A stretch of 64,000 nt of DNA from Fomitopsis serialis (lineage: Eukaryota > Basidiomycota > Agaricomycetes > Polyporales > Fomitopsidaceae). Position 1 is the stretch's first letter, and each line of letters opens with the position of its first letter. The translations under genes and the position numbers were made by a program. Positions 1-64,000 of this stretch are shown here, piece after piece. Under the pieces are notes generated by a model. That model ran no database searches. It worked only from the letters and a program-made list of their open reading frames with translations, and was not told where the DNA came from. The DNA lies in NCBI RefSeq assembly GCF_022376445.1, contig NW_025954966.1, positions 248,001 through 312,000 on the forward strand. Direction: 5' to 3'.

Positions 1-29
1 GTGTCGACTACCACTGTGCCCTGCCGCCC
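1..29 (-). tRNA. Possible 5' end of a tRNA cut by the window edge
   Basis: Read on the minus strand, the first 29 bases give a plausible acceptor 5' strand (GGGCGGC) followed by a D-arm-like GGCACAGTGGTAG. That D arm is almost the same as in the two complete tRNA-Ala genes at 20288 and 47835. The anticodon and 3' half would lie outside the window, so identity cannot be assigned. It could also be a decayed tRNA fragment. Confidence 0.25.
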
Positions 30-209
30 GACCATATAGTCCGCTTTAGCTCAGTCTGGAGATGCGACCCAACTCTAAGGACCGCGGTAATCGATTGGGA
101 CCGGCGTTCCGCGTGTGAGCGACTTATTCAGAGACGATGCGGACATGCACCCTTGCCTTCGCCGGCTTCAACCTCTTAAATAAGACCTTTGAGCTTCACT
201 GCACGCACA

Positions 210-1330
210 ATGGCGAAGAGACTGTCCTCATCTCCTGACTACACGAGTTTGCTCGACAAGTATGACACTTGGCTGTTCGACTGCGACGGCGTGCTGTGGC
301 AGGGCGATCGCCTGGTCGAAGGCGTCCCCGAGGTGCTCAACCTCCTGCGCACACATAAGAAGCGCATCCTATTCGTCACCAACAACGCGACCAAGTCGCG
401 CAAGAGCTACAAGAAGAAGTTCGACCAGCTTGGGTTAGAGGCTCGCGTCGTGAGTGCTCCCGGCCGTCGCCTCTCTCAGCGCGATCTCACACATGCACCC
501 TGTTCTAGGATGAGGTCTTTGGCTCAGCGTATGCGTCCGCCGTCTACATCTCTACGGTGATGAAGATGCCGAAGCACAAGAAGGTCTACGTCGTCGGGAT
601 GAAGGGCCTTGAGGAAGAGCTCGAGGAAGAGGGCATCCAGCACCTCGGCGGCACGGTCAGTCCCGCGCTTCCCGCTCCCCGTTCGCTCGCACCCACACCG
701 CACAGGACCCCGCGGACAACACGCTCGCCGAGTTCCATCTGAAGGACTTCCAGCCCGACCCCGACGTGGGCGCCGTCCTCTGCGGGCTCGACACCTCATC
801 AACTACACGAAGCTCTCCAAGGCGTTCACCTACCTCCGCCGCAACCCCGGCTGCGTCTTCCTCGCGACGAACATCGACAGCACGTACCCGAGCGCGGACG
901 GCCTCCTCCCCGGCGCGGGCTCGATCAGCGCGCCGCTCGCCTGCGCACTCGGGCGGGAGCCGCTGAGCATCGGGAAGCCGGCGGAGACGATGATGGACTG
1001 TATCAAGGCGAAGTGCGTCGCCAAACTCGACTGACCCGCGACGATCGACTGTGTGCTGATGAGGGCGCAGGTACCAGTTTGACCCCGCGCGGGCGATCAT
1101 GGTGGGAGATCGGCTCAACACGGACATCGAGTTTGGCAACCGAGGAGGGCTCTCCACGCTGCTCGTGCTGACAGGTGCGTCGGCTGCAAAACGCCTCGTG
1201 TTCGCCCAGCATTGACTTTGCGTGTCCAGGCATCACGCACGAGTCGGAAGTCGTCGGCCCCAGCGCGTCGACGACGATTCCGACCTATTTGACGAACTCA
1301 ATCGGCGACCTGCGTGCTGCGATCTCATGA
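210..1330 (+). CDS. PHO13: PHO13-like HAD phosphatase (4-nitrophenylphosphatase / phosphoglycolate phosphatase family), with one frame break
   Basis: Soluble HAD-superfamily phosphatase of the PHO13/PGP family, which repairs toxic phosphorylated metabolites such as 2-phosphoglycolate. Motif I is [13 protein letters not shown], motif II lies in [15 protein letters not shown], and the C-terminal metal motif is [14 protein letters not shown]. Five exons fit GT..AG introns at 450-508, 656-705, 1014-1070 and 1175-1229, all about 50-60 bp. The start is the ATG at 210, since the upstream in-frame triplet is only TTG. Exon 3 contains a frame break near 790: the frame reading VGAVLCGLD must shift by one base to continue as [20 protein letters not shown] missing base in the short C-run 'gacacctcatc' explains it. 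The rest is intact, so a sequencing error or a very recent mutation are both possible. Confidence 0.9.
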
Positions 1331-1542
1331 CGTGCGGTGTAGTCGAACCCGCGGATAGATGGGCGAAGCATACCGGAATAGACGCGATGCGTGTATAGAA
1401 CGTGGCACGGATAGAGAGCGTCCCATGTGAGGGAAGAGTGGGTTCTCATAGGTTGTTCTATGTTGGAGCAGAGCTCTCAATCGAGCGTGTAGCCACACGA
1501 TACAACTGGCGTAGTCTGATTAGAGGATGCGCATTGAATGGG

Positions 1543-2781
1543 CTATCGACGCCGATTCTTTGGTGGCTTCGCTGAGGTGAATGGGGGCGCCAGGACGTCC
1601 GTCTCCGCGAGCCACACCACCGCGCTCACCAGGAACGCGCCTAACGAGCCAACGATGTAACCCACGACGGCGCCATACGCCGGGGTCAATGGCCATGCCT
1701 GCCGGACCTCATAAGTGAGAGCAACACAGTGAGTCTTTGAAAGCAACCGACCTGCCATGGCCGCTCCCAGTCAAGACCTATCGGTATGGCCCCGGACCAG
1801 CATCCGAATACAGCGCCAATGGCTGGGTAGACCATGGCCCGCTCGATAGGTGTCCTCGGTCTGTGTGGCAGATGATCATGAGGTTACGGTGAGAAAGGAT
1901 ACGCGAGCAGTCAATGCAGCGCAGGGCTGACAGACTAACGCACCTGAGCTCTGCGAAGAGCCGGATCCAAGTCAACCTAATCACTAATGCTTCGGTGCTC
2001 GATCCGAGCGTGGGTGCACCCAGGATGTAGGCAGGCGTCCACGCTATGAGTAGCGCGAGAAGCAGCGCGAGGAAGTAGGTGTGCAGAGCATGACTTCACA
2101 CGGGATTCAGATAGACGAAGGGACGAGAAGACGACCCTGCGTACCTACCTCGCGAGGGGTGCCCCGAAGAGCACGATGACCATATAAAACGCCAGGGACG
2201 CAGCAAATGTCGTCAGCGACGCGTGTGTAGCAGCCTGCACAATCCGCGGCGCGGGGCATCGTCAGTTACATGTCCGTGTGCTTACGCGGAACACTGACCG
2301 CGACTCGCTGGCTATTGAATATACTCCGCTCCAGCTTGTCTTTGCTCACTTCTGCCGCGTCCCTGTCACCTTTGAGTTGCAGGCTCGCTTCGCGCGACCA
2401 CGACTCGATCCACGCGGCCCACCAAGGTTGCAGGAGCAATGCCCCCGCACACAACCATGCGACCGTTCTGGCGGGACTGCTGGTCAGCAGGTAGAGAGCG
2501 TCCGAATGTGCCTCGTCACTCGGAGCCGTGCTTTCCGGACCAGTTTCAAACAGACTGAAGGAGGTAAAGAATGACAGCGAAGAACGCGGCAGATACAGCG
2601 CAGTGAAACCTAGCAGGCAGGCGTGCACACCGGTCACCGAGGCGTATCGGGCGAGGGGAAAGAAGGGCGCAGGTCTGTGATCAACGGGCACCGGATTTGC
2701 TGTAGGCTGGGAGTCCAAAGATTTCGGGATTCCTGCTTTCGCCACTTGGGCTTTCCGGAGACGAAGTGGTAGTTGTGGCAT
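1543..2781 (-). CDS. GPI11: PIG-F / GPI11, GPI-anchor biosynthesis membrane protein
   Basis: Endoplasmic-reticulum multi-pass protein. The family is the stabilising partner of the GPI ethanolamine-phosphate transferases (Gpi7/Gpi13 in yeast), acting late in GPI precursor assembly. The N-terminal exon (MPQLPLRLRKAQ onward) has hydrophobic stretches (FFPLARYASVTGVHACLLGF and a Trp-rich segment ending WWAAWIESW). An intron at 2235-2298 joins it to FAASLAFYMVIVLFGAPL. Later exons encode HTYFLALLLALLIAWTPAY and the conserved C-terminal AWPLTPAYGAVVGYIVGSLG; the chain ends in a basic tail KPPKNRRR. The start is the ATG at 2781; an upstream in-frame Met would add about 25 unremarkable residues. At least four exons. 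Assignment rests on the C-terminal PIG-F signature and topology. Confidence 0.82.
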
Positions 2782-2901
2782 CGTGGCTAGGATCAAGCGG
2801 GTACGATACTGGCAAAATCGAATAAAACACGCTACGACGCGCTTTGCTACTGGCACGTGATCTTAGCGCCAAGTAGGACAAGTGGGGACTGCTTGGGGAC
2901 T

Positions 2902-4169
2902 TCACTCTTTGACCACTGGCACGATGGACGATGCCTCAGGGCGCAAATTCAGTTCCTCGATGTCGTCGAAAATCTTCTCGTAAGTCAGGTCGGCAGCGCG
3001 GGTTGTCAGAATCGCAGGCAAGAACTAGCCGCCGGTCAGGACACGTAGGCCTAGCGCCTCAATTCAATGCATCGCCTTCGAAGTGAGCACCCGCCAGCGA
3101 AGGGCTTATGTATCGTTTATACTTCTTTGGTACACAACGGCGAGCACAAATTGGGCACGCATGCTCCGGAACGTCGTCGCCGCATGCTCGTCAACGATCC
3201 ATTGCCCCTCGAATCCACTTTCGGTAAGTACGTATGCACTCAGTCCTTCACTAGCTTCACTGCCTGACGTCTTGTGGCCGATGGTTGGGTGAAACTCGTC
3301 GGGTGCAGGCACGGTCCAATTTCAGCAAGCCACTCGGGTACAATGTACGAAGACCAACAGACGCACAGGCAGCGAATCGGACGACTGAAAATCAGCTATC
3401 AGGCTCGCGACATTCGTCTCGGAATGCAGCCTCTCTTCTGTGGCGTCGGAGTCGGCTTTAAGGACGGATTTTTCTCGCTGTCCGGTTGCACAGAAATGAC
3501 AGGGTGTTGTCAGTCGTGAAATTGCGCGTCTCCAGAAACAACTGTGCGTTCTCAGTCCAGTCTCAGTCCAACTCGTAGATGTGTGCAATTCCAGACTAGA
3601 GCGCAGGAAGGGTTTTCCAGGTGTGATGGGCCCGTACCCAAGATCCTTGAGAGCTAACTGCTTCGTTTGGAAGCACGTCCATATTGCGCTAGTCGCGCCG
3701 TTTGCCGTCCAGATGTCCAGGGGCGAGAGTCACAGCGCTCCGCTCGCCACCAATCCCATGCCATCTCAGGAGCCCATCCGAGTGGTGATTCCGCGGGACA
3801 CCGTCGCCGCCGTTGTTGGGAACCAGACTCCCGAAACACGCTAACCGTGCAGGTTTCGAACAGGCGGAATACGCATGGCAAGCGATCTTATCGCCTAGAT
3901 CTCCACGACTCGGTGCTAACGAGCAACGGCTTTTCAGTCCGGCCATATACCCACCGTACGTCCCGACGGTGTCGTCCACTCATGGTTTCCCAGTTAGGAC
4001 CGCTGCTCGACGACTCTCCTGTGAAGACATCTATCTCGCTCGTATGGCACAGCTGACCGTCTTCGATGATATTCCGCATAATTCTCGCAAGCTGTCGGAG
4101 AAGGGTCGAAACGAGACGTGTCATCTGCATAGCGATTGAACCGAAATATGATAGACTACAACACTTCAC
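2902..4169 (-). CDS. Unrecognised minus-strand ORF cluster, possibly one spliced gene
   Basis: Several minus-strand open stretches look more protein-like than their antisense: 3888-4169 (starts MKCCSLSYFGSIAMQMTRLV), a piece near 3490-3545 (WTENAQLFLETRNFTTDNTL), 3322-3440 (ETNVASLIADFQSSDSLPVR), 3106-3312 (SGFEGQWIVDEHAATTFRSM) and a terminal piece ending RPEASSIVPVVKE at the stop at 2902. They could be exons of one gene lying head-to-tail upstream of GPI11. I could not find a consistent set of splice phases and recognise no domain. It may instead be a decayed gene. Exon limits are not claimed. Confidence 0.25.
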
Positions 4170-4381
4170 ACATTAATATACAGCCTACGACGCAATACCC
4201 CCGCCGATGATCGCAAAGAATCCTGTTCCTTCCCACAATCCAAGATCTAGAGAGCCTTCCGGCTCGCTTTGGATGACTGGCCGACCCGCTCGCCTAGGTG
4301 CGTTGGTGAATTGCCGTATACATGGAAACATGCTACGATTCGTCCGAACGCTCCCCGACCTCAGAATCTTCGTCCCCAGAT

Positions 4382-6545
4382 CTAAGCTTTGAAAGCCAAA
4401 TCCCAGGTCGTCTTCGCCATTCGATACCCGACGTGATTTGTCCGAGGACTGGGCTCCTCGATTTTTTCTGGCAGTTCCACCTTTCTGAAATATTCTTCCC
4501 TTTGCTGACGTCGATCTTCCTTCAAGACGTCGTCGCGATACATCGCCTCCAGCTCCTGAGGGTCCAAATCCCGAATCCAGATGCGGTACGCCAGTGCTTC
4601 CTCGATCTTCTCTTCCAGCTTGCGCTGATACGCTATCAAGTGTTCTGCTTCGTTGCTCATCACGAATCGCGACACATGTTGATCTTTCTCCGACTGGGGT
4701 AAGCTTGCAAGCAAGGCTCCGTCTTCCAATAGGTAAGAGGAAGGATATAGTACTGCTTGCGCCTTGGCAGCTGCCTCCTCGTCGGACTTGGCATGGAAGG
4801 GCAATCGCAGTTCGTTTGCTTTCTCGGCGTCGGCGGTGTCCAGGATGACGCCGTGGATATCAGGTAGGAACGCTAAGTCATCCAACTGACGAATTGTCAG
4901 TGAAGTTGTCACTGCATAGAAGGAGATAATTCACCTGACGCATGTTGGAAATGAGCAGCTTGGTCGACGAGTTGCGCAGTTTGAGTAATGCACAGACCGC
5001 ATTGATTTCTCCAGGTGTCGCTCCCAAAGCCCAGACATCTCTCCAGCTGCTATCGGGACGCGTCGGCATGCTTGCGGTAGATTCAGTCTTGGCCGCCCAG
5101 GATTCAGTCCTTGGAACCACTGGAAACAGATGAACTTCAGCGTCGAATGTACGGTGTCGCATCACTTACCTTCATATGGTTGATACTGAGAATGTTCGTC
5201 CCGGTTTCCAGACAAGCTGCAGCGTGCATCAAACTAGCTACAAGAGTCAAATTAGTGCGTATACCATGCTCGTTCCGGAGGCGTTTCGCAGCGCGCATGC
5301 CGCATTCAGTGGCCGGAATCTACGAGACGCATCATTGTATCGATGTATAGCGGATGTGTTCAAGGTTCGACTCACCGAGATCACCAGGCGTTCAGCGGTG
5401 ATGTCGTGTTTCTCTGCAAACAACGTAACTAGCCTCAAAGCCTGTTCTACCATTAGGTCGACGTTGCCGAGAAGATCGGGGTTACATATGTAAAATGGAC
5501 GCCTGACCGACTACGGTTGACCATGTTCGCACCCATATCCACTAACTAGCGTCCAGTTAGTGACCCTTGAAGGTGGAAGTCTAAGGGCAGACTCACGAAG
5601 CGCTCCAGGACCGTGTTGCGCAGGTAGGTGCGATCGCTGACATCTGGGCTTCAGAACACCGTGAGGTCAGTCACAACCCGTGATTCAGTGTGGCAAACCG
5701 CTCACTTCTCGTTTAGTACATACTCTATCGACAGCAGAAGCTGTTCGTCAACAAGGCCCGACTTCGTCGTCTTGTACAAGATGGACACGTCAAGCATTGT
5801 GGCATCATGCTTACGCTCGTCAAACTCTGCAGAGTTCGTAATCAGTTTCTCTGCAGCGAAGCATCCGTTAAATCAGTCACCTTTGATATTGGTAGATCGC
5901 CCGACTACTGAGATTTCTCTCTGCTTCAGACCTTGTAGGAGCGTCGTAATTGAGTCGAAGTTGATTTCATCCGATTCAGCCAGACGTTGAGTAATCCTCC
6001 TTCCTGCGTTTTCTCCGCGCGAGCCTTCATGACTTCATTATAGATCGAGGGAGGGATCTTCCGTTTGTCTTTGACGTTGATATAGTTCTGCACTCGGTGC
6101 TTCGGTGGGGGAGGCGCAGGACGGCTGGCTCGGGTATGTCCAACACGTCTTGCATCGCTGAGAATCGAAAGTAATCAGGTTCCAGACTTGCAGCTCGTTC
6201 GTAGCTCGTCGCATCGCTGCGCTCTTCGGGCTCCACGCTTGCTGCCCTGTAGTAGCTCCTTTTAGCACGATATCTCTGGCGCTCTTCTTCCATTGCACGG
6301 TCGTGTTCAAGGTCCTCTGGGTCCGAGTCGTCGAATGATCCCTGACCGACAACAGCTGACGTTCCCTCTTGGTGATCCTCTGGCTCTGCACTTACTGCCC
6401 TCTCGTATCTTGCTGGTGCTCTGTGGCCTTCAGGCTCGAGGTTCGACTCCGGCATGGAGTTGATTGGTGTGCCATTGTCGTCAGCCTGTGGGTAACCCTC
6501 GGCCCGGAGTTCGTAGTATCTGTCTGTGATCCTGATCCTGGGCAT
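4382..6545 (-). CDS. Transaldolase-like protein with a degenerate Schiff-base site and an N-terminal repeat extension
   Basis: Multi-exon gene. The central part matches the transaldolase barrel: VEQALRLVTLFAEKHDITAE, then ERLVIS, intron, IPATECGMRAAKRLRNEHGI, then RTNLTLVASLMHAAACLETG. The C-terminal part contains EINAVCALLKLRNSSTKLLI, a further intron, and FLPDIHGVILDTADAEKANE, followed by a charged helical tail ending at 4382. In active transaldolases the peptide around the intron is I-K-x-x-(A/S)-T with a catalytic Lys; here the predicted splice, phase 0 on both sides, places Ser instead. The N-terminal region (about 6027-6545) is acidic and carries three imperfect repeats of the type (Y)ERAxSxEPE. 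Exon joins between 5100 and 5170 and between 5990 and 6140 are not resolved. Likely a transaldolase-fold protein without classical activity (inference). Confidence 0.6.
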
Positions 6546-6617
6546 GGGAGGCGAGAGAGTGACACAGGGTGACAAAGGAGGGCAAAAAGATCCAAGTTCA
6601 AGCGTCGTCTTGAACAA

Positions 6618-9600
6618 CTACATGGCTTTTATGCCCGATGCATTGTGGCCCTGTGGCCAACTCTTCAGGTTGCGCCCGCCACCTTGATTACCATTTTTGG
6701 AAGCTGATGCGCTTTGGTCTGTGGTTCCGCTGCGTCATATGGTAACTAAGCCTGCCCATAGCAACGGAGCACAAAGGTGGCCAGGACAAAGTAGATTGCT
6801 CGGACCCGTCGACAATGCTCTTTGGCCTACGCACAGTAGCTTGGGCCAGCCCGATCTCATCTGTGGCTGAGTCCAGCGCGCCGCACTACTAAGTACTGCG
6901 TAAAGGCATAGCTGAAGGTAATTGCCACTGCCATAGTACGGTGGCCTGGGTATTGCCTCTGAACGCCTATTCAGTGCTTTGTTGCAACAATATTCGCTCT
7001 GCGACTTCCGCCGTATTGACGACTCCGGATCCGGAACATGCTGATTCAGGGCGTCCTCAAGTTGGAGGCCGTCTCTCGGGCCGATGCCCCTGTGCTCGGA
7101 TCTTCAGCGCATGACAAGGCATGTGTGGTTGCGGTGCTATATGCCTGGTTGACCTGCTGACATTGCGTTTCAGGAGATGCATGTAGTTTGGTACGTACGC
7201 GAGGGTAAAGGGCATGGATTGGCAAGGGAGGACTCTCACCTGCTGCATCGTCCTCGGTACAAGTTCGTAGGCGTCCTCTATGTGAGGAAGGCAATATCGC
7301 AGCCATCACGGTCTCTAGGAAATGCTGCGAGGGTGACGACCGCATTCGCACCGCGAAGGCGGAATTCCGAATACCTTTAGTGTCCAGGCTCGCCTTGCCG
7401 AGGTGGTTCGTCTACGGCGTGCAACGGCGCTCAAGGTCTTCGTTCCCAAATGCACTGTTCTGTGCGCAGTCTTATCCTTGATATCAATCAGTAAGCAACA
7501 GACCTCCAGTCTCTACCACAGCACAGCAGTTGTAACGGACACATCCACAGCGGGAACCCATCGCTCAGGCATATCTGATCATTTAGTCTGGAATTGTATC
7601 TGCGGTCTGATGCATGTATCAGGCAAGCACGCGCCCGACCACTCTACAGCCTATGTCCTATGACTGAAACGTCGATTTTACTGGCGGCTACGAAGAACAT
7701 AAATCACTCAAGCTACACGGTACACGCCGGCTTCCATCTCCCTTGATCTCGTCGGCTTTGTGGCCCATTCGATTTGAAGGCTGTCCAGGCCAGTGAATAG
7801 ATTTAGGGGGGGCCACTTCTTCGTTAGATCAAGCATAAGCGAATAATTCACACTCGGAGCTCCAACATCAAGCTTCTGCCTCGTCGAGAATTGCTACGGA
7901 ACGGGCAAATTGAATTCGCCTCCACCACTGACGAGCGGGTTCCGGGTGACTTGTAGGCGCAAAGGTGAATAATATTCGGTGTCCTGTAGGGTGCACATAG
8001 GATGATTCGTCTCCTGATCTGTAGGGTTTGGAGCGGCAGGCAACATTGCAGTAACGCACCAAGTGTCCAGCGGGCGTCTGGTATCAGACCAGAAGTGTTA
8101 AATCCACCGGCGGGAGACGTCGTTGCTTCGCGGAAGCAAAATCAGGACGACCCTGAGCCCTGATAAATGAGTCAGCCAATGTGCGGTAATATGCCCGGCG
8201 TCGTCACGACGCATGGCCGCCACCAACAACATGACAGGGAAGAATGGCAGTCAGTGACGAGGAGCGCTTTCGGCCTTCAGCCTTCCACTGGACGCGCGTT
8301 CGCGAACTATCGGTGGTTCTGGATGTAAGATTGACAGACGGCGCGGCTATCTCAGGGACATGGAAACCCCACGGGTCCCAACTCACCCTGGTCACCCGCG
8401 ATGCCTCAAGGATCGCAGACGAAGCCTCCGCTGCCATCGCGCCTCATGTGGTCGCGAAAGCGGCCAGGAACTTGGCAACGACCAGGGAACTTGAACGCCG
8501 CTCACTTCGCGCGGATTGCTCCCGCGCGCCCAGACCGACGTCAAGCCGCCGCCCGTTCAGGCATAGTGCAGAATCTGGGTTCGTGGGGCCTACATACTGT
8601 ACCAGGGAAAATACCGTTAAGACACCGACGGCGCCCGGCAACAAGCAATTGTCGAGGAGCTCCATCCGTGGCAAGGCACAACCTGCGCGTAAAAGGGCCT
8701 CTAACGCATCGGATCTTGGGTATGATGCTCAATACTGACGCACCGATAGTCTCGGGACCTTTAATCTCAGGATGACTTTACGCTTGACGCCTCAATGCGT
8801 AGCAGTGTAGGCAATCATGTTGTGGCTTCCGTCACAACTGCAATGTCTACATAGGATTTAGAACGCTATGTCATTCCAGGTAAAGTTCGTCAGTGAGACG
8901 TTCCCAGTACAGACATTTCGGCGGTCCGGCTCACCGGTGCAATGCATCTAAAGCGGCGACCTACTTACCCATCGACGCGTAGTCGGCTCCGGAGATACTG
9001 AAGAGATCGCATGATGATGATAACCTCGAAGAGCATAATACCATTGGGAGCGTGTGACGTGGGCGGTGATGCCAGCTATGCGCGACTGCGACCAGAGGAT
9101 CGGGTGCAGGTGCCTCCGAAATGATCCAGTGAGCACCTACAGTTGACACATCCAGACTGAACCCTCGATGGATTAGTCAACGACCAGCCAAGAGTCTCAG
9201 ACGGATGTCCGACTCTTTCGCGTGACGTGAGGAAAGCTACTGTGTACGAGGCGAGAAGCCAATTAGAGTTAGTTCAAGGAAGATCAACCGAATTCAATGC
9301 ATGAGAAAGTATCGCATTAGATAACACGAGGACCATATGGACAAGTTCCCGAGGCAATCCGATTCGAAAGCCACTATTATCTACACTTGCAGGCACCAAG
9401 ACCACCGTCCGTGAGCTGCAGGACAGTTGGGTGTTTTTGTTGGATACAGTGATGAGACAACAGCATGCAGGATCCCAGAGTCCATAGCATGCAAGACAGC
9501 AAGACCAAAACACAGCGACAGTAAGACCGAACTCAAGATAGGAGAGCCAGCAAGACATGCCCACGGTACGGAAGATCAGGTACCATTCGCTCGACACGGT

Positions 9601-9634
9601 AGTCATGACCGCTGAGCGTAGGTTTGCCAATGGT
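6618..9634. other. Gene-poor stretch, about 3 kb
   Basis: Only short overlapping ORFs occur here on both strands, none with recognisable domains. A 118-codon minus-strand ORF at 9274-9630 has a hydrophobic middle (LSYLEFGLTVAVFWSCCLAC) that could be a membrane segment, and a 164-codon plus-strand ORF lies at 8244-8738, but neither shows family motifs. I see no terminal repeats, tandem arrays or tRNAs. Decayed sequence or long intergenic DNA are both possible. Confidence 0.4.
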
Positions 9635-10767
9635 TCAACGACGATTGGCTACCTGCGTACTGAGGCAACGAGGCAGAATAGCCGTTCGTATGAGATACAG
9701 CATGACCCTGAACGAATATGATATCAGACACTGACTGCCACTCCGAAAAATAGTCGCACGCACATGATAGGAATCTTCTTCTAGCTTGACATACTCGTAC
9801 TGACCTGGCGCCTGTCCATACGACGCAAGCAGCGAGGGCGAGGTCGCGGACGAGGTCGGACGGTGATGCGTATGGATTGTCGTCGACGGTGGGGTATAGT
9901 CGCAGGGCTGTGAAATATGACTGTTACTAGGATCCCGAGTTCTCTGCACATGGCTACGTGGCGCATGGCCAACGTGAGGAACAGATACTCGCCGAGAATG
10001 GGGAATTCGAAGCGGTACTTGTGCCCGAGCTCGAAGGGGTGCCAGGGATTTGATACATCCCATACGACGTGAGCGTCGACGACGTCAATCTGGGGTATAC
10101 TCCCAGTTGTGACGGCTGCTGGGTTTGGGAGAGGTCGACGAAGGGATGAGCAATGGCGGAGGAGGGCTGTGGGTGTGTCCATTCTGCGGGTGCTGTGAAT
10201 ATTGGGCCTCGAGTCAGCATGGATACGACACGCGATTGTCTTGGTGACGCATACCAAATAGACTTGCGATTCTGTGAGCCTTCTGCGCCTAGACTCATAG
10301 TCTCCGCGATCGTATGGGCTGGTAGCGATTGTGCCATGTCGTCGCCCAAGGTCAGGACGTAGACGAGAATTACGATCCTCTATCTGCCGGCGAAGCTCGT
10401 CCACTTCGCGATGGAGGACCTCGTTCTCTTCCTCGAGCTCACGGATGCGGATGACAGGCGCGGGAAGGGCCGCGACCTGCTCGGGAGAAAGCGCAAGCGC
10501 GACTTGCAGTTTCGTCACTGTGGTCTCGAGCTGCAATTGATGGGATGAGCGTCGGCTGTAGGACTGATTGGTAAATGCCGGCCTTACCTGTTCTATATAC
10601 GCCTTGCGCTTGGCTCGATGCCGCGCTTGAGCTGAGAGCAGCGTTCAGCGGGGGTGCTGGTGCTACGGCGTAGAGTACAGACCTTTGGCATTCCTGGAAC
10701 GCTCTGGACGGTCAGTCAGGTCGGAAATGGATTCAGTACTGGTGCGGGAGACAGGCATGGGCGTCAT
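9635..10767 (-). CDS. bZIP transcription factor
   Basis: Predicted nuclear DNA-binding regulator. The start is the ATG at 10767 (MTPMPVSRTSTESISDLTD). Splicing of two short introns assembles the basic region RNAKAQARHRAKRKAYIEQ, directly followed by a leucine-zipper-like segment (LETTVTKLQVALALSPEQV), then IRIRELEEENEVLHREVDEL and RRQIEDRNSRLRPDLGRRH. The zipper extends over about five heptads. The downstream part is Pro/Ser/Thr-rich, typical of an activation or regulatory region. A frame running SYGQAPGQYEYVKLEED suggests the true C-terminus is close to 9740; the frame stays open to 9635. Intron limits in the last third are unresolved. The same arrangement is common in basidiomycete bZIP proteins. 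Targets cannot be inferred from the sequence. Confidence 0.75.
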
Positions 10768-13700
10768 GTAACGTAACTCTGAGGGGATGCGAAGGTGATC
10801 GGGGATGGAATGGGAGGCAGGATCAGAGCAGGCACAGTTATAAGTAGGGGAGAACCGCAGGAGTCGAGCCGCCCGTCGCCGAGATACTGGCGGGTCCGCT
10901 GCGCGGGCTGATTGGGAATAATCTCGCAGGGAGGAGACTGGCGGACCGAAAGCAGCAAGGACTGCCCCCGCGCGCGGGAGTGGCCTTCGCTTCGCGGGGC
11001 AGTGTCTCCAGCAGGCGGACTGGCGTGTGCCACCGCGCGCGAGATACAGGAAACAGGTTCCGTTCCATCAGCATCATCCCAGCCCATCCCAGGCCACCTT
11101 CTGCTGGCGAATCGGATAATCAAATATATAATTTCTAAATTCTACTCCCGCCGCCGCTCCCCCTCCAATCTCCGGCCTTCTCCTGCCTATTCCACCCAAC
11201 TCCGCGACCGCCCGCTGGATCGCGTTGTGGGTCCATATCAGGCCTGATTCCTATCACCGGCAGCGGCGACACCCTTCTGCGGATCCTGCTCTGCCTGCCT
11301 CGCTGCCATCCGTGTCGTGCGCGCGGGAAGTACGCCTGCTCGTGCAGGGACGACGCGCGCATTCGCACTGTTGCACTGGCTGAGACTGGCAGTCGTCTGA
11401 CACCCCTGATGAGTCTCCGCCCTCGGAACATCCCGCTTTCTATTAGTCGTCCCCGCGCCATCGTCGCTTATGTAATGCCTTCGCCTTTTCGGGCTAGTAA
11501 ACACCAGTCGCCCGCTAGCTGTGGCCGGTACAACGCTAGCTCTTCCGCGCGTAGTAAGGTCGCAACGCCTGTTCGACTGCAAGAACAGGCCGCGAGATTC
11601 CGGGCACTGTACGGTCAGTCAATCTCCGGCAATTCACAGATGGGGACATGGGGAGTCTCCGAGTGTCAAGCGCGAAGCTAAACCACTCTCGGCCGCTTAA
11701 GGCTTGCTTAGGGCTCGGCGTAGGCACAAATTAGTCAAGAGGACACTAGCGCCAACTGTGCAAAGCCGTCTGCAGAGATCCTGCCAGTGGTCAAACTTTA
11801 CTGACATACTCTCTTCAGGAAATGGGTGAGCTCGAATTTATAACCCGAAATGGCCTGATATGTAACGTCTGAGTCCGGAGCCCGTTCAAGTCCAAGTAGG
11901 CACTCCAGGATACGTGCGTGCTCACCCAGCGTCTTAGAATCCATGCACCGAGCCGCCTGCGTCGCTTGTGACCTGACGCGCATGGCTCACCGAGCACAAT
12001 CAAGTATAGCGCAGGAACCGCCAGGGGCCACACACAATGCCCTTGTAATGGCACGAAACGCGCTATAGGTGGACACCGTCAGCAGATCGCCGCGACACCC
12101 CAGCAGGACGGCGAGAGCATACCGTTCACGTCCTAGCGTCCGTACGCGCGCGTATCATTCGCACGACTCCGAGATCCAACCACACTGCGGCACGGCATGA
12201 TCCATCCAGTGCGTGCGGCTCAGAGCTGGCGCCCCGGGAACTGTAAACCCACGGCGGTTGTGCTCATGAACGCGTCAAGAATGCGGTCAACAGCCGGTAA
12301 GGGCGTATGCCCGATGGAAGTCAATAGGGCGGACCAAGTTGTGCTATACTTGCAGTTCAAAAAGACCCTCGACGGATGCGAGTTCATCGACCTCGCCGGC
12401 GGATGTTGCGCGCAGCTCCTATCAGTCTTCCATTCAAAGAGCATGCTGAAGGCAGCGCGGAACGCGGTGTCCGCGAGCGTCCTCGCTTGCCACCGACATG
12501 TCCTAGGCAAAATGGGACAAACCCTTGACAGTCGTGTGGCCACTACCTTCGGCGGTCCACTGTACACCACTCGGTTCGCTATGCGTCCCGGCGTTCTGCT
12601 ACCCGAAGACCTTGTTAGAATTAGCGGATATCATATAGGGAGCACGCACATTGTCCGCGCTTGACGGATTCTCGAGCGTCTTGCTCATTTCAGTTCAATG
12701 AGCTCCTATCGTCAGATCCTCAATTTCACGATAGCAAGCAGGCTGTCTGCGAGCAGCAGTCAACCACCGACATGCCCGAGGAAGGTTAATCAATCGTTGA
12801 CGAAGTTTCGCAAATGTCGACGAAGGCTTGAGCAAGGTACGGGTGCAGAGGCGCGTCTAGGAAATGTGCGCATCAATCCCAGCGTTTACGTCTCCATGAC
12901 AGGGACGAAACATTGAAGCACCGGCGATGCCCGACACATAGGCGGCTATTGCCAGACTCAATCTCGGAAAACAATGTGGGATACGCAATTACGCTCCCTG
13001 GACAACGGGCGTCCAGCGCCTCGCGCGGCAAGACGAGAGGGACGATAGTATGAGACGCCCGCGCTCCCTGCCCTCAGACTAAGCCTGAGGACGAGTGGCC
13101 ACGCCTGTCATCAAAGCAGCTCGCCGACAGCAATTTCAACAACCCTAAAGAAAGTCGGGGCGCGCACCATTGAGAGTGCAGGCGCAGGACGCGGGGGACT
13201 GATAGACTTGGGGCAGGAGGACGGGTGGCGCTCTGCGATCCGATGATGCGACCACGGGACTGCACTGCAGCGCACTCGGGCTCGCTGTGGCCTCAGTTGC
13301 TTGAGGAAGGAGCGGGCAGAAGTTGGACAAAAGTGATGTACCTGATCCGAATGCAAGACAGTCGTCGGCGGCTCCCAGGGTCCTTGCCATCGGCGCAGAC
13401 AGACGAAACAGACGTGCTATACCCCGGGTACCGGCCAATCTTCGGTGCTCAGTCACCCACACTTAGCAGGAAAGTTCAGTGACCTGCTGGTTTGTCGCAG
13501 AGTTAGCGCGGATTGCGGGATGGTTACGAAGTGTAGCGCCTGACCACCGACTTCGAAACCATCACCTCCATTGAGGTTGTAAACTGGGGGGCTGGACAAA
13601 TCCACAAAAAACAACGACGCATCTCTCGTACAATGCGGGTGGAAGACGATCAGTCACGATTTGAGACTTGATCGTCGGGCACCCACATGTGTCGCTAGTA

Positions 13701-14940
13701 CTTACGGTATGGAGTCGATCGATCTGCCGTAAGGAGATTGAGGTCCACATCTTCGTAGCGGACCGCGGTGAAGCGCGTCCTGCGGGTGTTGCCGTGGTCG
13801 CTGTAACTTGCAAACCAGCGAAGCGACTCAAACGCTTGCGGGCGGGGCGCGCGAGCCTCCTCGTGTAGTTGACATTGTTCCAACATGCTGGTTAGTGGCC
13901 ACCGAGGCAGGTGATTGTCAATGACCGCGCGCCTTTAGTACCCTGCGCGTCAAGCTATGGCGACGGCGCCAGCAACTTGGACAAGATTCGACATGTGTGA
14001 GAGAACATGCAGCCTGCGCAAGGCCCATATCATTGCACCGGAAGGCGGCAATGTGGAGAATAGATACGTCCGGAATTCAGGGGCGTTGGGTATCAACCTG
14101 AGAAGCTTCACCGTATTGACGAGCAGGACCCTGTGCGCCCTCCGCCGGTTGTCATTCGTGTAAACTTGCACAATAGTCAATACTCCACCTTCTGCAGTTA
14201 TGGTTCTGCTGCTATAGTCCATGATATTACATACTGACAGTGACGACACGTACTTCCCATTTCTCGGTGAAGGAGTCGGTGAGCGGTGGCGCAGTGCGCT
14301 GCTGAGCGAACGCGAGCATGTGACTGACGCGTCACAAGTCAAGTCCGAAGCGCGTCGTGCTCTGTCGTGCTCGTCTCTTCTTCCACCTTGACCAGGACGA
14401 ACGACCATGGCTGCAAGGCATTCGTTACCACCAAATTCAGCTGACTCCGGGAGGAATGAGAGCCTCGGTATCCTCACCCTGAACAGATTGTCGCAGTACC
14501 GCATGCACGTCGCACGATGCTGGAAGCGGTACGTACTTCAAATACCCCTCGTTCACGTTGCGCGGTTGAAGTTGTCCCGCATATAGTGACTCCAAATGAC
14601 CGCAACATCGACAAAATATCGAACAGTACGGGCCACGGCGCTACAAGTCTGATTGTTTCAAAGCCGCTCTGACCAAAGACGTTGTCACTCACACGCAATG
14701 CTGTAGCTTCGCTTCCCGAACGCATACACAAGGTCATTCAATGGTGACGCTTCTAAGATAGTCCTCTAATAGCCTGAGACCCGGAGTGCGTGGCAGTACC
14801 GATGGCAATTACCAAGATTATAGATGCGCAAACGACCGACAAGTACAGGCGTCCGGAGCTTGCTCCAAGACGAGATAATAATACACAAGTCCAACATTCC
14901 CGACCAGACGTAGCGCCGCAGGAAGCCCTCCCCCGCGCGC
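10768..14940. other. Gene-poor stretch, about 4.2 kb
   Basis: The part next to the bZIP start is GC-rich and probably contains its promoter. Beyond that there are only short ORFs. The longest are a 155-codon plus ORF at 12197-12664 and a 184-codon minus ORF at 13950-14504, and neither has a recognisable motif or consistent splicing. A hydrophobic minus-strand peptide near 14760-14850 (LYLSVVCASIILVIAIGTAT) could be a relic of a membrane-protein gene. No repeats or RNA genes seen. Confidence 0.4.
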
Positions 14941-17181
14941 TCAGAAGTTCTCTGTTGGACGAAGACACAAAAGGATCATGATGAGCGACTAGCGTACGGA
15001 TGGCAACGGGGCCGGACTTACCCTTGCCGAAGAAGAACCTGGTGCCTTCGGGCGTCGAGTATTTGTTCGAACAGATGTGGAGCTGCTTCGAGAGCGCCCC
15101 GGGCCCGCAGAAGAACTACAGAAGAGCGAGGATCAGACACGGCGACGCGGGGCGCGCGGGCGAATGAGAAGCTACGTACTACACCGACATCCGTCTCGGG
15201 ATGCTTCTCCGCGATAGAGCTGAAAACCCTGTCCCAGTTGGGGCGACCATAGTGCGTGGGGGCACGGAGAGACGTGATAGCGTCCTTCTCGGCACCGACG
15301 TCCTGGACCTGTTGTAGACACGCGTGTCAGCATGTGCGTCCCACCAAGACGGCGGCCACCGGCAGTACGTACAATGATGTTGTTCATGTCATCCTCCTTA
15401 ATCTTTGCAGTCAGGTAAATGTTGATTTCAATCCGGTTCTGAGTATCCTGCTCCTCGATAGCCTGCAGCAGAGAGTGGAACCACTCGGCGGAGCCAAAGT
15501 CACGGATGACCCAGGTAAAGTAGACCTTCGACAGACGCGTGGGCTTCGACCTGTCGAGGTTGTTCATGCGGTACCATACGGACTTCAGAATACTATCCAA
15601 CGAAAATACAGTCAGCGTCCATCGCGGTCAATAATCACAGAAGGACGTACGAAGCGAACGGTGTCACACCAATACCGGCGCCGACGAGCAGGACCGTCTC
15701 GAAATTGAGGAAATCCTCCGAAGCCGAACCAAACGGACCGTCGACCATAACGCGCGGCAAGACACGGTTGACAGGAGGGTTGGCCGCCGTGCCGATGAGC
15801 TTGCCACTGTCTCCACCTTTCTCCTTGCTGAAGTCGGCACCGACCGCCTCGCCGAGCGCGCGGGTGAAGTCACCAACGACACGAATATGCACCGAGATGT
15901 AGTCCTCCTCAGGAGCGCTGGCAGTCTCTTAACGTTAACATGGTCGGGTTGGAGAACGTGCGCATTACGCACCTGGTGAGCGTAAACGGGTGCCACTGGA
16001 AGTACGAGACCTCAGGGCAGTGAAGGAAGATGTACTGGCCTGCACGCGTAGGGGTATTCTCCTTTTTGATCTGAAGCTCAATGACATTGGACGGGTGCTG
16101 GATGACCTTGGAGATGTAGGTGCGGTGGCGCGAGCGAACCTCACGAAGGATACGCTCGAACGTGAAGATGCAACCACCGACGAGCCAGTAACGCTGCGCA
16201 CTTGTCAGCAACAGCATCGATGTAAGTCAAACGAGGGACCTACCCAGAAGACACCGATCGTGTTCCACGAGCAGAAGGGCGCACGATCAGGCTGGATCAT
16301 GCAGAACATACCATGGAGCTGCCAGTTGAGGAAGAAGACGAGGAAGAGGTGGTGCGAGTACCAGAACCGCTCGAAGTTGGCACGGCGAGGCTTCTCCCGT
16401 GCGTACCAGGCCATGATACCAAGAGCAACGGTCATGATCCAGCCGGTAAGACCAGGGCCAGTGATGAAGTTGGCCTCGAGGAAGGCAACGAAACGCTTGC
16501 CGGGGGTGTCCGCGAGTGGGTCAACGAAGGCTAGCTCGGTGAAGTTGACCATGTGCGCGGCGATGTGGACGAAGGAGAAGAAGCAGATGCCCCATCCGAC
16601 GGCCTTGTGGAACGTGATGTTCTTGTCGAAAGGAATGTAGTGGTTGAGAGGCGTCCGACGGAGGAGGGAGATGAAGTTCCGGCAGACGGGCAGGAGGATG
16701 AACGCAACCTCGACATGGAGGACGAGGGCGGCACCACGGGCAATCGCTAGAAGGAGCAAGCAATAAGACACGAGAATACGATAGAGGACATGCACGGTAC
16801 GTACGATACGTCACATGGAAGGTTGCGCGGGCGCCTACCAAGTCATCGCTCGTACCGTAGTAGAATGCACCGAAGAGGATGACGAGGACGTGGAGGAGGA
16901 TGAAGAAGATGAAGAACAGCCTCTTTCCACCCTCGTTAATCATCCAGACGTTGAATCGTTCCATCCATCCCGTAGGCCTGTACGGGGCTGCGGGCATCGA
17001 ACTAGTGGTGTTCGTCCTCTGGAGGGGCTGCAGACGTCTGCGCTCGGTCTTATTGCGCTGCAAGTGACTGGGCTCGAGCCCGTTGTCGGCGAACGGATTG
17101 GCCATGTCGGGGTGCTGGGACAGGGGCGGTATCTTGCCGTCGGAGAAGTCGAGGCTGGAGGCGCGCTTCCACTTATTGGAC
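14941..17181 (-). CDS. noxB: NADPH oxidase, gp91phox family, NoxB type
   Basis: Membrane flavocytochrome that passes electrons from NADPH through FAD and two haems to O2, giving superoxide; in filamentous fungi it acts in differentiation and hyphal fusion. The two paired haem-ligand segments are visible: FHK...[13 protein letters not shown] and [19 protein letters not shown]. The FAD site is HPFTLT, and the NADPH-binding part is VDGPFGS...[17 protein letters not shown] and FFCGPG. The C-terminus splices to the canonical FFFGKENF, with the stop at 14941. About 80 extra residues precede [18 protein letters not shown]; such an N-terminal extension and this first-helix sequence fit NoxB rather than NoxA. 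The start is the ATG at 17181 ([13 protein letters not shown]); a longer in-frame ORF exists upstream but is compositionally unlike coding sequence. Many short introns. Confidence 0.9.
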
Positions 17182-17807
17182 ATGGACGGTTTGACGGGCG
17201 CTGCGTATGTCGACGTCCTGCGCAGCGGGCAAAAAGGAGAGAGGACCGGCCTGAAGCAAAGGACTGTAAGGTATCCGAAGACGAAGGAGGAGGAAGAGGA
17301 GCAAGGAAGATAAAGGTGGGCTCTAGGCTGTGAGAACGTAAACGCGGCAAGAGTGCTTTTTGATGTCCTCTCGGCGACGTTGCCATGACAGGCACAACCT
17401 ATTTGGCCCGTAGGTCGTCCGCCCGTCCCGGTTGCGCATGCGCAGCGATCTCCATACCTACCACCGTGATTCTTCCTGACCCAGGCCGCTCTGGCTCGCC
17501 TTATCTGCATGCCTCGCTCATCGTCCCCGACGTCCTCCAGCGCGGCGCGGGCAACGAGCAGACCAGGCGCTCGTGTCCTAACACAGTCCTAATGCGGAAG
17601 GCACAACCGACAGGTGTGGCTGTACATAACTTAGCAGGTAATCACGCAAGGACGTCCATCTCTGATACCCATCGAACAGACGAGTTCACCTTCCGCAGCT
17701 ACGCTATTTAACTACGCTCTTCTTCACCAACCCTCGCATCATCGGCATGGCCTTGGGCTCATGCCGTCGCGTTGCACGCTGGGAAGTCACTCGGCATTAG
17801 TAATAAC

Positions 17808-19893
17808 TCAGGGCGGGGTCAGCACCACGGTGAGCCTACCACTCAGGCCCGTTTGGCTCAAGACATTGTAACAGTTGTACGTCGCTGTCGTGCCACTGGG
17901 TGGCTCAATTCGATGTTCTGAAACGATAGATCCGGACATGGGGCCGCCGGGCTGCACTCTATGTCAACCACTGTCCACGAAGCCGTCAGCGGCACGTCGG
18001 ACGGCGACGCGATGGGAATCCTTACGCAGGTCTGTCGATGCTGTACCAGTGAAGTTGACGAATGTGAGGCCGCCGAACTGATATTTTGACGGAGCATCGC
18101 CCCTGCGTGGGCGTGGCCATGTCCATCAGTTCATGACAGACACTCCGGTATCTGCCAGGTCCACTCACGCATGTCCAGAGTTCGTCTGGTAAAGCTGAAT
18201 GGGGTATGTCACATTGTCAAGTTCGAAGTTGCGTGCAAGAACGCTCGTCGTTGTCCCTACGCCGCGGCGCAGGTTTCAGTAGAGTCGTTCCGGTACACGG
18301 CAGCCGGTTGCTTACCTGGTCCGCCACCGCCCTCGACAGGAGGGAAGCCAATGGTCGTCCCAGTCCACGACTTGAAGTAAACCTGTACCAGGGTTAGGCC
18401 AACTGAACACTGACTGAAGGGTTAACTGACGCCGTGCTCCATGTAAGGCTGTATCGTCGGATCCGGTCTAATCATCTGTGTTGAGTGATCTCCTGTTCAG
18501 CCTTACAATCCTGTGGACTGTCGGCAATCTCACCGTGACATCCTCTAGCGTGATATTCTCAACGTTGTCGTACTGCGATGTGTACGTCAGCCAGACTCGG
18601 CCCGACGTCTGCTCAGGCCATAGTGCGAGGTATTGACCAGGTTGTAGTACTGCCCCAAGGAACCGAATGCGATCCCAGTGCCGCCGGTGCAGGTGATATT
18701 CTTGGCGTATACATTCGTCGAGTTCTGCGGACCAAAATTGCGGTGAGTATCCAGCTGTCCAGCTATGCGATGGCAGGTGTCCACATACGCCTTTGATTGC
18801 GATGCAGTCATCTCCGAGCGTAATCTGTGCGGTGTATCTTCGTCAGCGTCGCTCGCACGGCGGTCATATCAAGCACTTACATCCCAGTTAGCAGCGTAAT
18901 GTTATCCGACCGGAATGTGTCGATACCTGCATGGCCCATTGCATCAACATCCGTTGGATGCACCGCTCACAGGCGTGCTCACCGTCCGTGTTCCACACAA
19001 TGCTACGAACAAGTAAGCACCTACCCGTCGAATGTATCACAGTCCGAGCACTTACTTCTGGTTGTAATACAGAGGATCCGAGTTCGTCGCATTGCAGTAC
19101 ATTCCGTCATACACTACGCTCTGGCTTTCTGCCACGGCGTTGCACCAGAACGGCTGGCCTTCTATCCGGAAGTTCGCAATGGTACCCCGGAGCGCGCGGT
19201 ACACAGTGAGAGCAACCGGGCGGCCGTCGCCGTCAATGCGTGTCCCGTTGCCGTACCATGACCACCAGTACTGCCCGTTCCCAATGATCCCCCCGGTATT
19301 GTGCGCGTCGACCACGAAGTCGCTCCCTGTGATCACGAACCAAGATGCTTGGCTCTATCCGCGAGTTCTTGGGTTAGTAGACTGATGCTTTGTTCTCGTT
19401 CGGCGCGGCGCACCTGGATGAAGATGACGCGGTACGTGTTTTCGGGATACATCCAGTACGGCAAGTCCGCAACGAACTGCGTATGCTTCAGCATGCTATA
19501 TCGCCCCGTTCGCGGACAACTCACGTTCAGGTAGCCATGAAGGTCCACTCTGGATCCCACCAAGTCCCATGTCATTTTCCTATGACACAGTGAGCCCTCT
19601 CGCGCAGACAGTGCGAAGCTAGGCTGACCTCGTAACATTGTATTCTCCTGGAGCGAAGACCGTCGTCCCATAGTGCCCACAAAGCGCAATAGCAGCCTCG
19701 ATCTTCGAACCCGCATCAGTACATCGTTCCGTGACGCGTCCCATGCACAGCGAACCTGGCTCGTGTCATCCTGTTCACTGCCTAACGGCTCGAGCGTGCA
19801 CGTTTTGTTTCCCGCAAAGTACTGGAACCCAGACACGAGTGTTCGCGCGAAACAGAGGCTCGCCAGAAGCAGCGAAGGCAACCTAGCAATCAT
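17808..19893 (-). pseudogene. GH28 polygalacturonase-family gene, copy 1, with frame breaks near the 3' end
   Basis: Secreted pectin-degrading glycoside hydrolase (family 28). The N-terminus is a signal peptide (MIARLPSLLLASLCFARTLV), followed by QYFAGNKTCTLEPLGSEQDD. Splicing gives IEAAIALCGHYGTTVFAPGE, then LPYWMYPENTYRVIF, then WFVITGSDFVVDAHNTGGII. The active-site motifs NTDG and GDDC are present. Where classical enzymes have G-H-G, this copy reads GGTGIAFGSLGQY. Near the 3' end two frame changes are needed: from FVNFTGTAST into TVVDIECSPAAPCPDLSFQN (near 18030), and again into TYNCYNVLSQTGLSG (near 17910). Copy 2 shows the uninterrupted order of these blocks. Either a recent pseudogene or consensus errors. 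Confidence 0.8.
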
Positions 19894-20287
19894 CGTCTCG
19901 AGAGGATAGGCTGGAGTTCGCGTGACGGGGAATGTCTCGGGTTTGTGTGCATCTTATATTCGAGGACGGGTCGTTGGGAACATCAATCGCGGTCACAAGG
20001 ATCGGCAAAGGGTGTCTAACGCGTCGAACACGTGTACTGGCGGTCCGGTTGGTATTAAGCAATATCGGAATGGAACAGCCGTCTATGCCGCGGTGGATGA
20101 TCCTCGGGGCGAATCTTACCCCATAGTCACTGTTAGCGAGAGATGTTGGCAAGCATATGACAGGAATATGTTCTGTCAGGTGGTATTATTGTTGAAGAAT
20201 GTCCGGTGGTGGTTCATGGCGTTGGGCACCTTTTATGGCCATCAAAAACAAAAATAAAACAAGAGTAAAATAACGAGCCCAGTTTAT

Positions 20288-20376
20288 GGACGTTGGGGGG
20301 TTTGAACCCTCGACCTCACGCATTCATTATCCATAGGAGATGCAAAGCGTGCGCGCTACCACTGTGCCAAACGCCC
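20288..20376 (-). tRNA. tRNA-Ala (anticodon TGC), intron-bearing
   Basis: On the minus strand the acceptor strands GGGCGTT and AACGTCC pair over 7 bp, with one G-T pair. The D arm is GGCACAGTGGTAGCGC. The anticodon stem CACGC/GCGTG encloses TTTGCA, giving anticodon TGC, followed by an 18-nt intron at the canonical 37/38 position. The T stem GAGGG/CCCCC has one A-C mismatch, so function is a little uncertain. T-rich runs downstream on the minus strand fit Pol III termination. Confidence 0.85.
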
Positions 20377-20444
20377 GTAAGCAACTATCTCTCCGGCCTT
20401 TATCATGCGCGCCAGTTAGAGACAAACGATCCCCCTAGCATGTC

Positions 20445-21275
20445 TCAACACAATCCACATCCTCCAATCCATACGCTCTTACAAGGCTTGCCGTCTGCGC
20501 TTCCAACGCCATCTAGTCGAGACAAGATCTCGAAGCCCTCCTTGAGCATGCCAAAGACGACATACTTCCCATGCATCTTCACCAGCTTTGTTTCGTCTTC
20601 GGTGAGCACAACGAAGAATTGCGACGAGTTGGTGTTCTTCCCGGAGTTGGCCATAGCAAGTGATCCACGGGTGAGCTTTCTCTTGAGGCCCTCCTTCTCG
20701 TCATTAAACTTCCCACCATAGGTTGACTGTGGCAGATTGAACAATGCACTATTAGCTCGGCCCATCTGCGCCGGCGTACGATCTCACCTCTCCACCGCTA
20801 CCATCTCCTCTGGTGACATCTCCGCCTTGCGCCACAAAGCCTTTGACGATCCGGTGGATCGGGCAATCGAGGTAGTGCAACTTTTTCTTCGGTGCATTTT
20901 TGCACATCCCTTTCTCCCCTGTGCATAGCGCGATGAAGTTTCCTCTCGTCTTCGCGAGCCCTGGAGATGAATCGAGATGGAAGACCAGCCGGCCTACGAG
21001 CAGCGGCGGCGGAGGTTCGAAGCGCATTTGCCTCGAACTCTGTCGACTCTCCTCGTCAGAGAGGCCTTATGTGAACTACGATGGCAACATACATCGAGCT
21101 CCCTCAGAATATCGCGCTGCTCTTCTGACAACTCGGCGGGCGTTGAAGGAAGCCCGTAGATGTGTGCATTCTTAGACAACAAGGCAGATGTAGCTGAATA
21201 CTCGGCTTCTGCGAGAGCACACGCGTCCTGGTCGCCTATACACACATCGAGGTAGGCAAGCGAATTAGAGGCCAT
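20445..21275 (-). CDS. Cyclophilin-type peptidyl-prolyl isomerase with an insertion after the first strand
   Basis: Protein-folding isomerase of the cyclophilin fold. Three exons: the first starts MASNSLAYLDVCIGDQDACA, the second carries LVGRLVFHLDSSPG, RGNFIALCTGEKG and the active-site HRIVKGFVAQGGDVTRGDG, and the third carries YGGKFNDE, LTRGSLAMANSGKNTNSSQF and YVVFGMLKEGFEIL. The catalytic Arg (HRIV), Phe and Gln (FVAQGGD) are kept. The Trp that usually confers high cyclosporin A affinity is His here (KMHGKYVVFG). About 65 residues (ACALAEAEYSATS...EFPPPP-like region) separate the first strand YLDVCIG from the second, where ordinary cyclophilins have only a few. No signal peptide, so probably cytosolic or nuclear. 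The intron between exons 2 and 3 is the 63 bp ending in CTGCCACAG. Confidence 0.87.
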
Positions 21276-21648
21276 GAGTAGAAACGGAGTGATCGACGAC
21301 TGTCTGACGGTAGTGGTGGAGCGAAGCCAGGAGATGGAGGGTCTGCTTGCGGAGCCTGTCGTAACTTACTATTAGCGGTAGCGGAACTTTGTTGCTGCTC
21401 AGTGCATATAGGGCTAATCTGGATGAATCAACAAGTCTCAGTTGCGAGGTGAGTAAGATCCCTTCAATATGTCTCGGTACTTGACTGCTCCCCTTACGTA
21501 GTATGAGAGACACAAGCCCGACCGCTTGTAGCAAATGGACACAAAAGGCTATCTACAGTCGTATCTCAACGATAGTATCATGTCGAGGTAGTCTCGCAGC
21601 CTAGCAGCATTGTCAATGAGTTACAGTGCATATTGCATGACTCGGAGA

Positions 21649-23682
21649 TCACTTACTAGATAGTCCCTGCTGGCTGACGACGTTCGTACAGGTATACACC
21701 GGCTCTGCTCCAGTATTCACGGTGATATTGATGTTCTCAAACACCATTCCAGGGCAAGGCGCGGCTGGGCTGCATGCTATATCAACAACTGCCAGTCCGT
21801 TAGGGGCGTCGACTTGCATATGCCAAGCGAAGCACGTACTGGTACTGCCCGATGATGTACCTGTGAAGTTGTAGAAGCTCAGGTTCGCGAATTGCAGCGT
21901 TGATGGTGAGTCGCCTCTGAACACATGTTAACTTCGCTCAACTCACGCGCTGACAACAGGTACACACGGGTGCGCTCCATTGGTCTGATACACATGGATA
22001 GGCAGAGAGACGTTATACAACTCTGCGTTGCGGACGGTGACATTCGTGACAAGACCTGCATTAGCCGTGTGTCAGCATTCTGCCTCGCGATTCGGCAAAC
22101 TTGCACCTACCTCCACCCCCACCGCCATTGTCGGGAGGGTGACCGATGGTTGTGCCGGACCAGGACTTGAAATAAACCTGACATGCGGCAATCAAGAAGC
22201 TGTTCGCTGTGACAAGCCGTGGCACGTACCGCACTGCCCATGTTCGGCTGGATCTCTGGATCGATGTGCAACAACTACAGTACGGAGACATCAACACGAG
22301 TCAGTTGTTGTACACGTTTACTCACGCGAATGTCTTCCAGTGTCACATTTCCGACGCGGTCAAACTGCATCTCACAGTCAGCGATTCCTCGTCGAGTGAG
22401 GTCGTTTGATCTGGTACGTACGAGATTTGCATATTGCCCTAGAGAACCGAAAGCGATACCGTTGCCGCCGCGGCATGTGATGTTCTGAAAGTAGAGGTTT
22501 GTGGAGTTCTTTATATTTGCGTCAAGCTTCGGTTCGCGAGCTCAGGCTGTAGGTAAGGCTCCCTACCCCCTTGATCGCAAGACAGTCGTCTCCTAACGTA
22601 ATCTGTTCAATCCGTCAGGACCATCAGGACCACCAGTCGATGTTCGGCACTCAGAACCTACATCCCAGTTGAGCAACGTGACGTTGTCCGCTCGGAATGT
22701 ATCGATACCTAACTTCCTAGGTCAGACCCGGTGCATCGTCGCATGTCCAGAGACCGAACTCACCGTCCGTGTTCGGGACGACGCTACCGCACGCATGTAA
22801 GCGATATCAACTGCAGCATGATCCTAATGTTGCTCACTTGTACCCATAGTACTCTGGATTCGTGTTCGTCGCGTTGCAATACATCCCGTCGTACACCACG
22901 TCCTTGGACTCCGCGACCGTATTGCACCAGAACGGCTGGCCCTCGATCCTGAAGTCCTTGACGACGCCTCTCAGAACGCGCCAGAGTGTGAAGGCGATAG
23001 GCCGCCCATCGCCGTCAAGTCGGCTGGTGGTCCCATACCAGTTCCACCAGTACTGCCCGTTGCCGATGATCCCACCGGTGTTATGCGCATCAATGGTGAA
23101 GTCGCGCCCTGTGACAACGAACCACGATGCTTGGTCCTGCAGAGACTGTCAGTAAGAGCTCGGTTCCTGATCGGATTAATGGATCACCTGAATGTACACG
23201 ACACGGTACGTGTTTTCTGGGTTCATCCAGTAAGGCAAATTCGCTGTGAACTGTGGTCCCGGGTTAGCAGGCGGTGAACAGCGTGACTTCAATGCGCACG
23301 TTGAGATAACCATGTAGGTCAACCCTGGCCTCGACCAGGTTCCACATCATCTTCCTGTACATTGGTAAGTCCGTTATGAGTCGATAGCCGCGTCGAGCAC
23401 ACTAACCTCGTCACGTTGTAGACACCGTCGGAGATGACTGTCGTTCCATAATGGCCGCATCGCGAAACGGCAGCCTCGATCTGTTCACGAGTGTTCAAGG
23501 TAGTCGAATAGCGGTTCGCACCTCGGCGCAGTTAGACGGACCTGGTCTGTATCGTCCTGTCCCTCTCCCAACGGCTGGATGGTACATGTATTGCCCGCCT
23601 TCAATTCTTCCGCCCACGCTAGCACCCGCGTAATATGAAGGCCCGCAATCAAGACTGCCAGGAGCACGCGCACGGAAAGCAT
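21649..23682 (-). CDS. GH28 polygalacturonase-family enzyme, copy 2 (apparently intact)
   Basis: Secreted family-28 glycoside hydrolase acting on pectin. Signal peptide MLSVRVLLAVLIAGLHITRV, then NTCTIQPLGEGQDDTDQ. After a 5' intron comes IEAAVSRCGHYGTTVISDGV, then LPYWMNPENTYRVVY, WFVVTGRDFTIDAHNTGG, FRIEGQPFWCNTVAESKDVV and GMYCNATNTNPEYYGY. The catalytic motifs are NTDG (split by an intron), GDDC, and GGNGIAFGSLGQY in place of the usual G-H-G. The C-terminus has FYNFTGTSSGSTSTCFAW, VDIACSPAAPCPGMVFENIN and VSQQGLSSK. At least ten short introns with consistent phase and no frame break seen. The motif-III His-to-Asn change suggests an exo-acting rhamnogalacturonan or related clade rather than endo-polygalacturonase (inference). 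Confidence 0.88.
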
Positions 23683-24406
23683 CTTCCTAGTTCCTGGTGG
23701 GTGCAGCTGGCACAGCCGGCGATTCCGAGTCAGCGAGAATGGTCACTGTCGATGGCCAACCCCCCAATAAATATCCGGGCGACGCGAGCCCTCGCCGCGG
23801 CGGCGTAAGTCATGCGTGTGGGCCGTTTTGTTAAATGCACACGCTTTGGATGGTCATCTGTGCAATTGCAGCGGGCCGGCGGTGGTCGACGCTAACCTCA
23901 ATCTGCCAAGTACCCTGTGCAACCTTTTTGTATTCTTGTTGTAAGTATGATGTGACGTTCGAGGCAGACGGACCGGGCCCGACTTCAATATGACGGCGTC
24001 GTCAATATCAATGTCCTTAACATCCGCAACATCGATTTCAAGGATCATCCAGATTGCACACCGTGTGTCGAGCGCTTTAACCGCTTTCTTCCAGCGCGTG
24101 GCTGTCGTGGAACATGGATCACTGATCAATCCGGATCATCGATGCGGATGCGACCGACTTGGCCGACTCAACGTATATAAGTAGGTAACCCGTCCCTATA
24201 GCCATCCCCCTCCTCGAGCTTCCCACCAGTCCTCCCACAGATCGACTACCAGTCGCGTTGACAGCCCGTGTTCTGAAGGCGATAGCTGCGGCGGACCCGC
24301 TCGATACTACGTACTAGCGTACTACCTCCGACGGGTTCGATTTGTGCACACCTCCCGCGCGTGGCAAGGTCGCTCAAGAATATGTGAGGAGACTGGACGC
24401 TCATTC

Positions 24407-24452
24407 GTTATGAGTGATTACACATTCTGCTGCGTGCGTAATCACTTGTAAC
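24407..24452. repeat. Imperfect hairpin, arms GTTATGAGTGATTAC / GTAATCACTTGTAAC
   Basis: Arms of about 15 bp around a loop of about 16 bp. The counterpart in copy B is at 53609-53651, and a related hairpin lies 0.9 kb away at 25309. Confidence 0.7.
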
Positions 24453-25308
24453 TTGCCGTGCCACTGTCTGAGGATCAAGCACACCTTTTGAGTTACGAGC
24501 TGTCATCCGAGATACGTGGACATATCAGCCTGTGGCCAATACGCACGGCGACCCTAGATCCTTCGCAGATCCCAAGAATTTCCTTCACTGCCTCGTCTTG
24601 ACAGTCCGACTCTATATTCGGCTTGAATGATACGGCCTAGAAATGACGTTTACTCGCAGCAATCCTTGGGGTTTTATTCTATCATACCTTGACGTGGCAT
24701 GAGCACACTTGATGCATAGTCATTTGTACTGCATGCCGCTGCGAGTCTCGGTCAGCTCTGGTGTGCGATACTTCGAGTTCCTTCTCCCCCTTCGTCGTCA
24801 CTGACGTACCTTCCGCTTTCAAGTTGCAGGGACCTACAGAGGACGAAATACTTATGGCGACCATTTCCGGATCACCACACGCCGTCGATTCAGACGGATG
24901 ACTCTCGCCCTCCGTAAGAGTAGTCGCATCTCCCGCCGCAAGCTAATGTACGGTAGCATGTCTATCGCTCACGAGTCCGTGATGCGTGGCGCTCGCTTCT
25001 CTCAGGCGTCCATGTCTCACTGCTGTCGGTCTCCCCTTCGATCCTCCTGCCTTCGGCATCCTATTTCGACTTCTCTTTCAGTGGGACCAGCGCCTACCCA
25101 GTGACCAGGTACCAGGAGACGCGCACCTCAGGCCTTCTTCTTCAGTCGCTCATCTCCGTGTCGCCTGTATGAGTACACGTGAGTGACGTTACTTCTGGGA
25201 TCTCCATCGCTATGTTTACTGTCAGGCGCGACTCGAGAACAGTTGTATCCGTACAAAGAATGCTCCCTTTTCATTGTCCGGCAACCCCAGGGGATGAGAC
25301 CCTGGTTT

Positions 25309-25348
25309 GTTATGAGTGGTTATTCAATTTTGCGTATTCACTCATAAC
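25309..25348. repeat. Hairpin, arms GTTATGAGTG / CACTCATAAC
   Basis: Near-perfect inverted repeat within 40 bp. The counterpart in copy B is at 52718-52757, where the same arms are kept although loop bases differ. Confidence 0.75.
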
Positions 25349-25673
25349 ATGCCAGTGTCTTATCCTAGACGGCAACACATTCACTACGTACTGACGAAGT
25401 CAGGTCACGCCATGATGTATTCGTTATGCGGCGACCAGCGATCAGACAGAAGCTGTTGTATCAGAAGCTCAGTATTACCTGCACGAACAAGGAGGCTCGA
25501 GTATGGTACGTAAGATGCTGTGTCCGAGTCGCTTTACGTTGGTTCACGCTCCTCTCGTATTACAGTCACTGTGTTCATCTACAGTTACCAAACCCGATAA
25601 CATGCAGTAAAAAGATTTACTAGTAACTCGCTGTAATCACAAGGTGTATCTTGGTCTGAACATATGTCAGAAG

Positions 25674-25689
25674 CTATTGACGTCAATAG
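25674..25689. repeat. Perfect palindrome CTATTGACGTCAATAG
   Basis: A 16-bp perfect palindrome centred on TGACGTCA, the CRE-type bZIP site, just beyond the 3' end of the ORF at 25714-26808. Copy B has an 18-bp version at 52367-52384. Could be a regulatory site or a structural element. Confidence 0.7.
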
Positions 25690-25713
25690 TCAATGTTAGT
25701 TATGAGTAGTTGT

Positions 25714-26808
25714 TCAATTCTGCCTAGCGCCTGAGGCCTCAGCTGTCCGATAGTGCGACTCCAGCCTCTCACCCAGTCGCACATAGACAGCGTCCATCCA
25801 GCGCCAGAATGTGGGATCCTTGCCCGATGGCTTAAAAGGATTCCCGTCTTCATCGTCAGCATCACTAACAGTTGGATGCCTGGACGCGGGGGTGCTGTAT
25901 CCGGCGGACATGTATCCCGCTGAGTCCGCCGAAGTCACAGAAGGTGATTCTTGATCTGAAGGGTTGCTCCAGTCCACAATGCTGCTTGACTCTGGGGAGA
26001 ATATCGGCAGCGACGGGGATGACCCCTCGCTCGAGACAGGCGAGTGCCATCCTAGTAGAGAGTTGTCGGCGGGGTGCGGGATTACATGGTCCGGAGGATC
26101 GAGCGGCCGTAACGGTGTCGGCAGGAGTAGACCTGGCGCGGCGTCCACGGAAAGCGCACCTTCCCCTTGCCCTGATTGGAAGCCCAGCGATGGCCCGGGC
26201 CCGGGTTGAAGTGGCATTTCTGCCTTGTTTACGGAGATCCCCCGCCGGCGAGGGAGTGGCTTCATGGTGCGCGGGAGCCACTGATTCTCTAGCGAGGCGT
26301 CCAACCGCATGTCCATCGCGGGTGATGGCGACCGCCGCCGACTCGACAGCGCATCGGTGGGTTGAAGTTGCGAGTTGCGATTCGCAGGGTCCAGAAGCCC
26401 ATCCCGGGGTATCAGGCTCTCAAAACCTGGCGCACTGCCAGGCGAAGTGTACTGGCTCGCCACGGCGCGCCCGCCGACAAGGATCTCACCAGGAGGGATT
26501 GCGCTCAGTGTTTGGGCTTCATGACCAAGTTCCGATATCGGGTCTTCAAAGAGTGAGTGCAGGCGCGAACTCGTAGGCACTTTATCTGCTGTTTCTGGTG
26601 CGGATGTATATGCTACCTGGGAATATCGAGTCATTTCATGGACTGGTCCACCCCACGACTGTTCGATTCGAGCCGCGCTGGCAGCGCTCTCTCGCTTGTA
26701 CTTGGGTCGCTTTTTTCTTGGAACAGGTTGTTCATCGACGTCGTCAGTGCCGTCACTAGCGTCCGCCGTTTCTTGCCGCTTGCGACTAGTAGAGGACGCG
26801 GTGGGCAC
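25714..26808 (-). CDS. Segment S protein, copy A: unknown protein with NLS-like patch and FWRWMDAVYVRLGE tail
   Basis: A 364-codon uninterrupted frame. The N-terminus has basic clusters (PRKKRPKYKRESAASAARIE) that could act as a nuclear localisation signal. The middle is Pro/Ser-rich and probably disordered. The end carries the motif SGKDPTFWRWMDAVYVRLGE, which is kept almost perfectly in copy B (52240-52300). Copy A ends ARQN while copy B continues to LLITDIDY; the equivalent tail in copy A is in another frame, so copy A has a late frameshift. I recognise no known domain. It lies inside a repeated segment, so it may be an element-borne gene. TE2 inserted 71 bp upstream of its first ATG, which should separate it from any promoter or upstream exon. 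Confidence 0.5.
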   Translation of the reverse strand: MPTASSTSRKRQETADASDGTDDVDEQPVPRKKRPKYKRESAASAARIEQSWGGPVHEMTRYSQVAYTSAPETADKVPTSSRLHSLFEDPISELGHEAQTLSAIPPGEILVGGRAVASQYTSPGSAPGFESLIPRDGLLDPANRNSQLQPTDALSSRRRSPSPAMDMRLDASLENQWLPRTMKPLPRRRGISVNKAEMPLQPGPGPSLGFQSGQGEGALSVDAAPGLLLPTPLRPLDPPDHVIPHPADNSLLGWHSPVSSEGSSPSLPIFSPESSSIVDWSNPSDQESPSVTSADSAGYMSAGYSTPASRHPTVSDADDEDGNPFKPSGKDPTFWRWMDAVYVRLGERLESHYRTAEASGARQN

Positions 26809-26904
26809 GACCGTCGTCCTGGCCGTCGTCTGCGTCTTTCTCTAGTGAGCCGGTCTCGGTGCGGTTCGAGGGCGGCTTCAGGACCCCGGGCAAGGCGCTT
26901 ATAC

Positions 26905-27056
26905 GTCCGATCCTGGTGCGGCCATAACCAGCCCAAATAGGGCGCTCATGTCCGATCCTGGTGCGGCCATAGACCTGCCAGAGCTCGCGCCATGTCCGAT
27001 CCATATGCGGCCATAGATGCTGTCACGTTCGCATGTCCTATCCGTATGCGGCCATA
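26905..27056 (+). repeat. TE2 left subterminal repeats, four units
   Basis: A 22-bp unit, GTCC(G/T)ATCC then four variable bases then TGCGGCCATA minus one, occurs at 26905-26926, 26950-26971, 26994-27015 and 27035-27056. Start-to-start spacing is 41-45 bp. Related units occur near the right end at 36402-36424, 36443-36464 and a shorter one ending at 36490. Iterated subterminal motifs of this kind usually bind the transposase. Confidence 0.85.
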
Positions 27057-27652
27057 AATTGACCTCGTGGTCGCCTTTGACGGCGAAGCCAGTATCGCGA
27101 GATTGGTATGTAGCATACTTCACGTCGTGGATCTCTCAGCAGCTAAGCAATGCTACTAACTTCTGTGGATGGCATCGCGGGTGATGGTATCTGCTCGGGC
27201 CTGGAAGATAACTTACTGATTCGCTACGATGATCGCATGCAGCTGCTTGTTATGATTGGGACCCCGGAATTGCAGATTCTCTGAATGCGTCCGTCATGTG
27301 GGACTTGGTAGACTGGCCAAGCTTGTATTGTACTACAATGTGAGTCTCGCCTCCTGTTTACAGAATACTATACATAGCTGTATTCACGCTGAATTCATGC
27401 ACCGCAGTGTAGGATTTACGCGCGCAACGCGTCTCATTAGCCTCTCTCGCAGATCACGCGCCGATGGCTCGACACGGACACATGAAGATTGCTAGTAGGG
27501 TGCGTTCGACCTGGTTTGGCTGACCAAGATACAGGAGACTAAAGCATCTCGTTCTTCGAAGGCTACCACTCGTCCGGAGACACGTACGCGTTCTTCAAGG
27601 CGGGGGCCACTCAATCATTGTGCCTGACATGCTTGGCTACGGCGGCATGGAC

Positions 27653-29745
27653 TATGGCGTACCGTTTGACGCAAAAATCCATACCCCCTACATGAATCGG
27701 AAACACCCCCTACATATGTTCGCCACCCACTGCATACACTTTCGCAACACAGCTACATACATTCCCGCTACCCACACAGTACTACAATATATTTCGGTAC
27801 GGACCCCACTACATGTTCTGCAACTGACTACCCTACATATATCGCACCGTCATTACGTAATCATCCATTCTCAGTAAGTCCTTTCTATGGACTCGGTTAC
27901 ATAGCTTTCTTCCCCCCGTCGAGCGAATGGGCAGAACCACCGCTCGGCTTGTACGACGCGCTCATTGCGAGCATCAACCCGCTAGGCCCGCTCGATGTTG
28001 AGCGTCGCGAGCCCGCGCTGAGTCGACGGTCGGTGCTCCGGGCGCTAGCGCACAGCGCGCTGCTCTCGACCGCCACGACCATTGCCACGACCGCAACTCT
28101 GCCACCACGACCACCCAGCCTCTCATCAAGGCGCTCGCACTGTCCCAACGGGCAGGCGAGCTGAAGTCAGTGACAATCCTGAACTGCCGCCAGCTTAGTT
28201 AGGAGCACCCGACAACCCCTCTGCGCGCGGTACAAGACCGGTGCATCCTTCCTCTCCCGGGCCTCAAAAGCCACCCGGGGGACCTCCACTCGACCCTCTC
28301 ACCTCCTCTCTCGTATCTGGCGACGTCTCTTCAGCTCCCGCGGCTCTGGCGACACGCAACAAGGCCGCGCGGCTCCGGACGTGCACGACCCGTGTGCAAG
28401 CCCAGCGCCGAGCAACAACGCTGCTCAGACAACCGAGAACGCCGCGAGAGAGATGCAGAAGGAGGAAGGGGAGAAAGGCAGGAAGAGATAAGAGGGGGAA
28501 GGGCGCGGGACGAGCAGAAAAGACGAGCACGAAGGCTCGGATACCGCAGGTACGCCCTCGATCCCGCCTCGCCGTCCCCGCTCCCAGTGCCCACGCCAGT
28601 AGGCGTATCGACGCACGAGGCATCCGTCGTGCGTCCTACTGGCCACGAACACGGAACGCCCGACTTTCGGGACGACCTCTGTGTCGTACCCACCACGTTG
28701 CACGGCAACACGGGGGACGCACAGAGCTGCGCGTCCGACGTGCCCGTGTCGTCGACACTGCCCGCGCCAGCAGGCGTACCAACGAGCAAGAAGCCGTGGT
28801 GCGCTCTGCTGGCCAAGAAGACAGCGTCTTCGACTTCCGGGACGACCTCAGCGCCGTACCCGGCGTTCCCCAGGGCAACACGTCGGACGCGCATCGCTGC
28901 ACGTCTGACGCGCCCCGTTCTCCTACGAACCACCACACAGACGGTACGTCGAGCACACCACTCGATGTACCCGCTGTCGACGAGAATGACGCAACGCCCG
29001 ATGTACTAGCAAATGTACCCGGCATGCTCGTCGGCATCTCATGCGCGACCGATGGCCCCGAGGTACACTCTGCAAAGGTGCACCCGGTACGCACGTCACC
29101 GGCTCCAGTGCCCGAGTCGGGAAGTAGCACGACGGACAACAAGGTCGTCGCGCACTTCTCTGACGTTCAAGTCGGCGCACTGGACCTGAGCAGTAGCACG
29201 ACCACCGTGTCTGCTGCCCCACTTCGCGAGGCGGCGTGTCTGGAGAGCCTTCGAGCTCTACCACACCGCCTCTTCCTATACTTCTACCACAGCACACTGC
29301 GGATACGTCGAGCCCTCTGCTTGATGCATCCGCCGCTGCTCTTTCTCTGAACACGCGCAATGTACGGCCACCCGTGCTCGCCGCCATCCAACACGCCCCT
29401 ACTCGGCGTAGCGACGCACCCGGAGAACATGCTAGTTCTACCGGGTCGTCCTATTGATCCTCTACACCACGTCCGAGTCGTGTTGCGCATATGTCGAGCC
29501 CGCCGCTCGACGTACACACAGCCGACTTCCAGGGTGCGCGCGACGCATCCCATCCATGAGCGTCCTCGCCACGACCTATTATTCCCGTGTCAATGGACAC
29601 GAGTCTGCCCCCGGCACCGATGTATGGTACTACGAGCACCGAGCTCGCTGCACCCGGTATTGGCGACCTTACTGGGGTAGCGAATCCTCATAACGGCCTG
29701 GCTAATGACCCGGGTGCCGCCACGACGCACGACGTGTTCGGCGTG
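27653..29745 (+). repeat. TE3 left inverted arm
   Basis: Colinear inverted match to 33690-35588. Landmarks in both arms: the CCCCTACAT subterminal motifs, a peptide-coding block (FF-PSSEWAEP, LYDALRASINPLDPLDVERR), a conserved block around GCATCCTTCCTCTCCCGGGC, and a repetitive-protein frame that stays open in both arms. Arm lengths differ by small indels, so the arms have not been recently homogenised. Confidence 0.8.
27686..27845 (+). repeat. TE3 subterminal motif array, CCCCTACAT type
   Basis: At least five copies of (C)CCCTACAT or a one-base variant occur in about 160 bp. The opposite arm carries the reverse (ATGTAGGGG, ATGTAGTGG) at about 35405-35560. This arrangement resembles transposase-binding subterminal repeats. 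Confidence 0.75.
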
Positions 29746-32290
29746 CTACCCAGCACGACCGACGCATCTGGCTTCATCGCAAAGACACGATTGTCGTCTA
29801 CGCCGAGCCCGTCGCTCTGCGTGCACGACAAGACCGACATTCGCAACCATGACCAGGTCGCCGTCGACGTACCCAGACGCACGTCAGCGACGTCTCCTTC
29901 GTCAAGGTGCGAGTCCATCATCAATACTATGCCCTGCGACACAGCCGGAGTGCAATCAAGCACGCTCGGCGCGTCCACATCTACCTTCAAGGCATACTCG
30001 TCGAGTACGGCGAGTTCATCACTCACCATGCACAGCAAGCCCACCACCTGCGATGACGTCACCATCGACGCGCCCAGAAGTACGTCGATCGACGCATCCA
30101 CATCGATGTATACCAACATCAGCGACGACGCCGCGATCGACACGCTCAAAAGCTCGTCGATCAGCTTGTCGACACTGCGGCCCACATCAGCGTCGACTTC
30201 CACCTCAACGGGATGCAAGGCTCCGTAGTCGACATTGGCCATGTCGTCCAGCATCAAGGATCCGTCCGACGGCCTGGCTAACGAGCCCAGCGCTGTCGCG
30301 ACGCTCGACGTGTTCGGCGTGCAGCTCAGCATGACCGACGTGTCGTACGCCTTTCATGCGACATCCATCCATCATATAGGAATTACGTCGACTCGGAGCT
30401 CGAGGCTTGATGTATTATCTGTCGATGAGTCTTCGAATGCACGGTCCGCACGCTTGTTCGTGCCTACTGATATCCGTCAAGCTTATGCCTTGATGCGCAC
30501 GCATTCGGTACCCATCCCAGTAGATGGTACAGCGAACAATGAGTTCGTTGCACCTGCTGCTGGCGATTCAGTCAGGGTACTGAATCTTCGCGATGAGTTG
30601 GTCAACGAGCCCACTGTCACGAAGTACGACGTGTCCGGAGTGCAAACGAGCACGACCGGCGCGTCTTCTTCATATACTACAACACCTGCTCTTCGTACAG
30701 AGAGCACGCCGAGCTCGAGGCTTGACGTGTTCACTGTTGACGAGCCTAGCAACGCGCGCAACGCACGCTCTAACGTGCTCGCCGCGTATCTCAAACCCCA
30801 TGTACTGGGTACGTCGAGCAACAGCTCGCTCGATGTACACTGTATTGATCAAATTCCTTCTGCAACGATGGAGGAGGGGGAAGGGATTGCCCGCGGTTTT
30901 CGGTCCGAGACCAAGGACTCAAGACAAGCCGAAATATCTGCAATACAAGGAGTTCCGACCGACGTTCAGAGAAGCACGTTGATCGCTATACCGATGTCTG
31001 GCATGTCTGGGCTGTATCCTACGCCCAGCGATGCTGTCGACGCGTGATCAAGCACGGTCGACGCGTCTACCCCCACTTCCACGGTCAAGACATGTTCGTC
31101 GAGTACAGCAAGCTCAACGATCACCGCACATGGCGAGCACAACACTCTCGATGATGTCGCCATCGATGTACCTCTGAGCACGTCGATCGACTCATCCGCA
31201 TTGTCGATCACACCTACTCCGACAAGGGGCAAGACCAGCCCGGTCAAGGCTCCGTCAAGCGACGCAGTCAGCGTGCAATTGAGCACGACTGGCTCGTCCT
31301 CCTCTATCAAGATGCTGTCATCGAGCAGAGCGAGCCCTTCGCTCGCTGCATATGGCGAGACCGACACCGGTGACAACGCCGTGATCAACGCGCCCAAAAG
31401 CTTGTCGATCAGCTCATCGACATCGCGGCCTGCACCAGCGTCGACTGCCTCTACATCAACGGGATGCAAGGCTCCGGATTTGACACTGGCCATGTCGTCC
31501 AGCCTCAAGAACTCGGCCATGATGGACGAGAGCTCGACGAAGGACAGTACATCCAACTTAAAGGATGTACTGACTCCGTCAGCATCGCCATCAACGAGTA
31601 CTGTGACTCGCCCGCAAGATGAGCTGTCTCACTCAAGCTCGTACGAGCGGTACAGGCCTCCCGCACTACGTGATCAGGCCCCAGTCCGTGCACACCAGGA
31701 GTCAAGCTCGCAGGCGCAGGAACCTTCGGCCGACGAGCAAGGCCAAAACCGGCCTGCGCTTGAGTCAAAAGTTGGATGACACATCCGCCTTGGATATACC
31801 GACATATTCTTGGCCGGAAAACTGCTGCACGTACGAGGAGCTGAGCTCGAACGTGCGCCCTACATCCTCCATCAAGACGTTGTCGCCGAGCATAGCGAGC
31901 TCGTCGACAACACTGCACACGTCAGCTTCGACAATCCGTGAGCACGACGGCGTGAAGAAACACAGTACACCCACTCTGTTGGATGTACTGCCATCTTCAC
32001 GGTTGCCAGTCTTGTCGAAGACTAGGAAGCCGGGCATGTCGTCCGACACAGGGACAAGCAAGTCCGTCAGCTTCGATCGCGGAAACCCACGCGGACGCAA
32101 GTCCAACCTCGGCGCATTTGTGTCGAGTCCCTACACGTTGGGTACCCGCTGCACGTATGAAGAACCGACCTGGCATGCGTGCATGACCTCGACCACCAAG
32201 ACCACCAAGCAGGTCATCGAGCAATCAATGAGGCCCAGTACATCCGAGTCGCCAGATGTACTGACCTCATCGTATGTACTCGATGGCTGA
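28241..32290 (+). pseudogene. Ser/Thr-rich repetitive ORF array of TE3
   Basis: A series of open frames: 28241-29350 (basic Arg/Lys-rich start, then Ser/Thr/Asp-rich), 29236-29457, 29587-30228, 30235-31047, 31201-31779 and 31619-32290. Those at 29587, 30235 and 31201 share one frame and are separated by single stops or short gaps. Recurrent modules are DVFGV or DVSGV followed by Thr/Ser stretches, and IDAPRSTSIDASTS-like strings. A block of about 80 bp at 30177-30256 recurs 1.25 kb later at 31424-31503; the first copy has a TAG where the second has a sense codon. The equivalent frame is also open in the right arm (33740-34558, minus), which suggests the protein was once expressed. No known domain. 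Confidence 0.5.
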
Positions 32291-32319
32291 GCTGGAATCA
32301 AAGTGCCTGCCAGTGGGGC

Positions 32320-33159
32320 TCATCGCCTGTTACTCGTCAGCTGGCAAGCGGGCGAGTATGAGTACGAGTACGGCACAGATAGAGTCACCTCACCTGTCTC
32401 TGAGGTGGTGGCTACCTCACCCCGCATGTACATAGACCAGGTATTATGCCACAAGAGGCACGATACATCTACGATGGGTGTACCATCCTCGTCGCGCTTG
32501 ACAGCAAGGCTGACCTCAACAGAATGCTCACATCCTCCACCGGAACGCGAGTAACCTTCCATGCGACCAGACAGTCATCGCACGCACAAGGAGTCGACCT
32601 CGCATGGGCATGACAAGGCTGGCACCTTCACCGATAATCTGTCCACTGAGCACCACACTCTCGAGCAGCTGCTTCACCTTCTCCATTGAGATCCTCACAT
32701 AGAACGGTTTGAACGTTCAACAGAATGGTATTCATCCCCTTCATATACATAGAACACCTGTCCGTTGACTGTGAAACACCACTGATCACCCGGCATGATC
32801 CCCCTGTTTGTTAGGGCTCGGCAGTTCGAGTCCTGGACACAAGGGGCGGGCTACCCGGCGAGACTAACTATGGTGGTCGCTCGGCGACCGGGGCAGATGA
32901 GTTGATGAATTGTGAGGTCGTTAAGGGGGCGTAGAACCCGTAGAGGTCGTACGAGGACTGTTGAGTCCTCGTTAAGGTCGTTCACGCGGCTGTTGAGCTC
33001 GCGCTGGCAGTCGGCAACGAGCCGGACTGTAAGGGAGTCGGCAACGAGCCGGACTGTAAGGGAGTCGGCAACGAGCCTATCCCAGGTGCAGTGACGAGCT
33101 AACACCTTTGAGACGAGAGCACGACGAGCACTCTTGTTGATGGCCAATCCCGCAGTCAT
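32320..33159 (-). other. Unrecognised minus-strand coding-like fragments in the TE3 centre
   Basis: Three minus-strand pieces look protein-like: 32320-32562 (SVEVSLAVKRDEDGTPIVDV), about 32700-32800 (PGDQWCFTVNGQVFYVYEGD) and 32851-33159 (NDLNEDSTVLVRPLRVLRPL). They could be exons of a decayed gene captured by TE3. No family recognised; frames are not joined by convincing splice sites. Confidence 0.3.
33009..33077. repeat. 27-bp tandem repeat, 2.6 copies
   Basis: Two identical 27-bp units starting AGTCGGCAACGAGCCGGACT (33009-33035, 33036-33062) and a partial third. On the minus strand it encodes a repeated LVADSLTVR peptide. Confidence 0.9.
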
Positions 33160-33431
33160 ACAGCGTGAATAGTTCGCGCGCGGACGATATGGTTGGGAGT
33201 AAAAGGCTGCTTTCCATTTTGGTAAAGCGCGCGCCTTCGGCGAGACGCACGCCTAAGTGTACAAGATAGGAACAGAATAAGTAAATACTGTATGCGTCGT
33301 AAGTATCTAGGCTCGGGCAGTGAATACATGCGGGTCACGGTTAAGTATTGTACGTAGCACAGAAGAGATTTATATATGCCATCTTAATCCTGTCCGTAGT
33401 GTCCGTAACACTGTTCACAATGTCCTCTTCG

Positions 33432-33660
33432 CTATACAGTATCTGGAGCAGCTTGATCATCTGAAATCCGGAGTGCACCGTAGGTCGACGTCTCCGTACA
33501 CTGCCGCGAAGCGGCGGGTCTCATGGATGTATCGGAAGAGACATCGTACGGCCTTGAGACGGGTGAGAAGGGTCGCGATGGAGGTTGTGACAGGTCTGAG
33601 GTCGGACGCGAGGCACACACATTGTTCATTGTATGTTGGGCAGATTAGCAGGTAGTGGTA
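33432..33660 (-). mobile_element. Non-LTR retrotransposon (LINE) 3' fragment
   Basis: The minus-strand frame contains HYLLICPTYNEQC followed by IATLLTRLKAVRCLFRYIHE and TRRFAA. This is the C-terminal signature of basidiomycete Tad/LINE-type reverse transcriptases (the H-[FY]-L-L-x-C-P-x-[YF] motif and the downstream LFRYI-x-x-TRRF). Only the last 70 or so codons are present; no reverse transcriptase catalytic core is nearby. It lies at the inner edge of the TE3 right arm. Confidence 0.7.
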
Positions 33661-33689
33661 AGTACAGTTAGAAAGACGTGCCAGTCGTG

Positions 33690-35588
33690 CGTCGTGTGCC
33701 GCGACAACGCTGGACTCGTTAGCCAGGCGGTCAACGGTGTCAGTGGCTCCGTAGAGTTGCCAACACCGGGTGCAGCGAGCTCGGTGCTCGTTGTACCACA
33801 CATCGGTGTGGGCAGCAGACTCGGAGAAGTCGAGATGGGAATGGGCAGGATAGCGCCGAGCACGGGCAGACGCACATCACGCATGCCCTGAGGGAAAGCG
33901 ACAGGGGATACATCAGCGATGAGCTCGATGTATCCGCCGCATGCGGTGGTATCGAAATACAATGAGACGGCCCGGCAGAACTAGGGGCCTCTCCGGGCGT
34001 GTCGTCAGCAGACACACTTGTAGTGCTGCTGCACAGGCCCACCACTCCATCTTTGACGTCAGGGAGGCACACAACGAACTCGTTGTTCGTCATGCTGCCT
34101 TCCGACGCGGGCGTTGCGGCCATGATGTGCGTACGGGGTCCACCATCGTGGGGTGTACTGTGTACACCGGTGCCGCCGCTCGCGCATGAGGAGTCGGCAA
34201 GCGCGCTGGGTACATTTGCGAATACACCGGGCACATCGTTGTTCTCGCTGACAGCGTGTACATCAAGTGGTAGGCTCGATGTACCCATTGTGCGGCAGAT
34301 CGTAGATGGATGGGGCACGTCAGACGTGCAGCAATGTACGTCCGACATGCTATCCTGCGGAACGTCGGGTACGACCATGAGGTCGGTCCCGGAAGATGGA
34401 CATGCCATCTTCGTGGCCAGCAGAGCGTACAACGGGCTTCGTGCTCGTTTGTACACCTGCTGGCGCGGGCAGTGTCGATGACACGGGCACGTCGGACGCG
34501 CAGCTCTGTGCATCCGCCGTGTTGCCGTGCAACGTGGTGGGTACGACACAGAGGTCATCCCGAAAGTCGGGCGTGCCGTGTTCGTGGCCAGCAGGACGCA
34601 CGACGGACGCCTCGTGCGTCAATATGCCTGCCGGCGTGGGCACTGAGAGCGGGGACGGCGAGGCGGGAACGGGCATCGAGGGCGTACCTGCGGTATACGA
34701 GCCTTCGTGCTCGTCTTTTCTGCTCGTCCCGCGCCCTTCCCCCTCTTATCTCTTCCTGCCTTTCTCCCCTTCCTCCTTCTGCATCTCTCTCGCGGCGTTC
34801 TCGGTGGTCTGAGCAGTGTTGTTGCTCGGCGCCGAGCTTACACACGGGTCGTGCGAGTCCGGGGCCGCGCGGCCTTGTTGCGTGTCGCCAGAGCCGCGGG
34901 GAGCCGAATAGACATCGCCAGATACGAGAGAGGTGAGAGGGTCGATTGGAGGTCTCCCGGGTGGCTTTTGAGGCCCGGGAGAGGAAGGATGCACCGGTCT
35001 TGTACCATGCACAGAGGGGTTGTCGGGCACTCCTAACTGAGCTGGCGGTAGTTCAGCTTCAGCTCGCCTGTCTGTTGGGACAGTGCGAGCGCCTTGATGA
35101 GAGGTCGGGCGGTCGTGGTGGCTGCCCGGGAGGTGGTGAGAGACGAAAAGGTGGTGGCGGTCGAGAGTAGCGCGCTGGGCACTAGCGCCCGGAGCGCCCA
35201 CCGTCGCCGACTCAGTGCGGGCTCGCGACGCTCAACATCGAGCGGGTCGAGCGGGTTGATGCTCGCAACGCGTCGTACAAGGCGAGCAGCGGTTCTGCCC
35301 ATTCGCTCGACGGGGCGAAGAAAGCCATTGCCTTATTCGAGTCCATAGAAAGACTAAGAAAGGACTTACTTATTGAGAATGGATTACGTAATGACAGTGC
35401 GATACATGTAGGGGTAGTCGGTTGCAGAACATGTAGTGGGGTCGGCGCCGAAATATATGTAGTGTGGGCAATGAGAGTGTATGTAGTGGTATTGCGAAAG
35501 TGTATGTAGTGGGTGCCGAACATATGTAGGGGTGTTTCCGATTCATGTAGGGGGGATTCATTTTTGCATCAAACGGTACGCCATATTA
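33690..35588 (-). repeat. TE3 right inverted arm
   Basis: Inverted, colinear counterpart of the left arm. It contains a minus-strand frame starting MDSNKAMAFFAPSSEWAEPL near 35343, and the repetitive-protein frame at 33740-34558. Both read inward, mirroring the left arm. Confidence 0.8.
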
Positions 35589-36547
35589 ATGGACAAGCCG
35601 GCGGAGACAACAAACACAGCGCGATATGCGCGGACGTGAGAACGTGAGCAAGGCGATCATGACAGAACACCAGAACACCACTGGTGAGTGCTTCAGTAGC
35701 TGGGAAAGGGCATCCGACGCTGCACGTCTCATTGAGACGCGATGTGGTCGTAGTGGTACCGCTTGGGCCAGGTTCAGCCAGAGCAACTGGCCCGTAGGAT
35801 GTTGGCTACCCAGGCATACTGGCCAAGTGTTTGACTCGCAGGGGCGCATTTCTCGTACTCTACCGAGAGCGTTTTCTCGCATTCGCATTCGTCTCGGTCG
35901 GCTACACGCCATTGTTCGCGAGCTTCAAATATGCGACTGCCATCGCCGCGGTCAAGCAAGCCATCGGTCACGAGCCTTAGGGCCACTGGCAGTGACCAGC
36001 TACAAACAATCTCACAGTCGACCTCATTCTAAAGATGCGCCAGGTTCTTCGTCGACCTCGAGTACCAACCAAGTCATGAAGGACCATATCAGTACTCCTG
36101 ACCTCCCATGTTCGCTATCATCTCGCAACCGACTGGCTTGCCCGCTTGATTGTCTCTCACCATCCGTGTCAATTAGCGACTACTCTTGTGACGCGCCACC
36201 TAGAGTACATTCGTACTTACGAATGTTGGGCGCTCGAGATATGGTACTCGGCGCTTATGCGTATGTGCTACTCATGCAACCGTTTTGACGATAAAGGGAG
36301 ACAAATGTGGGCGTTTTCCTTGGTAGTCTACTCCGACGCAATGTGTGGGCCATGCAGCGTTTTTACGGGCATTTTCTCCGATTTTACCGCATTTTTGAGA
36401 GGTCCGATCCGTCATGCGGCCATAAAGCACCCCTACAGGTAGGTCCTATCCTGATGCGGACATAACAGGGGTCAAAATCGTGCGGACATAAGGGCCCAAA
36501 ATCCGGGGTTTTCGGATCGGACCTATAAGCGCCTTGCCCGGGGTCCT

Positions 36548-37277
36548 GCGGCTTCTCGTATCGCTCTTCCTCGTGGCGTGCGCACTGTACTAGTACAGAG
36601 GCCAGTAAGTACTAACACACGGCGGTACCCTACCCTGAGGTCCTCTGTCAATGCGACATCGTCAATCCATCTGCGCCTTCTTTGAGTAAGAGGACCATGA
36701 GTCACATATGATACCTGACCCTCTGCTCCAGATAAAGGTGTGTGGGCTCGGCAGTACGATCAGCGTCTACGCGGGAACGCACGCCGTTTATGGTGTACAA
36801 AACAGCACCGTCCACGCCGCGCACTGGTCACTGAGCGTACGCGGCGAGTACACATTCACCGTGAAGCAGGTCGAGGACCCTCGTACTACGAGCCCACTGG
36901 CGAGTCCGAACAAGTATTGACCGGCCTGCCAAGGTCGTGTCATGATGTCGTCTGACACAGCTTCTCTCTACATCGCAAATTTCTGCACTTACCTGGAATG
37001 TCACTCGAATCGAGGGATGTTCAATACTACGACACGAGTTGGCAGAGTGCCGTCGCCGGGTGAGAAAAGATACATCTCGAAGATTGACCCCTTCTTCAAA
37101 GCTCGAAACATCCGTGATTTCTGACAAACCAGACGGCTTGTCTTCCCGTAATGCATATACCTCGGAAGCTGCGCGCATGCGGCAGCAAGGTGGCAACCGA
37201 TTTACCCACCGGCAAGCGCCGGATGGCGACACGGCGGTTCACTGGCAAGCGTTCAACGTTCAGTAGCCACGTGTACG
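36548..37277 (-). repeat. Segment S, copy A, part 2
   Basis: Continues segment S after TE2. It matches copy B at about 49964-50692 in inverse orientation and runs into TE1 at 37278. It contains a decayed coding-like stretch (GLGSTISVYAGTHAVYGVQN, then GEYTFTVKQVEDP) that resembles the extracellular beta-rich part of fungal transmembrane proteins; copy B has the same stretch with indels, so both are relics. Confidence 0.85.
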
Positions 37278-37413
37278 TAGTCTCGAACCCGCCTCTCACG
37301 GACACCCTAAAAGGGAACCCGTCCGTGAGAGTCTGGACGAGAACGAGCGCCCTAGGGGGACCTTTGCGTCTCGCGACTCGCGGCGGGCGCTTCACTCACT
37401 CGCGCGTCGCGTC
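37278..37413 (+). repeat. TE1 left terminal inverted repeat (136 bp)
   Basis: Perfect inverse of 42687-42822. It contains an internal hairpin, arms TCTCACGGAC (37294-37303) and GTCCGTGAGA (37321-37330), with a smaller CCCT/AGGG stem in the loop. Confidence 0.95.
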
Positions 37414-37546
37414 GCCTGTACCATCGCGCTCTCCTGCGTGTGCGGCGCGATGTATAATACCCTTCTTTAACTGCAATCCATTCGTTTGTCTCCGGAAACC
37501 CGCGCGGCTGTCTTTCTACGCGTTTAGAGCTCTTCGGAGCTGTAAA

Positions 37547-39614
37547 ATGCAAGCTGCAGTATGGCCTCCACCTCGCAAGCGTCGTCGTGCTGAGCAGGAC
37601 TCGCAATCCACACATGCCCCACGTACACCATTGACAGGCTCGTCGACCAATGCCCAGCTCCTTACACCTCACTCGCCAACCCGCCATGTTCAGGCCAGTG
37701 GCCAGTCTCTTGCTCGTGAGCAGTCGAGGGGCAGTCCTTCCGACTCGCCGGGTCGCATATCACCACTCGCCTCGAAGGCCAAGAATCACCACGCTCTCTA
37801 CCGCAATGGCTACGTTCTCAAAGAGAAACCCCCTCCCTACAAACCATACTCTCTCAACGCTCCAGGACGGCGTCGGCGCCAGGCCTTCGCATTCGAGTGC
37901 GATCTTCCGCCCAAGATCAATCCGACCACACCACTCCTGAGAACACAGTGGAGCATGCTTGCTCGCGGTGCAAAAGCTATCCCGCTCGAGGGAGAGGTCA
38001 AAGAGCTTCAAATGGAGTGCTCCAATGCAATTCTCGCTCGCAGTGGGGACATCTGCGTGATTGCACCGACCGGCTTCGGCAAGTCTCTCCTATGGACTCT
38101 CCCGCTCCTTACTCTGGATCGCGGTGTAGTCCTCGTTATCACACCTTTTACGAGCCTCGGAGAGGAAGGTCAGAATCAGTGAGTCCGCACACATCTGCTT
38201 ATGTTATAACCGTTTGTTCATGTCACTGCGATCACAGGACGAACACACTGGGTATCCCGTCGGTGTTCATACATGCAGGCCGCAAGGACTCAGCAACCCT
38301 TGAACAGGTTGCGAGTGGCTTTTATCGCGTGACCTACGTCTGCGTCGAGATGCTGGAGTCGCCCGTGTTTGCGCAGATCCTGTACTCCGAGTGGTACAAG
38401 CGCCAGCTCGTCGCGATCTTCATCGACGAAGCGCATTGCGTTCACGAGTCGGACACTTGGCGTCCTGCGTATGGCCGGATGCATCAGCTGCGAACGACTG
38501 TGGGTAGTATGACCCCATTGATCGCCATGTCGGCTACTCTGCCTGCGCTGTATCGGGCGTCACTCACTGCGCATGTGGGAATGAAGGATGATTACATCCT
38601 CTTCAACATCGGAAACTTCCGTCCGGAGCTCTCGACAGTTGTCATACACATGGAGCACGATGTGAAGAGCTTCAAGGACCTCCGATTTGTGTTGCCGCGT
38701 GGGGGACAGTCACTCGCAGACCTGGACAAGTCAATTGTCTATTGTGATGACACAACACTGCTCACCGAAATGCTCTATTGGTTCCGACAGAAGCTCGAGG
38801 ACCTCTCCCTTCCCGGAAGTGCGGTCGACATCCTGCACGCCGGCCTATCTCCGGACCATCAGAGTCGAGCACTAGCAGACTTCAAAACAGGACGGACGCG
38901 GATACTCTTGTCGACCGAAAAGCTTGGCGCAGGCATGAATTTTCCGTTGGTAAAGCGAGTCATCCAGTACCTCTGCAGTGGTCTCACTATGGCAAAAGCG
39001 GACCAGCGCCGTGGGCGTGGTGCGAGAAGCCCCGGCATGACTGCAGTAGGCTATTTCATTGCAGAGAAGAAGTTCGAGCGCGGAGGCAAATTGAGTCCGC
39101 AGAAGCCTGGCCATGAGGACCCTGGGATAATCGAGTTGGTCCAGACAGAGCGCTGCTGCGACTCCGTCTTTGATCATTACCTCGAGAACCCCCACGCCCA
39201 TCTGATAGTGCCCATCTAGTACCACGTCGTCTCTGCTGCTCCAATTGCTACCCCCAGCTCATCCCTCCGCGCGAGTTCGAGTTCGTGATGGTCAATCCCG
39301 CAGAAGACGAGTCGCGGCGCGCGGAGCGCCAAATGTCCACAAATGCGAAGCAGACGGTGCTCGCACGTCTGCAGGATTGGCGGGACAACGAGTGGCGCGA
39401 GCGATGGCGCTCCCGCTGGCCATTGTACGGCCCAAAATCGCTCATCTCGGACAAGGATCTCGAGGCCGTCGCCGACCATGCAGGTGCTATTCGGCGAGTT
39501 GACGACCTGTACCCGTTGACACATATCATCCACTGGGATGATTTGGCGGAGCCGCTCTTCGACGCTATCCAGGCAGCTCTTCGTGCAGTGGGTGATACTG
39601 GGACAGGCCCATGA
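37547..39614 (+). CDS. TE1 RecQ-like superfamily 2 helicase, with a 14-bp duplication that shifts the frame
   Basis: ATP-dependent DNA helicase of RecQ type. The start is the ATG at 37547 (MQAAVWPPPRKRRRAEQ), just inside the left TIR. Exon 1 has Walker A as CVIAPTGFGKSLLW and a CA|GTGAGT splice site, with an intron of about 60 bp ending ATCACAG. Exon 2 has IFIDEAHCVHE (DEAH box), IAMSATLP (motif III), DILHAGLSPDHQ (motif IV), LLSTEKLGAGMNFPLVKRVI (motif V) and QRRGRGAR (motif VI). A Cys-rich stretch (ERCCDSVFDHYLENP, then CCSNCYP) resembles the RecQ zinc-binding site. Between these two Cys pairs, GCCCATCT occurs twice around 6 bp (39196-39217), creating a TAG and a frame change; the frame reopens to 39614. 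Without the extra 14 bp the frame is continuous. Probably acts in transposition of TE1 (inference). Confidence 0.85.
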
Positions 39615-39765
39615 CGAAACACAATGGTGAGCATGACCTTTTTATTGATGATACATTCAGGACTAAGTCGAAATTCGCAGGACACTAGAGTGACGGACAA
39701 TCAGCCGGTGCTACGAAAGCTCGAGCTAGTGTAGTCACCCGCAGACCGTGACGGTCTGCCGTTCC

Positions 39766-42612
39766 CTACGCTTCATAATCATTGTATGGACTACCTGACC
39801 TCAATCCATTCTCTCCTGCTCTTATCAGATCCACGAGTTCGTTCTCCTGCGCGTGTTCGAAGCCGTTAATCGGACCATTGTCGCTGTGAGTGTGCAACAT
39901 GACTTCGGCTCCGTCCAATGTATCTTCGGCATTTGCCAGTTCATTTTCCGCCTCTGTGATGTCTTCGACAGAGTTCTCCGGGTGCGTGTCCCCATGTGAT
40001 TCATCTGCATGACGAGAACGGAGTCGAAGACGGTGTCGGAGAAGGTGCTTCGCATGGCCGCCATGTGGGCCGGCCAGTTGATGAAGGCCAGTTCGAAAGA
40101 GATCGGTGATGGCATGCTCAGACACCTGGTCGAGAGCGAATGACAGTGCGTGCGACGTGACAAGGTGATTCGCAAGGAGCCGGATGTCGGTATGTTGCTG
40201 CACCTTGGCATGGTGTTCATTCACGTCGCGCACACCTGTCTCCTTGTACACACGATCTGTCAAGTCCCTTACGTGACCAAGTGATGGTGTGACTTTGCAG
40301 AGCATCTCGGGTGTGGCATTCGTGCCATGCGCGCGGTTCTTGATGCGTAAATTGAGGTGTTCGACGTCCAGATCTGCCTCGAGAAAGCCATCAGGCTCAC
40401 CAGTTGTATTGACGAGCATGCTGGCTAAGAGGACTTTGGCGGTATCCTCTGGCCAGTCGTGTATCAGGTTGTGCAGTAATTCCATGCATTCGTGGGCATA
40501 ATTGTAGCTTCGCCCTGCATAGAACATGGGTGTCCAGAATTTGAGGATCCGTAGGATCCGAGTCGGATGTCCGTGCTTGATAGCATGACGCATCTCTCGT
40601 AGTGTCATGAGATCAAACATTGTGAGTGCAGCATGGCCCGAGGTCGTGTTTCCCTTGACCGACTTGATTCCGTCGGCCTCAAGACAATCTGGTGAAGACA
40701 TGACATATGTATCGACGATCGTCTCGCACATGGTCCGGAATTCGGCTGCTGTTGGTCTCTGCGAGGAGAGCTCTGTCGTGTCCTTGAGCACGAGGGTTGA
40801 GACTGCAGCGGAAATCACGAGTGCTCGTAGGACACAATCCAAGAAACGCAGCCATGCATAGAAGTCGAATTTCTGGATATTGATCTCGCTCCGGTTTCGG
40901 AGCAAATCACGGAGTGTCTGAAGGCTCGTTGTGTCCCTGTTTTCTCCGCCCCAAAGGTTTTTGGCACATGCCTGGATGAAGTTGAAGCATACATGCATAA
41001 GCCCACTCGTCATAGCGAGGCTTGAGAGGTGGTCCGCCCTGAAATCGGAGCGATCGACTCCTCTTTGGTCCTGCGCTGCCCGATCGCGTGCAGTTGTGAG
41101 CCGGTCCCCAAGAACGAAGAACATTGTATCTTCGAAGACTGCTTTAGGGATCTGCAGTACATCGATGAAATAGTGTTTCAACACGGCCATGTTGCCGCGT
41201 GTCGACCCTTGCTCTTGGTCGAACGTCGGTAGGTAATGGCGATCGGTCTTGCGTACGGGAATCGCATCGGGGTCAACAAGCCCTGGAACACTTGCACGGA
41301 AACCCGCAAATCCCGCAACCTCGTCCACCAGAATCATCATGACATGGCTGATAGCTGCGTCACGGAAGGCAGTATGGTCTGCTTCACTCGGCACAATGTC
41401 CTGCAAGGCTGTCTGTGCAGGCAGCCGGTGACGAGTCCCACGGCATGCTTCGAAACGCTCAACACTTGCGAGGCGATGTGCGGTCCCACTTTCAGGAAGG
41501 GTGAGGCTGATGACCATCGCGGATACCTGGTCATGCTGTACAGCACCGTGGAGAACTGATGTCTCCCACACACCGGAGACCCAGTTGAAATTGTCGTATG
41601 GCAGCATGATCATATTTCGGGGGTCGTTGGCGATCTTGCGTGCGATGCGAAGTGCGTTCGCCGAGAGCACCAGGATAGAGGTACATAGGTGATCATAAGA
41701 CACAGAGACACCGAAGCGATTCAGCATCTGGACGAGGCGCTTCGGTGCACGGTTATCCCATAGGATCATGCTATTGATGACCTGATGTACGTTGGACTTC
41801 TGGCTACGCAGATTCAACAGTATCGATGTCGCCAATGTGCACCCCTATATGCAATACTCTGTAAGCACAGGTCTAAACAGCTAGGCCCGAAACACACGCA
41901 CATCGTCTGGATTCCGGCTTTCGCTATCCCTCGCTGTGTTCTCCTTGTTGATGATTGCCTTCATGATCATCCGAGTCCGAGGCATAGTCTTGGAATACGC
42001 TGCCGTGAGGTCCTCGATTCGGAAGGACTTCAGCTGTGCGACAGACACGGTTGTCGCTGGCGAGCGAAGTCGTTCAGCATACACAGTATGCGGTCCTTCC
42101 GCAGCTCTGTCTGTGAGCCAGCCTGCCTCCCGTGCACATATCTTCGCTGCTCTCTCTGCGACCCAGCTGCATACGTCCTCGTCCCGCAGTCCAGACATCG
42201 ACCAGAGCACTTCCAGCAGCTCCGGGATTCCACCATTGCCCTTCCATGTATTCACATAGTTCTTGATACCTCCGGAGTTCGAGGAGAACAGCGTCATGAG
42301 GAATGTACGAAGTGAAAAGCGGGAGAGGTTCTCCCGCATGAATTTCAGTACTGCGAACGCCTTCTCCTCGTCACTGCGGCGCCGCGCAGGAAGACCATGG
42401 CTTGGTACATAGCTCAGGTCTCCTTCGTCATCCTCTGGGAAGTCCGGCAGTGTACCGAAAGGCTCCGGCGGCAGGTCATCGACCTCAATCGCCTCCACTG
42501 GTGGTGACGAACTCGGTGCAATAGAGCTCAATGCTTCGGGCTCATCCGAGTCGTCAACGAGTGTCAGATAGCCGGTATTTCGCACAGATCGAGTAAGATA
42601 GGATAACGGCAT
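39766..42612 (-). CDS. TE1 DUF6589-type protein, candidate transposase
   Basis: Two large frames, 41881-42612 (MPLSYLTRSVRNTGYLTLVD) and 39766-41835, join across a short intron (donor GTGCGTGT after NPDD, acceptor ATATAG), giving about 920 residues. The N-terminal part is acidic and probably disordered, followed by FSLRTFLMTLFSSNSGGIKN. The main part has INSMILWDNRAPKRLVQMLN, MILVDEVAGFAGF, MFFVLGDRLTTARDRAAQDQ, SGLMHVCFNFIQACAKNLWG and later HAALTMFDLMTLREMRHAIK. These segments match my memory of the fungal DUF6589 family. The conserved Asp residues in ILWDN and GDRLTTAR could belong to an RNase-H-like catalytic site (inference). The tail is rich in Asn, Glu and Asp. It is the best candidate for the enzyme that moves TE1. 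Confidence 0.72.
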
Positions 42613-42686
42613 GATTTATTGCAGTCTAGTGGAAGATATGTAGCCAAGGTCGAGATTGTACGCTCGCGCGAGCCTCAAAGGCGAGA

Positions 42687-42822
42687 GACGCGACGCGCGA
42701 GTGAGTGAAGCGCCCGCCGCGAGTCGCGAGACGCAAAGGTCCCCCTAGGGCGCTCGTTCTCGTCCAGACTCTCACGGACGGGTTCCCTTTTAGGGTGTCC
42801 GTGAGAGGCGGGTTCGAGACTA
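42687..42822 (-). repeat. TE1 right terminal inverted repeat (136 bp)
   Basis: Perfect inverse of 37278-37413. The DUF6589 gene starts 75 bp inside it, so the TIR may also serve as its promoter. Confidence 0.95.
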
Positions 42823-42876
42823 ACGTGTACGATATCAAGACAGTTATCCATATACGGACAGTGACTATGTACCGTC
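42823..42876 (-). repeat. Segment S, copy A, part 3 (outer end)
   Basis: About 45 bp beyond the TE1 duplication match copy B 49919-49963 inverted; similarity stops at ACCGTC (42876 / 49919). This marks one end of segment S. Confidence 0.85.
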
Positions 42877-43241
42877 CCCTCTGCCGACTCGCTCGACTCC
42901 GAGTGACCGAGTCGGACGTTTCGATTCTCGTTAGGATGCTGATCAGTGATGATGCACTTGTTGTGCTTGTGTTGTGCAGGGCCTGACTTCAGTAGAATCC
43001 TGTCGTCGACCCTCTTCTCATTCGCCTGACCATCGACCTGGTCAAGAAGCCTTCTCGCCTTTTGATCCACGGACTCCATGGTCATACTGTAGTACAATTT
43101 CATGATATCGCTACATATCCCAAGGGACCAGTCGCGTTCGCCGCTACAACATTCTATCTCAAGGCAACTGAATCAGAAACTTGAAAATATTGAGGCACCG
43201 GTCCAGGCAGCCAGACTTCTGCCATAGGAAGCAAAACGTAT
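42877..43241. other. Non-S flank with a short coding-like fragment
   Basis: A minus-strand open stretch starting at 43103 (MKLYYSMTMESVDQKARRLL) looks protein-like for about 45 codons, then runs into the end of segment S. It may be the 5' remainder of a gene cut by segment S. No family recognised. Confidence 0.3.
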
Positions 43242-43322
43242 GCATTAAGGGGGAATCGAACCCCCGGCGGGTCGAACCCGCATCAGTGGCAACGACCCAG
43301 GTTACCACTACCCCATTAATGC
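43242..43322 (-). tRNA. tRNA-Gly (anticodon GCC), intron-bearing
   Basis: On the minus strand the acceptor strands GCATTAA/TTAATGC pair over 7 bp. The D arm is GGGTAGTGGTAACCT. The anticodon stem GGTCG/CGACC encloses TTGCCA, giving anticodon GCC, with an intron of about 11 nt after position 37. The T arm is GGGGG TTCGATT CCCCC. GCATTAATGG... is the usual fungal tRNA-Gly(GCC) start. A short T run follows the gene on the minus strand. Confidence 0.9.
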
Positions 43323-43467
43323 TTTTTTCGAAGCTCACAATTAGTTAATATTATCGCTGCCACGCATGAAACTCCAGTTTTGCACTGGGAACGATCGCCC
43401 TGGTAGACTGGTCTTGCCGCTCACAGTCCTCAACCACATCTACGGTCTGTACACTATCTGGACGGCG

Positions 43468-45080
43468 ATGGCAGTCAAGGCAACCATTCGACCTGCGCCC
43501 AATGCGTTGACTGCGAAAAAGAAGAGATCCTCAGTAGGGGCGCCAGCACAACATGGCCAGAGCAGTCGGAAGGGGAAGAAAGCGTGGAGGAAAAATGTCG
43601 ATATTGAAGAGGTTGAGGTGGGCATGGAGGAGCTGCGGGATGAAGAGAGGGTGACAGGGTGTGTCTTGAGGGCTACCTGGGTAGACTGTCAGCTAACGGT
43701 GCAGTGTTCATAGGTCGATCCTCCAGACGAAGCCGAACGAGGAGCTCTTCCAAGTAGACGTGAAAGGCGATGAGCAGAGTACGTCCTCTAATCCCATAGC
43801 GACGCCAGAAACTGAACATAGCTCTGTGTAGTCCGCAGGACACAGCCGAAGTTTTCGAAAGCCCTTCTCGCCTCTACCAAAATTCTCTCGCAGCGATCCG
43901 CCGTCCCAGCCGTCTTGTCGCGCACCACCTCCAATCCGCTTAAGCGCAAAGCACTCACGCACGAAGAGAAGGGCCGTTTACTACGGATGGGTAAACGGCC
44001 TAGGAAGGGTCCCTTCAACGCGATCATCGACCCGACGGAGACGGGTGCGGGGAGCGCAATGCTCGAGGTCAGCGAGGCTGCGAAAAAGAGCGGGACGTAT
44101 GATGTCTGGGTAGACAGCTCTGTGCAGGGAGCGACGGTGAAGGTACGCTCTATGTTATCTCTTAGCCATAAGACCCCCAAAATTCACCGTCGGCTGGACC
44201 CTAGCACCCAAAGACTCCCAATCCTCGTCTGCCTATCTCCGTCCCCGCCGTCCCTGCCCCCCACGAAGGTACCTCCTACAATCCCCTCGTCACCGCACAC
44301 CAAGAACTTCTCCGCACCGCCCACGAGATCGAAGAACGCCGTCTCAAAGAGGTCGCAAAGCTCGAAGAGACGAAACGCAAGATCGATGCGGCACGCGGAT
44401 TAGCCCCGCTCGAAGAAGCGGTGGGAGTCGCCTCGGGGATGTCAGTTCAGCCCGTCGACGACCTCGAAGCCGACCCAGCGCAGGACGATGTCAAGGAGCT
44501 TCTTCCAATGAAGAAGATGCCCCAGAGGAAGACCAAGCAGGAACGGCGGAAGGCAGAGCGGCAGCGCGCGGAGAAGCGCGCCCTCGCTGAGCGGGCGGCA
44601 CGGAAACGCATGCTCGCGTCGGTCGACTCTGCGAAGGCACTGCGGAAGGCACTCGGGCAACGCCTCGTAGCGAGGGAGCGGCTGCACGTGCAGAGGCAGG
44701 AGAAGATGGAGGAGAGGCTGAGGAACGGTTTGGCAGGCCAGCGGCTAGGGAAGCACAAGGTGCCGGAGGGCGAGGTTGACGTGCAGCTGGGTGAGGATCT
44801 CACCGAGAGCTTGCGAGCGCTGAAGGTGGGTCCATGGATGGTTTCCTGGGTGGATGTGAGCTGACTGCTCTTGTGCAGCCTGAAGGCAACCTGTTCCGCG
44901 ATCGCTTTTTGAGCATGCAACATCGTGCGCTCATAGAGCCCCGCGTTCCTGTCCTGTGCGTCTTCATTCGTTAACTCTCGGAAACAACTTGCTGACGGCT
45001 CCGATAGACCCAAGAAACGCAGGATCAAAATCAAAGAGTACGAGAAGCATTCGTACAAGCGTTTCGACCAGGACCAATGA
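43468..45080 (+). CDS. NOP53: Ribosome biogenesis protein Nop53 (GLTSCR2 family)
   Basis: Nucleolar factor for 60S subunit maturation, which brings the Mtr4-exosome to pre-rRNA in yeast. The start is the ATG at 43468 (MAVKATIRPAPNALTAKKKR). The N-terminal basic region RKGKKAWRKNVDIEEVEVGM is the family hallmark. Introns of about 50 bp, with consistent phases, join it to ELFQVDVKGDEQ and then LSRTTSNPLKRKALTHEEKG. The second half is a long charged helix (KKMPQRKTKQERRKAERQRA onward), and the C-terminus is KRRIKIKEYEKHSYKRFDQD, again typical. Several further short introns interrupt the 3' half (for example near 44140-44270 and 44825-44880). The stop is TGA at 45078. No frame break seen. It is arranged tail to tail with CSN1. 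Confidence 0.9.
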
Positions 45081-45327
45081 ACCTGTGCTTTGCTTCACGG
45101 ACGGCATTTACCCTACCCGTATCTCTCTGCTTATTGCTTGCAGTCACGGAACACATCACTGTTGTATGCCTCATCATGGTCCGAGCCTTTGTGAGCCATG
45201 CAATGGAGTTCACGTTCAGTGCAAGCAATATTGTTCATCCATTGATACAAGGCAAGTAAACACCGCAGACTGGGAATGACGCGTGATATTGGTACAGTGA
45301 CAATAGGTGCATGTTTAACACGGCTTG

Positions 45328-47689
45328 CTAGCCGTAGATGTCGGAGAGCAGAAGGTCGTTGGGATGGCTCGTCATCTGGCCACGCGGGGCCTTCACGATC
45401 AAGTCCGCTTGTTGCCTGACGCAAAAGTGAGCTTCACCGAGAGGATACATGGCGTGCAGACGTACAGCCTCATGCGGAGCAGCAGCTTGCGGTTCGCGAC
45501 CTGCATGGTCTCGCCGGAGCTAATCGCGCGCGCAAACAACGCACTGCGCTGGTCCGTTTCCTTCGCCTTCAGTATCTGCATCGCGACGTCAGCACTCAAG
45601 CGACGGCGACGGGCATGGCGGGGCGCACCTTGTTCTGCCTGTCAACACGCGCCTGGATATCGCCCGCCTGGATGAGCGCGACGACCTGACGCTCGAGCTC
45701 CTGGACGGTCCAGCCGAACGCGGTACTCATGCGCTCTAGCTTAATCGACGCGAAGGGTTGGAAGTACTGCACGAGCGCGCGGCTCCGGATGAGGTTCGTC
45801 AGGTTCGCCATGTGGTTCGTGAGGTGCACGTCGAGCGTGTGGCGCGTCTAGGAGGTGCACTCAGTACATGGTATCGATTAGGGAGGACGCGGGGCACGCA
45901 CGGAGTAGCGTTCGAGGATCTCGAGCATGAGCTTGAAGCGGTTGCCCATGTAGGACTCGAGCAGCTCGCGCACGTACGGCTCCTGCTCGATGTACACGCC
46001 GAAGTTGTCGTTGTCGAGGATCTGCGTGCGGATCTGCTGCCGGGTGAACGTCGACAGCGCGCAGAGCGTCGTGTAGATCGCGACGTCGCCCGCCGCCATG
46101 AGCTGTCGCCGTCCCGCGTCAGTATAATGTCATCTCGACCCGCCAGCTACTTCCAGAAAGCGTACTCACCCTGCCGGCCCAGTCGCCTAGAGACTTGACG
46201 GAGCCAACCTTGAGGAAGGCTTGGGCGGCCTTCTCGTAGTTCCCTTGGCCGAGGTAGGACAGTGCGATACTGACGTCGAGCTTGCTCTGCACCTTCTCCC
46301 GCTCCGCTGCGCCCTTGTCTTTGCCTGTGGCGGCTGAAGCGGGTGCGGTGGGACCGGGACCTGGGGCGCGCGCGGCACTTGAAGTGGCGTCCAGTGCGGC
46401 GTCGGCTTTGAATACGTATGTAGACATGTGTGCGTAGTTCCGGTGCTCGATGAGGAGCTGTTCGTGGTATTAGCGTCAAGGAATAGCGCTGACAGTGGAT
46501 ATTATACAGTCATTTGCATAATGGCACAACAGCAAGCTTGGTCGGCCCTCTTTGGCTGGCCCCGACGCACCACCGGAGCTGGTCAGTCCCGTTGTGCGCA
46601 GAGTAGCCCATGACAATCTCTCCTCAGCCACGGGCACGAAACTCACACACGACACTTAGCCTGCATCCACGCCACAGCGTATGAAGTGTAATCAGCAAGA
46701 CACCAGGTATCCCGAACATTCCGGACGAGGAGCCCAGGTACTGTGGTCGTTCTGCCGATGTGTGCCGTAGCAGAAGTGGGGCAGGGAGTCAGAACACCCT
46801 ATGCTGGTAAACGCAACGCGACACCCATTATGCAAGCAACTGTAAGTGCACACAACAAACGCCAGCCGCACGCTGAACGGAGAGCGCATCAGCTGGTCCG
46901 AGACAGTCGTAAGCCGCTCGGACAAGTCGAGCCCTCATCTCTTGTGCTCAGCCGTACAGGTTTGCTAGTGGTAGCGTGAGAAACCCGTAGTAAGACCACT
47001 CACCTCGAGGACCGAGAGACACATTTCAAGGACATGCTGGCTCGTCGTACAGTACTCACGCGACTTCGTGTAGTGCTTCAGCGCAGCGGCGTGGTCCCCA
47101 GAGTTCCGATAGAAATCACCTAGATCCCGGTATGCCATCTAAATGTACGACTCGTCCTTAAGTACCAAGTTGGTCCATGGCACGACAACGCACGCACCCG
47201 GATACTTTCTTTGATCATGTTACTCGAGTATGTCTTGAGCTCGGTATCCAGTCTGATGCGCAGCACCTGATTCTTCTGCGTCGTCTCATCCAGCCACTCT
47301 TGGTTGAGATTGTGGACATCGGAGATGGGCGGAATTTCGCCGCTGGAAGTGACTGCAGTCTGCTCGTAGGTGGTTATGAGAGTGCGGTACAGGGTTGTGT
47401 CGTTCATCTGGAGCACCAGATCAAGCGCGGCGCGGAAGGCTTGCAAGGCCAAGGCTGGACATAGGGAGATGACTTGTATGTACCGCTCGACAGCAGATCG
47501 CCCTGGGCAGCAGGGATTTCAGTGTACTGCTCATCTACTGAATGCACTACCCTCACCCGAGTACCCTGAACTGATTATCTCGAGGTCGAATGGATGCACA
47601 TCGTCCGCCGGCAGAGTTGCAGGCCGCTTTCCAGCTACCTTTACTGACTCGTATTGCTGCTCGTTTTCGTCTATGATGTCGATATCCAT
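45328..47689 (-). CDS. CSN1: COP9 signalosome subunit 1 (CSN1)
   Basis: PCI-domain scaffold subunit of the COP9 signalosome, which removes Nedd8 from cullins. The start is the ATG at 47689 ([20 protein letters not shown]). Helical-repeat exons follow: [40 protein letters not shown] and [20 protein letters not shown]. Next come [14 protein letters not shown] with an Ala/Pro/Gly linker, [20 protein letters not shown], then the PCI part: [60 protein letters not shown] and the tail [20 protein letters not shown]. Splicing near 45410-45460 gives the end [13 protein letters not shown]...LSDIYG with TAG at 45328. One intron (about 46480-47003, roughly 520 bp) is ten times longer than the others. Confidence 0.9.
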
Positions 47690-47834
47690 GGTGTGAGAGT
47701 CGAAAGAGATGACTGTCGGGGCACAAGCTCAAGCTGAGTCGCAGCCGCCACAGACGCGCCAGTCCACAACGAGCCCGAGGACGCATGGCAGGAGCAACGC
47801 TGCTCTTGGACATCAAAGCCGCATACGCTACCGT

Positions 47835-47928
47835 GGGCATTTGGCACAGTGGTAGCGCGCACGCTTCGCATCTTTGGTATTTGGGGTAATGCTTGCGTGA
47901 GGTCCAGGGTTCAATCCCCTGAATGTCC
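47835..47928 (+). tRNA. tRNA-Ala (anticodon CGC), intron-bearing
   Basis: Acceptor GGGCATT/AATGTCC, D arm GGCACAGTGGTAGCGCG, anticodon stem CACGC/GCGTG around TTCGCA (anticodon CGC), intron of about 23 nt after position 37, and a perfect T stem CAGGG/CCCTG. It is followed by TTTTT and CTTTTTG runs, good Pol III terminators. It starts 146 bp upstream of the divergent CSN1 gene's first codon. Confidence 0.92.
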
Positions 47929-48513
47929 ATATTGTTTTTCTTTTTGTCTTCAAATGCTTCTCAAGGATGTTGATTCCTCGACCTTCTCGGTCCTCAGTGC
48001 TGATGTGCGCTCAAATGTTTTTTTTCGCTCAAGTGCTTTCTTGTTAAGTGCGCGGACTTATCAATCTGACTTTCACCAGTACTTTATCAGCGGATATCCG
48101 CGCATGCTTCGGGATGCCAAATCGCATATACACGACATGTACTTCCCATAGGTCCGTATGTTCTGCGACGGCTATCTTAAGCCTGGATCACATCCGCTGC
48201 GTTCATCAAGCGTTCATTGTACAGGCTTGGCGATCCGCGTGTTGAACTCGTCCCGTTACGAATTTCGTGGTCACTCCCAGGTCCGAGTCTCTGAGACCAT
48301 GCCCACCGAGTGACGTCGATCCGCTGCATTGCACAAATGACCACCCAAGGCGTGTACCTCTATTAGCAAACCGACCCATACGCATGGCTTCTGCCGCCGC
48401 GGCGATGGCTCGTCGCCCAGAGATTTCTAGGGGTATTGGCTGTCGACAGTTACCGTTCTCGCTAGTAACCCACTGTCGTCGGCTGTGGCTGCAACCACAA
48501 AGAACTAGGAAGG
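47929..48513. other. Intergenic DNA without a gene
   Basis: Contains the Pol III terminator of the tRNA, an 8-T run near 48017, and presumably the promoter of the GH28 copy 3 relic. No ORF with recognisable content. Confidence 0.5.
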
Positions 48514-49918
48514 ATGCTTTCCCTGCGCGTTCTCCTAGCATTCTTATTGGTGGGCCTTCATGTTATGCGAGTGCTGGACGGTGGACAGACGAATTGGAGG
48601 TGGGCAATACATGTACCATCCAGCCGTTGGGAGAGGGACAGGACGATACAGACCAGGTCTGTCTAACTTCGCCAAGGGTGCGAACCATTACGTGACTACT
48701 TTGAACATTCGTGGACAGATTGAGGCTGCCATTGCGCGATGTGGCCATTACGGAACGACAGTCATCTCCGAGGGGGTCTACAATGTGACGAGGTAAGTGT
48801 GCTCGACGCTACTATCGACTCATAGCGGACTCACCAATGTACAGGAAGATGATGTGGGACCTGGTCGAGGCCAGGGTGGACCTGCATGGTTATCTGAATG
48901 TGCGCATTGACGTCACGCTGCTCGCCGCTCGCTGACCTGGAACCACAGTTCACAGCAAATCTGCCGTACTGGATCAACGCAGAAAACACATATCGTGTCG
49001 TGTACATCCAGGTGATCCAGTATACCGCATCAGGCAGGGAGCTCTTGCTGATAGTCTCTCTGCAGGACCAAGCATCGTGGTTCGTTGTCACAGGGCGCGA
49101 CTTCACTCTCGATGCGCATAACACCGGTGGGATCATTGGCAACGGGCAGTACTGGTGGAACTGGTACGGCACCACTAGCCGGCTCGGCGGCGACGGGCGG
49201 CCTATCGCCTTCACGCTCTGGCGCGTCCTGAGAGGCGTCATCAAGGACTTCCGGATCGAGGGCCAGCCATTCTGGTGCAATACGGTCGCCGAGTCCAAGG
49301 ACGTGGTATATGACGGGATGTATTGCAACGCGACGAACACAAATCCAGAGTACTATGGGTACAAGTGAGCAACATTCGGATAGTGCTGCAGTTGATATAG
49401 CTTACATGCGTGCGGTAGCGTCGTCCCGAACACGGACGGTGAGTTCGGTCTCTGGACATGCGACGATGCCCCGGGTCTGACCTGGGCGTAGGTATCGATA
49501 CGTTCAGAGTGGACAACGTCACGATGCTCAACTGGGATGTAAGTTCTGAATACCAGACATCGACTGGTAGTCCTGGTGGTCCTAACAAATTGAATAGATG
49601 ACGTTAGGAGATGACTGTCTTGCGATCAAGGGTGTAGGCAGCCTTACCCACAGCTCGCAAAACGAAGCCTGACGGAACCATATAGAACTCCACAAATCTC
49701 TACGCTCAGAACATCACATGCCACGGCGGCAACGGGATCGCTGTTGGTTCCCTTGGGCAATATGCAAATCTCGCACGTACCAAGATTAAACGACCTCACT
49801 CGACGAAGGATCACTGACGCTGTGAGATGCAGTTTGACCGTGTCGAGAATGTGACTCTGGAAGACATTCGTGTAAGCAAATGTGTACAACAATTGACTCA
49901 CGTTGATGTCGTACTGTA
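48514..49918 (+). pseudogene. GH28 polygalacturonase-family gene, copy 3, truncated by segment S
   Basis: Closest to copy 2. The start MLSLRVLLAFLLVGLHVMRV is a signal peptide. The sequence between it and NTCTIQPLGEGQDDTDQ is 2 bp longer than in copy 2, so the frame is broken near 48580. Downstream the exons are well kept: IEAAIARCGHYGTTVISEGV, LPYWINAENTYRVVYIQVIQ, WFVVTGRDFTLDAHNTGG, FRIEGQPFWCNTVAESKDVV, the NTDG and GDDC motifs, and CHGGNGIAVGSLGQYA. Similarity to copy 2 stops exactly at an intron acceptor CTGTAG (49918), where segment S begins; the C-terminal quarter (after the 'TLEDIR' exon) is absent. It is inverted relative to copies 1 and 2. Confidence 0.85.
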
Positions 49919-49963
49919 GACGGTACATAGTCACTGTCCGTATATGGATAACTGTCTTGATAT

Positions 49964-49972
49964 CGTACACGT
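49964..49972. other. Unoccupied TE1 target site
   Basis: CGTACACGT, the inverse of the 9-bp duplication that flanks TE1. The bases on both sides match both TE1 flanks in copy A. Confidence 0.92.
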
Positions 49973-50684
49973 GGCTACTGAACGCTTGCAAGTGAACCGC
50001 TGTGTCGCCATCCGGCGCTTGCCGGTGGGTGAATCGGTTGCCACCTTGCTGCCGCATGCGCGCAGCTTCCGAGGTATGTGCATTACGGGAAGACAAGCCG
50101 TCTGGCTTGTCGGAAATCACAGATGTTTCGAGCTTTGAAGAAGGGGTCAATCTTCGAGATGTATCTTTTCTCACCCGGCGACGGCACTCTGCCAACTCGT
50201 ATCGTAGTATTGAACGTCCCTCGATTCGAGTGGCATTCCAGGTAAGTGCAGAAATTTGCGATGTAGAGAGAAGCTGTATCAGACGACATCATGACACGAC
50301 CTTTGCAGGCCGGTCAATACTTGTTCGGACTCGCCAGTGGGCTCGTAGTACGAGGGTCCTCGACCTGCTTCACGGTGAATGTGTACTCGCCGCGTACGCT
50401 CTGTGGCTGCGCGGCGTGGACGGTGCTGTTTTTTGTACACCATATACGGCGTGCGTTGTTCTCGCATAGACGCTGATCGTACTGCCCAGCCCACACACCT
50501 TTATGTAAATGGATCTGGAGCAGAGGGTTAGGTATTATATGTGACTCGTGGTCCTCTTACTCAAAGAAGGCGCAGATGGATTGACGATGTCGCATTCACA
50601 GAGGACCTCAGGGTAGGGTACCGCTGCGTGTTAGTACTTACTGGCCTCTGTACAGTGCGCACGCCACGAGGAAGAGCGATACGA

Positions 50685-50692
50685 GAAGCCGC
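50685..50692. other. Unoccupied TE2 target site
   Basis: GAAGCCGC, the inverse of the 8-bp duplication that flanks TE2. The flanks match both TE2 flanks in copy A. Confidence 0.9.
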
Positions 50693-50868
50693 CCTCGAAC
50701 CTCCTCGAACCGCACCGAGACCGGCTCACTAGCTAGTAGCCACTCGTGCGGTGGGCACGGCTCCACGTTCTCGCTAGCTGGCCGGATAATGGGCAGCGTG
50801 TTGATGGCTGGTCGACCATATGCGGCGGACAATGGAAGATCGACTGACCAATCACAGACGTGCGAAGC

Positions 50869-52374
50869 ATGGCCGAAGCACCGCCGCCCCGATACCTCAT
50901 TAGCCACGCGTTGGTGAGCCTTTCTCTCTCATACCGCCAGCTTGACGTGGACTGTCCATCGCACCGTGACTGCCATCGACCTACATTCAACCGCCGCAAT
51001 CGCGCTCAGAAACTCTACAATCAGCCAAGACGTCATGGTCCAAGTTCACAAGGCCACAAACAAGAGGTTGAGAAGTGGGATGTCATAGTGCCCGAAGAGG
51101 TATGTCTTGCGTAGCTTGAGCCCTTTTGTGCCACTGACGCAGAGCGTAATAGGCGGCTCGCGGATCTATGACCACAAGAAGGAAGCACGGAGAGTCTCTC
51201 AGAGCAAGACGATAGGTTCGGGCAAGGCGCCCCAGCTGACGCAGTGCGCGACACCCGTGCCCACCACGCCCTCTAGTCGCAAGCGGCGAGCAACGGTCGC
51301 CAGTGGCGGCATTGAAGACGTTGTGAACCAATCAGCTACAAGTAACAAGCGATCGAAGTACAAACGGGAGAGCGCTGCCAGCGCTGCTCGGATCGAAAGG
51401 TCGTGGGGCGGACCAGTCTCTGGAACGACTCTAGAGCCACCGGCAGTGTATACGCTCGCGTCGAACGCAACTAGTATAATCTCGACGATTCGCAACGGCA
51501 ACTACGCAGCTTCAAACTTCCGCCGCCTCCCCGCGGCCATACTGCAGGAGGTAGTAGTTCAACTGCTCCGGAGCAAGTCCCCACGTATAGGCATGCTGAG
51601 GAGAAACAGTGTACTCAGCCTGTGCCAAGTCTCAGGAACCTGGCCTTCCCCGGAGTCGGACTCCAGGACTCCGTGGATCCTATCCCTCAACCTCACCCCA
51701 CTGATGATCCGCTGCCCACTTCGCGGCCGTGGCTATTACCTGCCATTGACATCGCCGGCTCTGAGTGGCAACGGCCTGAAGTCCCACGTGCTATTAAGCC
51801 ACTCCCTCGCTGGGCGAGGATCTCTACTGGCACAACGAGCGCACAAGTGCACCCTCAAACCACGCCGTCACCGGGTTCTGTCAACAAAGGAGAATCACTC
51901 ACTATGGGTATCGCGCCAGGTGCGGTCCCATCGGCAGTACCGTCGTGGTCGATGGCAACCCCGGACTACGTGAATCCACACACAGCAGGTGACTTACCAG
52001 GGTGGCACTCGTCCGTCTCGAGCGAGGGGCTGTCTCAATTTCCCCCGCCGATATTCACTGCCGAGCCAAGCGACGCTGCGACCGGGAGCAGCCCGTTGGA
52101 ACATCAGTCACCTTCTATGCCATCGGCGGACTCGGATGGATATACGTCCACCGGATACGGCACACCCGCGTCCAGTAATCCAGCCATTAGTGACACCGAC
52201 GATGACGATGGGGACTCGGAACCTTTCGAGCCGTCGGGCAAGGATCCCACATTCTGGCGCTGGATGGATGCTGTCTATGTGCGACTGGGTGAGAAGCTGG
52301 AGACGCACTATCAGCCGAGGCCTCAGGCGCCAGGCAAAGTTGAACAATTACTCATAACTGACATTGACTATTGA
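50869..52374 (+). CDS. Segment S protein, copy B: unknown protein with FWRWMDAVYVRLGE tail
   Basis: A possible first exon (MAEAPPPRYLISHALVSLSL to EKWDVIVPEE) splices, phase 0, across GTATGTCTTG...CTGACGCAG (51100-51142) to VIGGSRIYDHKKEARRVSQS. The frame then continues through a basic patch (NKRSKYKRESAASAARIERS) that matches copy A. The frame of the N-terminal half ends at 51973; the matching C-terminal half (51622-52374, VGLQDSVDPIPQPHPTDDPL onward, ending LLITDIDY) is in another frame, so a frameshift or an unseen intron lies near 51615. The conserved tail SGKDPTFWRWMDAVYVRLGE is intact. The upstream exon is missing from copy A. Function unknown; a nuclear protein is possible because of the basic patch. 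Confidence 0.45.
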
Positions 52375-52384
52375 CGTCAATAGT
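52367..52384. repeat. Perfect 18-bp palindrome ACTATTGACGTCAATAGT
   Basis: Counterpart of 25674-25689. Centred on TGACGTCA and overlapping the stop codon of the segment S ORF. Confidence 0.75.
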
Positions 52385-52717
52385 CTCTGACATACGTTCA
52401 GACCAAGATACACCTTGCGATTACAGCGAGTTTCATCCATACTAGTAAATCTCTTGACTGCATGTTATTGGGTTTGGTAACTGTAGATGAATACAGTGAC
52501 TGCATTACGAGACGAGCGTGGACCAACGTAAAAGCGACTCGGACACAGGATCTTACCTATCATACTCGAGCCTCCTTGTTCGTGCAGGTAATAATGAGCT
52601 TCTGATAGAACAGCTTTTGTCTGATCGCTGGTCGCCGCATAACGAATACATCATGGCGCGTGTGACCTGACTTCGTCAGTAGTGAATGTGTTGCCTTCCA
52701 GGATAAGACACTGGCAT

Positions 52718-52757
52718 GTTATGAGTGAATACGCAAAGTTGAATAATCACTCATAAC
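52718..52757. repeat. Hairpin GTTATGAGTG / CACTCATAAC, copy B
   Basis: Matches 25309-25348 in inverse orientation. A further related hairpin lies at 53609-53651 (arms GTTACGAGTGATTA / TAATCACTCATCAC). Confidence 0.75.
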
Positions 52758-54276
52758 AAACCAGGGTCTCATCCCCTGGGGTTGCCGGATAATGAAAAGG
52801 GAGCATTCTTTGTACGGATACAACTGTTCTCGAGTCGCGCCTGACAGTAAACATAGCGATGGAGATCCCAGAAGTAACGTCACTCACGTGTACTCATACA
52901 GGCGACACGGAGATGAGCGACTGAAGAAGAAGGCCTGAGGTGCGCGTCTCCTGGTACCTGGTCACTGGGTAGTCGCTGGTCCCACTGAAAGAGAAGTCGA
53001 AATAGGATGCCGAAGGCAGGAGGATCGAAGGGGAGACCGACAGCAGTGAGACATGGGCCGTTGGACGCCGGAGAGAAGCGAGCGCCACACATCACGGACT
53101 CGTGCGCGACAGACATGCTACCGTACATTAGCTTGCGGCGGGAGATGCGACGACTCTTACGGAGGGCGAGAGTCATCCGTATGAACCGACGGCGTGTGGT
53201 GATCGTCACCATATTTCGTCCTCTGTAGGTCCCTGCAAACCGGAAGGTACGTCAGTGGCGATGAAGGGGGAGAAGGAACTCGAAGTATCGCACACCAGAG
53301 CTGACCGAGACTCGCAGTGGCATGAAATACGAATGACTATGCATCAAGTGTGTTCATGCCATGTCAAGGTAATGAAAATCATTAAAACCAAGGATCGCTG
53401 CGAGTAATAGTCATTTCTGGGCCGTATGATTCAAGCCGAATACGGAGTCGGACTGTCGAGACGAGACAGTGAAGGAGATTCTTGGGGAATATCTGCGAAG
53501 GACCTGGTGTCACTGAGCGTATTGGCCACAAGCTGATATGTCCACGTATCTCGGATGAGAGCTTGTAACTCAGGAGGTGTGCTTGATCTTCAGACAGCGG
53601 CACGGCAAGTTACGAGTGATTACTCACGCAGCAGGTGTAATCACTCATCACGAATAAGCGTCCAGTCTCCTCACATATTCTTGAGCGACCTTGCCACGCG
53701 CGGGAGGTGTGCACATATCAAACCCGTCGGAGGTACACTGATACGTAGAATCGAGCGTGGTCCGCCACAGATATCGCCTTGAGAACACGAGCTGTCAACG
53801 CGGCTGGTGGTAAATCTGTGGGCGAACTGGTGGGAAGCTCGAAGAGGGGAATGAGAACTGTGATAGCTATAGGGACCGGTTACCTACTTATATATACTTT
53901 GAGTCGGCCATCCGCATCGATGATCCGGATTGATCAGTAATCCATGTTCCACGACAGCCACGCGCTGAAAGAAAGCGGTTAAAGCGCTCGACACACGGTG
54001 TGCAATCTGGATGATCCTTGACATCGATGTTGCGGATGTTAAGGACATTGATATTGACGACGCCGTCATATTGAGGTCGGGCCCGGTCCGTTTGCCTCGT
54101 CCGAACGTCGAACCATACAACAAGGATACCAAAAGGTCGCACAGGGTACTTGGCAAATTGAGGTCAGCGTCTGAAGCTGCAGAGGGACTAAATCAAGTGG
54201 CATTCACCTCGTTTCTCGCTCAGAGTGACCGAGTCGTGATGCCGTAGCCTCACCACCCAAGCAAATGTCCGCATAG

Positions 54277-57200
54277 CTACATAACAGACGCAGTATATGA
54301 GGACACCATCATTAACTCTGCTGGTGCGACCGCGTCCTCAGGCTCCGGCTCCAGAAGTTCTTGCTCCTTCCCGATTGTATCCTTTGCGCGGTCAACCCAC
54401 CGATCAAAGTGGCTGCAGTCTGTCGATGTCATCGGTCGCATTGCCCGAACAACACTGACCGACACGTCGTCGTTGTATAACCGCTCGACGTCGCCCGGGC
54501 CACGCAGAGTCTTGAGGAGGTTGTCCAGCACATCCGCCTCGCCCCGTTGGACGACTCCGAATGTCGATGGACCCGATCCGGCGCACCAGATGTCATATGC
54601 AGTGAACCTAGCCGGCCTTATACTGCTAGTCGACGCACGCTGCCATCGCGACGCGGCTGTCACAGACGACTCGCGCGACGCAAGCGCGAAGACGATGCGT
54701 AGAACCGGTGGCGGATCCTTCACACCGCTGTCGAAGACGCCGCATCTGTACGGGTCCATGCTGGCGAACAAGACAGGGTCCACCTTCGCCGTACATCGTG
54801 TATCGTTCTTCACCTGGATCATGATGGCGGACACCTTCTCTCGCACCAGTACAGTACCGAACAGACACGGGATGATGATGTCGATGCCGCCCTGGCTGTC
54901 CGCGCAGATGAACGCCGCGCCGCGTGACATGGCGAGTCTCAGGTATCTCTGGTTCACCATGTCGGAGCTGGCGGCCTTGATAAAGTGGTTGAAGTAGACA
55001 AAACAGTCCTTGAAGGCGGTTTCCAGCGGTACGCCGGCGTCTTCGGGCTTGTGATACTCGGCGGGGATGATGTCGTGACAAGGCTTTGCTAGGAGTGCCC
55101 TCAGGAACTGCGTCACGGTGACAATTCGACGCTTCCGAACGCCATCGTATCTAAGATCCTCGTCGTCTTCAGTGTCGTCCGTCCCGGGCGATAGATCGCC
55201 GTGGGCGAGGGGGAAGGTCGTCGCACGATCGCGAGCATCAAGGAGCAGGACAGCAGCGACCGTTTCTCCCCGTGTACCCAAATCCAGGTGAGAGTGACTG
55301 AGATGATACGAGAGTGCGGGTATTGGCTCCAGAAGCCTTGGCGCGTCCGTCGTTTGAGCGGGACTCATGACCGCCTCGCCATTGGACCACCGCTTGCGAG
55401 CCAGGACCATATAGGCAGCCTCCGCAAGCAACGGCTCGGACGGACAGGCCATGACCGCACCCGCAAACCGGCGGCCAGCGTAAAGCAACGAACGCAGGTG
55501 CCTCGCCACCAGGATCCGTTCATTCTCGAGGTCGGCCGGAACATAGGCCTTGAAGTCGATTGGAATACGTACACCAATACACGCCAGCGACTGGGCTGAT
55601 GTCAGGAGCTCGGGGTCGGCTTCTGAGTACAATAGCTTGATCTTCGCAAAGTCGACGACATTTTTTCGAAGTGCCTCGCTACCAGCGTCGTACATCGCGC
55701 CGAATCTACACCACAGCGTAAGTATGACGAGTCCTCGATGGTGTGCCACTCACAATGGTCGGCCCAGGTGCACCATGTGGTGTGTGGATGCGACGCGCTT
55801 CAGAGTCCAGCCCGACTCGTGTATGCGGTCGGCCATGATGTCGAAAGGGGTGAGGACGAAGGGTGGAACAGATCCTTCTCTTGAGCAATGAACCGAGCTG
55901 ACATCTCCTGCCGACGGAGTGGCGCTGCTTGTCCAATATTGCTGGCAGCAGATACGAGAAGAGTGAACACTGGGAGGTCGACGATCTTGTGGAGGACATT
56001 TTGCAGTGCCGTGAATGGTGTCCAGCTGTAGCAGCCTGCCAGGGGCTCGCTGAGCATATGAGACTCGTCGAGGCATAGCATCACAAGCGGCTCATCACGA
56101 CTGGCCTTGACGGGATATAGGAAGTCGACCAACTGCTGTACGCTGGTGTGGAGACCCTCGCCCTGCGGATTGACTACATTCTCTCAGCAATTTGTACGCA
56201 ACAAGAGACGGAGAACACTGACTCGTCCTAACATTCTTCGGCAGAAACAGATGAGATTGTGACACAGGCATAAAGAGAGGCGTGCTCACATTCTTCGCTC
56301 CTTCGATCACGGACTGATAGAATGCCACTCTGTACTCGCCGTATATATCAAACTGCATCCATCGTTCATCCTTCTCCTGAACTCAGTGGCAATCGTGCCA
56401 CGCGCCCCCGAATGGCCTCCGAGCGGTCGCCAATGCTTCACGCGTATTGTCAGCTCCGTTAAACGATCAGTACGCAGAGCATACCGTCAGGCGCAGACCC
56501 AATGTCTTGGTCAATGCTCTTCAAACGGTCCAGGACAGTTGCAAAGAGCGAATGAATGAAAGCTTGCACCCTGTGCTCGTAATGCTGCTGATTATCCGCG
56601 CGTGTAGAGAGCCAGTATCGAGCTTCAATGTCCGATGGAGGGAAGGCTTTCGGAAGCATTCAATGAGAACATCATAGTACCGTGCATGATGCGTACCGTT
56701 CCCGCCCACAGGCCCCAGTTGATCGGGATGCAGAGGACCTTCTTGGCGAGCTCGTCGCACATTCGTGACTTCCCGGTACCGGAGGACTGCGTAGGCAGCA
56801 TGGCGGGCGTATGGCTGCGGCGTCCCCTGTCGCATGTAGCATTGAATGACGGCGTATAACGCATCTGTTGTGCCTCGGAACTCCTGCTGCCAAGACTTGA
56901 CGGCCGCTAACGGGTGACATGGCTGTAAGGTTGAGAGACGACGTGGAGACGGGTAGGCCCACCTTCCTTCGAGGCCTGGCTCCCGAAAGTGTGAATTCTC
57001 GCATGCTCTGGCAAGAGCGCCTCTGTATCATGATACCGTGCTCGTGAGCTGCCGCTAACGGCCATGGACGGAACACTCACCTGCTTTGATGACAGGCCTG
57101 AAATCGCCACTGGTGCCCGCAGCAAACAGCAGTTGCTTGAAGTCGGGATCGCTGTCCACGAGCTTCACTGCGTCCAAGGTAAACTGGTATTTTTAATTCT

Positions 57201-57470
57201 CATTGAGTGCCCCGGGCTTCGTGCGGTTGACGGTCTGGACACCCACGACACGACCCCGGCAGCATGAATCGTGGACTGCCCCATGATCAAGCCCCGACAT
57301 TGTTCTGACTCCCTATTCCACTTGTCAATTTCCTCGCCGGCGAAACGGCCACTAGGGGAAAAGTTGCACGCTGCAAAAGGCGATTCGGGCGATGGGTCTT
57401 GACGCGGGTTTTTCTGAGACTTTTCGGGAGCACCGGAATCCACACGTTCAGTTTTATGTGGGATGCTCAT
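54277..57470 (-). pseudogene. Crinkler-like P-loop NTPase / nuclease-fold gene, copy 1, with frame breaks
   Basis: Several exons. The N-terminus (ATG at 57470, MSIPHKTERVDSGAPEKSQ) is homologous to copy 2. The P-loop is SSGTGKSRMCDELAKKVL. A predicted helical exon follows (YGEYRVAFYQSVIEGAKNV), then Walker B LVMLCLDESHML and ESGWTLKRVASTHHMVHLGR. The last exon (54277-55749) has VDFAKIKLLYSEADPELLTS and DLGTRGETVAAVLLL. It also has a motif pair GGIDIIIP...AIMIQVKN, matching the PD-(D/E)XK-type nuclease signature of fungal crinkler-like proteins. Compared with copy 2 the frame is broken at least twice: two bases are missing just before the P-loop (near 56805) and one is missing in a C run near 55865. 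Such proteins are often expanded, lineage-specific and element-associated. No secretion signal seen. Confidence 0.72.
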
Positions 57471-57503
57471 GATGGCGAGCAAGCGGAGCGGGTCGTGGCA
57501 CTG

Positions 57504-57551
57504 AGGAGGAGGAGGAGGAGGAGGAGGAGGAGGAGGAGGAGGAGGAGGAGG
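57504..57551. repeat. (AGG)16 microsatellite
   Basis: Sixteen uninterrupted AGG triplets, 34 bp upstream of the crinkler copy 1 start codon. It reads as poly-Pro if the upstream ATG at 57560 is used. Copy 2 has no such repeat. Confidence 0.95.
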
Positions 57552-57570
57552 GGATTCCATTTAGTCAACT

Positions 57571-57602
57571 TCAGACAAAGCCTAAATAAGCAAGTAAGTA
57601 AC
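57571..57602 (-). promoter_or_regulatory. 32-bp conserved upstream element of crinkler copy 1
   Basis: Inverse of 61004-61035 with one mismatch (core TTACTTACTTGCTTATTTAG). It lies about 100 bp upstream of the start codon in both crinkler-like genes, while neighbouring sequence is diverged. A promoter element or the edge of a mobile unit are possible. Confidence 0.6.
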
Positions 57603-57828
57603 CGTGGCCACTTGGCTTGATTGGCCCTTCATTAAACGTGTGGGTTGATAAGTACAAGGTAGTAGGGCTCGCAACATTCAACACAGCCGTTCAAAGCACT
57701 TTACTCGCATAATAAGCCACAGTATGTATCGATACAATGTCTTAACATAGTCTATAGTAATAGAGCGCATAATCCAACGTGAGCACCAGAAATCATCTTT
57801 ACGCGCGCGGCGATCTCCATTGAAAGGG

Positions 57829-58973
57829 CTACTGAGTCATGGTCGAGTGCAACGGCACCGAGTTTGCGCCATTAGTCGTGGTCCGCGTCTTGTGAAGGCT
57901 GCGATACCGGTGTCAAGCTCGGTCGGAAACCACACACGCGAACACGTACTTCTCAAAGTGCGACCCGCGTTTCGGATCCGCGCGACGCTTCGCCATCGTC
58001 TTGCGCACCTTCTCCTGCGGCCGGACGACGATGATTGGTACGGGCGAGTGGCTCAGACAATATCTGCAGCGACGTATCTGAGCGGACATTCGCAAAGGGG
58101 ACCACACGACACACCTCGATACGCTGCCGAGCTTTCCAGGCGCACCGAACGCGGCGCCCCACGCCTGCATCATGCTCCGCTGACCTCGCGTGCCGACGAC
58201 GATCGAGTCGGGGCGGTAGAGCGAGATGAGACGGTCGATGGTCTGGGGCACCTTGCCCGCGATGTACTCGACGATGATCGAGAGCTATCGTTCAACGAGG
58301 TGAGGCCGATGAGGAGGTTGGCTGCTGACAAACTGACCTTGCGCTCCGAATCGTCCTCGACACACTTCTCCTGGATGTACCGCATCAGGTCGCGCGCGTC
58401 CTCGCGGTACTGGTCATGGTCCTTCTCTGCAGGCGACGTTCAGCGACCGGCCAGCGGAGTCAATCACCACGACGCACCCAGCTCGTCCGTGTCCACCCCC
58501 CGAAACACGATCAGCTCATCCCCGTCCTGCACCAGGCCCTCGAGCGCCCAGTCGAGCGCCTGGCCGCCGCTCTCGTCCGGGCTGCTCGCGCACAAGAACA
58601 CGCGCGTGCTGCGATTCCGCGAATACCCCTCGCTCTGGACGTGCAGCGTGTACGAGAACATGCTCGCCTGGGGGTTCTCGAGCGTGTCGAACGAGACCTT
58701 GGGCGTGTACCCTTGTGCGGCGACCAGGGTGCCAGGCGGGGCGAGCGGGGACACGGCGAAGGGCGGGGTCGCGCTCGGGGACGCGAGGAGCGTGGATGTG
58801 GACGGCGAGCCGGAGGGCGAGGGCGTGACGGTGCTGCTCACAGGCACGAGCGGCGAGGCGCGGGCGGGTGGCGAGCCGGGCGTGGATGGGCGCGATGAGG
58901 AGTACTTCATCGCGGAGCGGAGGTGCGGGATGGGGATATACTGTGGGTGGTCGCGCTCGGGCGAGGACGGCAT
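57829..58973 (-). CDS. Universal stress protein (UspA-fold) with a Ser/Pro-rich N-terminus
   Basis: Nucleotide-binding UspA-type domain. The N-terminal 80 or so residues are Ser/Pro/Ala-rich (SSSRPSTPGSPPARASPLVP), followed by RVFLCASSPDESGGQALDWA and LEGLVQDGDELIVFRGVDTD, the first Rossmann strand and helix. After two introns comes EYIAGKVPQTIDRLISLYRP, then DSIVVGTRGQRSMMQAWGAA (the G-x-R-G motif) and CLSHSPVPIIVVRPQEKVRK, the closing strand with its usual PV(P)I-I-V-x(R)P. A final short intron gives an end at TAG 57829. The ATG at 58973 is chosen; the frame stays open upstream across a possible intron acceptor near 59050, so the start may lie further 5'. Role probably in stress signalling (family knowledge). 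Confidence 0.85.
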
Positions 58974-59055
58974 GCTGGGCGAGAAGTGGGACTGGTGGAC
59001 GCGGTGTCTGGTGTGGGACGCGTTCTTAAGCTGGCTGATGGGGCGTTCTGTGTGA

Positions 59056-59748
59056 TAGTACGCGTCAGATCACGGCACCTTTGAAGCGTTGAACACTGCC
59101 AAGACGCGTAGCGTTTCGCAGGGATGGGCTATCCGAGCGATCGAGTGCATTTTGGTCTGAGTTATCGATCCTCCATGAAGCTGACCTCTGCACACACTAC
59201 GATTCGTTGTTCAAACTTCATGTTAGACATGGTGCCGACGAACATCCGGGTGCGCGTCATGATGCACCCATATATGTTCGGTCGGTCACCAGGCCTAACA
59301 CCCCCTCTGAGAGCGCAAACTGGTCGAGATGCCGATAAGGCTTCCTGACCAGTAATCGGGGGATCCTTGGACACTCTGGAATCCCATAGGGATGGTGCGC
59401 ACCGTACGACCAGGAGTGCATTACCCGGTGTGTGGCCCTCCCACGTACATAGCTTGCCCGGAGGTTTGGACCTCGCTCGGCTCGTTCAGGCTTGCGTCTC
59501 CTCAGCCAATAAGTCACGTCTTTATGGACCATGAACGCTCGTACCCAAGCGGTGAAAGAAGATAGTATTCAGAATGGGATTGTGTCACACACCTATTGCC
59601 GACCCAGTAGCCGCAGCGCTTGCGAGTCAGATGCTCACGAGTCTCAATCCTCTCTGAGACAGACAGGCTGAGAAAAGAGAAATGTCTGTTCGCCTTTATT
59701 AGAAGGCAATAAGATACTGGACAGAGTTGCGATGGAAAGGCGGGAGGG
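59056..59748. other. Intergenic DNA between divergent genes
   Basis: Upstream of the universal stress protein (minus) and the WW-domain gene (plus), so it should contain both promoters. A short ORF at 59257-59532 has no recognisable content. No repeats seen. Confidence 0.5.
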
Positions 59749-60691
59749 ATGCAGGAAGAGGTTGAGGGAGAGATGACGGTGTCGGAGTTCGAATACACCT
59801 TGACCTCGACCTCGATGGCGACCTCGCCCACCGCCACCTCACCCTCTCCTCCCCCTCCGGGTGCAGACAGTAAGCAGCCTGACGGCTTGGCAGTCTCAAC
59901 ATCTTCACAGATTAATCCTCACGAAGAAGGAAGCCCTGGTGTAAAGGGGAAGGGGAAGGACACCGACCCTGAGCCCCAGGCCGAGGAGGGCTCTGCTTCT
60001 CCATCCGCCTCTGCTGTTACTCCCAGTCCTGCTGCCTCCACGTCGACGTCGCCCGCACCCGCAGTGACCGCCAGCGCGGGCGACTGGCAGGCGATCTGGT
60101 CGCCCGCCCACAACGCGTACTACTTCTACAACGCGCAGACGCAAGAGACGACATGGACGAACCCGCTCCAGCCCGCGCCCCCAGCCGGTGCGTCCGCTGA
60201 CCCCTCCGCCGCAGGCTCCTCCGTGTCGCCGGGCCCGGCGTCGTCGCCAGCGGTCGCCGCGATGTACGACCTCCAGGCCGCCGCCGCTGCCCAGGGCATC
60301 GACCCTGCGCTCGCCCACCTCGACCCGTCGCTCGTCGCCGGCCCGTCCAACCCCGCTGCGTTCACGTACACGGCCAAATTCAACTCACGCACGGGAGCAT
60401 TCGCTCGCCCGGACGGACGTGACCCATCGCACCTGTCCGAGTATGAGCGGGCCAAGCGCATGAGCGAGTTCTACTTTGATGTCAACGCCTGGGAGAACGA
60501 GGTCGAGGCGCGCAAGCTCGAGGAGGCGCAGGAAGAGGAGAGCAAGAAACGGAAGCGGCCAACGAAGAAAGACTTGGTGCGACTCGTCTCCGTCAATACC
60601 GCCTACTAGGCTGACCATCGACTTACAGGATCGGTTCAGAGAGCAGAAAAGACTGAAAAAAATCGCGAAAACCGCGTGGTTGCGTACATAA
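59749..60691 (+). CDS. WW-domain protein, probably splicing-associated
   Basis: The single WW domain reads DWQAIWSPAHNAYYFYNAQT then QETTWTNP, with both signature Trp residues and the aromatic pair. It is preceded by a Ser/Pro/Thr-rich, probably disordered region, with start ATG 59749 or the internal Met at 59773 (MTVSEFEYTLTSTSM). The C-terminal half has FTYTAKFNSRTGAFARPDGR, RAKRMSEFYFDVNAWENEVE and, after an intron (donor GTGCGA after KKDL, acceptor TTACAG), DRFREQKRLKKIAKTAWLRT, ending at TAA 60689. This R-F-(K/R)-E-x-K-x-x-K-K-x-x-x-x-x-W-L-R end is shared with fungal WW proteins annotated as spliceosomal. Nuclear role is inferred. Confidence 0.82.
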
Positions 60692-61140
60692 CGTGTAGAG
60701 TAGACGGCTGCGCATTCCATTCCTCGTTCGATGATACTTCGGCAATGACTCGCACAACTGGAGACGTCTATAATGCGTGTTCGTTGGGTATGAACATTGA
60801 ACGTTGAACATGTCCTAGGTTCGCCGGTACCCACGTAGAGGTCGTTTAATTCGCCCAACGACGATATCAAACCTTGGGCCAAGCTTGGAAGTATAATAGG
60901 TACTCTGTAGGCCTTCGTGCCTCGCATCATTCATAGTTTCATGCAGTGAAGGTCGGGAATATAACGCCTGGATACCACGGAGTTGAGGGACCTATGAAGG
61001 TGAGTTACTTACTTGCTTATTTAGGCTTTGTTTGAGGTTCAGTAGCCACGTGTACCTGCGCCACAGCTGCCACGAATGGCCTGGTCTAAACGCATGCGAC
61101 GCTGAGTCAGCGATACCAAATCCTCCACTATGAATTGACC
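60692..61140. other. Intergenic DNA between WW gene and crinkler copy 2
   Basis: Contains the 32-bp element at 61004-61035 and, directly after it, a 19-bp stretch GTTCAGTAGCCACGTGTAC (61037-61055) that is identical to a piece of segment S (37258-37276). No gene seen. Confidence 0.6.
61004..61035 (+). promoter_or_regulatory. 32-bp conserved upstream element of crinkler copy 2
   Basis: Inverse of 57571-57602 with one mismatch, about 105 bp upstream of the ATG at 61141. Confidence 0.6.
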
Positions 61141-64000
61141 ATGAACATCCCCGTCGCAGCCTCACAACCTCAAACGTGCCGGTTCGGGTGCTCCAGACGA
61201 GTTCCAGAAGAGACTACGTCAAGGCGCATCGGCGCCTGCATCCATGTTTGCACCGCCTACCACTGGCAGCGACCCTCGACTTGTAGAGCACACTGTTCAA
61301 CGTTTCACCGACATTGAACTTGACGAGTGGAACGAGGAGCTACAGCATCTTAGGAGCTCGATCTCGGAGCTCCCGATGCATGTTGCGATGAACTTGGCGA
61401 CGGTGGTCGAAACTGTCTATACCGCGAAGCCCGGGGCAATCAACGGGAAATACCGGACCAACATCGAAGCAAAGAAGCTTGTGGCAAGCTATCCCGAGCT
61501 CACGCCACTGATGCTTGCTGCGAGTAAAACTGGTGATTTCAGGCCTGTCATCAAAGCAGGTGAGTGCCTCGTCTGTCGTCAGCAACCGTTCCATGAACAC
61601 AGCCCGTGATGCAGAGGCTCTCTTACCGAGTCAAGCAACCACAACCACGTGGGACTCGGAGCAGGAAACTAGTATCACTTTTGGAAGTGAGGCATCGAAG
61701 GAAGGTGAGCATGCTCGTCTCCGGTGCGTCTTGAGATTCGACGCTCAGATCGTCCCTATCAGCGGCCGTCAAGTCTTGGCACCGAGGATTCCGAGGCTCA
61801 ACTGATGCTCTATACATACCATTCAGCAATACACACGACAAGAGACCCCGCAGCCTTACGCCCGCTACGCTGCTTACGCTCAGTCCTCGGGAACCGGGAA
61901 GTCGCGAATGAATGATGAGCTCGCTAAGAAGGTCCTCACATTCCAGTCAACCTGGGCCCTGTGGGCGGGGATGGTACGTAATTTGCATAGTGCTATATGT
62001 CCTCATTGAATGTTTCGATAGTTTTCCCTCCGGCGGACGTTGCAGCTCGTCAATGGTCTTTACGTCCTCGAAAAACCAACAGCGCTACGGGCACAGGATG
62101 CAGGCGTCATTTACTCACTTTTTGAAACTGTTTTGAGCTGTTTGAGGAGCATCGAGGAAGAACCACCGCTGATCAGGTCTGATGGTAGGTTCTGCACTAG
62201 GAATTCTTCAGCATAGCTGACAGAACTCTTGAAGTATAGCAACTACTGTGGAGGATGCTCGGCAGCGTGCAACACGACTTGCCAATGCGTTCAGGATGAA
62301 GATGAACAGTGGAATGCAATTTGGCCACCATGGCGAGTACCGAGTGGCATTTTATGAGTCCGTGGCTGAAGGGGCCAAAAATGTGAGTACGCATCTCTCA
62401 GTTGTCCGTGCTACATCTATTGGGTCCAGTTTCTGCCGGAGAATGCCAGTCCGAAGTTAAAGGGTACAGTCCGAGCATGGGACAGGAAGGTCAGCAGGCA
62501 GGACAAGACAGGCCAATTAGTTCGTGCAATCCATCTGTCGTCATGTGTAAAGTGCTGAAGGAGCGCAGTCGGTCAGAACAAGCAGATAGTACGGACAGCC
62601 GCAAAGGAGTTGATACAATTCCTGGGCCCCATCAAAGATGCGCCGCTCGTCATACTATGCTTCGACGAGTCTCACACGCTCACCAAACCTGAGGAGAAGA
62701 GCTATACATGGACGCCATTCTCAGAGCTACGACGCGTCCTCCGCATGATTGTAGACCAGCCAATATTCAGTCTTTCCTATCGACTGTGGGCAAACTAGAA
62801 CAATTTGCTCCACATCGCCAGCAGGAGACGTCGGGTCGAATTGTCATGCAAAGACTGGACTTGTTCCCGCCCATCATTATCAACCCATTCGATGTCTTGG
62901 CCGAACGCATATCAGGGTCGGGATGGACCCTGCAGCAAGTCGCATCCACACATCACATGGTGCACTTAGGCCGTCCATTGTGAGTGGCAAGCCGCTATAT
63001 GTATATATATTGCACTCATGCCGAGTGTTGTAGATTCGCCGCAATGTACGATGCCGGTAACGATAAATTCCAGGAAACCATCGTCAACTTCGCCAAAATC
63101 AAGTTGTTGTGCTCGCAAGATGAGCCCGTACTCCTGACAGAAGCCCAGTCGCTGGCATGCATCGGGATACGAATTCCACTAGAATTCAAGGCCTGCGTCC
63201 CGGCCGACCTCGAGAATGAACGGATCCTAGTGGCGAAGCACCTGCGTTTGTTGCTTTATGCTGGCCGCGGGTTTGCGGGTGTGATCACCAGCTGTCCATC
63301 CGAGCCGTTACTTGCAGAGGCTGCATATATGGTCCTGGCTACCAGGCGGTGGTCAAACGGCGAGGCTGTAGAACATCCTCGTGAAGAAAAGTCAGTGTTT
63401 CTGGAGCCAATGGACGCGCTTTCGTATCATATCGGCCACTCTCACCTGGACTTGGGCACGCGGGGAGAAACGGTTGCCGCTATCCTGCTGCTTGCCGCCC
63501 GCGACCGTGCGACGACCTTCCCCCTCGCCGACGGCGAGTTGCCGCCAGGCACGGACAACATAGGAGACAACGAGAATCGCAGATACGACGGGGCTCAGAA
63601 GCGTCGAATCGTTACCGTGACGCAATTCCTACGGGCTCTACTAGCAGAACCTTACCACGACATCACTCCAGCCGAGTACCACAGGCCCGAATACTCCCAG
63701 ATGCGATTGGAAGCTGCGTTCAATAACTGTTTCATCTACTTCAACCACTTCGTCAAAGCCCACAAGTTCGATATGGTGAACCAGACGTACCTCCAAGCCG
63801 CCATCTCACGCGGCATGGCGTTCATCTGCGCGGAAAATCAGGGCGGCATCGACATCATCATCCCGTGTTTGTTCGGCACTGAGCTAGTGCGAGAGAAGGT
63901 ATCCGCCATCATGATCCAGGTGAAGAACGACAGACGGTTTAAGGCGAAGGTGGATCCTACTCTGTTTGCCTGCATGGACCCGTACAGGTGCGGCGTCTTC
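61141..64000 (+). CDS. Crinkler-like P-loop NTPase / nuclease-fold gene, copy 2, partial at window end
   Basis: Start ATG 61141; a one-base change in the C run at 61149-61152 is needed to enter the frame of GSGAPDEFQKRLRQGASAPA. It then reads LVEHTVQRFTDIELDEWNEE and MLAASKTGDFRPVIKAGE. The P-loop is SSGTGKSRMNDELAKKVL (near 61890-61945). A middle exon has HGEYRVAFYESVAEGAKNV, and Walker B is PLVILCFDESHTL. The frame breaks again in a T run near 62775 before VGKLEQFAPHRQQETSGRIV. The C-terminal exon has VNFAKIKLLCSQDEPVLLTE, DLGTRGETVAAILLLAARDR and the nuclease-type pair GGIDIIIP...AIMIQVKN. The reading frame is still open at the window edge. Orientation is opposite to copy 1; the two are head to head, 3.7 kb apart. 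Confidence 0.75.

Follow-up and report, generated by a model that had tools for sequence, protein, structure and literature searches.

A low-copy DNA transposon of Fomitopsis serialis pairs a RecQ-like helicase with a DUF6589 protein, very probably its transposase

A 64,000-nucleotide stretch of the Fomitopsis serialis genome (contig NW_025954966.1, positions 248,001 to 312,000, hereafter the window) contains a gene for a RecQ-like helicase and a gene for a protein of the Pfam family DUF6589, enclosed together by terminal inverted repeats (TIRs). Is this a mobile element, which of the two proteins would move it, and to which known kind of transposon does it belong? The features of the locus are as follows (window coordinates).

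37269-37277, strand (.): left target-site duplication ACGTGTACG, present as a single copy in the empty site on contig C540
37278-37413, + strand: left TIR, 136 bp, starting TAGTCTCGAACCCGCC, 100% complementary to the right arm
37547-39219, + strand: RecQ-like SF2 helicase gene, exons 37547-38178 and 38238-39219 in the window copy, 537 aa
39766-42612, - strand: DUF6589 protein gene, exons 42612-41902 and 41844-39766, 929 aa, putative catalytic residues D321, D484 and E732
42687-42822, - strand: right TIR, 136 bp, last bases CTA, 100% complementary to the left arm
42823-42831, strand (.): right target-site duplication ACGTGTACG
49919-50692, - strand: unoccupied relative of the target sequence, lying outside the element and matching the joined flanks exactly at 49952-49980

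The element corresponds to window positions 37278-42822, and arm-to-arm comparison showed that the 136-nt TIRs are 100% identical. The 9-bp duplication directly abuts both ends, and the convergent helicase (+) and DUF6589 (-) genes occupy the interior. All of these features had been described in the original prediction and were recovered here. Each TIR also contains an 11-bp subterminal inverted repeat (CTCTCACGGAC/GTCCGTGAGAG; window 37278-37340) that could form a hairpin. As single-stranded DNA the TIR folds better than shuffled sequences (z -3.0), a property for which we claim no function.

An exact unoccupied site elsewhere in the window had also been predicted. The 29-mer made by joining the two flanks had one other match in the window, at 49952-49980 on the minus strand with 0 mismatches, and none of 100 shuffles had such a match. 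This site lies in a related repeat that is 93% identical over 790 bp. A better empty site was identified by a whole-genome search, in which the joined 200-base flank matched C540:7497-7696 at 200 of 200 positions; this site holds one copy of the 9-mer ACGTGTACG. The element was inserted, then, with a 9-bp duplication. Comparison of 19.8 of the 21.4 kb of C540 with window 20031-55038 revealed collinear blocks of 97.8-99.9% identity from which the window element is absent. The simplest reading is that C540 represents the other nuclear haplotype and that the window insertion is heterozygous. Two host genes lying between chance or segmental inverted repeats, with no transposon involved, would be in keeping with the repeated, inverted DNA that surrounds the insertion. 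However, this explanation is refuted by the exact empty site with its one copy of the 9-mer and by independent duplications elsewhere, a second insertion being flanked by another 9-mer (GGATCCATC) and a short copy by a third (GGGGAGCGG); we consider it to have next to no chance of being correct.

A second stretch of the window, 26880-36547 (9668 bp), is also missing from C540. It has inverted ends (AGGACCCCGGGCAAGGCGCTTATA) and is flanked by an 8-bp duplication (GCGGCTTC; 26872-26879 and 36548-36555), and would therefore be another haplotype-specific DNA transposon. Its open reading frames look low in complexity, without a Pfam match for the longest of them. A long inverted duplication (window 22412-26765 and 48677-54099), with blocks 76-98% identical, brackets the two insertions.

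Searches of the genome with the TIR as query yielded 13 matches, and a 29-base pattern from the TIR start, allowing up to 3 mismatches, yielded 12, every one at an end of the window family. Full-length copies were present on four contigs: C556 (the window copy), C235, C390 and C523. Additional partial copies consisted of a half copy truncated by the end of contig C674 and two gene-free copies of about 100 bp on C2 and C54. No copy with the same TIRs and other genes inside was found in the genome. The copies on C235, C390 and C523 have the duplication GGATCCATC and their flanks in common, and the single C674 end has the same flank, indicating that all four represent one insertion site. Only two independent full-length insertions were thus seen, plus the two short gene-free copies. 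A search for an empty site for the second insertion gave 7 matches in the genome, all of them flanks of known copies. Pairwise identity among the four full-length copies was 99.84-100%, with at most 17 gap columns per pair left out, as expected from the prediction of a recent TIR transposon. By eye, a separate 9-bp duplication, GGGGAGCGG, flanks the short C2 copy, and the C54 copy has no target duplication. As the full-length copies are few and nearly identical, and as one short copy bearing these ends has moved, we conclude that the window family is low-copy and recent, and that the ends can be mobilised with no genes between them.

Pfam scans of the helicase translation identified DEAD (2e-15) and Helicase_C (1.8e-13) domains, and its best relatives in the PDB were RECQ5, bacterial RecQ and WRN. 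The helicase frame stops at 39219 in the window copy; in the C235 copy it continues to a position matching about 39614 in the window, because the two copies differ in length by one base. The shorter frame could reflect either biology or an assembly error. The spliced DUF6589 model agrees in size with the NCBI protein B0H18DRAFT_1207744 of Fomitopsis serialis (929 aa), and its translation matched PF20231 at 9e-99. When scanned by open reading frame, exon 2 gave PF20231 and a sub-threshold PAP2 match, and exon 1 gave none.

The fold of the DUF6589 protein was then considered. The best matches of its predicted structure were the Hermes and P element transposases, with no Foldseek match under E 0.001. 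Residues D321, D484 and E732 are conserved among DUF6589 relatives, as counted on alignments of 120 and 80 rows; a 30-row alignment was not used for counting because it held several partial proteins. A search of PDB sequences with the DUF6589 alignment gave 0 matches up to E 1. From the predicted fold and the conserved residues, the DUF6589 protein is very probably a DDE transposase, as had been proposed. Although hAT elements (Hermes) and P elements provide the best structural matches, neither transposase reading frame had a Pfam match to a hAT or P transposase family at E values up to 1. Elements of these two groups make 8-bp duplications and are not known to carry a helicase gene. The named DUF6589 relatives all appear to be basidiomycetes, both among the 120 best of 153 in one set and among all 80 of another, and no sequence link to animal Academ proteins was reached among them.

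We searched the genome for further instances of the gene pair. The PF20231 profile identified 93 pieces, which a 1.5-kb rule grouped into 47 clusters that include haplotype copies and are not all independent. With the window helicase as query, a helicase was found within 6 kb of 28 of the 47 clusters. Adding three PF00271 neighbours chosen by eye (141 matches, 150 of 174 candidates scored) brought the total to 31 of 47, 22 of them convergent and 9 divergent. A PF00270 search, in which 35 of 180 candidates were scored, placed no helicase match beside any DUF6589 cluster (6-kb limit, judged by eye) and was left out of the counts. Under uniform placement about 0.7% of clusters would be expected to have a helicase neighbour. 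Five of the 16 unpaired clusters are close enough to a contig start (within 3 kb) for the partner to have been cut off, and the other 11 are perhaps fragments or have divergent partners. We conclude that helicase plus DUF6589 is a recurring module. Since both gene orders occur, it seems enough for the partners to move as one element, without being transcribed as a unit.

One region, C113:269686-281454, contains two DUF6589-helicase pairs in inverted orientation with equal spacing, perhaps an inverted duplication or an assembly palindrome.

The 31 pairs comprise 4 of the window family and 27 others, 8 of which were analysed as loci of 7.5-9.9 kb (L045-L049 and L052-L054). All eight begin with TAG and end with CTA, and an identical 8-10-mer lies outside the two ends: GAGACACT, CCTTGTCAG, CCGTAACG, CGTTGCGCCG, CTGCACTCT, GGGGAGGGG, AGCTGGCTGG and TCAATGGCA. 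The DUF6589 genes at these 8 of 27 loci are hence bounded by ends of the same type, in line with the original prediction. A control scan with the other 63 trinucleotides gave a mean of 0.21 and a maximum of 1 of the 8 loci. TAG was chosen after inspection of the window family and of L047 and L049, whose ends were found without it from inverted 10-mer or 9-mer seeds, and these two loci are therefore not independent support for the motif. The ends of L045 and L046 match the limits of their mutual blastn similarity. Over 12 sites, seven duplications were 9 bp, two were 10 bp, two were 8 bp, and one site had none.

L054:1532-7658 (C556:78531-84657): element with TAG...CTA ends and a 9-bp duplication, TCAATGGCA

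This element represents a second and divergent lineage of DUF6589, and its helicase is convergent in orientation and divergent in sequence. Pairing, ends and duplication length thus persist across an old divergence.

These results bear on the comparison with Mutator-like elements made in the original prediction. A duplication of about 9 bp and long TIRs are Mutator hallmarks, and both would be accounted for if a MULE had captured the two genes. However, the five element translations scanned contained no MULE or other known transposase family, no MULE was found as the driver in this genome's copies of the element, and capture would not explain why the same gene pair and the same terminal motif recur in divergent families. 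We therefore reject this explanation, which we judge very improbable.

The pair appears to recur in other fungi as well. Among 120 listed helicase relatives, 33 of the best 81 (the cut being a drop in score) lie on a contig that matches a DUF6589-bearing contig in size, an indirect criterion that some short contigs may satisfy by chance; 18 of the 33 contigs exceed 20 kb. None of the lower 39 relatives lies on such a contig. Consecutive gene names for helicase and DUF6589 were found in Arthromyces matolae (H0H93_015956/015957) and Candolleomyces aberdarensis (EST38_g13408/g13409).

AcademH, reportedly described by Kojima in 2020 (Mob DNA 11:15), is said to comprise Academ transposons that encode a helicase, make 9-10-bp duplications and are found in fungi. 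The relevant passage of one paper gives 9 or 10-bp duplications and a helicase for AcademH, as opposed to 3 or 4-bp duplications and a nuclease for AcademX (PMC10045372); AcademX presumably has a transposase of the same superfamily. In the portion of another that concerns these elements, DEAD and Helicase_C are among the domains derived from AcademH, KolobokH or Helitron, and AcademH is low-copy in Basidiomycota, Ascomycota and Mucoromycota (PMC10799480). The Marasmius oreades genome paper describes putative non-autonomous MULE and Academ elements. The window element resembles AcademH as a low-copy fungal DNA transposon with a 9-bp duplication, an SF2 helicase (DEAD, Helicase_C; RecQ proteins best in the PDB) beside its transposase, and, in the predicted fold and conserved D, D and E, signs of a DDD/E transposase with an RNase H fold. 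It differs in that two of the analysed loci have 8-bp duplications, and gene order in the present families, compared with AcademH by description, is convergent in some and divergent in others. Likening it to AcademH by description rather than by sequence, we consider the element most likely to be an AcademH-like DNA transposon, autonomous in type and moving by cut and paste.

Kolobok elements target TTAA. A Kolobok with a RecQ helicase was considered as the source of the pair since fungal KolobokH carries one, and the red-algal Kolobok-1_CCri, like the present element, encodes its helicase on the opposite strand (PMC9587614). Nevertheless, the helicase of fungal KolobokH lies downstream of the transposase domain, whereas here it is a separate, convergent gene on the other strand, and the varied 8-10-bp duplications do not fit a TTAA target. 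This candidate was rejected, its layout resembling one red-algal Kolobok but not fungal KolobokH, and we give it very little credence.

A different possibility is that the DUF6589 transposase constitutes a superfamily of its own, separate from Academ, that gained its RecQ-like helicase independently, as KolobokH did. The basidiomycete placement of the named relatives and the presence of a RecQ helicase in Kolobok, another DNA transposon superfamily (PMC9587614), are consistent with this idea, but AcademH, in the passages cited, already has the same rare combination of helicase, DDD/E transposase, 9-10-bp duplications and fungal hosts; we consider independent gain improbable. It is similarly doubtful, if slightly less so, that DUF6589 forms a mostly basidiomycete superfamily whose hallmarks are TAG...CTA termini, duplications of 8-10 bp and regular association with a RecQ-like helicase in either gene order, its likeness to AcademH being convergent.

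In the original prediction, the gene pair was regarded as undescribed as a transposon module and, if it recurred, as defining a new autonomous element type. Recurrence was borne out by the 31 of 47 clusters. Novelty was not, as a module of helicase and transposase is, judging from the partial accounts of AcademH, already known. In the literature searched we found no paper naming DUF6589, and only a Helitron paper on RecQ with DNA transposons in Basidiomycota. What looks new is the identification of DUF6589 as the transposase, which turned up in none of these searches.

A mechanism can be proposed on this basis. The DUF6589 protein would bind the TIRs, cut them by means of an RNase H-type DDE centre (D321, D484, E732) and join the ends to the target with a 9-bp stagger, and gap filling would yield the duplication. 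More tentatively, the RecQ-like helicase might act on transposition intermediates, for example by opening the ends or the subterminal hairpins, or help to mend the gaps or the break left in the donor.

DUF6589 is present in many mushroom and wood-rot fungi, and our results provide a likely function for this Pfam family. If its members are transposases, as is likely, such genes can be masked as transposons and should not be counted as host genes. With its near-allelic empty site, perfect TIRs and gene-free short copies, the window family offers a clean case for asking what a helicase does in a DDE transposon.
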